Positions 1 to 32,221 of a DNA stretch of 32,221 bases are shown here, piece by piece; position 1 is the first letter of the stretch; each line of letters starts with the position of its first letter. The position numbers and the translations under genes were made by a program. Source of the DNA: a virus; the IMG/VR virus record IMGVR_UViG_3300025115_000038, positions 1 to 32,221 of that record. One strand, 5' to 3'. Below the pieces are notes generated by a model that did no database searches, was not told the origin of the DNA, and was given only the letters and a program-made list of their open reading frames with translations.

Positions 1-2
1 GC

Positions 3-215
3 CGTGAATGGTCGGCACTAGATGCCCTAGAGGACCTTATGCAGGACATTAAGGCGGGAAAATATAATCCCTCTAGTCTATGTATCCACTTCTGGGAGAA
101 AAACGAGGACGGGTCTAGGACGCATCACTACCAAGTCGCAGGGCTTACTTTTCCCGAACACATAGCACTACTTGCTACCGCTCAACATCGAGTAATCACC
201 GAATGGCATGAATAA
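3..215 (+). CDS. Partial hypothetical protein (C-terminal 70 residues)
   Basis: An open frame enters from the left edge (first complete codon at 3) and ends with TAA at 213-215. The visible part begins REWSALDALEDLMQDIKAG and ends QHRVITEWHE. It looks like a small soluble alpha/beta protein, with no recognised motif. Its TAA overlaps an ATG (TAATG at 213-217), the same junction type used elsewhere in the window, which supports it as a real gene of the same + strand operon. The start is outside the window and its function is unknown. Confidence 0.6.
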   Translation, partial: REWSALDALEDLMQDIKAGKYNPSSLCIHFWEKNEDGSRTHHYQVAGLTFPEHIALLATAQHRVITEWHE

Positions 216-250
216 TGAGCGACAGGAAATGTCACAAAGAGGAGGAAGGG

Positions 251-571
251 ATGATGCAAACCTACATAGACGATAAAGCCGCCTACAGACTTAACAAGAT
301 TTACGAATCCGCTGGAGGGGAAGGGATGAAACCTAGAGTAATACATTACAGAATGAAATTGTATCCAGATGGTATGCCAGAAGCCGAAATCGACAGGGCT
401 ATGGAGTGGGTGGTGGAGTATTTGAGGGAAGAAGAAGCAATCCAAGACCAATATTCCCAATACGATGACCATCGCGTGGCATTTGCGCACGAAAACATGA
501 ATCGTAAGTTTGATGTTTGTATCCGCTATCTTGAGAAGGTCGAGGCAGAATTGGAGGTAAGTAATGGATGA
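251..571 (+). CDS. Hypothetical protein, 106 aa, early operon
   Basis: I chose the ATG at 251 because AGGAGG (240-245) lies five bases upstream. The in-frame ATG at 215, which overlaps the previous stop, has no Shine-Dalgarno and would add 12 residues. The protein is charged and helical, with a run of Glu (VEYLREEEA) and no membrane segment or catalytic motif that I recognise. Its end overlaps the next gene by 8 bases. Function unknown. Position in the + strand operon ending in a resolvase suggests an early accessory or DNA-metabolism role, but this is inference only. Confidence 0.65.
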   Translation: MMQTYIDDKAAYRLNKIYESAGGEGMKPRVIHYRMKLYPDGMPEAEIDRAMEWVVEYLREEEAIQDQYSQYDDHRVAFAHENMNRKFDVCIRYLEKVEAELEVSNG

Positions 572-830
572 ACTGATGAGCATACTTCTCAATGCACAAG
601 TGAAAGGTATGGAGGATTTGCTTTCAGAAGATTTAATGCCCTTGTGGAAGTCATTAACGTCGTATGTTATTAAGCGCGAAAGCCAAACCCGCATCAAAGG
701 CTTGAAAGAGGCGGTGGAGATTGCAAGCAAAACATTTACAGCTTGTAGTAAAAATCCAACGAGTATGCCGTGCAACAAAATAGTAGCCAAGGCCATCGAA
801 GCCAGAATCAAAGAACTGGAGGGGGAATGA
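564..830 (+). CDS. Hypothetical protein, first of three tandem paralogues
   Basis: The ATG at 564 follows GGAGGT (553-558). The 88-residue product has a unique N-terminal half (MDELMSILLNAQVKG) and a C-terminal half built of two conserved segments, RIKGLKEAVEI and AKAIEARIKELEGE, separated by a variable linker. The same segments recur in the next two genes. They read as short amphipathic helices, perhaps an oligomerisation or partner-binding hairpin. The TGA overlaps the next ATG (ATGA at 827-830), and the Shine-Dalgarno for that gene lies inside this coding sequence. No function can be assigned. Confidence 0.65.
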   Translation: MDELMSILLNAQVKGMEDLLSEDLMPLWKSLTSYVIKRESQTRIKGLKEAVEIASKTFTACSKNPTSMPCNKIVAKAIEARIKELEGE

Positions 831-1033
831 AACGAGCATGGGATGGTGTACTGGAGGATGTACCCTTAACTGTTAGTGATAAAGCAGGTGACATTAACAG
901 GCCTCATACCCGCATCGAAGGTTTGAAGGAGGCGGTAGGAATCATAGAGAGATTGAGGGAGGAACAATCGCCCAACTATTATTTAATTACGGAAGCCATC
1001 GAAACCAGAATCAAAGAATTGGAGGGGGAATGA
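827..1033 (+). CDS. Hypothetical protein, second of three tandem paralogues
   Basis: I start this gene at ATG 827, which overlaps the previous TGA as ATGA and is preceded by GGAGGGGG (818-825). A longer frame opening at 770 would ignore that signal. The 68-residue product has its own N-terminus (MKRAWDGVLEDVPL) followed by the shared module RIEGLKEAVGI...AIETRIKELEGE. The last 39 bases differ from the equivalent 39 bases of the preceding gene at only two positions. Function unknown; duplication from a neighbour is clear. Confidence 0.65.
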   Translation: MKRAWDGVLEDVPLTVSDKAGDINRPHTRIEGLKEAVGIIERLREEQSPNYYLITEAIETRIKELEGE

Positions 1034-1260
1034 AGTATTGCGATAAATGCGAACACGCAGATTTCAATAAGATTGATAAATTTAATTGTACAATAGCGAA
1101 GTGTCCTCTGCTTATTCGCATCGAAGGTTTGAAAGAGGCGGTGGAGATTGTAAAGGAGATAGAAGAAAATCATGGCGGGCATGTTGACTATCGGGAAGAT
1201 ACGGCACGGATAATACGTAAGGAGCTGGAAACCAGAATCAAGGGGGTTGAGGATGAATAG
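1030..1260 (+). CDS. Hypothetical protein with Cys-rich N-terminus, third tandem paralogue
   Basis: It starts at ATG 1030, overlapping the previous stop as ATGA, with the duplicated GGAGGGGG just upstream. The 76-residue product opens with MKYCDKCEHADFNK and has further Cys near residues 20 and 25 (NCTIAKCP). This gives a CxxC...CxxxxC pattern that could bind zinc, although the spacing is not diagnostic. The C-terminal half is the shared module (RIEGLKEAVEIV...ELETRIKGVEDE), with a longer linker than in its two upstream relatives. Function unknown. Confidence 0.65.
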   Translation: MKYCDKCEHADFNKIDKFNCTIAKCPLLIRIEGLKEAVEIVKEIEENHGGHVDYREDTARIIRKELETRIKGVEDE

Positions 1261-1486
1261 AGAAACAGTAAAACGGATTATTAGAAATGGGAATTTTACA
1301 ATATCGTATCACGATAACGGATGCTGTACTATTTATAAAGGTAAACACGACATAGCGAATATGAGTTGCGATGAAGTAGATGCTTTAGATGCCCTTGAAA
1401 TGTTTGAAGGTGAACCTGATGGGTACTATACCACCGATGTTGAACTATTAGTAGAAGCACTTGGCGGAGTATTACATACCATTTAA
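1253..1486 (+). CDS. Hypothetical protein, 77 aa
   Basis: The ATG at 1253 overlaps the end of the previous gene (stop at 1258-1260). A TTG two codons upstream is in frame, but the ATG is the better start and gives the N-terminus MNRETVKRIIRNGNF, similar to the MNRDDV starts of the next two genes. The product is acidic, with a beta-like middle (FTISYHDNGCCTIYKG) and a helical C-terminus. No domain is recognised and no membrane segment is seen. It is followed closely by a gene with a GGAGGGCT-type ribosome binding site. Confidence 0.6.
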   Translation: MNRETVKRIIRNGNFTISYHDNGCCTIYKGKHDIANMSCDEVDALDALEMFEGEPDGYYTTDVELLVEALGGVLHTI

Positions 1487-1496
1487 GGAGGGCTAA

Positions 1497-1838
1497 ATGA
1501 ACAGAGATGATGTGGTGAGGGTGTTAGGTCAATACTACACAAAAGAATGGGCAGAAAAACTAACCGACGAAATCATGGCTCCTGATAAGAAAGAATATAA
1601 GATAGAGTGGGAGGAGAGGCTGTCTAGGCAGTTCGTCATCCTATTAACTTCTGACGACGACATCAATGTGATGTTTCATGTGATGGGCGAGGTAAAAGAC
1701 TTCTTCCGCTCCGAGCTTAAAGCGTTGAAGGATGATATAATCAGCTATATTGAACATGGTACAAACCTTACCGAACGTGAAGGCCAGAGGATAACTGTGC
1801 TTTTGGATGAAGCCTTTAAGAAAAGGGGGATTTTATGA
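1497..1838 (+). CDS. Hypothetical protein, MNRDDV paralogue A (113 aa)
   Basis: The ATG at 1497 follows AGGAGG (1486-1491). The protein is charged and mostly helical. It shares three segments with the next gene: the N-terminus MNRDDVVR, the middle KKEYKIEWEERL, and the C-terminal DFFRSELKALKDDI, with a similar end (EAFKKRG). Between these segments the two proteins differ. The stop overlaps the next start (ATGA at 1835-1838). No catalytic motif is evident. The pair looks like a mosaic duplication. Confidence 0.65.
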   Translation: MNRDDVVRVLGQYYTKEWAEKLTDEIMAPDKKEYKIEWEERLSRQFVILLTSDDDINVMFHVMGEVKDFFRSELKALKDDIISYIEHGTNLTEREGQRITVLLDEAFKKRGIL

Positions 1839-2247
1839 ACAGAGATGATGTACTGCGGGCGTTGTATCGGTATATAGACGGCCATGAATTGGGCGATGCT
1901 GCCGATGCTATCATGGCTCTTGATAAGAAAGAATCTGACCATGGTATGAGATGTGAGTTGACTATGGAACTTGATAAGAAAGAAGATAAGCCAGCTATAT
2001 TTCTAAATTTCGATAAATTAAATCATGCTGTAAATGAATGTAAAAAACACAACACAAGCGGATATTCTTTTACTGAATACGAAAGACTGGACAAACCAGA
2101 ATATAAGATAGAGTGGGAGGAGAGGTTTCAGGATATGAGCAATAAGTATAAAATGGCCATCAGAATAGACGTTGTTGAAGATGGAATATTAAATGGTCAT
2201 AAGCTAATGATAGACTTCTTCCGTTCCGAGCTTAAAGCGTTGAAGGA
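1592..2247 (+). repeat. Direct repeats shared by the two MNRDDV genes
   Basis: A 28-base block is identical at 1592-1619 and 2098-2125 (encoding EYKIEWEER). A 35-base block at 1698-1732 and 2213-2247 differs at one base (encoding DFFRSELKALK). The first 17 bases of both genes (1497 and 1835) are also the same. Such near-identity at DNA level, separated by unrelated sequence, points to recent duplication or recombination rather than protein-level constraint. Confidence 0.8.
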
Positions 2248-2332
2248 GGAGATAACAACAGAGCTTATATGCCGACCTGAAGATAGCGAAACAAACATTG
2301 TTCGTGAAGCCTTTAGGAAACGGGGGGTATGA
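1835..2332 (+). CDS. Hypothetical protein, MNRDDV paralogue B (165 aa)
   Basis: It starts at ATG 1835, overlapping the previous stop. It shares the beginning, middle and end of the preceding protein but carries about 50 additional residues (from LDKKESDHGM to YERLDKPE). Inside this insert the LDKKE motif occurs again (LDKKES, then LDKKEDK), matching a 15-base exact direct repeat at 1919-1933 and 1970-1984. No known fold or catalytic residues are visible. Copying and internal repeat expansion are evident from the DNA. Confidence 0.65.
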   Translation: MNRDDVLRALYRYIDGHELGDAADAIMALDKKESDHGMRCELTMELDKKEDKPAIFLNFDKLNHAVNECKKHNTSGYSFTEYERLDKPEYKIEWEERFQDMSNKYKMAIRIDVVEDGILNGHKLMIDFFRSELKALKEEITTELICRPEDSETNIVREAFRKRGV

Positions 2333-2333
2333 T

Positions 2334-2561
2334 ATGTGTACATATGGATATGGTGGAAGTTCACAGTCAGAAGATTGGTATCTTAAGAACGAATACAGAA
2401 CCATTCCGCTTGCCGGAGGGAATGTAAAGCTGCTTATTGGAGATAAAGAACACATAAGAATTGTACATGAAAGAGGAGCAATAGACTTTACACAAAAAGA
2501 ATTTCAAGTGTTTATAGAAAAGATTGGTAAAACCATAGGGGGAGGAAATGCCGAAGCCTAA
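2334..2561 (+). CDS. Hypothetical protein, 75 aa
   Basis: I place the start at ATG 2334, five bases after a GGGGGG run (2322-2327). A frame opening at 2298 would begin inside the previous gene without a ribosome binding site. The product starts MCTYGYGGSSQSEDWYL and looks like a small beta-rich protein ending in a helix (FIEKIGKTIGGG). No family is recognised. It overlaps the next gene by 14 bases. Confidence 0.55.
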   Translation: MCTYGYGGSSQSEDWYLKNEYRTIPLAGGNVKLLIGDKEHIRIVHERGAIDFTQKEFQVFIEKIGKTIGGGNAEA

Positions 2562-2757
2562 AACTCCAGAGGAAATACAAGCTATGGACGATAGGATTAA
2601 AAGGCTACGAAAATCTGTGTGTCATTACCCATCTGTACGAGAGTTCGCCAGCATACATCGTCAACCACCCGCAAAGATTTTAAACATGCTTAACGGGATG
2701 CTAACCATAAACGAAGATTGGCTACAGGTCATAGAAAGATACGAGGAGATGAAATGA
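2548..2757 (+). CDS. Hypothetical protein, possible small DNA-binding protein
   Basis: The ATG at 2548 follows a GGGGGAGG site. The 69-residue basic helical product includes a stretch (YPSVREFASIHRQPPAKIL) that reads like a helix-turn-helix: an initial helix, a short turn, then a second helix after Pro-Pro. That reading is tentative. The gene ends at 2757 within the ATGA that starts the resolvase gene, so the two are translationally coupled. A regulatory or DNA-metabolism role would suit the context but is not shown. Confidence 0.55.
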   Translation: MPKPKTPEEIQAMDDRIKRLRKSVCHYPSVREFASIHRQPPAKILNMLNGMLTINEDWLQVIERYEEMK

Positions 2758-3125
2758 GGTTCGTTATAAAAGGACAAATATCAGGCGGGAAAAATCAAAT
2801 GGGAGTTACGCGGAATGGTATACATTATCCAAAGAAGAACTTCTCGGAATGGAGACTTAATACAGAGTATCAACTCAAACAGCAGATGAAGAAAATGCCG
2901 GAGTTCTCTACCATCAACCAACCTGTCAACGCTATCTTTAATTACATCGCAGGGGACAACAGGCGCAGAGATGCTACCGCTATCCTTGATGCCGTCTTTC
3001 ATGTCCTAGAACGTATGGGAATCGTGGAAGACGATAGGCTTATAGGTGGAGAGGGCAAGACCCTGACGTTTAACTTCATCAAGGTAGATAAAAAGTGTCC
3101 CTCTCTGGAGGTTATTCTGGAATAA
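2754..3125 (+). CDS. rusA: RusA-family Holliday junction resolvase-like endonuclease
   Basis: RusA proteins are small dimeric Mg-dependent nucleases that resolve Holliday junctions. Phages use them in recombination or to trim branched DNA before packaging. The family core is visible: GDNRRRDATAIL (residues 67-78) followed by GIVEDDRLI (89-97), giving Asp73, Asp79 and Asp93/94. The usual RRDxDN is here RRDATA, so the second Asp and the Asn of the classic motif are missing. I start at ATG 2754, which overlaps the previous stop and has GAGGAG just upstream; this gives 123 residues, a normal length. The 3' end overlaps the convergent o-spanin gene by 14 bases. Confidence 0.85.
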   Translation: MRFVIKGQISGGKNQMGVTRNGIHYPKKNFSEWRLNTEYQLKQQMKKMPEFSTINQPVNAIFNYIAGDNRRRDATAILDAVFHVLERMGIVEDDRLIGGEGKTLTFNFIKVDKKCPSLEVILE

Positions 3126-3393
3126 AGCACGGAGCAATCTCATACGCCCGAAGCTGATAGATAAGGCAGGTCTGTATATCCATCTCAAGCTCGATGTCGA
3201 GATGCTCCATCTTCCTCTCGTCAAAGGTGCGGTATGGCTCGTATTCAGGGCATACGCTTTTGGGTCTTTGCCATTTCGGACATGACCTTACGCAACCTGT
3301 TACGAACAGACTCACGAGCAATACCGCACTCATCGAGAATCCTATCAACGTCCTTGTTATATTGTTCCTTTTGTTCACTGTACTTTTTACCAA
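3112..3393 (-). CDS. o-spanin (Rz1-like outer-membrane lipoprotein)
   Basis: In Gram-negative hosts the o-spanin is an outer-membrane lipoprotein that joins the inner-membrane i-spanin to fuse the membranes at lysis. The product has a hydrophobic segment (SAVLLVSLFVTGC) ending in a lipobox VTG|C at residue 34, and a Cys/Pro-containing mature part of about 60 residues. It begins inside the i-spanin gene in another frame and extends past its end, the classic overlapping Rz/Rz1 layout. The start is uncertain. The frame opens with TTG at 3393, giving a positively charged leader. An ATG at 3333 with AGGA six bases upstream would give a very short uncharged signal. Confidence 0.7.
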   Translation of the reverse strand: MVKSTVNKRNNITRTLIGFSMSAVLLVSLFVTGCVRSCPKWQRPKSVCPEYEPYRTFDERKMEHLDIELEMDIQTCLIYQLRAYEIAPCFIPE

Positions 3394-3463
3394 CTGTTTT
3401 TAGTTCCTTGCTGAACAGGAAAACCAACAAGGCGATGATACCTATGGCTAGTAGATAATCCAT
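3245..3463 (-). CDS. i-spanin (Rz-like)
   Basis: The 72-residue protein has one N-terminal transmembrane helix (YLLAIGIIALLVFLF, residues 3-17) followed by a charged coiled-coil (KELKTVGKKYSEQKEQ onwards). This is the expected layout for an inner-membrane spanin subunit with a periplasmic coiled coil. It is short for the family. The ATG overlaps the holin TAA (TAATG at 3461-3465), so translation is probably coupled. It overlaps the o-spanin frame for 149 bases. The sequence alone gives no family match; the call rests on topology and lysis-cassette position. Confidence 0.7.
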   Translation of the reverse strand: MDYLLAIGIIALLVFLFSKELKTVGKKYSEQKEQYNKDVDRILDECGIARESVRNRLRKVMSEMAKTQKRMP

Positions 3464-3642
3464 TATTTCTTCGCCAATCCTCTTGATATAGCATAGGCGG
3501 TTTCAGATACACCTACGATTATAGCCGCTACCTGACCATCTAGGATTCCACCTACTGCGGCAAGTAACGCAGCTACCGAAGCCAAAGTCGTAGCCCAAAA
3601 CTCAGATGTGCGCCACCCACTCTTTACTATCTTCTCTGCCAT
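3463..3642 (-). CDS. Putative holin, two transmembrane segments
   Basis: I choose ATG 3642 because AAAGGAGG lies five bases upstream; a longer frame from 3660 would have that ribosome binding site inside it. The 59-residue product has a short basic N-terminus, a hydrophobic segment (FWATTLASVAALLAAVGGIL), a short polar turn (DGQ), a second hydrophobic segment (VAAIIVGVSETAYAI) and a basic tail (SRGLAKK). This fits a small class II-like holin that forms inner-membrane lesions and lets the endolysin out. It lies between the endopeptidase and the spanins. Confidence 0.75.
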   Translation of the reverse strand: MAEKIVKSGWRTSEFWATTLASVAALLAAVGGILDGQVAAIIVGVSETAYAISRGLAKK

Positions 3643-3653
3643 GACTGCCTCCT

Positions 3654-4028
3654 TTACCATCTGGATATGTGTCCTCTTGTATCATAATGAACAAAAGAAT
3701 TATATAAACCAAGACCGCCTCTAGGAATTATATTCGCCCTTTGAAGCCTGTCTATGAATTCATATAGCTTCTTAATTCCCATGCCTTCTAGCTTTATATC
3801 GCAAGCTATGCCGTCCATGTGCTTAGAACGAGAAGCACCTCCGACTTTCTTGTTCCATTCAGGAGTTCTATAGCCAGAAAAGATTGTCATAGGTTTACCA
3901 GTTGCAGCCCTTATTATCTCAAGTGCTTCACACAAAGGTCTTAACCTAGATTCTATCCATGTAGCAGGATAAGCAGTACCATCTTCGCAATCGAATTCTT
4001 GTCTTGTAAAGTGTGTGGTTATATTCAT
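3654..4028 (-). CDS. Peptidase M15-family endolysin (M15A / M15_3-like)
   Basis: This zinc metallopeptidase is expected to cut peptidoglycan cross-links as the phage endolysin. The 124-residue protein contains the family signatures: SGYRTPEWN (51-59), SKHMDGIACD (68-77) with zinc ligands His70 and Asp77, and FVHYD (112-116) with His114. There is no signal peptide, so export would need the adjacent holin. Its length is typical of a single-domain M15 endolysin. It starts three bases after the end of the 944-residue virion gene. Its stop precedes the holin start by 11 bases. Confidence 0.88.
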   Translation of the reverse strand: MNITTHFTRQEFDCEDGTAYPATWIESRLRPLCEALEIIRAATGKPMTIFSGYRTPEWNKKVGGASRSKHMDGIACDIKLEGMGIKKLYEFIDRLQRANIIPRGGLGLYNSFVHYDTRGHISRW

Positions 4029-4030
4029 CT

Positions 4031-6865
4031 TTATTCTTTAACCCCCATTAACTTCATAAGTTCAGTTAAGTATCCATCTTTGGTCATTCTAAATATACCT
4101 TGAGCAACTGCATCTGGCATTTTTTCTTTCTTAAAAATCTTTCTGACTCTATCTCCTTCTGTATAAACTTTAGTAGCTGGTATTCCTCTTGCTGCTTCTT
4201 TTATTCCTGCTGGCAAGCCTCTATATCCAGCCGTTTTGATTGCGCCAGTAACAGAAGGAAGCGGAGTCTGTGGCATAGCAGATGGAATTGTTGATAAAGG
4301 ATGTACTTCTCCCATGTCATACCCAGTTAAAAACTTTACGGCTGTTATATAGGCCATTGGTACAGCTATTCTTTTAACTAGCTGTTCGTAGTTCTCACCT
4401 TTTACATCACCAATAACTCTCACAAGCTGGTTTCTTCCCCAAGTTGTAAAAGGAATTAGTTTTGTAAAATCTCCTCTGAGAAGTTCGGGTTTGTTTATAA
4501 TCCCGTAATCAAAGTTAATTCGTCTTGAAAATATTACACCAGCAAGTCTAGCCGCAGCTTCTTGTCCTTCGTTTTGTAAAGTCTTTTGAATCAAGACTCT
4601 CTCAGCAGGTAATAAATGTTCAATCGTTCTATGAAGTTCTCTACCAGTAGCATCTTGTAATGAACTTTTTGTTTTTAAATATCCAGCAAGAAAAGCTGTT
4701 TGTCTATTTGTCATGTCTAGATTGGTAAATACTTTCATTCCATGCTTACCAGCCCATCCAAGTATATCTGTAAGTTCTTTAATCCAAGCACGTTGAGGTG
4801 AAGCTAGCCCTGTTCCTGCTACGTCTAGTATTTCTGCCCTTAGTTGTGGCGAAACTTCTTCTAGAAGATTTTTATAGGTACCTTTTAAATATTCTTTCCT
4901 ACCTATCTGAATCCACTTCCAACCAGTTTCACCAGCGCCAACCATATCTGGCTGTAAAGGCTGCTTAATGAAAATTGTTTTTGGGTTCATTCCTATAAAT
5001 GCTTTATACATCAATTCGTTTGCACCTCTAAACAAATCCTCTGCAAGTGTAGGCTTTAATCCCATACCTTTTAAAAGGTCATCTACTTCCTCAGCAGCCA
5101 TACCAGCTAGCTTTTCGGCAGTTATCTTTCTTACATAGGTCATGTCCTTTACACCAAGAGCCTTGGCAGCTGCATCTTCAAGGCTCTTCGCTTCTATATC
5201 AAGACCCAAAGCCTTTAGCTTCCATATCATCTTCTGATATTGTGGCAGTGTATCTTTGAATCCAACAGCATTACCAACTTCAGAGGAATAGTAATCTATT
5301 ATATCTACAAAATCTCTATTAGCTAGTTTTTTTGCTCTGTCTTTATTCCCAGTTAGTATTCTTTCTTTAGCAACATCTGCTTCAGACCTACCTAACAGCT
5401 TTTCAGATATAGTTTTTGCAGGTTTGTCTTTAAACTCCATGATTCTATTTTTCGGTATTTTCCCAAGCCTTGTTACATATCTCTTCATATTTCCAGAATC
5501 TTTAAACACTTTAGGATAATCCCTGAACACAGAATCAAAAACTTTCCTAATAGCAGAAAGTTCGTTAAATATTTCACCTTCTGGTATGCTTGATTTATAT
5601 CCTAAATTTGTTAATTTCTCAGCCCACTTTTTATAATCGTAAGCATTTATATATTCCTTTCCAGGAATAACTAATTTGCTTGGATTAAAAAATGGGTTGA
5701 AGTTTGGATTTGTAGGGTCGCCTTCTATATAATACATAAGTTCAGTTATGTCGTTGTTTGATAGCCCCATCTTTTTCAGCTTCTTTATATGAGGTTCAAA
5801 CATTGTGAATATTTTATTCTTTATATTTTTAGCATCTTGGTTGCCTAATATTAACTTATGTACATTTTCATAAACTCTTACAATTCCTTTTGTTTTTGTA
5901 TCTAGCTTATCAGCAAATTCAAGCGTGTTAGTAAAAATCTTACTCAATAAAGATTGAGGTTCTATAAGTTCAGTTCTTACGCCAAGAGCTTCTGCCATAT
6001 CCCTAAAAGGTTTGGCGTTTAATTCATCTATATTAAGAAGCCTTTGTTTAATTTGTAAATCAACAACGGGGTCTTGGCTTAACTTTGTGAAAATATCGTG
6101 TGCACTTCTGTCTGGTTTGTCTATCCATTTTATAAAATCGTTTCTTGTTTTTAAATCAAAGCCTCTTTGATTTAATGCTTCATGTAATTCAAAATCAAAC
6201 TCACCTGAGTTCTTTCTTTTATTAACTTCTGCCGCAATTCGTTGGGTTCTTCTTTCAGCAGCTTCCATTCGCCTTAACTGTTTTTTATCTGCTTTAAATT
6301 GGCTTTTCTTTTTATTTGCTATAACCTTCTTTGCCAATTGACCATACCCTGCTCTTATAGCTTCAGACGCACCAGAAAAAGCAGCAAACGAAAGACCTGT
6401 AGTTAAAGCATTTTTTAACCTAGATTCATCTTCTTCTGCCTTAGATAGAAAACCCGTGCCAGCACCAATACCAGCCTGACCAGCAATCCTAGAAACAACT
6501 GTCTTACCTGCATATCCAGCAGCTTTAAGACCTTTGCCAGCTAAACCAAAAGGCAATAAATTACCTGCTATTTGACCTGCAAATCTAGCTATATTATCAG
6601 ATGTATGTTCGTTTTCATATTCTGTATTTGGATTTATATAACCAAGAGTAGCAGATTCAACAACTCCTTCGGCAGCGGCACGATTCATTCTACCTATTCT
6701 ATCATCTTCTTCTGGCTTGAAAAGTAACCTACTTGGGAGCGCAGTTGCAGGATTAAGCATTAGCATTTTATCCAATGCTTTAGATAAAAAACCTCTCTGC
6801 TTTCTCAATGGATGTTCTTCTTGTTCTTCATCTGGCGTTTGAAATACACCCGATAAATCTTCCAT
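4031..6865 (-). CDS. Large internal virion / DNA-ejection protein candidate (944 aa)
   Basis: It is the longest gene in the window and the last structural gene before lysis. The protein has a charged N-terminus, a Gly/Ala-rich hydrophobic stretch at about residues 100-170 (AGQIAGNLLPFGLAGKG...), a Lys/Arg-rich coiled segment near 175-215, and a long helical body. The C-terminal third (DMTNRQTAFLAGYL, then FTTWGRNQLVRVIGDVKGEN) resembles conserved regions of phage 'polyvalent protein-associated' domains found in ejected proteins. No lytic transglycosylase or polymerase motif is seen. By position it is comparable to the large internal virion proteins of short-tailed phages. Function is inferred. 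Confidence 0.6.
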   Translation of the reverse strand: MEDLSGVFQTPDEEQEEHPLRKQRGFLSKALDKMLMLNPATALPSRLLFKPEEDDRIGRMNRAAAEGVVESATLGYINPNTEYENEHTSDNIARFAGQIAGNLLPFGLAGKGLKAAGYAGKTVVSRIAGQAGIGAGTGFLSKAEEDESRLKNALTTGLSFAAFSGASEAIRAGYGQLAKKVIANKKKSQFKADKKQLRRMEAAERRTQRIAAEVNKRKNSGEFDFELHEALNQRGFDLKTRNDFIKWIDKPDRSAHDIFTKLSQDPVVDLQIKQRLLNIDELNAKPFRDMAEALGVRTELIEPQSLLSKIFTNTLEFADKLDTKTKGIVRVYENVHKLILGNQDAKNIKNKIFTMFEPHIKKLKKMGLSNNDITELMYYIEGDPTNPNFNPFFNPSKLVIPGKEYINAYDYKKWAEKLTNLGYKSSIPEGEIFNELSAIRKVFDSVFRDYPKVFKDSGNMKRYVTRLGKIPKNRIMEFKDKPAKTISEKLLGRSEADVAKERILTGNKDRAKKLANRDFVDIIDYYSSEVGNAVGFKDTLPQYQKMIWKLKALGLDIEAKSLEDAAAKALGVKDMTYVRKITAEKLAGMAAEEVDDLLKGMGLKPTLAEDLFRGANELMYKAFIGMNPKTIFIKQPLQPDMVGAGETGWKWIQIGRKEYLKGTYKNLLEEVSPQLRAEILDVAGTGLASPQRAWIKELTDILGWAGKHGMKVFTNLDMTNRQTAFLAGYLKTKSSLQDATGRELHRTIEHLLPAERVLIQKTLQNEGQEAAARLAGVIFSRRINFDYGIINKPELLRGDFTKLIPFTTWGRNQLVRVIGDVKGENYEQLVKRIAVPMAYITAVKFLTGYDMGEVHPLSTIPSAMPQTPLPSVTGAIKTAGYRGLPAGIKEAARGIPATKVYTEGDRVRKIFKKEKMPDAVAQGIFRMTKDGYLTELMKLMGVKE

Positions 6866-6875
6866 TGTTTTTCCT

Positions 6876-8078
6876 TTATGGATTAATCTGATTCATTTGA
6901 AATGTTATTTGCATTAATGCTTCAACATATGGAGCAACTTCTGGAAATTGACTTAACAAATCTTCTGAAGTAATTTCCTGATTTATAAAAGCATTAAGAA
7001 TAACTTTCTTTTCATGGTCTATCTTGTCTGATTCCATAATTGCTTTTTGTAGTTGGTTGTGTAGTAATGGCTGGTCTTTAATTCTTCCAAAGAATTCTTT
7101 GTTATATTCTTGGAAATCTACCCAAGCATCTACTCCACCAATATTTTCTATGGCTCTAGCGGCAGGATTATCTTTTACAACATCAAATTTCGCGGAAGCT
7201 AAATCTGCTTCTGATTTAAGTTTCTTTATATTTTCGGGCGTGTCAAACGTACCTTCTTTAGCACCAAGTCCTGTAGTTGTATATAATGGTTTCTCTAGCC
7301 ATCCAATTCCAGTTTTAGATAACAGATGTCTAGCTCCTCTCCCTAAATCTCTTATTCCAGTATAAGGATTCATAGACTGTAGAAGGCCTTTAACAGTTTT
7401 CATTTCATTTAGTTTTTCACTACGCAACGCTCCAAAGAACCCTGGCAGATTTTCTTCTGCGTTCTTTAATGCTTCTTTCCTTGATAACAATTCTTTAGCT
7501 ACACTAACAGTTTCCTTTTCACCTTGTTTAATTTTTCTTTCAGCTTCTTTATATAGGAGTTCACGTTGTTTTTTCTCTTTAGCCTCTTGTCTATACAAAG
7601 ATGCTGCTTTAGCTTGCATAAGTTTTATTTCATAAGGGAGTAGTTTTTCCTGTTGCATAGCTTGGTTAATAGCAAGTAATTGTGCTGGGTCTGTCTTTCC
7701 TAGTATGCTATATCTTTCAGATTCTTTTCTTAAATCATCTCCCTGATTAGCCATAGATGTACCGAACTCATATGCAGGGTCACCTATAGGCAAGCCTCTC
7801 CTGCTATGCTTTATGCCTTGATAAGACATATTAACTGTGTTTGCTAAAGCTCCAATGCCACCTAAAATATTTCCTATAAGGCTGAATCTTTTAGCTTTTT
7901 TCTCTGCTTCTTCTGCTTTTTTATTATACTTGGTACTGTTCTCATTTAACGATTGTAATGCTTGAGAAATAAGATTACTAGAATCTTGGCTAGACTGTGC
8001 TAGCTGAAATCCCTTACCTATATTACTAGTAGTTTCACTATTGCCTTCAAGTAACTGACCCAATATATCTGTATTCAT
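6876..8078 (-). CDS. Candidate internal virion protein, coiled-coil (400 aa)
   Basis: The 400-residue product is Ser/Gln/Asn-rich at its N-terminus, with a coiled-coil (KKAEEAEKKAKRF), a Gly-rich hydrophobic segment (LIGNILGGIGALANTV, residues 67-82), then long charged helices (AKEKKQRELLYKEAERK). This mix of helices with one membrane-compatible stretch is common in podovirus ejection proteins. The start overlaps the upstream stop as TAATG (8076-8080). No enzyme motif is visible. Assignment rests on composition and position. Confidence 0.55.
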   Translation of the reverse strand: MNTDILGQLLEGNSETTSNIGKGFQLAQSSQDSSNLISQALQSLNENSTKYNKKAEEAEKKAKRFSLIGNILGGIGALANTVNMSYQGIKHSRRGLPIGDPAYEFGTSMANQGDDLRKESERYSILGKTDPAQLLAINQAMQQEKLLPYEIKLMQAKAASLYRQEAKEKKQRELLYKEAERKIKQGEKETVSVAKELLSRKEALKNAEENLPGFFGALRSEKLNEMKTVKGLLQSMNPYTGIRDLGRGARHLLSKTGIGWLEKPLYTTTGLGAKEGTFDTPENIKKLKSEADLASAKFDVVKDNPAARAIENIGGVDAWVDFQEYNKEFFGRIKDQPLLHNQLQKAIMESDKIDHEKKVILNAFINQEITSEDLLSQFPEVAPYVEALMQITFQMNQINP

Positions 8079-8962
8079 TATTTACCTCCGCTTGGCTGTT
8101 CTCTCCTGCCTAAACTCTGTATGGTGTTATCTGTGAACTGGTTACCAAATGCTGGTAGCTGGCTGCCTAACATGCCTAAAAGATTCATCTGTGGGGCTGC
8201 CGCACCTGTATATGCGCCCATACGCTGAGCTTCTGCCTGATTCATCATATTGGCTGTCTGCTGGTTCAAGCCGTAACCAGACTGCCTAGCCTGTTCTTGA
8301 GCCATCCTAGCGGCGTTATTCATCTGCATACCTTGCAGGTTAAGGCCATAGCCACTTTCGGCTGCCTGACGCTGTGCTATATCTCTTTGCGACTGTGCGC
8401 CTAAAGCGTCTGTACGCATCTGATTGCCAGCTAACATAGACTGTTGCATACCTCTTTGCCCCAAAGCCGCACCTAACGCCCTATTGCCACCTGCCTGTTG
8501 AGCTAACTGTTGAGCCATAGACCTAGCCTGTAGCCCTGCTTCCTGCTGCCCCCTGCTTAATTGCTGCTGAACTAACGGGTCTAGGCTGTTTGAATAAAGC
8601 TGGCCTGGGTTGAAAGCACCTGCCGTCTGTTGACTTATATCACCTACTTTATATTGTCCTGGATTCTGTAGATTATACCGCATGTTAGCTAGGTTGCTAG
8701 CAGTACCTTGTGCGCCTCCTAGCTGGTTCTTATATGCACCTAAAGCATCTCCAAAGGCAGCACGTTGTTCTCCACCTGTAGTTCCTGATTGTCCGCCTAT
8801 CGTAAATTCATTTGGATTCATCCCTGGAGGGGCGGCTCCATAATTACCATAATTAACTTGAGGCCGTGCACTACCAGTAGCTTGTCCTCTAGATGCGTCC
8901 CATCCTTGACCTTGTTGAATAGTGTTAGGCCTACCTGTAAAATCTGTTGAGCTTCCACTCAT
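8078..8962 (-). CDS. Candidate internal virion protein, Gln/Gly-rich (294 aa)
   Basis: The product is low in hydrophobic residues and rich in Gln, Gly, Ala, Asn and Met, with a repeated pattern in the middle (QARSMAQQLAQQAGGNRALG; ESGYGLNLQGMQMNNAARMA; RQSGYGLNQQTANMMNQA). The GYGLN-Q segment is found twice, suggesting internal duplication of a helical hairpin. It is placed between two other candidate ejection proteins and overlaps the upstream gene by four bases (ATGA). Known short-tailed phages have Gln/Ala-rich ejection proteins at similar positions. I see no catalytic motif. Confidence 0.55.
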   Translation of the reverse strand: MSGSSTDFTGRPNTIQQGQGWDASRGQATGSARPQVNYGNYGAAPPGMNPNEFTIGGQSGTTGGEQRAAFGDALGAYKNQLGGAQGTASNLANMRYNLQNPGQYKVGDISQQTAGAFNPGQLYSNSLDPLVQQQLSRGQQEAGLQARSMAQQLAQQAGGNRALGAALGQRGMQQSMLAGNQMRTDALGAQSQRDIAQRQAAESGYGLNLQGMQMNNAARMAQEQARQSGYGLNQQTANMMNQAEAQRMGAYTGAAAPQMNLLGMLGSQLPAFGNQFTDNTIQSLGRREQPSGGK

Positions 8963-9495
8963 GACATCCTCCCTTGCATAAAGTAATCCATAGGATTCAT
9001 TGTATACTGCTGATTATATTCAACTTGCTGTGGTTGCTGTTGGCCTAAAGCCAGAAGTTCCTGTATTTGGGCATCTAAATCAGGGCTTGTAGGCGCACCT
9101 GTTTCGCTAGGTGGAAACGCCTGTGAAAGCATAGACGTACCTTGACCACCAAGCGCAAGCGCACCTTTATTGTTAGCTAGGAAAGAACCTAATTTAGAAC
9201 CCCAAAAACCTGTCTTAGCCGCTGTATCTGCACCAGCACCAGCACCAGCAGCAGCCGCACCTGCACCTGCACCTGTAGCAGCAGTTGAACCAATATTTAC
9301 TCCAAAGGACAATGGTACAGTTTGGCCTATCATGCCAGATTTAAGAGCTAAACCACCTGTTCCAAGTCCTATTTTACCAGCACCTGCAATAGCAGGAGCC
9401 GTAGCAGCAGCCGCAGGAGCTAACGCACCTGCTGTAGCTGCGATTGCTGCAAGTCCTCCAACGACTCCGAGGGCTGTTCCGACTTTGCTTCCCAT
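8959..9495 (-). CDS. Candidate small ejection protein, Ala/Gly-rich hydrophobic (178 aa)
   Basis: The ATG at 9495 is preceded by AGGAGGAAGAA, a strong ribosome binding site, so the start is secure even though the first 76 bases lie inside the GNAT gene in another frame. The N-terminal 100 residues are almost all Ala, Gly and small hydrophobics (VGGLAAIAATAGALAPAAAA; TGAGAGAAAAGAGAGA), suited to membrane insertion. The C-terminus is polar and Gln-rich. The profile fits a small ejected protein that helps form a channel in the host envelope. The assignment is by composition and context. Confidence 0.55.
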   Translation of the reverse strand: MGSKVGTALGVVGGLAAIAATAGALAPAAAATAPAIAGAGKIGLGTGGLALKSGMIGQTVPLSFGVNIGSTAATGAGAGAAAAGAGAGADTAAKTGFWGSKLGSFLANNKGALALGGQGTSMLSQAFPPSETGAPTSPDLDAQIQELLALGQQQPQQVEYNQQYTMNPMDYFMQGRMS

Positions 9496-10022
9496 TTCTT
9501 CCTCCTCTGTTTATACAGAGAATTGTACTGTTCTTTAAACATCGTATAGTGTAACTCATCTAAATATCTGCCTTTGTAATATGCCTCTGATTTTAAGGTG
9601 GCTTCTTTTCTTAAACCGCCTTTAGTTAAGACCTCAATCGTTCTTGCGTCATTCTCTAGGCATACAAAGATAATCTTCCTTGCGTTGGCTGTGTTAAACA
9701 AATAATTGGCAAGTGTAATACAGGCATCTGGCGCAAATCCTTTATGCTGTTCCGTATCGTTTAACATCATGCCTATCTTATAACATCTGGACATAGGCTT
9801 ATAGTTATGAATCGTTATCATGCCGACAGGTAAGTTGCCGAACATAATAAGCATAACAGTACAGTCCATAGTTGCCGGATAATTACAAACCTCTGGATAT
9901 GATAGCGGCCTAGTTATATGCCTGAAGAATTTCTGATACTTGCCGCTGAAATACCAGTTAGCTATGTACGTCCCATATTCCTGCTGATACGGCATCAACG
10001 TAATTTGCTTGCCTTTAAACAT
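9420..10022 (-). CDS. GNAT-family acetyltransferase-like protein
   Basis: The 200-residue product has the layout of an Acetyltransf_3-type GNAT: an N-terminal strand and helix (ITLMPYQQEYGTYIANWY), a central region ending in HKGFAPDACITLANYLFN (comparable to the acetyl-CoA pyrophosphate loop and following helix), then KIIFVCLENDARTIEVLTKG and LRKEATLKSEAYYKGRYLDE. The glycine-rich RxxGxG loop is only partly kept. The C-terminal ~25 residues are polar and overlap the next gene. Related genes occur in other phages next to virion genes. The substrate is unknown. Confidence 0.7.
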   Translation of the reverse strand: MFKGKQITLMPYQQEYGTYIANWYFSGKYQKFFRHITRPLSYPEVCNYPATMDCTVMLIMFGNLPVGMITIHNYKPMSRCYKIGMMLNDTEQHKGFAPDACITLANYLFNTANARKIIFVCLENDARTIEVLTKGGLRKEATLKSEAYYKGRYLDELHYTMFKEQYNSLYKQRRKKWEAKSEQPSESLEDLQQSQLQQVR

Positions 10023-10030
10023 TGTTCCCC

Positions 10031-10219
10031 CTACTCTTTTATATCTTTAATCAATAGCTTTCTTCTGGCTATTTCTTCCCTGTAAAAGAATATCAACTTA
10101 CAAAACACATCTATAGACCGAGGGTCTTTATAGATATAAGTGTATAGTTCTTCTATCAATTCAAATTCTTTCCGTTCCCAATCGTTTCTAGGTTCACGGA
10201 AGGTCTCTTTTAAATCCAT
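10031..10219 (-). CDS. Hypothetical protein, 62 aa
   Basis: A small charged helical protein (MDLKETFREPRNDWERKEFE...) with an aromatic middle (YTYIYKDPRSIDVFCKLIFFY). Its start overlaps the end of the preceding membrane-protein gene by 26 bases, and a short gap separates it from the GNAT gene. I see no recognised motif. Its context between tail-fibre and ejection genes suggests a minor virion or assembly role, but that is only positional. Confidence 0.5.
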   Translation of the reverse strand: MDLKETFREPRNDWERKEFELIEELYTYIYKDPRSIDVFCKLIFFYREEIARRKLLIKDIKE

Positions 10220-10448
10220 GATTGCTCTCTGCCATCTGAACCCTGTTCTGTAAGGCCGTTACCATCTGTTCGGTCTTGCCTTCTTCTTTGGCAATAGCCA
10301 TGTGCCTTTCAAAACAGCCGTTTGAAATCTTTTCAATCTTCTCGGACATAGCTTTTAAATCGCTTTTCATGCCTTTCATATAGAGGAACATGCCTCCGTT
10401 TAGTACACCTATCATCCCAAATATAGCCGCGAATTCGCCGGATAACAT
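10194..10448 (-). CDS. Small membrane-anchored coiled-coil protein
   Basis: I use ATG 10448, which has GGGAGAGGG seven bases upstream. The GTG two codons earlier is too close to that site. The 84-residue protein has one N-terminal transmembrane segment (FAAIFGMIGVLNGGMFLYM) followed by charged helix (KSDLKAMSEKIEKIS) and a further polar helix. The shape resembles small phage 'haemolysin XhlA-like' or i-spanin-type proteins, but the gene lies far from the lysis cassette and has no o-spanin partner here. Function unknown. Confidence 0.5.
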   Translation of the reverse strand: MLSGEFAAIFGMIGVLNGGMFLYMKGMKSDLKAMSEKIEKISNGCFERHMAIAKEEGKTEQMVTALQNRVQMAESNHGFKRDLP

Positions 10449-10528
10449 ATCCACGCCCTCTCCCTATTTTGCTGTTAAAAGTTTTTTTATTCGTCTAGTA
10501 TGCAGGTCTAGTTATCGTCATTTTACAT

Positions 10529-12202
10529 CTATACCTTTATACCAAATATATAACATCTAACATTGTGAGTTGTTGCGTCAGAACCTGTCGTTACATTTAT
10601 TGCCACTTTCTCTGTTGGCTGTAATACATTTGAAGAGTCAAGGTATGTAGTTCTCGCAACTCCTTCAGAATATGGAGCTACTGTTCCTGGACTAATTAAA
10701 TCATTATAATCAGGATTATTCGTCCCCATTTGCCAAACAGGGCCTCCCAAATAATCACTCACTTCCTCACAAACCTGAACAACAAATAAAGGAATTGAAT
10801 TAGTTGGTTCACCATAAATAGTAGTTGTCGCTATTGTAGTCATATCAACCAAAGCACTACCGAGAATAACAGTGCCTACCTCCTTTAATTGTCCAAGATT
10901 AACAACGCTTCCATCTCCTGTTGCATCATCACAAGCTATTTCCCCGTCAACAGTCATTTTCCCGTCTATATCTACAGTTACTATATCTCCATATCCTACG
11001 CCTGCTGATTCAACAGAAGCAGTGTCCATATAGACAATATCTTCGTCGGTAGATATCTCTGTGTAAGCTACCATATAAATCTTACCTGTTGCTGGGAATA
11101 CTATATCATGTCCTGCTTCCGCCCATTCTTCATTATTACCGATAGCTAGATTATCCCTTGTATCCTCGTTTAAGTCATCTTCCCAATCAAAATACTCGCC
11201 TTGAGTATTTATCCACTCTTCTGCTTGAAAATCCCATATCTGAGTCGCTTGGTCTAATTCATTGTTCAATATAAACTTTTTAACCGCTGGCGTTCCTTGA
11301 TTACCGCTATCTCCTCTTCCGAATATACTTGTGTATGCTTCTGCGTCAGGCGTTCCACCTTCTACGAGTTCAGCAACATAAGAGTATTGCCCGTTATTAC
11401 CTGTTGATTTAACAGAATAATTACCTGCTCTTTTTATCGTGCTTTCTTTTGTGAAAGTTGTTGCTTCGCCATCATCCCCGTAGTTTCCTGTATCCCAATC
11501 AGTTAATCCTTCAATAGGTTCCCAATCCTCGAAACTTGCGTTCTGTGCCACATTAACAGTTTCAACCAATATCTCTACATCATCAAGAACAGCAGTCGCA
11601 CCTGTAAGAGCAGAAGCTACTCCGAACATAGTAACACCACCTGACGCTCCGTCTGGAATAGTTACTAACTCTCCAACCAATTCTGTATATTCGGAAGTTA
11701 TAGGAATACTTCCAAGTTGTGTAGCGTCTGGGCCTTCTCCCCCAGGTATTGTCCAAGTTCCAACATTTTCTCCTGTGAAGTTATAATAATAAGTATCTTC
11801 GCCAGCGTCACACTGATAGATATAAAATAAATTAGGAACACCTGTCAGTCCTTTTGCCCATACTTTTAATTGTAGAGTTTCAAGACTCCCAGCATCACCA
11901 CCACCAAAAAGTTCAGAAAGAAAAGATTCCTCAAACGCTGCGTCTGAGGTTAATTCTACTGCGTAATCACCACTATGCTTATCTGTTGAACGAGAAGCGG
12001 AAGTGTTACCAAAATTCATAGTTTCCCAATCACTCGGAATAAGTCCTATTACCGACCAATTATCGAAATTGGGGTCGGTGAGTAGTTCTACTTGGGTATT
12101 GTATTCGGCGGTCAGCCCGTTGGATATGTCTATTTTATTACTTTCAATCGGGTTGATTCGGCCATTTTCTTCCTGCTCCCAAAACAATACTTTCTTAGCC
12201 AT
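10529..12202 (-). CDS. Tail-fibre/virion protein with two carbohydrate-binding-like domains
   Basis: The ATG at 12202 follows GGAGG at good spacing. The 557-residue protein is acidic and beta-rich. Two segments resemble each other and the CBM_4_9/CenC-type jelly-roll domain: one near residues 40-105 (PNFDNW, DWETMNFGN, KHSGDYAVELTS) and one near 220-270 (NASFEDW, DWDTGNYGD, KRAGNYSVKSTG). A C-terminal beta domain follows (LGQLKEVGTVILGSALVD...). It sits among tail-tip genes, so binding to a surface glycan is likely, but the ligand cannot be read from sequence. No hydrolase residues are apparent. Confidence 0.6.
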   Translation of the reverse strand: MAKKVLFWEQEENGRINPIESNKIDISNGLTAEYNTQVELLTDPNFDNWSVIGLIPSDWETMNFGNTSASRSTDKHSGDYAVELTSDAAFEESFLSELFGGGDAGSLETLQLKVWAKGLTGVPNLFYIYQCDAGEDTYYYNFTGENVGTWTIPGGEGPDATQLGSIPITSEYTELVGELVTIPDGASGGVTMFGVASALTGATAVLDDVEILVETVNVAQNASFEDWEPIEGLTDWDTGNYGDDGEATTFTKESTIKRAGNYSVKSTGNNGQYSYVAELVEGGTPDAEAYTSIFGRGDSGNQGTPAVKKFILNNELDQATQIWDFQAEEWINTQGEYFDWEDDLNEDTRDNLAIGNNEEWAEAGHDIVFPATGKIYMVAYTEISTDEDIVYMDTASVESAGVGYGDIVTVDIDGKMTVDGEIACDDATGDGSVVNLGQLKEVGTVILGSALVDMTTIATTTIYGEPTNSIPLFVVQVCEEVSDYLGGPVWQMGTNNPDYNDLISPGTVAPYSEGVARTTYLDSSNVLQPTEKVAINVTTGSDATTHNVRCYIFGIKV

Positions 12203-12272
12203 TTAAAACCTCCACGATAATCTTTTCAGTACCTATTCGATAACCATTGTTATTATACCAGCGTTCCGCCAT
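12195..12272 (-). CDS. Candidate 25-aa microprotein between two tail genes
   Basis: In the short gap between two tail genes a 25-codon frame runs from ATG 12272 to TAA 12195. It encodes a peptide starting MAERWYNNNGYRIG and ending EVLNG. Its ATG overlaps the upstream gene's TAA (TAATG), with AGGA a few bases before. Its end overlaps the downstream ATG, and the downstream ribosome binding site lies within it. The frame fills the gap exactly, as expected for a coupled gene. It may instead be an upstream leader helping translation of the next gene, or chance. Confidence 0.4.
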   Translation of the reverse strand: MAERWYNNNGYRIGTEKIIVEVLNG

Positions 12273-13768
12273 TATATCCTACTGATTGTGGCTCGAATTG
12301 AAACATCTTTTGTTGAGCCGAGTCTATTTCTAACACGAACATTATCGCCATTATCAAAAATACAAAATTTCGTATTTGTGTCTGTATCAACAACATTACT
12401 AGAATAATCAATTAGACTTACTGTTCCATCCGATGCCCACACAAAATATGCGTATTCTTCGCTATCTCCAACCAGAACTTCTCCAATCCCTGATGTCCCA
12501 CTTATCAAATCAATATAGCTGCCGTTTGTTAATTCGTCGGAATATTTCAATTCGCTTAGAGATAATTCAAGCGATGTATCGTCATTGAAAATCAACGACC
12601 CTGCGTCTGTAAGACTATAAGGATTTGTCGCCGAAAGAGAATTGTTCGTTCGGATTAAACCACCCTTCGTTACCTCTGCCCCAGTGGTGTTTATAGCTGA
12701 ACGCGTATTCACATAGTTTGCGTTTATCTCTCCACCATACGAAGCCTTTAACGCCGTAGTACAGTTGTCGATATAGACGTACTGATTCCATGTAATCATA
12801 TTTACTTGAGCACCGTAAAGACAATTCACTCCAGTGGTAGCCCCTTCAATCGAAAGGCTTGAAAGATACACAGCGGCATTAGGCTCTGAAATGTAAACTC
12901 CAGTAGCAGCATCTTTAATATAACAAGTCTGCACACCGTGAATGTTCGACCCGCCTCTGATATAAACTGCCGCTGTAAATGTTCCGTCAAAGTAACAACC
13001 TTGCGGGAAACAATAACCATCGTTATGATAAATACCATATTGAGACGTTGAGCCTCTGGTTATCTTACAGCCCCTCGGTTGCATATTGCCGTTGTTGCTA
13101 TAAATAGCGTAATATCCAGAACCAGTTGATTTCAACTCAAGATACTTAGGGTAAATAGAAAGTCTTGGATTGCTATAATTAGCTAAAGCGTATCCTGAGC
13201 TTTCTATAAGCGTTCCTTGTTCTACTATTTCAAACTTTGTTGTAGAGTCATATACTACAGCTTTTTCAGGGACAGTCAAAGTGTCTGCCGTGTTTGAGAT
13301 AATAGGGTAGACGTTGTTTATGTATGAATTGGTAGCATCGCTTAGGTAGTTCGTTCCTGCTGTCAAACGAACGAATTTGCCAGCGTAATCGTTTACACCC
13401 CATCCTGCTCCAGCAACTGTTATTGTATTAGTCGTGCCGCTTGTAGCTGTCGTTTCAGCGACAATAACAGTCGGCGTTCCTTGTATCAGAATATAGCCAG
13501 TACCCTGCAATTCCTTCGATATAGTACAGCCAGCAAAAGTTCCAGTCCCAAGATATATTTTAAGGTTTCCTGTTAAGAATTCCCCAACGCTATTAAGAGC
13601 TTTGGTTATCGTTTTAAAAGGATTGCTTACACTTCCATCTCCAGTAGTATCATTACCAGTAGTTTCGACATAAAAAGTAGTCGCTGCAGTTGACTGCATT
13701 AGCTTATCCCCGTCAAAACGTACGTCATCATCGAGGACGAATCTATTGTTATAAAAGTTTTGAGACAT
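12272..13768 (-). CDS. Right-handed beta-helix tail protein
   Basis: I choose ATG 13768 over the TTG one codon upstream. The 498-residue protein has near its N-terminus the sequence YVETTGNDTTGDGS followed by NPFKTITKAL, a signature of pectate-lyase-like and other right-handed beta-helix proteins (residues about 32-55). A long repetitive middle with short strands and turns (YYAIYSNNGNMQPRGCKITR, YGIYHNDGYCFPQGCYFDG) follows. The last ~85 residues match the separate 100-residue protein encoded next door. Such proteins often form tailspikes that bind or cut polysaccharide. I cannot identify catalytic acids here. Confidence 0.7.
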   Translation of the reverse strand: MSQNFYNNRFVLDDDVRFDGDKLMQSTAATTFYVETTGNDTTGDGSVSNPFKTITKALNSVGEFLTGNLKIYLGTGTFAGCTISKELQGTGYILIQGTPTVIVAETTATSGTTNTITVAGAGWGVNDYAGKFVRLTAGTNYLSDATNSYINNVYPIISNTADTLTVPEKAVVYDSTTKFEIVEQGTLIESSGYALANYSNPRLSIYPKYLELKSTGSGYYAIYSNNGNMQPRGCKITRGSTSQYGIYHNDGYCFPQGCYFDGTFTAAVYIRGGSNIHGVQTCYIKDAATGVYISEPNAAVYLSSLSIEGATTGVNCLYGAQVNMITWNQYVYIDNCTTALKASYGGEINANYVNTRSAINTTGAEVTKGGLIRTNNSLSATNPYSLTDAGSLIFNDDTSLELSLSELKYSDELTNGSYIDLISGTSGIGEVLVGDSEEYAYFVWASDGTVSLIDYSSNVVDTDTNTKFCIFDNGDNVRVRNRLGSTKDVSIRATISRI

Positions 13769-13775
13769 CAAAACC

Positions 13776-14078
13776 TCAATTGTTTAAGATATATTTTACG
13801 ACCTTTGTAGAACCAAGACGATTCCTGATTCTAACCGAAGTGCCATTGTCAAAGATACAGAACTTCGTGTTTGTGTCGGTGTTCACAACATTGGCCGTGT
13901 TCTCCATGAGGGTCACAGTTCCATCGGCCTCCCACGAAAACCTTGCGCGTTCCTCGTTATCGCCGACAATTAGTTCGCCCCATCCGGCATCTACAAATGG
14001 AAGCTCCACATATTCGCCGTTGGCAAGTGTTTGTTCTTCAAGTGAAGAACCGCCACCCAAAGGATTATATATACCCAT
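13776..14078 (-). CDS. Stand-alone copy of the tail-protein C-terminal module
   Basis: This 100-residue protein aligns along most of its length with the C-terminal module of the downstream beta-helix protein: NGEYVELP/NGSYIDLI, GELIVGDNEE/GEVLVGDSEE, DGTVTLMENTANVVNTDTNT/DGTVSLIDYSSNVVDTDTNT, then KFCIFDNG and RNRLGSTK in both. It begins MGIYNPLGGGSSLEEQ. It is likely a beta-sandwich that binds the particle or a receptor, or caps a trimer. It ends a few bases before the start of the beta-helix gene. Confidence 0.6.
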   Translation of the reverse strand: MGIYNPLGGGSSLEEQTLANGEYVELPFVDAGWGELIVGDNEERARFSWEADGTVTLMENTANVVNTDTNTKFCIFDNGTSVRIRNRLGSTKVVKYILNN

Positions 14079-14089
14079 TTTCTATCTCC

Positions 14090-14359
14090 TTATGACTTCT
14101 GGAATACACAGAGATTTTTGTTTCCAGATGTGCATATTGCATTTATTTCACCAATAAAAGGACATTCGAAATCTATCTCTAGAGAACCGCCGTTTGCATT
14201 AAGGCGTATTCCTTTATTAAGTGCAGCTGCTGTAGCCATACCAAGATAAACAGCCTCATCTGAATCATTGACTATAATGACCCAATCTCTATCACCTGAT
14301 ACATCAAGTACCTTAGTGCTTGTAGAACCTACAGTTACGTTTGTATTTATTTCAGCCAT
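14090..14359 (-). CDS. Hypothetical small beta protein (virion-associated)
   Basis: The 89-residue protein (MAEINTNVTVGSTSTKVLDV...) is beta-rich, with segments WVIIVNDSDEAVYLGMATAA and LEIDFECPFIGEINAICTSG. Small beta-sandwich proteins of this kind are common next to phage tail-fibre genes, but no family is secure. The ATG has an AGGAGG-like sequence just upstream. Function: probably a tail-tip or decoration component, by position. Confidence 0.55.
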   Translation of the reverse strand: MAEINTNVTVGSTSTKVLDVSGDRDWVIIVNDSDEAVYLGMATAAALNKGIRLNANGGSLEIDFECPFIGEINAICTSGNKNLCVFQKS

Positions 14360-14382
14360 TTAGAACCTCCTAAAAGTTATTA

Positions 14383-15159
14383 TCATAACATTTGTGACGG
14401 CAACGAACTTTGAGTTATAGTCCGTGTGGTTGCTATCGTTGTCCACGCATTATCTGTTGACGCATCCTGAACTGCTATAGTTATTACATGACTACCATGC
14501 GTTAAACTTGATTGTGGTATCGTGGCACTCCATGATGTTGTTCCACTACATGTTACCCACGAACCGCTATCTACTTTATACTGAACTGCATTTACACCAT
14601 TTGGATTTGCTGCTGTGCCACTTATGTACACACCAGAGCCAGCCCTGTAATGCGTTGAACTTGCAGCAGGGTTTGTCCATGTCGCAGTAGATGCGACTGG
14701 AGTGTAAGTCACGTATATTCTGATTCTATACAATCGTTCGGTAGTTATCTCCCAAATTGACCATTCAGTTCGTATTTGGCTAACATTTGTCCATGTCCAA
14801 GAACCTCTCAAAGAAGTTACGTTAATACTGTAGGCCGCAGGGCCATGTGCTACACTTCTATCAACTGTAACCTTAATTGCCTCATCTGATGGCCTACCAG
14901 TAGTTACCGCAGTACCAAATCTTACATTTTTACTAGGGTCAGTATGATAATAGTATGGTTCAACTGATACCGCAGAAATTGTTCCGAAGTTTGTCGTTCC
15001 AGCTGTATTAGAAGTACTCCATGTTGAACCACCTTTATAAGGGTCGAGAGTTTTATAAGCATAATTAGAGGTGCTGTCATTTCCGGCATTACTCAAATCC
15101 ACATACCCAGTATTATACGGAGCTATAAAAGATGTCTGATAAAAAGTTTTAACAGCCAT
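14383..15159 (-). CDS. Virion protein with Ig-like domain (258 aa)
   Basis: The first ~150 residues are polar and beta-rich without a recognised domain. The second part reads as an immunoglobulin/fibronectin-like fold: YISGTAANPNGVNAVQYKVD, then WVTCSGTTSWSATIP, then LTHGSHVITIAVQDAS. This strand order is typical of bacterial Ig-like 'Big' domains found in phage tail and decoration proteins, which weakly bind surface sugars. The start overlaps the upstream stop as TAATG at 15157-15161. Confidence 0.6.
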   Translation of the reverse strand: MAVKTFYQTSFIAPYNTGYVDLSNAGNDSTSNYAYKTLDPYKGGSTWSTSNTAGTTNFGTISAVSVEPYYYHTDPSKNVRFGTAVTTGRPSDEAIKVTVDRSVAHGPAAYSINVTSLRGSWTWTNVSQIRTEWSIWEITTERLYRIRIYVTYTPVASTATWTNPAASSTHYRAGSGVYISGTAANPNGVNAVQYKVDSGSWVTCSGTTSWSATIPQSSLTHGSHVITIAVQDASTDNAWTTIATTRTITQSSLPSQML

Positions 15160-15821
15160 TAGCTAGCCCTCACAGTATATGTGAACCAAACATTAAGCCA
15201 CTTTGCACCTGTAGTCGAAGGCAAACCTATCGCAATATATTGTCCTACAGAAAGATTTTCTGTCAAAGTTCCGCTGTCTTTCGTAGCCTCTCCTGAGCCT
15301 GTCGCTACTGTAGCCATCGTTGTATCTCCACCAGTCGGCCCTGTGCGATATCTGAACGTGACAGAATATGCTCTGTTTGCATCCAAGTTTATTCCACACT
15401 TTGTTATCTGGATTCCATCCGGCGCAAACTCTGTTCTGATTGGAAAGATAACAATAGTGGCTGATTCACTTTGGATATATTCAGGAAGCACAAAAGTTCT
15501 GGTACATATCTGCGGCACTCCATTTATTCTATTTGCATTTGCAGTTGTGAAGTTACCAAGATACGGAGTATTTTTACCAATAAAACAATTATCTAACGTC
15601 TTGTTTTCTAATGTTTGTTCGCTAGCTAAATTAACAGCAGTCCCACTTATCTTAGCAACTGCGATGTTGGCACCTGTCTTAATGTTGACGTTATCTAAAT
15701 TGCCATTTATCTCATCTACGATAGCTTTATCGTTTGCATAGACGTATGAACCTTTGGAGTAATCCTCGCCATCTCGAAGGTTCCCAGTTGTTATGTTGTT
15801 AGGCAGATTGATATATGCCAT
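15159..15821 (-). CDS. Tail-fibre-like protein (220 aa)
   Basis: The N-terminal third has the tether pattern seen in many phage fibres: IKTGANIAVAKISGTAVNLA, followed by LENKTLDNCFIG. The C-terminal part is a beta domain (RTFVLPEYIQSESATIVIFP; LSVGQYIAIGLP). A similar GANIAVAKI/EANISLSKI motif occurs in the next upstream gene product, suggesting the two dock similarly on the tail. No catalytic or receptor-binding motif is certain. Confidence 0.6.
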   Translation of the reverse strand: MAYINLPNNITTGNLRDGEDYSKGSYVYANDKAIVDEINGNLDNVNIKTGANIAVAKISGTAVNLASEQTLENKTLDNCFIGKNTPYLGNFTTANANRINGVPQICTRTFVLPEYIQSESATIVIFPIRTEFAPDGIQITKCGINLDANRAYSVTFRYRTGPTGGDTTMATVATGSGEATKDSGTLTENLSVGQYIAIGLPSTTGAKWLNVWFTYTVRAS

Positions 15822-15834
15822 AAAAACTCCTATC

Positions 15835-16494
15835 TTATAGCTTGATAATATATTCTACATATAAGTTAATCGGTCTTGTTTCGTTTCCACCTGTGTTTTG
15901 ATTCGTAGCGGTTGTATATTGTGTATTAACACCAGTTCCGCTCTCGGTCATACCATTATTCGTCCAACTCCAATATGAAAATGCTCCACCACTTGCTACA
16001 ACTACATTTTGTGCATGTCTATGCTGGTCTTGCGTGTGCGTATGGCTTTTAAAACCATCAGTCTGAACTGAACCTACTGCATCACCTGTGTTTCCTCCGA
16101 CATTACTAGCTGTTCTAGTAGCTCTGTCAGGGTCGTTCCCTGCACCTTTATCTACGCCCCTTAAAAACCGTCCCCTAGTATCTGGCACGTTGAATTTACC
16201 TGAACCAGAAGAACCAAATGATGTCCCTATCGCCTTATATAAAGAGGCATATTCTCCTGTGGTGTCATATTCAGCACCATTACATAAAACCCAACCGCTA
16301 GGAGCAACTGTACCACCATAAGGGAATATAGTACCAGATGGAACCAGACTACTTATATTTATTTTAGAAAGAGATATATTTGCTTCTGGACTTATATTGT
16401 CATCTTCGATTCCGCCATTTAAGACGTTTGCCAAAGACTCGATTGAAAAGTCTGTCGGTCTATCGCTTAGAATTCTGTTAACAATAGCTCTCAT
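15835..16494 (-). CDS. Phage tail collar-domain protein (short fibre tip)
   Basis: The 219-residue protein begins with a helical/tether segment containing PEANISLSKINISS, then a clear tail collar domain (Pfam Phage Tail Collar): APSGWVLCNGAEYD at about residues 65-78 and GKFNVPDTRGRFLRGVD at about 98-114. A His-rich stretch (SHTHTQDQHRHAQ) follows, as in metal-stabilised fibre tips such as T4 gp12. The last residues are RPINLYVEYIIKL. It probably makes contact with the host surface. The start overlaps the upstream stop by four bases. Confidence 0.8.
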   Translation of the reverse strand: MRAIVNRILSDRPTDFSIESLANVLNGGIEDDNISPEANISLSKINISSLVPSGTIFPYGGTVAPSGWVLCNGAEYDTTGEYASLYKAIGTSFGSSGSGKFNVPDTRGRFLRGVDKGAGNDPDRATRTASNVGGNTGDAVGSVQTDGFKSHTHTQDQHRHAQNVVVASGGAFSYWSWTNNGMTESGTGVNTQYTTATNQNTGGNETRPINLYVEYIIKL

Positions 16495-18419
16495 CTGAAT
16501 TCACAAGCTCCGCCATAAATAGACCAACCAAGTAACTGACACGGCGCACCTACTTCAGCGTTTCTAAATATAAGTCTAACTTGCTTGGCTTTCTTATGTA
16601 GATAACAATTCTCGTCTTTTACAGATGTAACAGCCCAAAGATTATCGCCCCACTTGTCCAGATAATTAACTCCATCAGACCATCTAGGCTGGTCGCTTCC
16701 TACTTCTATATTCTTTATCGAGCTAGTTACATCTGTGAAGTCATATTGTGCGCCCACAAACAAGAACTGCCCGCCAGCAGGAAAGTTGAACTTAGCATTT
16801 ACATATTTCCATAGCTTATTTGAGTCATTTCCAAAGTCATACCATTTACTTATGACTTCAAAGTATATGGCATATATATTGTCTAAATCTTCTATATCTG
16901 AAAAGCCATAGTCCATCTGATATAGATGTCCGTTGCCTTTAGAGTTACCAAACAGATACTCTACTCTGTTAGATGAATTAACAGTTGAGCCAAACGAAGC
17001 GGCCTGTATAGCAGGATATGCAGTTCCAACTGGCCTATAGAAGCTCCAAGCATATCTTTCGGCTTGCTTGTAGTCACCTACTATAACCATATCAGGTTCG
17101 CCTTCTGTACCAACTATATCGCCACAAACAGCGAATCGTACCTGCTGTTTATCCATGACGTTTATAGCTGATATAAGGTCTGGCCTGTTGAAGTTAAGGT
17201 CTTTAATTGTAGTTTCTATCTGGTCGCCTATCTTTGTGACGTTCACGCCGTCAGTCATGTGTACGTTAAATCTATTGAGCCATACGACATTTTGCCCTAC
17301 CGACACTATCGCATGATGCCCAAGACATTCTACGTTTCCTATTTTACGATAGACATAAACGTCATTTCCAGTTTGAACAGCCCTGCCGAACGAACGCTCT
17401 TTAAAGATTATAGGTGAGCCGTTTGAGTCACTTACGCCTATAACGATGTCAGCATCGTCAGGGTCACATTCGATAAGATTTTCAACTGGAAACGATTCAG
17501 GCATAGCTCCATATTGAGATGAAATCTTGGAAAACCTCACATTGTTTTTATTTTCTTCATCTCGCATGAAGATTCTATTTTCTATCTTATGTGCAATTCT
17601 GGAGGTTGGAGGCAAGTCGTTATCATTTTCAGCTATGACATTTACAACTATAACACCATCGCCACCATCAGGGTCATCTCCAAGTTCGGCGGTTGTATCT
17701 GATATATCTATATCCTTCTCATAGAACAACTGAGAGCCGTTAGCTACAGTTCGATATAGACGTATCTTATCTGCTTTAGTTGCATCACCTGCTGTTATGC
17801 CAGTAAGACTTAACTTATCGTCTGCTGTAGCATCTATAAACACCAGAGGAGATAGGTTGCTTTCAGCGTAGGTTGTGGTATTTCTATAGCTATAAGCTAC
17901 GCCGTAAGTACCTGATGATAGATAGCCACCTGTAGGAGAAGTACCTGAACAAGCTGTTGTCGGGGCTTCTATGCCTATCCTTACGACATTAGTTCCGTCA
18001 TATATCTTATCATCTACGCCGTTGAAGATAAAAAGCTGGCTTTCAAATTGAACCATTGACGGCCTATCAAGCGTACCTACCGACAATATTTCATCGAAAA
18101 AAGAACCTGTAAGATATGGCGAACCAGATAGAACTGCGAAGTCGCCGCTTGTAGCACCTGTTTCAGTTCCGAAAACAACTATCTGATTAACTCCGTCATC
18201 TTGTAGAAACTGCGTAACAAGTCTTATTTTCCTAGTTCCCCATGCCACGCCATTAACAGGTCTATATCCAAATCGTTTCTCTAAAGCTCCTGTAAGCGTA
18301 AGGTTTACGTTATTAAGGTCTGAAGCCTCGTATGGATTTAAGTTAGATATAGCAGCGGTTGTATTGGCACCGCCAATATTCTGATAGCTTCTTTCGACCA
18401 AAAGGTTCCTAGCTGGCAT
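16491..18419 (-). CDS. Tail nozzle protein (T7 gp12-like)
   Basis: The N-terminus is characteristic: a short lead, LNPYEASDLNNVNLTLTGAL, then EKRFGYRPVN, matching the 'gene start, kR.G' pattern of tail tubular protein B/nozzle subunits. The body of 642 residues is beta-rich (FESQLFIFNGVDDKIYDGTN; RIAHKIENRIFMRDEENKNN; GQNVVWLNRFNVHMTDGVNV), consistent with a beta-propeller tube. It lies directly after the adaptor gene, overlapping it by 11 bases, as gp12 follows gp11 in T7-like phages. It should form the end of the short tail through which DNA leaves. Confidence 0.7.
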   Translation of the reverse strand: MPARNLLVERSYQNIGGANTTAAISNLNPYEASDLNNVNLTLTGALEKRFGYRPVNGVAWGTRKIRLVTQFLQDDGVNQIVVFGTETGATSGDFAVLSGSPYLTGSFFDEILSVGTLDRPSMVQFESQLFIFNGVDDKIYDGTNVVRIGIEAPTTACSGTSPTGGYLSSGTYGVAYSYRNTTTYAESNLSPLVFIDATADDKLSLTGITAGDATKADKIRLYRTVANGSQLFYEKDIDISDTTAELGDDPDGGDGVIVVNVIAENDNDLPPTSRIAHKIENRIFMRDEENKNNVRFSKISSQYGAMPESFPVENLIECDPDDADIVIGVSDSNGSPIIFKERSFGRAVQTGNDVYVYRKIGNVECLGHHAIVSVGQNVVWLNRFNVHMTDGVNVTKIGDQIETTIKDLNFNRPDLISAINVMDKQQVRFAVCGDIVGTEGEPDMVIVGDYKQAERYAWSFYRPVGTAYPAIQAASFGSTVNSSNRVEYLFGNSKGNGHLYQMDYGFSDIEDLDNIYAIYFEVISKWYDFGNDSNKLWKYVNAKFNFPAGGQFLFVGAQYDFTDVTSSIKNIEVGSDQPRWSDGVNYLDKWGDNLWAVTSVKDENCYLHKKAKQVRLIFRNAEVGAPCQLLGWSIYGGACEFR

Positions 18420-19104
18420 ACCAGTTCCTTACCACCTGTTCGTAAGTCATTGGATTGTTTCTGGATGTTTTACCTTCTTCGTCAGCCCATCGTATGCGGT
18501 CATCACCCTCAAGCCTAATCATATCAGAACGCTTAGCTTCAATCAGCATATTACGATATAGCTGATATTCAGATTGAAACCTGTCGTCTGTTTCTCTCTG
18601 TAAAGCAGCCGCAAACAGCCGTTGACCTAGAAGGTACTGATATTCAATCGGAATTGTCGTATATGAACCAGCCACAAGATAGGTGGGTTTTCTTTTATAT
18701 CTTATATTGAGAACTCCGTTTTCAGTTGGCGTAGGATAAAGATATATTTCGGTGTTGCCCCATCTTGCATATCTCAAAGCTGTACCTTTTGTTTCGGCAG
18801 CAGGGTCAGCTTGGTCGATAGTTCTGATTTCAGTTCTCGTAATTCTTACACCATTTACAGCGTCAACTATATCTTCTACGTCTATACAATCAACAGGAAG
18901 TGTAGCCGTAGCTACGTTGGCATTGTAGTTTACAACGCCTGTCGTATGAAGAAACGACCAATCGTGTGCATTACATATCTCGTTTTGCAAGAAGTTAGCA
19001 TTGTTCATAAGGTATGTAGCAAGCGCAGATGAATCGTTTCCAACTGCCAGTTGGACATCTTCAATCATTTCATCTATAGTCATGCCATAGATTTCACTTG
19101 GCAT
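18409..19104 (-). CDS. Head-tail adaptor (T7 gp11-like tail tubular protein A)
   Basis: The ATG at 19104 follows GGAG at seven bases. The 231-residue protein has an alpha-helical N-terminus (TIDEMIEDVQLAVG), the tract EICNAHDWSFLHTTGVVNYN, a beta insert, then WGNTEIYLYPTPTENGVLNI and two long C-terminal helices (LGQRLFAAALQRETDDRF...). This order is that of the gp11/gp4-type adaptors that form a 12-mer ring between portal and nozzle. Its position just before the nozzle gene supports the call. It overlaps the glycosyltransferase gene by 25 bases. Confidence 0.7.
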   Translation of the reverse strand: MPSEIYGMTIDEMIEDVQLAVGNDSSALATYLMNNANFLQNEICNAHDWSFLHTTGVVNYNANVATATLPVDCIDVEDIVDAVNGVRITRTEIRTIDQADPAAETKGTALRYARWGNTEIYLYPTPTENGVLNIRYKRKPTYLVAGSYTTIPIEYQYLLGQRLFAAALQRETDDRFQSEYQLYRNMLIEAKRSDMIRLEGDDRIRWADEEGKTSRNNPMTYEQVVRNWYAS

Positions 19105-20243
19105 ATAGATTCTCCTATCTCTTGTTCTGCTTCTTCTATATCTTTTAAATCTATTTTAAGGCCGTAAAGTTTTTCGTAGTTTTCAGCCCATATAGATATA
19201 TTGTTCTGAAGTGAATAATGCTTATCTACATTTGCAAAAGCCTCTTCCCCAATCTCTGTTCGTAAGTCTTTAGATTCTATTAAAGCCTTTAGATAATTAT
19301 ACCAAGTATCTAAAGTGTTCTTTGTCGCTACTCTATTATGTGCAAACATAGGTACTTTAAAGCCATCTATCCTGTGGGTAATTGTTTCTGAATATGGATA
19401 GACCTGTGAATATATTCCGGCTACTTTTAAAACAGACCATTCCAGATAGCGGCAATTAGACTTACATGCGTTGAACTTTAAATCTTCGAGAGGCACGACA
19501 GCTATATCGGCTTTGGTTGAACCTAAAAGACTATTCCATTCTTTAAAACTTGAACCTTCTATATATTCAAATCCCTTTTTCAACTTACGGGATTCACCTT
19601 TACCTTCATACATATAGTCGCATTTCATGCCAACGCTTACAAATCTTACCTGTTTATATTCAGCTAGTATGCGTTCAATAGCTGGCATTATCATCTTTAA
19701 ATCCTGATAATGAGAGGCTGAACCAGCCCATACAATTCTTATCGTATCTTCGTCATTTACAACTCTATGCCTAGCTAAATCCATATCTATAAGGTTAGGC
19801 ATGACGAAAGTAGGTTTGCCTAACTTATATCCAAAAGAACGCTTTAAAGGCATAGTAGAGAACTGCAAGGCATCTGATTCTTCCATCTGCATAGTTGCCG
19901 AAGCAAAAGGCTCTCCACCTACTTCCCAATGCTTAGATGCAATATTTAACTTATCTACGTTTTGAAAGTCATCGTCTGTTTCAAATACTAAAGGCACCTT
20001 ACATAAATGTCTTAACACCATAAGCATTTGAACGGACTTGATATTATCACAGCGCATCGAAACAATTAAGTCAGAACCTTTGCACTTCTCATAATAATAT
20101 TCTATCGAACCTTTAAGCTGTCTTTCCTTATCGAAGCAAATAACTTCAAAGTCTTTTAGCTTGTTAAGAAACTTGGCGGGTTGAAATACACGCCAATAAG
20201 CACAGCCATTCCATTCGGTATGAAGCATTGTTATCTTCGGCAT
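19080..20243 (-). CDS. GT-B glycosyltransferase-like protein (GT4-like)
   Basis: The 387-residue product has the two-domain GT-B layout. The N-terminal half includes YWRVFQPAKFLNKL and VPLVFETDDDFQNV. The C-terminal Rossmann half has TIRIVWAGSASHYQDLKM, then KADIAVVPLEDLKFNACKSN followed by CRYLEWSVLKVAG, the region that binds the nucleotide-sugar in GT4-type enzymes. Other phages and bacteria carry such genes in surface polysaccharide loci. Its location between capsid and tail adaptor genes is unusual. The start lies within the preceding small gene with no strong ribosome binding site, so translation is probably coupled. Confidence 0.78.
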   Translation of the reverse strand: MPKITMLHTEWNGCAYWRVFQPAKFLNKLKDFEVICFDKERQLKGSIEYYYEKCKGSDLIVSMRCDNIKSVQMLMVLRHLCKVPLVFETDDDFQNVDKLNIASKHWEVGGEPFASATMQMEESDALQFSTMPLKRSFGYKLGKPTFVMPNLIDMDLARHRVVNDEDTIRIVWAGSASHYQDLKMIMPAIERILAEYKQVRFVSVGMKCDYMYEGKGESRKLKKGFEYIEGSSFKEWNSLLGSTKADIAVVPLEDLKFNACKSNCRYLEWSVLKVAGIYSQVYPYSETITHRIDGFKVPMFAHNRVATKNTLDTWYNYLKALIESKDLRTEIGEEAFANVDKHYSLQNNISIWAENYEKLYGLKIDLKDIEEAEQEIGESICQVKSMA

Positions 20244-20491
20244 TTGCTGATATAGCCTTTGTTTTTTAAGATGTCGATAACGTCCATCCAGCCTCTAGCT
20301 TCTATGCCGCCGTCAGTTCTAAATCTTGTACGTTCAGGCATATCTATCAGAGGCAAAGCGCATATATATTCCTGATTCCAATTAAGACCTGCGCTTCCAT
20401 GTTCTCCATATTCAGGCTTGGCATCTTTCCAATTAATCCATAGCCCTTGATTCTCTTTACGGATTAGACGTTCCAATTCTCTTGCATACAT
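20231..20491 (-). CDS. Hypothetical protein, 86 aa
   Basis: I use ATG 20491, preceded by GAGGTGAAT; an in-frame GTG two codons upstream is less likely. The product begins MYARELERLIRKENQG and continues with a Trp-rich, mixed segment (GLWINWKDAKPEYGEHGS). There is no recognised domain. It is the first gene after the hairpin downstream of the capsid gene and overlaps the glycosyltransferase gene by 13 bases. A functional link with the glycosyltransferase is possible but not shown. Confidence 0.5.
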   Translation of the reverse strand: MYARELERLIRKENQGLWINWKDAKPEYGEHGSAGLNWNQEYICALPLIDMPERTRFRTDGGIEARGWMDVIDILKNKGYISKCRR

Positions 20492-20504
20492 ATTCACCTC
20501 TTAA

Positions 20505-20544
20505 ACTAGATTGCCTCCCCCCTTAATTGGGGGGAGGGTCTAGT
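20505..20544 (-). terminator. Strong hairpin after the major capsid gene
   Basis: The intergenic segment contains a 9-bp perfect GC-rich stem (CCTCCCCCC at 20514-20522 with GGGGGGAGG at 20529-20537) around a TTAATT loop. An outer 6-bp arm pair (ACTAGA 20505-20510, TCTAGT 20539-20544) extends it. No T run follows in the - strand transcript, so it may be an inefficient terminator or an mRNA-stabilising hairpin rather than a classical Rho-independent terminator. Its place right after the capsid gene fits a device that sets capsid above downstream gene expression. Confidence 0.6.
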
Positions 20545-20562
20545 GAGCGTTGGGGGAAAATC

Positions 20563-21522
20563 TTAGATGCCGGAGGCTGTACCAGAACGAATCTTGATAT
20601 GCCTGTCGGTATCGAAAGCACCTGCGCCGCCAAGATACTTGACCGCCCAAGTGACTTTAAAACCAACTGTCGAACGCTGGTCTAACGGGTCAGCCGTTCC
20701 TGCCGAACCAAGCGACTTGATGAAAGTCTTGAGGTTATGGCCGGAAAGCTCAATTACTGCGAAATCTTCGGCACCGAGAACCAAAGTATTATATACCTTA
20801 GCCCCACCAGAAGTACCTGAAGTCGTAGAACTCATGTTCTGCGATTCAATTACACGCACTCCGTATGCCTTGCCGATTTCGCCTTTGTAGGCTTCCTGTT
20901 TACCAACGTACTTATTGATGTCTATCCACGAACCAGTAGCGGTATCGTTCATGACATCGTAAGTAACCGCAGGGTGAGCGACAGCAACATAGTTACCATC
21001 GCTTCTTGAAGGTACAGCATTAGCCTTCATTACAGTCGCGGCTTTCAGAAGTTCTTTAGCCGTCAGCACATCAGAAGCACCAGTTGAGGAAAGAGCAGTT
21101 TTGCCGTTGGCGAACTGCTCTGCACCAGTTGCATCTAGCTCTGTGCGGATAACTGTATCTATCTTTTCAGCAGCATTGTACGATAGAATGTCTATCGCAG
21201 AATTGACAACAGGGTCTATAGCGGTTGTCTGGATGAGGTCGGACAGAATGGTATAGTTACCATACTGAACTATCTCAGCAGTCACGTTCACGCTAGAGAG
21301 TGCTGTGTCGGTTGGCGGTGTTCCTTCAACTAGAACCTGAGCATCAGAGACATTCATGTTGTTGTAGCGAAGGAAATAAACTACCTTACCATAACCTTTA
21401 GGAAGCGGTCTTTTCTCGCCAAGCTGATACAGACGGAGAGTATTCTCAAGTCTGGAAAGCAGCCTCTTATTGTAATAAGTCCAAAGGTTTGCGGTAAGGG
21501 TCGAGGTGGTATTGATAGCCAT
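20563..21522 (-). CDS. Major capsid protein (N4-gp56 family)
   Basis: The 319-residue protein matches the N4-gp56-type capsid pattern: MAINTTSTLTANLWTYYNKR, PKGYGKVVYFLRYNNM, then IVQYGNYTILSDLIQTTAID, AEKIDTVIRTEL and the C-terminal TVGFKVTWAVKYLGG. This is the HK97-fold shell protein. It follows the scaffold gene and has a GGAAAGG-type ribosome binding site. A strong hairpin is placed after it. Length is in the usual range (about 300-400 residues). High confidence from sequence pattern and gene order. Confidence 0.9.
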   Translation of the reverse strand: MAINTTSTLTANLWTYYNKRLLSRLENTLRLYQLGEKRPLPKGYGKVVYFLRYNNMNVSDAQVLVEGTPPTDTALSSVNVTAEIVQYGNYTILSDLIQTTAIDPVVNSAIDILSYNAAEKIDTVIRTELDATGAEQFANGKTALSSTGASDVLTAKELLKAATVMKANAVPSRSDGNYVAVAHPAVTYDVMNDTATGSWIDINKYVGKQEAYKGEIGKAYGVRVIESQNMSSTTSGTSGGAKVYNTLVLGAEDFAVIELSGHNLKTFIKSLGSAGTADPLDQRSTVGFKVTWAVKYLGGAGAFDTDRHIKIRSGTASGI

Positions 21523-21544
21523 GTCGAACCTTTCCGATTAAGTC

Positions 21545-22348
21545 CTAGACTGTTGCAGTTCTATCTTGGGCAATTCCAAGCGACTTCTCCATTTCCTCTA
21601 GGCTTAATTCCTTAAAATCTTTAGTTGAGGTTGTTTTGCCGGAGGATTCAGCGAAGGCTTTTCTTTTGCTCTGCTGTGCTTTTAACACCTCTTGCCTACC
21701 TTGTGCCTTAGCCGCAGATGCAATATCGCCTTTCTTCATCTCTCTGGCTTTGTAGTAGAGGAATTCCATATAAGCAGGGTCGTTTGGATTGTTAGGATTT
21801 ATGAGATGATTGAACTGACCTGAATTCCACAGTTCGCTCATAACAGGCTTTATATCATCGTAATCAGGATGATAGCTACGAAGATTCTGCTCTGCTCTCT
21901 CAATGGCAAGCATAGCTTGCTGTGCTTCAATCCTAGCCAATCTTTCTTCCGCTTGCTTAGCTGTTTCCTCAGCTACGTTCCTGACGGCTTCATATGGGTT
22001 CTTCTTGACAGCCTCATCGAAAAGCACATCAGGCGGCAAAGAATCGTCTTTCCGTCCCATCTGATTCAAGCGACCTTCCATCTGGGCGAAGCGTAAATCC
22101 TGTTCCTGCTTCAAGCGATTGGCATATATCCTCAAGTTTTCGTAAGAATTCTTGAGCTTGCCATAATCGCCCGCCCATTGGTCTTGCGGTTTGGCTTGTT
22201 CTTCTTGGACTTCCTGACCTTCTTCGCCTTCCCCTTCCGCTACTTCCCCTTGAGCTTCGGCATTTTCTTCAAGGCCAACCACTTCGTTTCCAAGTGATTC
22301 GCCTTCTTCCGACACCTGCTCATCAACGCCTTCACGAATTTCTTCCAT
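21545..22348 (-). CDS. Capsid scaffolding protein
   Basis: The 267-residue protein has an acidic low-complexity N-terminus (GEGEEGQEVQEEQAKPQDQ, residues 40-58), a long coiled-coil (ETAKQAEERLARIEAQQAML) and a C-terminal basic, Gln/Lys-rich helix (LKAQQSKRKAFAESSG). This layout is standard for phage scaffolding proteins that nucleate procapsid assembly and then leave. It sits between the portal and the capsid genes. It is not cleaved by any protease encoded in the window that I can see. Confidence 0.8.
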   Translation of the reverse strand: MEEIREGVDEQVSEEGESLGNEVVGLEENAEAQGEVAEGEGEEGQEVQEEQAKPQDQWAGDYGKLKNSYENLRIYANRLKQEQDLRFAQMEGRLNQMGRKDDSLPPDVLFDEAVKKNPYEAVRNVAEETAKQAEERLARIEAQQAMLAIERAEQNLRSYHPDYDDIKPVMSELWNSGQFNHLINPNNPNDPAYMEFLYYKAREMKKGDIASAAKAQGRQEVLKAQQSKRKAFAESSGKTTSTKDFKELSLEEMEKSLGIAQDRTATV

Positions 22349-22380
22349 CTGTTCCTCCTTGTGGAGCCTTTAGCGAGCCA

Positions 22381-22752
22381 CTATTGGTTGTCGCCTATAG
22401 GTTGTCCAATAAGTGTTTCTAGCTCGTTCTCAATTTCAACTAAAAGTTTGTCGGAATCTTCTGCTATAAGGAGTATGTTATCCAAATAGTAGATTAGTCC
22501 CCTCGTTGTTCTTATCTGCCCTTGGAGATACCTTATAGCTTCTATGCCTGACAGCTTCTCAGACTGGCTATAGTTTATGTCCGTAGGAGATGAGATTTTA
22601 TTGAGCAGACCTTTTTCCTCATCTTTCAGTTGTTCAAGAATAAGTTCTCGGTAATCCTTGTTTTTTAACAGCCGTTTTGCTTTTGTTGCCTTGTTCTGTC
22701 GTTCTAAAATTTCAGCCCTTTGCTCTTTTAATTCTTGAATTCTTTCTTCCAT
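22381..22752 (-). CDS. Hypothetical coiled-coil protein (123 aa)
   Basis: This gene abuts the portal gene without a gap. It encodes a helical, highly charged protein (MEERIQELKEQRAEILERQN) with a leucine-rich second half (GIEAIRYLQGQIRTTRGLIY; DKLLVEIENELETLIG). No motif is recognised. Small coiled-coil proteins in this position can act as portal or scaffold partners, which is inference. The start codon is 22752. Confidence 0.55.
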   Translation of the reverse strand: MEERIQELKEQRAEILERQNKATKAKRLLKNKDYRELILEQLKDEEKGLLNKISSPTDINYSQSEKLSGIEAIRYLQGQIRTTRGLIYYLDNILLIAEDSDKLLVEIENELETLIGQPIGDNQ

Positions 22753-24636
22753 TTATCCCCCTAGCTGCATCATAAGTTCTTCTTCTGGACTTATATTTGA
22801 AACTGCGTCCATAACCCCGCCCATATCCATACCCTGCATACCACCTTGCTGCTGCATCATCTGTTGTTCTTGCATCTGTTGTTCTTGCATCTGTTGCTGC
22901 TGCTGTTGTTGCTGTTGCTGTCCCATAAGCTGTTGATATACTTGTTCGTTGAAATACTTATCTACGTTTCTAAATCCGAATTCTTTAAGGAAATCACCCA
23001 AGAGGTTATTCACATGAAACATCATTGGATATTGCTGTATGAAAGGCATGAGCGTTTGAAAGACCATAGCTAGGTTAGCCTGTCTTTCCTCTTTCATAAC
23101 CTTATCAGCTACAGCTATACGCCTATAATCATACTCTCTTTCAAAGGCATCTACAGGTAACTGTGCAAAAGAAAACGGCTTGTTAGTTACCCGAACAACT
23201 TGGTCGTCGGTTACGAACTCACGATTGTAACTTACGATAAGCGTTATAAGTGGTTTAAGAACATAGGCTTCCTGAAGTTTTATCTTGGAAGCTATTCTAT
23301 CAGACGTAAATTTCTGTAGATAATTCACACCTGTAGCGGTTCTTGTAAAAGCCTTGCCTAAGTTTTGTGTAGATTGACCTGCGTTTATATTGGCAGTTGT
23401 ATTCTGTATATCGAACTCCACCTGCCCTAACTCTTTATACGAAGAATTTACGACCTCTGGAGGCGGCAACTCTCTTATGCCGTTTATATCGTTTGCCCAT
23501 ATAATCCCGCCTGGCTTTGAATAAATAGACCTTTGGTTGATACCAGCAGTTCTATCAACGATATACATGCGATTGAGAGCCATATTAGCTTGGTCTAATC
23601 TGGCGTTTCTCATCGTTGTACCTTCGTGGATAAGCGATTCAATCATTTCGATTTCGCCTATCCCATAGAACTCGCTTGGCACACGATAGTCGATACCTGC
23701 CACAAAAGGCTTTAGCTGGCCTGGCATCGGGTTCTTTTCACAACGTATAACTATGCAATCGTTGGCTATTGTTATGACGTAAGGTTCAGGGGCTTCTCCT
23801 GCCTTTTCGGCAAACATCCCCCACCATTCAACCAGCTTTACCTTTTCAAGTCCTTTAGATGTGCTGTCTTGGTCTAACGCTTCTTTCTTTAGATGGTCAT
23901 ATTCGCTTTCACCTGCATCTGTCTGAACGTCGCCATCTACATCGGCTATGCTGTTATAAAGTTCCTCAAGGTTTATATATATACCTTCTTCGCCTTTTCT
24001 TTCGTTTGCCTTTAAATCCCAATAGCTCTTGGTCATTCTATGAGCGCAATCAAAATCTTGGACATTTGGAGAAGTTGCTCTCCAATCAGGGAAGAAGTCC
24101 GTAATAGCAATATGTTGAAAGTCGATATTGTCATAATAGACTTCTACTTCCTCGGCATCCTGCATAGTTTCTACGCCGATAGTTTCGTCAAACACAGGGC
24201 GTTTTCTTTTAACAATACGTTCTTTTGTTATCCAGGGAACTTTAGCTACAGCAGTACCAGTTTTAAGAAGTGTATCTACAAAGTCCGAATACTTTTCATA
24301 TAAGCCAACTTCATCTAGCTGTTGGTCGATATAATCAGACATGATTTCAGCGGATTCTGTATCTTCGGCCTGCCTGCCAGCTAGCTGGAGATATGGCCTT
24401 TCGTTGAAGATAGCTTCCATAATCATAGGCTTCATGGTTTCTATCTGCTGAAAGGCGTAAGGCGGCTTTAAATTAGCCCTTTGATGTACAGGTATGTTTT
24501 CGTATTTATGCTGCTTCGCCATGTAAAGGTCGTTAAAACGTGCGAACTTGTCAAAGTATGGCTGACAGAACGACTCTGCGTTCTTCATCCACCAATCTAC
24601 ATGGGCTTTAGCTCTAGCTATTTTAGCTTCATTCAT
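22753..24636 (-). CDS. Portal protein
   Basis: The 627-residue protein has features of short-tailed phage portals: PPYAFQQIETMKPMIMEA and YSDFVDTLLKTGTAVAKVPW in the first third, VPSEFYGIGEIEMIESLIHE and the helical stretch GTTMRNARLDQANMALNRMY in the middle. It follows the large terminase gene and precedes scaffold and capsid genes, the usual order. The C-terminus carries an unusual Gln tract and then a Met/Gly-rich tail. It would form the 12-subunit DNA entry ring at one capsid vertex and bind the terminase. Confidence 0.85.
   Translation of the reverse strand: MNEAKIARAKAHVDWWMKNAESFCQPYFDKFARFNDLYMAKQHKYENIPVHQRANLKPPYAFQQIETMKPMIMEAIFNERPYLQLAGRQAEDTESAEIMSDYIDQQLDEVGLYEKYSDFVDTLLKTGTAVAKVPWITKERIVKRKRPVFDETIGVETMQDAEEVEVYYDNIDFQHIAITDFFPDWRATSPNVQDFDCAHRMTKSYWDLKANERKGEEGIYINLEELYNSIADVDGDVQTDAGESEYDHLKKEALDQDSTSKGLEKVKLVEWWGMFAEKAGEAPEPYVITIANDCIVIRCEKNPMPGQLKPFVAGIDYRVPSEFYGIGEIEMIESLIHEGTTMRNARLDQANMALNRMYIVDRTAGINQRSIYSKPGGIIWANDINGIRELPPPEVVNSSYKELGQVEFDIQNTTANINAGQSTQNLGKAFTRTATGVNYLQKFTSDRIASKIKLQEAYVLKPLITLIVSYNREFVTDDQVVRVTNKPFSFAQLPVDAFEREYDYRRIAVADKVMKEERQANLAMVFQTLMPFIQQYPMMFHVNNLLGDFLKEFGFRNVDKYFNEQVYQQLMGQQQQQQQQQQMQEQQMQEQQMMQQQGGMQGMDMGGVMDAVSNISPEEELMMQLGG
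22846..22922 (-). repeat. Poly-Gln coding simple repeat in the portal C-terminus
   Basis: The portal gene here contains CAG/CAA-type codons giving ten Gln in a row, then three short MQEQQ-like repeats; a 15-bp unit (ctgttgttcttgcat on the + strand) is directly repeated. The tract occupies about 25 residues near the C-terminus. The copy number could vary by slippage. Confidence 0.7.
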
Positions 24637-24645
24637 GGCAAATCC

Positions 24646-27069
24646 TTATGACAACTCAAGGAAACCTGTGTATGGATTGATTTTCATTTCATCTTCCATC
24701 GACATTTCCTTGCGTTCATCTTGGGTTCCTAAAAGTCTGGCCTGTTCCCAAGCAAGCGCATAAGACATAACTAAATCATCATGGCCGCCAGACTGTGCGT
24801 TATATGAACCTGTTTCTTCTCTGATATATATCGTAGCTTCCTGCATAAATCTTACGCTGTTAGACATAGTTTGGCCGTCACGAAGCGCAGACTTTAGGTT
24901 ATTAATAACAGTTATCTTTGAATCTTTGGTCGTATGAAAACCGACTTTCTTGGTAGGAAGCGAAGTTCTTTCATCTATGCTTCTACGTTTATAGATGTTG
25001 CCATATAGCTTAACGAGAACCATAAGAACTGCATGGCCTATACTGTTGACTTCGCAGCAGATATGCGCCGAATTATACCATTTGCCGACACGATATAGAA
25101 ACCTTGCGAACAAATCAGGCTCTAGTTGAAACTGTGCTTCAGATACAACTCTGCCTGTTTTGCATTTAATTACAGTTACGCCACCGAAGTCTTTACCGAT
25201 ACCTTCAGACGGGTCGGCTCCTATGGCATATACTTCACCTGCCTGTGGCTTTTCCCAAACCCAAAAGTCGCTTAAATCGTCATCTTCCGATTTTATATTC
25301 AACCCATCTTCAGAAAGTGAAATTTTAAAAGAAGGGTCGCATTTACTTTTATTTAAACGATTTAGTATTCCTTGTGTAAATACCTGATTGCGGCCAGATA
25401 GAAAACAACTGATTTCATCTGTCGGATATAGGCGATTGAATTCTTCTTCATCGCCGTTCATATCTTCTATCTTCCATCTACGCCACATTAAATGCTGGTC
25501 ATTTAAATTAAAAGCTGTGCGTATTTCTTCTTCCTTTGCGCCCCAATTTATATCGTCTGGGACATCTACACGATGCTCTGGATAATGGTCAAACCAAGGG
25601 AAAAAGTGTCGTCTATATGTTCCCTTGCTTCTTAACGCCTGTTGATATTGGAGGTAATAATATCCACCCATGCCGTTAGGCGTAGTTTCCATTATTATTC
25701 TTCCAGTATCAGGGATAGATTCAGTTGATTCAGTTATACGTTGTTCTTCTATAAAGGCGGCTTCTGAGATATGTAGATACTTTAAGGTATATCCTTTGAA
25801 GTCGTAAGCCACCTTAACTGCGCTATCCCTATCGTGCCATACAAGTTCGTTCTGGTTATTGAGGTCTGTCTGAAGTGGAATTAAGAAACTCCAATCCTTT
25901 AAGAACAGGCGATAAGTTCTACGCACCATCGCAAAGATTTCTTTAACTCTTTCACGTTTGTCGGCCATAATTCCACAATGGGAACCCGACTCAAACACAG
26001 CTTTATCAAACGCTTCGATACAAGCAAATGAAGTATTGTGAGAAACAAATCCTTCTGCTATATATGTCCCTTCGCTTGTCTGAAGGTCAATCATTTCTTG
26101 TTCGCCAATATATTCAATAGAAATTACTTTTGACCAACCAGTTCCAGATTTTTTCCCAGGCAACTCCCTACCTTCCCAAAATTTATTATTTACAAAACGA
26201 GTAGGTCTGGTTTTTCCTATTAACTTAAAAAGTTCATCCATCCTTCCAAAACAAATTTTAGGTACGGGAATTTTTCCAAACTTTGATTTTCGTAAACTAT
26301 TATCTGCTTCTATTCTATAATTGTATTTGTTATCTATTACATATTTCAACATCCTATTCCAAACATTTCCGGGTCTTTGCGAAACAACTAAATTTGCAGA
26401 AGCAGACTTTTTACTTATTGAACCTTCTCCATCTAATATTCCAGAAAACCAACCATCATCAAATGTAGGCTTATCCCAAGGTTTTGTAATATGTCTTATA
26501 TATGTACCGACTTTAATTTCGCCAACAGTTCTATGTGTTTTTTTAATAGAACGCCAACTGCAAAAAGATGAACTTCCTTGCTTTGTAAGCCAAGGATGAA
26601 AATCGGTACAAATAAGTTCTCTGCCATCATCTAGTTTTATTTTAAATGCTTTTCTTTTAAGCCTAACAACTGCCTCAACAAAACCAGACTTCATTTTTCT
26701 TGATTTGCCCCTGCCTTTAGGTGGATGTTCATCAACGGAAATAATTTCTTCACCTACATTTAAGTCTTTGATTTTTATCCATCTTAAATCTGCCGTAAGA
26801 ATTTTTGTTTCTGGCGAAACGCAAAATCCAATTTGGCGGCTTTTCAAAATTAAATCTCTGTTGCTTTTGTTACGCCAGAATTGAAGCTGTCCAGAATTAG
26901 GAACAAAGTTGACAATAGCTCCATCTTTGTTCTTAATTTTATACAGATTCCTTAATCGTTCTTCGGCACCTAACTGTTGGCAGGTTTTATAAAAAGATGC
27001 TTTGGCATCTTCCAGAGGCATGGTTTTTACTTTATCTATTATCTGCTGAAACCTTTTAGTATAAGCCAT
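24646..27069 (-). CDS. Terminase large subunit interrupted by an intein
   Basis: The mature protein is the DNA-packaging motor: ATPase plus headful nuclease. The precursor has 807 residues; 263 form an intein (residues 83-345), leaving 544. ATPase elements: Walker A KSRQIGF|TS split by the intein (76-82, 346-347), Walker B with catalytic Glu (YLHISEAAF, Glu436), coupling motif TTPNG (462-466). Nuclease acids: Asp619 in GADPSEG, Glu673 in CEVNSIG, Asp764/765 in GGHDDLVMSYA. The gene overlaps the reductase gene by 14 bases and precedes the portal by nine bases. Without the intein the length is normal for a large terminase. Confidence 0.92.
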   Translation of the reverse strand: MAYTKRFQQIIDKVKTMPLEDAKASFYKTCQQLGAEERLRNLYKIKNKDGAIVNFVPNSGQLQFWRNKSNRDLILKSRQIGFCVSPETKILTADLRWIKIKDLNVGEEIISVDEHPPKGRGKSRKMKSGFVEAVVRLKRKAFKIKLDDGRELICTDFHPWLTKQGSSSFCSWRSIKKTHRTVGEIKVGTYIRHITKPWDKPTFDDGWFSGILDGEGSISKKSASANLVVSQRPGNVWNRMLKYVIDNKYNYRIEADNSLRKSKFGKIPVPKICFGRMDELFKLIGKTRPTRFVNNKFWEGRELPGKKSGTGWSKVISIEYIGEQEMIDLQTSEGTYIAEGFVSHNTSFACIEAFDKAVFESGSHCGIMADKRERVKEIFAMVRRTYRLFLKDWSFLIPLQTDLNNQNELVWHDRDSAVKVAYDFKGYTLKYLHISEAAFIEEQRITESTESIPDTGRIIMETTPNGMGGYYYLQYQQALRSKGTYRRHFFPWFDHYPEHRVDVPDDINWGAKEEEIRTAFNLNDQHLMWRRWKIEDMNGDEEEFNRLYPTDEISCFLSGRNQVFTQGILNRLNKSKCDPSFKISLSEDGLNIKSEDDDLSDFWVWEKPQAGEVYAIGADPSEGIGKDFGGVTVIKCKTGRVVSEAQFQLEPDLFARFLYRVGKWYNSAHICCEVNSIGHAVLMVLVKLYGNIYKRRSIDERTSLPTKKVGFHTTKDSKITVINNLKSALRDGQTMSNSVRFMQEATIYIREETGSYNAQSGGHDDLVMSYALAWEQARLLGTQDERKEMSMEDEMKINPYTGFLELS
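26035..26823 (-). mobile_element. Intein with LAGLIDADG motif in terminase Walker A
   Basis: The boundaries are read from splice motifs. The first residue Cys83 opens block A (CVSPETKILTADLRWIKIKD), and block B has CTDFHPWLT with the Thr155-xx-His158 pair. A LAGLIDADG-like motif GWFSGILDGEGSI is at 206-218. The C-terminal blocks end SIEYIGEQEMIDLQ... and FVSHN, with His344-Asn345. The next residue is Thr346, a valid C-extein nucleophile. Length 263 residues is short for an intein with a full homing endonuclease; only one LAGLIDADG motif is clear, so the nuclease may be reduced. It interrupts the ATP-binding loop, a favoured insertion site because the loop is invariant. Confidence 0.93.
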
Positions 27070-27889
27070 TTAGGTAATGGTCTAAAGCCTTATCTATATG
27101 CCACATTTCATCTATGCCACATAGCTTTAGATTAGAGTTAGATAACGCCGAATATGCCGGACGTTTAATTACAGATTCTTTACTTTCACATGGATTAACA
27201 ATTACATTTTTAACGCCTGCTTTTTCTAAAATCTTCTTTGTGAATTCATACCAGCTTACAATTCCATAGTTTGTCATATGAAACAGACCTGAATAATCGC
27301 CTTTCAAAACTCTATCCAGTTGTCTTACGAAATTATATGTATAAGTAGGCGTTACATATTGGTCGTCTACGACAGTTAGAATTCCGTTTTTAGAATTGTT
27401 AAGCATCATCTGCGGGAAGTTATATTCTTTCGCTCTGCATTTATATTTCCCAAATACCGCAGATATTCTGGCTATGATATAGTTATCGCAATTAGCCTGT
27501 ACGAAATATTCACCTGCAAGTTTTGTGTTGCCATATACTTGCATAGGCATAGGCATATCTGGTTCTTCGTAAGGTCTATTTGTATTTCCGCTGAAAACAT
27601 AATCGGTAGATATATGAACTAATTTAGCCTTTACTTCTTGTGCCGCCATCGCAAGGTTTTTCGCACCGATAGCATTTACTTTATATGCCACATCAGGGTT
27701 TAGTTCGCATTTATCCAAGTTATGGTATGCCGCACAATTAAAGATAACTGTAGGTTTCAAGGCTTTTATGGCTTCAATGATTTCAGGCGATTCGACTTCT
27801 ATATGTCCGTGATTAAGACCTATAGACTTTGGATAATACGCATGAAGCTCGCTACCTAATTGCCCATTAGCTCCGATTATCAGATACAT
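27056..27889 (-). CDS. dTDP-4-dehydrorhamnose reductase-like (RmlD-like)
   Basis: The 277-residue SDR-family protein starts with the nucleotide-binding loop IIGANGQLGS (Gly6, Gly9, Gly12). It contains VIFNCAAY (48-55), HISTDYVFSG (92-101) with Thr95-Asp96-Tyr97, and YGNTKLAGEYF (119-129) with the catalytic Tyr119 and Lys123. RmlD makes dTDP-L-rhamnose from the 4-keto sugar using NAD(P)H. The match is good at family level. Its 3' end overlaps the terminase start by 14 bases, so the two are translated together. No RmlA or RmlB gene is seen in the window. Confidence 0.85.
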   Translation of the reverse strand: MYLIIGANGQLGSELHAYYPKSIGLNHGHIEVESPEIIEAIKALKPTVIFNCAAYHNLDKCELNPDVAYKVNAIGAKNLAMAAQEVKAKLVHISTDYVFSGNTNRPYEEPDMPMPMQVYGNTKLAGEYFVQANCDNYIIARISAVFGKYKCRAKEYNFPQMMLNNSKNGILTVVDDQYVTPTYTYNFVRQLDRVLKGDYSGLFHMTNYGIVSWYEFTKKILEKAGVKNVIVNPCESKESVIKRPAYSALSNSNLKLCGIDEMWHIDKALDHYLNGLY

Positions 27890-28908
27890 TCATGCGCCCG
27901 TTTCTCCGAACCTAAAATCTCGGCGGCCATATCCAGACACTTCATCCAGTTGATATTGTAGTATAACGGGTTATCCCAATCGGTTTTAGAATTTGCCAAA
28001 ACTTCTATAAGCATATTTTCAATTGATTGCTCTAAGGTAACTTTAGGATTAAATCCCAACCGCCTGAACTTCTCCGAAGTCACCCGATAATTGCGTATGC
28101 CTGACTTAGAAGAACTCAACTTGAAGTGGCATTTATAACCATGCTTACGCAACACACTTTCAACCATAATTGCGATTTCAGATATGCGTATATTGAAAGA
28201 CGTTACGTTATATATTCCTTGAATATTGTCTAAATCACAGGCTAATTTATATGCCTGTACAGCATCTTCGATAGCAAGCATCGGTCGCCATATCTGACCG
28301 CAGTTATGTAGATTTAAAAACCCATCTCTCAAACCTGACTTCAGAAATGTATTAACAACCAAGTCATATCTCATTCTATCTGAATAACCGAACACAGTCC
28401 CTTTACGAAGCGCAACACATTTAAACGAATCATCATTTAAACTAAACAGCCTTTCCTCTGCTTTTAATTTAGACAAAGCATAGGCAGCTTGAGGGTTGAC
28501 CATAGCAGATTCATCGAGCACAGTATCACTTCGTTCATCGTCAAGCCCTCTATCATAAATTGAGCAAGAGGATGCAAGGATGTATTTTCTGACCCCATAT
28601 TTCTTACCATCTTCTGCAATTTTATATGTAGCATTGACATTCATCTCCATATTGGCTTCAGGAGAATATTCAGCCGTAGGGTCGTTTGACAATCCGCCGA
28701 CATTGATAATAGTTCTTACATCGTCAAAGACATAGCTTGGGACAGACCTCATATCAGCCCTGACTATATCTACCTTATCTTTAACATCATCTAAAGCATT
28801 GAATCCAAAGTAGCCTCTATCTAAAACCTTTACTCTTTTACCGCAAGCTACGAATTCTTTTACTATCTGGCTACCTATATATCCTGCCCCGCCAACCACC
28901 AATATCAT
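27880..28908 (-). CDS. NAD-dependent sugar epimerase/dehydratase
   Basis: The 342-residue protein has the extended SDR layout: LVVGGAGYIGSQI (3-15), ILASSCSIYDRG (110-121) with Ser113/114, and YALSKLKAEERL (143-154) with Tyr143 and Lys147. NVGGLSNDPTAEYSP (69-83) lies between. Likely substrates are UDP- or dTDP-sugars, for epimerisation or dehydration; specificity cannot be read. It overlaps both neighbours (10 and 4 bases), consistent with one operon. Confidence 0.85.
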   Translation of the reverse strand: MILVVGGAGYIGSQIVKEFVACGKRVKVLDRGYFGFNALDDVKDKVDIVRADMRSVPSYVFDDVRTIINVGGLSNDPTAEYSPEANMEMNVNATYKIAEDGKKYGVRKYILASSCSIYDRGLDDERSDTVLDESAMVNPQAAYALSKLKAEERLFSLNDDSFKCVALRKGTVFGYSDRMRYDLVVNTFLKSGLRDGFLNLHNCGQIWRPMLAIEDAVQAYKLACDLDNIQGIYNVTSFNIRISEIAIMVESVLRKHGYKCHFKLSSSKSGIRNYRVTSEKFRRLGFNPKVTLEQSIENMLIEVLANSKTDWDNPLYYNINWMKCLDMAAEILGSEKRAHECI

Positions 28909-29780
28909 AATTGTTCCTTTGCTATATTCTCAACTACTTCAAGAATACGCCTTCTTGAATGACCTGGATATTCTACCAAAACTTCAGATGCTTTCTTTCT
29001 AATATCAGCTAATGGGTCATTTCCATTTCGTAACATTTGAACATATCTTTTAACATCATCCCAACTTTCAGCCTGATAATATGCGTTTCTAAATCTCCAT
29101 TCTAAAGAATTTGGTAAGAATAAATTAGAATATCTATAGCATCCAAGTTCAAATACAATTACAGGTCTGTTAAGCATTACAGCTTCTAACGCACATGAAG
29201 CATAATCACAGACAGTAATTGCATTTTCAGCTATTCCAGTACAGGCAAATCCATCATATGAATTCTTAAACATATCCATTACAACAGGGAATCGGCTATT
29301 TAACATTGGATGAACTTTAAAAGTAGTTTCACCTAAATCATATATACGAGGGCCAATATACCAAAGGGAACAAAGTTCATGATTATGAGTTGGACAATAG
29401 AATACGCCGTTCTTATTTATTATAGGAACATAATATGCCATGTCCATATATGGAACACCGACTATATGAGCTTGGCAGCCATTATTTGTTAGAAAATCAG
29501 CTACAAGTTTATTTGGTACAAGATTTATATTTCTACGTTCTTTTTCGTGCATATCATGAATATCAGCTTTACACCAATGCCAGCCTTTATTGCCTATACC
29601 ATGATTTACATCGAAACATATTTTTGCGTTTCTTCTAGTGCCTGAACTTGCATAAATACCTACATCAGCTTCTTTATCCAAATCAAATGTAGTTTCATAT
29701 CCATGAGCAGAAAAATAACTTGCTATGAACTCAAGTCCTTTATTCTGTTCTTCAAAATCGCCTTGAAATTGAACAATCAT
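28905..29780 (-). CDS. CDP-glycerol transferase-like GT-B protein
   Basis: The 291-residue product resembles the CDP-glycerol glycerophosphotransferase (TagB/TagF) group: an N-terminal domain with FDVNHGIGNKGWHW, and C-terminal CDYASCALEAVMLNRPVIVF, comparable to the DYSS...rPvifF nucleotide-binding segment of these GT-B enzymes. It is shorter than the bacterial enzymes. The reaction may be transfer of glycerol-phosphate or another activated alcohol to a glycan. Substrate is uncertain. It overlaps its neighbours by four bases each. Confidence 0.65.
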   Translation of the reverse strand: MIVQFQGDFEEQNKGLEFIASYFSAHGYETTFDLDKEADVGIYASSGTRRNAKICFDVNHGIGNKGWHWCKADIHDMHEKERRNINLVPNKLVADFLTNNGCQAHIVGVPYMDMAYYVPIINKNGVFYCPTHNHELCSLWYIGPRIYDLGETTFKVHPMLNSRFPVVMDMFKNSYDGFACTGIAENAITVCDYASCALEAVMLNRPVIVFELGCYRYSNLFLPNSLEWRFRNAYYQAESWDDVKRYVQMLRNGNDPLADIRKKASEVLVEYPGHSRRRILEVVENIAKEQL

Positions 29781-30244
29781 TTAACAACCTTCCCTAACAT
29801 ACAGAAGTCGTGGTAATATTGAATTTTCATATGAGGCAGTTGTATTTCATGTAGCTCGCTATATAGAAACTTATCTAACTTGATATGGCCTTTAGATAAA
29901 TCAAACCAGCTAGCTTTGAATTCAGTTGTTATTTGTTCCCATTGTTTTTCAGACCATATGAATTTATGTCCGTAACACATCGCCATAGGATTCGTCCAAT
30001 GCGGAGTCCAAACTTCAACCTCAGCATTTGGCTTTCCAATTCTCACGATTTCATTAACGAGATGTTTTAAATTGTTGATATGTTCGAAACAATGAGAGGA
30101 AAAGATTTTATCAACTGAATTATCGTCAAACGGAAGTTTATCTGAATTGAAGTTACAAACAATATCGCCAGGTCTGAACTGAATTAAATCTACGTTGATA
30201 TATCCTGAACGTGGATATTGACCGCCACCTAAATCAACTTTCAT
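29777..30244 (-). CDS. Class I SAM-dependent methyltransferase
   Basis: I start at the ATG at 30244, which has GGGAG upstream and coincides with the beginning of the domain; a frame from 30280 adds 12 residues without ribosome binding site. The 155-residue protein begins MKVDLGGGQYPRSGYINVDL (motif I, SAM binding), then DDNSVDKIFSSHCFEHINNL (motifs II-III). It is short but complete for a small Methyltransf_11-type domain. In a sugar operon it may methylate a sugar hydroxyl, but the target is unknown. It overlaps the preceding gene by 11 bases. Confidence 0.75.
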   Translation of the reverse strand: MKVDLGGGQYPRSGYINVDLIQFRPGDIVCNFNSDKLPFDDNSVDKIFSSHCFEHINNLKHLVNEIVRIGKPNAEVEVWTPHWTNPMAMCYGHKFIWSEKQWEQITTEFKASWFDLSKGHIKLDKFLYSELHEIQLPHMKIQYYHDFCMLGKVVK

Positions 30245-30440
30245 TTCGCTCCCATGACAAAACATTCCAACTTCTCTCATGCAGGTAATATAGAACCATA
30301 CCTGTTATATTACCGACGATGCCAATAACTGCGCCTTTAGAAAAAGAACCTGTAAGGGCATAGGCAACTAGAATACCATTGGTAGTAGCTATCAATCTCC
30401 ACGAACAGCTTTTTACAAACGACCTTAGCTTAGAGTCCAT
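30234..30440 (-). CDS. DUF2061-like small membrane protein
   Basis: The 68-residue product has two hydrophobic segments (LIATTNGILVAYALTG; GIVGNITGMVLYYLHER) and ends YYLHERSWNVLSWERNES. The SWR...HER-W pattern is the signature of DUF2061, a small inner-membrane family often found near sulfur or sugar-nucleotide genes. No biochemical role is known. Its stop overlaps the methyltransferase start by 11 bases, and its start overlaps the next upstream gene by 11. Confidence 0.7.
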   Translation of the reverse strand: MDSKLRSFVKSCSWRLIATTNGILVAYALTGSFSKGAVIGIVGNITGMVLYYLHERSWNVLSWERNES

Positions 30441-30627
30441 TATCGTAAATCACCAGAGCAGAGTAGAGAATATCGCCTTGTTTATAATTAGCTGTCTGAA
30501 ACTTTATATCTATCAACTTAAATTCAGGACAATCGGCTTTAAGTCCAGACAAGAATTCAGATAAAGCATCTTTAAAAACTTTGGCGTTTAATTCAGATAT
30601 AAGTTCAATTCTAATCATTTTAATCAT
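30430..30627 (-). CDS. Small protein resembling Cse60 (65 aa)
   Basis: The ATG overlaps the cupin stop (ATGA at 30624-30627). The 65-residue product has the short alpha-beta pattern of the Cse60 family: an N-terminal strand (MIRIELIS), a helix (DALSEFLSGLKA), then KLIDIKFQTANYKQGD and a final strand SALVIYDNG. Cse60-like genes occur in phages and in bacteria that do not sporulate, so the sporulation name does not apply here. Function unknown. Confidence 0.55.
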   Translation of the reverse strand: MIKMIRIELISELNAKVFKDALSEFLSGLKADCPEFKLIDIKFQTANYKQGDILYSALVIYDNGL

Positions 30628-31052
30628 TTAAAAACGATTTCCCAACTGACGTTAAATGAATTAGGAGGAACTCTTTCTTCATCTGGACATTCTTTGTTGT
30701 AACAATGAGAAGCAACTGAATTCAAAATCGTGTTGTCCTCTAACGCCATCCAGCCATGCCAATAACCTGGAGGAACTGTCAGAACTTCAGGTGTGTTGCC
30801 ATCTAAAACAAATATATTGATTTCTTCCCCACTCTTATCGACTGTTATGAACTTAGCCGAACCAGATACAATCGTGAACCAATCCCACAACTCCCGATGC
30901 CTATGAAACGCCCGTATCGTACCTGCCTTGCGTGTCTTGACGATATATTGCTGTCCAAACTTATGTAAATCGTAAGCATGTATGACTTCGTACAATATTC
31001 CCCTGTCGTCTTTATTTACCTCTAACTTCGTTACCCCTAGCTCGTTTAACAT
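30624..31052 (-). CDS. RmlC-like cupin, sugar 3,5-epimerase family
   Basis: The 142-residue protein has the cupin pattern of dTDP-4-dehydrorhamnose 3,5-epimerases: DDRGILYEV (15-23), QQYIVKTRKAGTIRAFHRHR (34-53), and VPPGYWHGWMAL with the second conserved His. The last portion, CPDEERVPPN, is seen in relatives of this family. It could epimerise a keto-sugar produced by a host dehydratase and feed the RmlD-like reductase further along the operon. It is short compared with RmlC (about 180 residues), so the assignment is to the family, not the exact enzyme. Confidence 0.75.
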   Translation of the reverse strand: MLNELGVTKLEVNKDDRGILYEVIHAYDLHKFGQQYIVKTRKAGTIRAFHRHRELWDWFTIVSGSAKFITVDKSGEEINIFVLDGNTPEVLTVPPGYWHGWMALEDNTILNSVASHCYNKECPDEERVPPNSFNVSWEIVFK

Positions 31053-31233
31053 CTGCCCCCCTTAGTTTATGAAACGAAATGGAAACTGTCTTTACAAATC
31101 CCTTAATATCTCTGTCAAATACTTCGGTTATCTGTATGCCTATCGGATAATCGTCGTACTTAGCTATCTGCTTATGGATATATGCAACTACATCTTCCAA
31201 CGCCATAAACCTCTGAGAGATATTATATGTCAT
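31012..31233 (-). CDS. Hypothetical protein, 73 aa
   Basis: A small protein overlapping the small terminase by 11 bases and the cupin gene by 41. It begins MTYNISQRFMALEDVVAYIH and has a helix followed by a beta stretch (IGIQITEVFDRDIKGFVKTV) and a basic C-terminus (KRARGNEVRGK). There is no clear ribosome binding site for the first ATG. An in-frame ATG at 31206 has AGAGG only three bases away, also poor. No family recognised. Confidence 0.45.
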   Translation of the reverse strand: MTYNISQRFMALEDVVAYIHKQIAKYDDYPIGIQITEVFDRDIKGFVKTVSISFHKLRGADVKRARGNEVRGK

Positions 31234-31741
31234 CTTTCACATCTATATCTGCTTCCCCATCAACTGCGGCCTCTAACAAGGGGGTTTCCTTTTCTTCCCC
31301 CTCCAACTCCCCGTCATCACCTTCTATCGTCACATCCGCCTCTATCTGCGGTGCCTCATGTACTGGGAAACTTACTACCTTCTCCTGCTTGCTCTCACTC
31401 TTCTTCGGTGCCTCCAACCCCATCATGTTTATCGCCTGCTGATAATACTTGTACGCCTCCTTGTCATCCGCTCCCCTCGCCCTTACCATTACCTCGTCAC
31501 CTATATCCGCCCCATACTTCTCCAAAAACTTCAAACGAAACAACTCCACCATGTCTCGTATGTCCCTACGCTTTAATAAATTGTTCACCAATGTGTTCCT
31601 CATGTATGTCGGTGTCAATCCACTTCCTCCCCATGCTACCCTCGTACTCCATGAACCATTCCCCGTTATAGCATACTCCTTGCAAAATATCTGCTCCCGT
31701 ATCGTCAACCCCTTAGCATCTACTCGCTTCTTCCTCGCCAT
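31223..31741 (-). CDS. Terminase small subunit
   Basis: The 172-residue protein opens with MARKKRVDAKGLTIREQIFC and continues KEYAITGNGSWSTRVAWG, the helix-turn-helix pattern of Terminase_2 small subunits, followed by YMRNTLVNNLLKRRDIRDMV and YKYYQQAINMMGLEAPKK. The C-terminus is acidic and low complexity (GDDGELEGEEKETP). Small terminases bind the packaging site as an oligomer and load the large subunit. It is the first gene of the late - strand operon and is separated from the large subunit by about 4.1 kb of other genes. Confidence 0.82.
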   Translation of the reverse strand: MARKKRVDAKGLTIREQIFCKEYAITGNGSWSTRVAWGGSGLTPTYMRNTLVNNLLKRRDIRDMVELFRLKFLEKYGADIGDEVMVRARGADDKEAYKYYQQAINMMGLEAPKKSESKQEKVVSFPVHEAPQIEADVTIEGDDGELEGEEKETPLLEAAVDGEADIDVKDDI

Positions 31742-31810
31742 CTCTCACCCTCTCTACCTAAATACCTAATTCTTATTTTAAATACTCTCCAAAGAAATGT
31801 ATTTAAAGAA

Positions 31811-31851
31811 AATATGTTAAAGAAAGAAATATGTTAAAGAGAATATGTTAA
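31811..31851. repeat. Three copies of AATATGTTAA upstream of small terminase
   Basis: The 10-base motif AATATGTTAA is exact at 31811-31820, 31828-31837 and 31842-31851 (spacings 17 and 14), each followed by A/G-rich sequence (AAGAAAG, AGAG, GGG). It lies 70-110 bases before the small terminase start, in the segment where its promoter or a pac-type site would be expected. I do not see a convincing -35/-10 pair here. It may be binding sites for the small terminase or a regulator. Confidence 0.65.
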
Positions 31852-31913
31852 GGGAAGTTTATACAATCCAGGTCACTCTCGTATAAGTAATTTAATCCAG
31901 TACCCCCCGTCAG

Positions 31914-32142
31914 TAAAAGCGTATTATATCCAAATGCTCTATCAGATAAAAGCGCATTACATTCAAATTCACGTTCTGCCTATTAAAGTTAATTCCCTTC
32001 AAATTCACCTGATAAGCTAAGGAACCCAATGTCAAATAAGATTAAATCAAAACCAAAAAGCATATCTTCTCTTCTCTCCTCTGATTAATTGTTAGTAGAT
32101 GCAAATGCGTCTTGGATATTAAAGCTCGTTAAATTCAAAATC
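31914..32142. repeat. Degenerate 24-bp repeat array, period about 33-36 bp
   Basis: Copies of a motif near TAAAAGCGCATTACATTCAA begin at 31914, 31947, 31983 and 32119. The 31947 copy matches the others at 20, 18 and 19 of 24 bases. Weaker copies appear at 32016, 32085 and perhaps 32170, and 32207 may start one cut by the window edge. The first starts are 33, 36 and 33 bases apart. In the - strand frame three copies read F-[EG]-x-N-x-L, with stop codons between them. Confidence 0.65.
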
Positions 32143-32221
32143 TCTTGGTTGGCTTTTGAGGAGAGTTACTGAAAGTTATCTCTTTTCAATCGAATGTTAT
32201 TGAAGTTAAAAGCCTTAAAAG

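Follow-up and report, generated by a model that had tools for sequence, protein, structure and literature searches.

Why should eight genes with the look of a sugar-nucleotide cassette lie between the two subunits of a viral terminase, and what would their products make? We addressed this question in a stretch of 32,221 nucleotides (IMG/VR record IMGVR_UViG_3300025115_000038, positions 1 to 32,221; hereafter the window), an apparent fragment of a genome in which no replication genes were recognised. All eight open reading frames that a preliminary description had placed between the small (TerS) and large (TerL) terminase subunits were present, overlapping one another on the minus strand at 27056-31233 (Table 1). 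From TerS to TerL, the successive overlaps were 11, 41, 4, 11, 47, 4, 4, 10 and 14 bases. The methyltransferase has an alternative ATG at 30244 with GGAG upstream, and with this start, which would shorten the overlap of 47 bases to 11, the range of 4 to 41 bases given in that description holds. Two of the eight genes, encoding the 73-residue and the Spore_Cse60-like proteins, had not been named there. TerS matched PHROG 51 in the window (9.7e-5) and in its relatives L005 (1.2e-7) and L006, and matched Pfam Terminase_2 only below threshold. Because of the overlaps, and because no convincing minus-strand terminator was found, we infer that the cassette is co-expressed with the packaging motor.

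Table 1. Genes of the cassette, its borders and the head region, with positions in the window.
Feature	Position	Strand	Evidence
TerS, terminase small subunit, upstream border	31223..31741	-	PHROG 51; kept in L005 and L006
73-residue protein (u73), no family named	31012..31233	-	Same place in L005 (44%) and L006 (37%)
Cupin, WbuC / CapF C-terminal type; predicted 3- and/or 5-epimerase	30624..31052	-	TIGR04366, PF14667
Spore_Cse60-like small protein	30430..30627	-	PF10957, 22.9 vs 20.7
DUF2061 small membrane protein	30234..30440	-	PF09834, 8.9e-19; kept in L005 and L006
SAM-dependent methyltransferase	29777..30280 (start possibly 30244)	-	PF08241, 6.9e-9
Transferase, distantly CDP-glycerol glycerophosphotransferase-like	28905..29780	-	PF04464 sub-threshold; L005 homologue above
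Extended SDR, predicted sugar-nucleotide C4-oxidoreductase	27880..28908	-	PF01370, 1.5e-27; best PDB match 6vo6
RmlD-like reductase, predicted C4-reductase	27056..27889	-	TIGR01214 above cut-off; PDB 1vl0, 5.6e-47
TerL, terminase large subunit, intein-bearing, downstream border	24646..27069	-	PHROG 2, Terminase_6C
Major capsid protein (MCP)	20563..21522	-	PHROG 1357, 6.2e-57
Second glycosyltransferase, outside the cassette, proposed partner	19080..20243	-	PHROG 7162, 3.2e-26

To compare related viruses, records with identical scores or from the same contig were treated as one virus each (L004 with L005; L028 with L029; L006 with L020, L024, L031 and L048), and L002 and L003 were taken to be the virus of the window itself or one nearly identical to it. 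With the duplicates merged, complete cassettes were left in only two independent relatives, L005 and L006, in which the order between the terminase genes was u73, cupin, DUF2061 protein, methyltransferase, transferase, SDR and RmlD-like reductase, as in the window. The downstream end of the cassette was also found in L029 (SDR, RmlD-like reductase, TerL) and L030 (RmlD-like reductase, TerL). Since the order is conserved in relatives, the genes do not form an unlinked or degraded island. Moreover, the overlap lengths at the four junctions shared by the window and L006 between the DUF2061 gene and TerL were identical (47, 4, 10 and 14 bases). The dN/dS values of the SDR and RmlD genes were about 0.04-0.14 (dN 0.12-0.34 against dS of about 2.3-2.8), and TerL outside its intein showed 78-80% identity to the relatives. 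A chance arrangement is excluded because the same arrangement recurs in these diverged viruses. The conserved order and the purifying selection thus bear out the earlier view of a functional sugar-nucleotide/glycan cassette, whose site between the terminase genes is closed in the more distant phages Pony, L033 and L036.

Relative to phages with adjoining terminase genes, the cassette is an insertion. In Bacillus phage Pony (Pagevirus), which has a homologous MCP (34%) and a similar head gene order, the TerS and TerL genes share a direct overlap of 17 bases, and the annotation shows no glycosyltransferase following the MCP; neither Pony terminase gene matched those of the window in tblastn. Searched at the DNA level, the phage collection gave no match, and tblastn with the cupin found no phage record among those searched that encodes it; one 178-kb viral contig, L026, encodes the cupin, SDR and RmlD together. 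Literature searches on genes inserted between terminase subunits brought up nothing pertinent among the results read. The arrangement is new, while phage-borne glycan genes are already known: the O-antigen nucleotide-sugar auxiliary genes of phages (galE, rmlB, rmlD and others; PMC12911398) are likewise sugar-nucleotide genes, but those of the present cassette form an operon fixed in place between the terminase genes, with its order conserved across related phages.

The core of the cassette is the cupin, the SDR and the RmlD-like reductase, with catalytic residues retained. The reductase scored 244.8 against the NCBIfam RmlD model TIGR01214, passing the equivalog cut-off of 224.05, and RmlD was its closest PDB neighbour. 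HMM searches upheld the earlier labels RmlD-like, SDR/epimerase, DUF2061 and methyltransferase, whereas the cupin was not supported as RmlC proper, scoring 21.8 against a cut-off of 155.75 for TIGR01221; it passed the cut-offs of WbuC (TIGR04366; 44 against 42) and PF14667 (48.9 against 28.7). Its histidines 50, 52 and 99 are conserved, no residue clearly corresponds to the dyad aspartate of RmlC, and its closest PDB neighbours were RmlC and Cap5F. The SDR scored 97 bits against PF01370 and did not reach the RmlB dehydratase model (55.3, cut-off 365.1). Its best PDB match was 6vo6 (E 9e-16), a 'sugar-nucleotide epimerase/dehydratase' that we take to be Cj1427 of Campylobacter jejuni and that has an RMR-DL-VN stretch in common with it; the sequence also allows a plain 4-epimerase. 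Neither RmlA nor RmlB occurs in the window cassette, and because the window yielded neither a sugar nucleotidyltransferase nor a dehydratase, the substrate must be supplied by the host.

By SDR homology, 80 prokaryotic loci (79 bacterial, one archaeal) were retrieved. RmlD directly followed the SDR in 60 of the 76 loci with sequence at that place, and the cupin directly preceded it in 27 of 77; in 21 loci the SDR had both partners in these positions. The trio, found in Acidobacteriota, Chloroflexota, Planctomycetota and others, lies within polysaccharide-export loci, next to family-2 and family-4 glycosyltransferases, Wzt exporters and methyltransferases. Identity to the phage copies was 39-49% for the SDR, mostly 44-51% for the cupin and about 28-43% for RmlD, and the phage copies formed their own clade. 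The genes are homologous and in the same order as in bacteria, but in the phage extra genes separate cupin and SDR and the whole set lies between terminase genes. Judged by sequence, the phage cupin is a partner in this recurrent trio and not RmlC proper, and the cassette appears to originate from bacterial surface-sugar clusters, its trio being kin to a unit of polysaccharide loci. No characterised example of the trio was found.

Around this core the content differs among viruses. The DUF2061 protein and the methyltransferase were recognised by their families (68.1, and 36.7 for Methyltransf_11). The transferase is the variable member, with 27-29% identity and a GC3 of 0.18; the earlier label of a CDP-glycerol-transferase-like enzyme was not sustained in the window (12.7 against the PF04464 gathering cut-off of 22.1), though it was for the L005 homologue (24.2). 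Its predicted structure had a mean pLDDT of 38.6, and neither a PDB profile search (nothing useful) nor tblastn against phage records (no match) placed it. The Spore_Cse60-like gene occurs in the window's cassette and is absent from those of L005 and L006, which carry an extra nucleotidyltransferase nearest to the heptose-1-phosphate domain (domain II) of HldE (TIGR02199; 121.8 and 111.7, respectively, cut-off 181.5; 1.8e-35). A TagD-like CDP-polyol enzyme had first been considered because a Glyphos_transf match adjoins; this reading is now secondary, since it gained 59-60 bits against 112-122 for HldE domain II. L005 and L006 also encode a pyruvate-kinase-barrel-like protein, absent from the window.

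A second glycosyltransferase gene lies one small gene after the MCP gene and is kept in all relatives with sequence there. L026 encodes, alongside the trio, a glycosyltransferase that belongs to this PHROG as well, and in the distant relative MW202801 a different glycan cassette lies directly upstream of the corresponding gene. The structure model of the MCP-adjacent glycosyltransferase was weak (55.3), and its Foldseek matches to GT-B/GT4-like enzymes count as mild support only because their TM was near 0.2; a PDB profile search gave nothing useful. The conservation of this gene beside the MCP shifts the balance towards the particle rather than the host surface, and the MCP itself may be the glycan acceptor.

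With moderate confidence, we propose that the cassette is a sugar-nucleotide module captured from bacteria, with which the phage makes a modified sugar while its virions are being produced. The host would supply an NDP-sugar, possibly an NDP-heptose, and the SDR would oxidise it at C4; the cupin would epimerise the resulting 4-keto sugar at C3 and/or C5, and the RmlD-like reductase would then reduce C4. Capping by the methyltransferase may follow, and attachment, most likely onto capsid or tail proteins, would be by the cassette transferase and/or the MCP-adjacent glycosyltransferase. The catalytic steps, the sugar and its acceptor are, like the co-expression with the terminase, predicted from the genes. 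The same three-step logic is established in heptose synthesis of C. jejuni (PMC10680097; PMC7949155), where Cj1427 (C4-dehydrogenase), Cj1430 (C3/C5-epimerase) and Cj1428 (C4-reductase) act in the GDP-D-glycero-heptose pathway. SDR oxidation, cupin epimerisation and SDR reduction are common to both, as predicted steps in the phage; however, the phage reductase is RmlD-type, its cupin is WbuC/CapF-like and genes for heptose supply are absent from the window. In mycobacteriophages, glycans are carried on capsid and tail proteins, according to Freeman et al. 2023 as cited in PMC12619734 and PMC12691614; the phage glycosyltransferase is proposed for the same role, here with a sugar-nucleotide module that the phage itself would bring. 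Counting against this route, the transferase is barely detectable as a transferase, the cupin falls short of the RmlC cut-off and of a clear counterpart to its dyad aspartate, the SDR could by sequence be a plain 4-epimerase, and the window depends on the host for the substrate.

Virion glycosylation was weighed against four other explanations. The sugar could be placed on the host surface during infection, altering the receptor and thereby blocking superinfection by other phages or keeping released progeny off debris. The polysaccharide-export setting of the trio homologues agrees with this, as do the weak match of the L005 and L006 transferases to TIGR04396 ('surface carbohydrate biosynthesis'), the O-antigen-modifying temperate phages already known, such as Kapi1 (PMC8787464), and the predicted DUF2061 membrane protein conserved in the cassette, which points to the cell envelope and so counts against virion glycosylation. 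However, nothing recognisable as a GtrA/GtrB-like flippase, an acyltransferase or an integrase turned up, the cassette lies in the packaging operon, a stage at which a surface change is less useful, and a glycosyltransferase is fixed beside the capsid gene; we regard a host-surface target as possible yet rather doubtful. It is unlikely that the cassette finishes a dTDP-L-rhamnose-like pathway from the host RmlA/RmlB product, with the SDR as a side branch: the equivalog-level RmlD and the weak RmlC similarity of the cupin fit such a role, but the cupin and SDR scores lie far below the RmlC and RmlB cut-offs, and in the prokaryotic loci no other gene accompanies RmlD as constantly as the SDR does. 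A sugar that modifies phage DNA against host restriction would account for the location in the packaging operon, beside the terminase, and DNA-hypermodifying viral glycosyltransferases are described by Pyle et al. 2024, as cited in PMC12619734; we consider this quite improbable, as the trio relatives belong to polysaccharide loci and the scanned proteins of the window, an incomplete record, included no recognisable hydroxymethylase, TET/JBP oxygenase or other base-modifying enzyme. Finally, despite the variable gene content and the highly diverged transferase, neutral cargo landed by chance between the terminase genes is very hard to reconcile with order and overlaps kept across large divergence under strongly purifying selection.

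Thus, by the reading of their genes, the uncultured tailed phages with this cassette probably make an unusual sugar, most likely as a coat on their own particles. More tentatively, this lineage may have built its own virion-glycosylation system, in which the trio would make a rare, possibly heptose-derived sugar and be translated with the packaging motor, the dedicated MCP-adjacent glycosyltransferase would direct it to the head, and one exchangeable transferase slot would vary the glycan between phages. To our knowledge, glycosylation of phage particles has been demonstrated only rarely. If the proposal is true, a phage with its own sugar-stereochemistry enzymes in the packaging operon would allow direct tests of virion glycosylation, of its chemistry and of the part it plays against receptors and defences, and the same work would give a function to the cupin-SDR-RmlD trio seen repeatedly in the polysaccharide-export loci of bacteria from many phyla.

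On the minus strand, the small terminase gene (TerS) is followed by eight genes and then by the large terminase gene (TerL), and neighbouring genes overlap at all of the junctions. The overlaps span 4 to 41 bases when the methyltransferase start is placed at 30244, a candidate ATG with GGAG upstream. With this start, the overlaps reported in the preliminary description are borne out, and its claim that eight genes separate TerS from TerL is confirmed by the ORF layout and strengthened by related viruses. A scan for minus-strand terminators inside the cassette yielded no convincing site, and the number of sites was about that in shuffled sequence. The match of the window TerS to its PHROG is weak (9.7e-5), while that of its relative in L005, a related IMG/VR virus, is firmer (1.2e-7). 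The major capsid protein (MCP) of Bacillus phage Pony is 34% identical to that of the window, and the two terminase genes of this phage share 17 bases; in L033 and L036, which are distant relatives by TerL, the gene that directly overlaps TerL is small and is probably TerS. Compared with these more distant phages, the cassette is an insertion. By eye, the genes upstream of the terminase pair in L033 and L036 are QueE-like and QueF/FolE-like (queuosine/archaeosine precursor enzymes), which suggests deazaguanine DNA modification in these two. The TerL genes of close relatives (L004-L006, L028 and L030) carry no intein.

Features of the terminase region, elsewhere in the window and in related loci
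Feature	Position	Strand	Remark
TerS	31741-31223	minus	upstream border; PHROG 51
Gene 1 (TerS side)		minus	conserved 73-aa protein of no assigned family
Gene 2		minus	cupin, nearest WbuC and CapF C-terminal domain
Gene 3	30430-30627	minus	Spore_Cse60-like protein
Gene 4		minus	DUF2061 membrane protein
Gene 5		minus	small SAM methyltransferase
Gene 6		minus	transferase, weak relative of CDP-glycerol glycerophosphotransferases
Gene 7		minus	extended SDR
Gene 8 (TerL side)		minus	RmlD reductase
TerL	27069-24646	minus	downstream border
TerL intein	26035-26823	minus	about 263 residues (83-345); endonuclease-like GILDGEGS stretch; inserted within SRQIGF/T ATPase motif
Second glycosyltransferase	19080-20243		one small gene downstream of MCP gene
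GNAT acetyltransferase	9420-10022		PF13302; downstream of tail-fibre genes
L006, Spore_Cse60-like gene	1435-1626		upstream of TerS
L005, barrel-like gene	5026-5553		175-179 aa in L005 and L006; resembles part of pyruvate-kinase barrel
L006, barrel-like gene	4849-5388		as in L005
L026 and L027 (178-kb and 62-kb contigs)	5323-12452		cupin, methyltransferases, 251-aa protein, SDR, RmlD, glycosyltransferase
L018 (MW202801.1)	19640-24303		after MCP: Fe-S oxidoreductase, glycosyltransferase, PhyH, methyltransferase, NodB-like, glycosyltransferase

The same gene order was sought in relatives and found in L005 and in a second IMG/VR virus, L006: TerS, the 73-aa protein, cupin, DUF2061, methyltransferase, transferase, a nucleotidyltransferase, the pyruvate-kinase-barrel-like protein, SDR, RmlD and TerL, with an additional 119-aa ORF after DUF2061 in L005. 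From two further relatives (L029 and L030), the downstream end of the cassette is visible, with SDR/RmlD leading into TerL. Identity to the window was 69-73% for the cupin, 57-63% for SDR and RmlD, and 78-80% for TerL. The overlap lengths in the window and L006 are identical at all four common junctions from DUF2061 to TerL, and in each core-gene tree the copies of this phage group formed a single clade (SH-aLRT 100). The dN/dS values of SDR and RmlD were about 0.04-0.14 (pairs L006/L029 and window/L006; dS near saturation). With its order kept and with such values, the cassette is not the degraded island that had been named as a possible refutation. Unlike L005 and L006, the window lacks the nucleotidyltransferase and barrel genes. 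Its transferase, an outlier in GC3 (0.18), is only 28-29% identical to the counterparts, and this slot looks to have been exchanged.

The protein labels first proposed were essentially right, except that the cupin falls below the RmlC threshold; the CDP-glycerol-transferase-like label was not significant for the window protein alone and became so only via the L005 homologue. The Spore_Cse60-like gene, which varies in placement, may hint at a Gram-positive host. The SDR keeps its Ser-Tyr-Lys set (S114, Y143, K147). Among solved structures, its closest relative is 6vo6, which we take to be Cj1427, an enzyme that oxidises GDP-heptose at C4. The cupin retains the histidine aligned with the RmlC base, and RmlD retains the STDY and YxxxK motifs. 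In C. jejuni, the same three enzyme classes act in sequence, by C4 oxidation, C3/C5 epimerisation and C4 reduction (PMC10680097; PMC7949155). By homology, the phage SDR would oxidise C4, the cupin would epimerise C3/C5 and RmlD would reduce C4. The nucleotidyltransferase of L005 and L006 is nearest to HldE domain II; because its score is below the trusted cut-off, this likeness only hints at heptose as the sugar.

Among 80 prokaryotic loci retrieved by SDR homology only, an RmlD homologue immediately followed the SDR in 60 of the 76 with sequence there, a cupin immediately preceded it in 27 of 77, and both flanked it in 21. The neighbours in these 21 loci included family-2 and family-4 glycosyltransferases, Wzt-type exporters, methyltransferases and an O-antigen ligase family. 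Therefore, the trio of cupin, SDR and RmlD recurs as a unit in polysaccharide-export loci, and most likely the phages acquired it as a set. Among 50,697 phage records, the cupin had no detectable match and the SDR at most 31% identity. The trio is also present in the viral contig L026, accompanied by a glycosyltransferase that shares its PHROG with the second glycosyltransferase of the window; by eye, the adjoining genes encode ribonucleotide reductase and a DNA polymerase III alpha-like (DnaE-like) protein. L027 carries the set beside such genes as well, and in these larger phages the reductase ORF apparently contains a long intein-like insert.

The second glycosyltransferase keeps its place in all close relatives whose sequence covers the site, and the distant relative MW202801 has it after its MCP, with a different glycan gene set directly upstream of it. 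Because this enzyme is fixed among the head genes and the sugar module among the packaging genes, we somewhat favour decoration of the phage particle. Transfer to the host surface is a less probable destination, to which the DUF2061 membrane protein and the surface polysaccharide made by relatives of the trio would point. Modification of phage DNA by the sugar seems improbable. It is already known that phages carry glycan genes; what is new is a conserved, overlapping sugar-stereochemistry operon between the two terminase genes.
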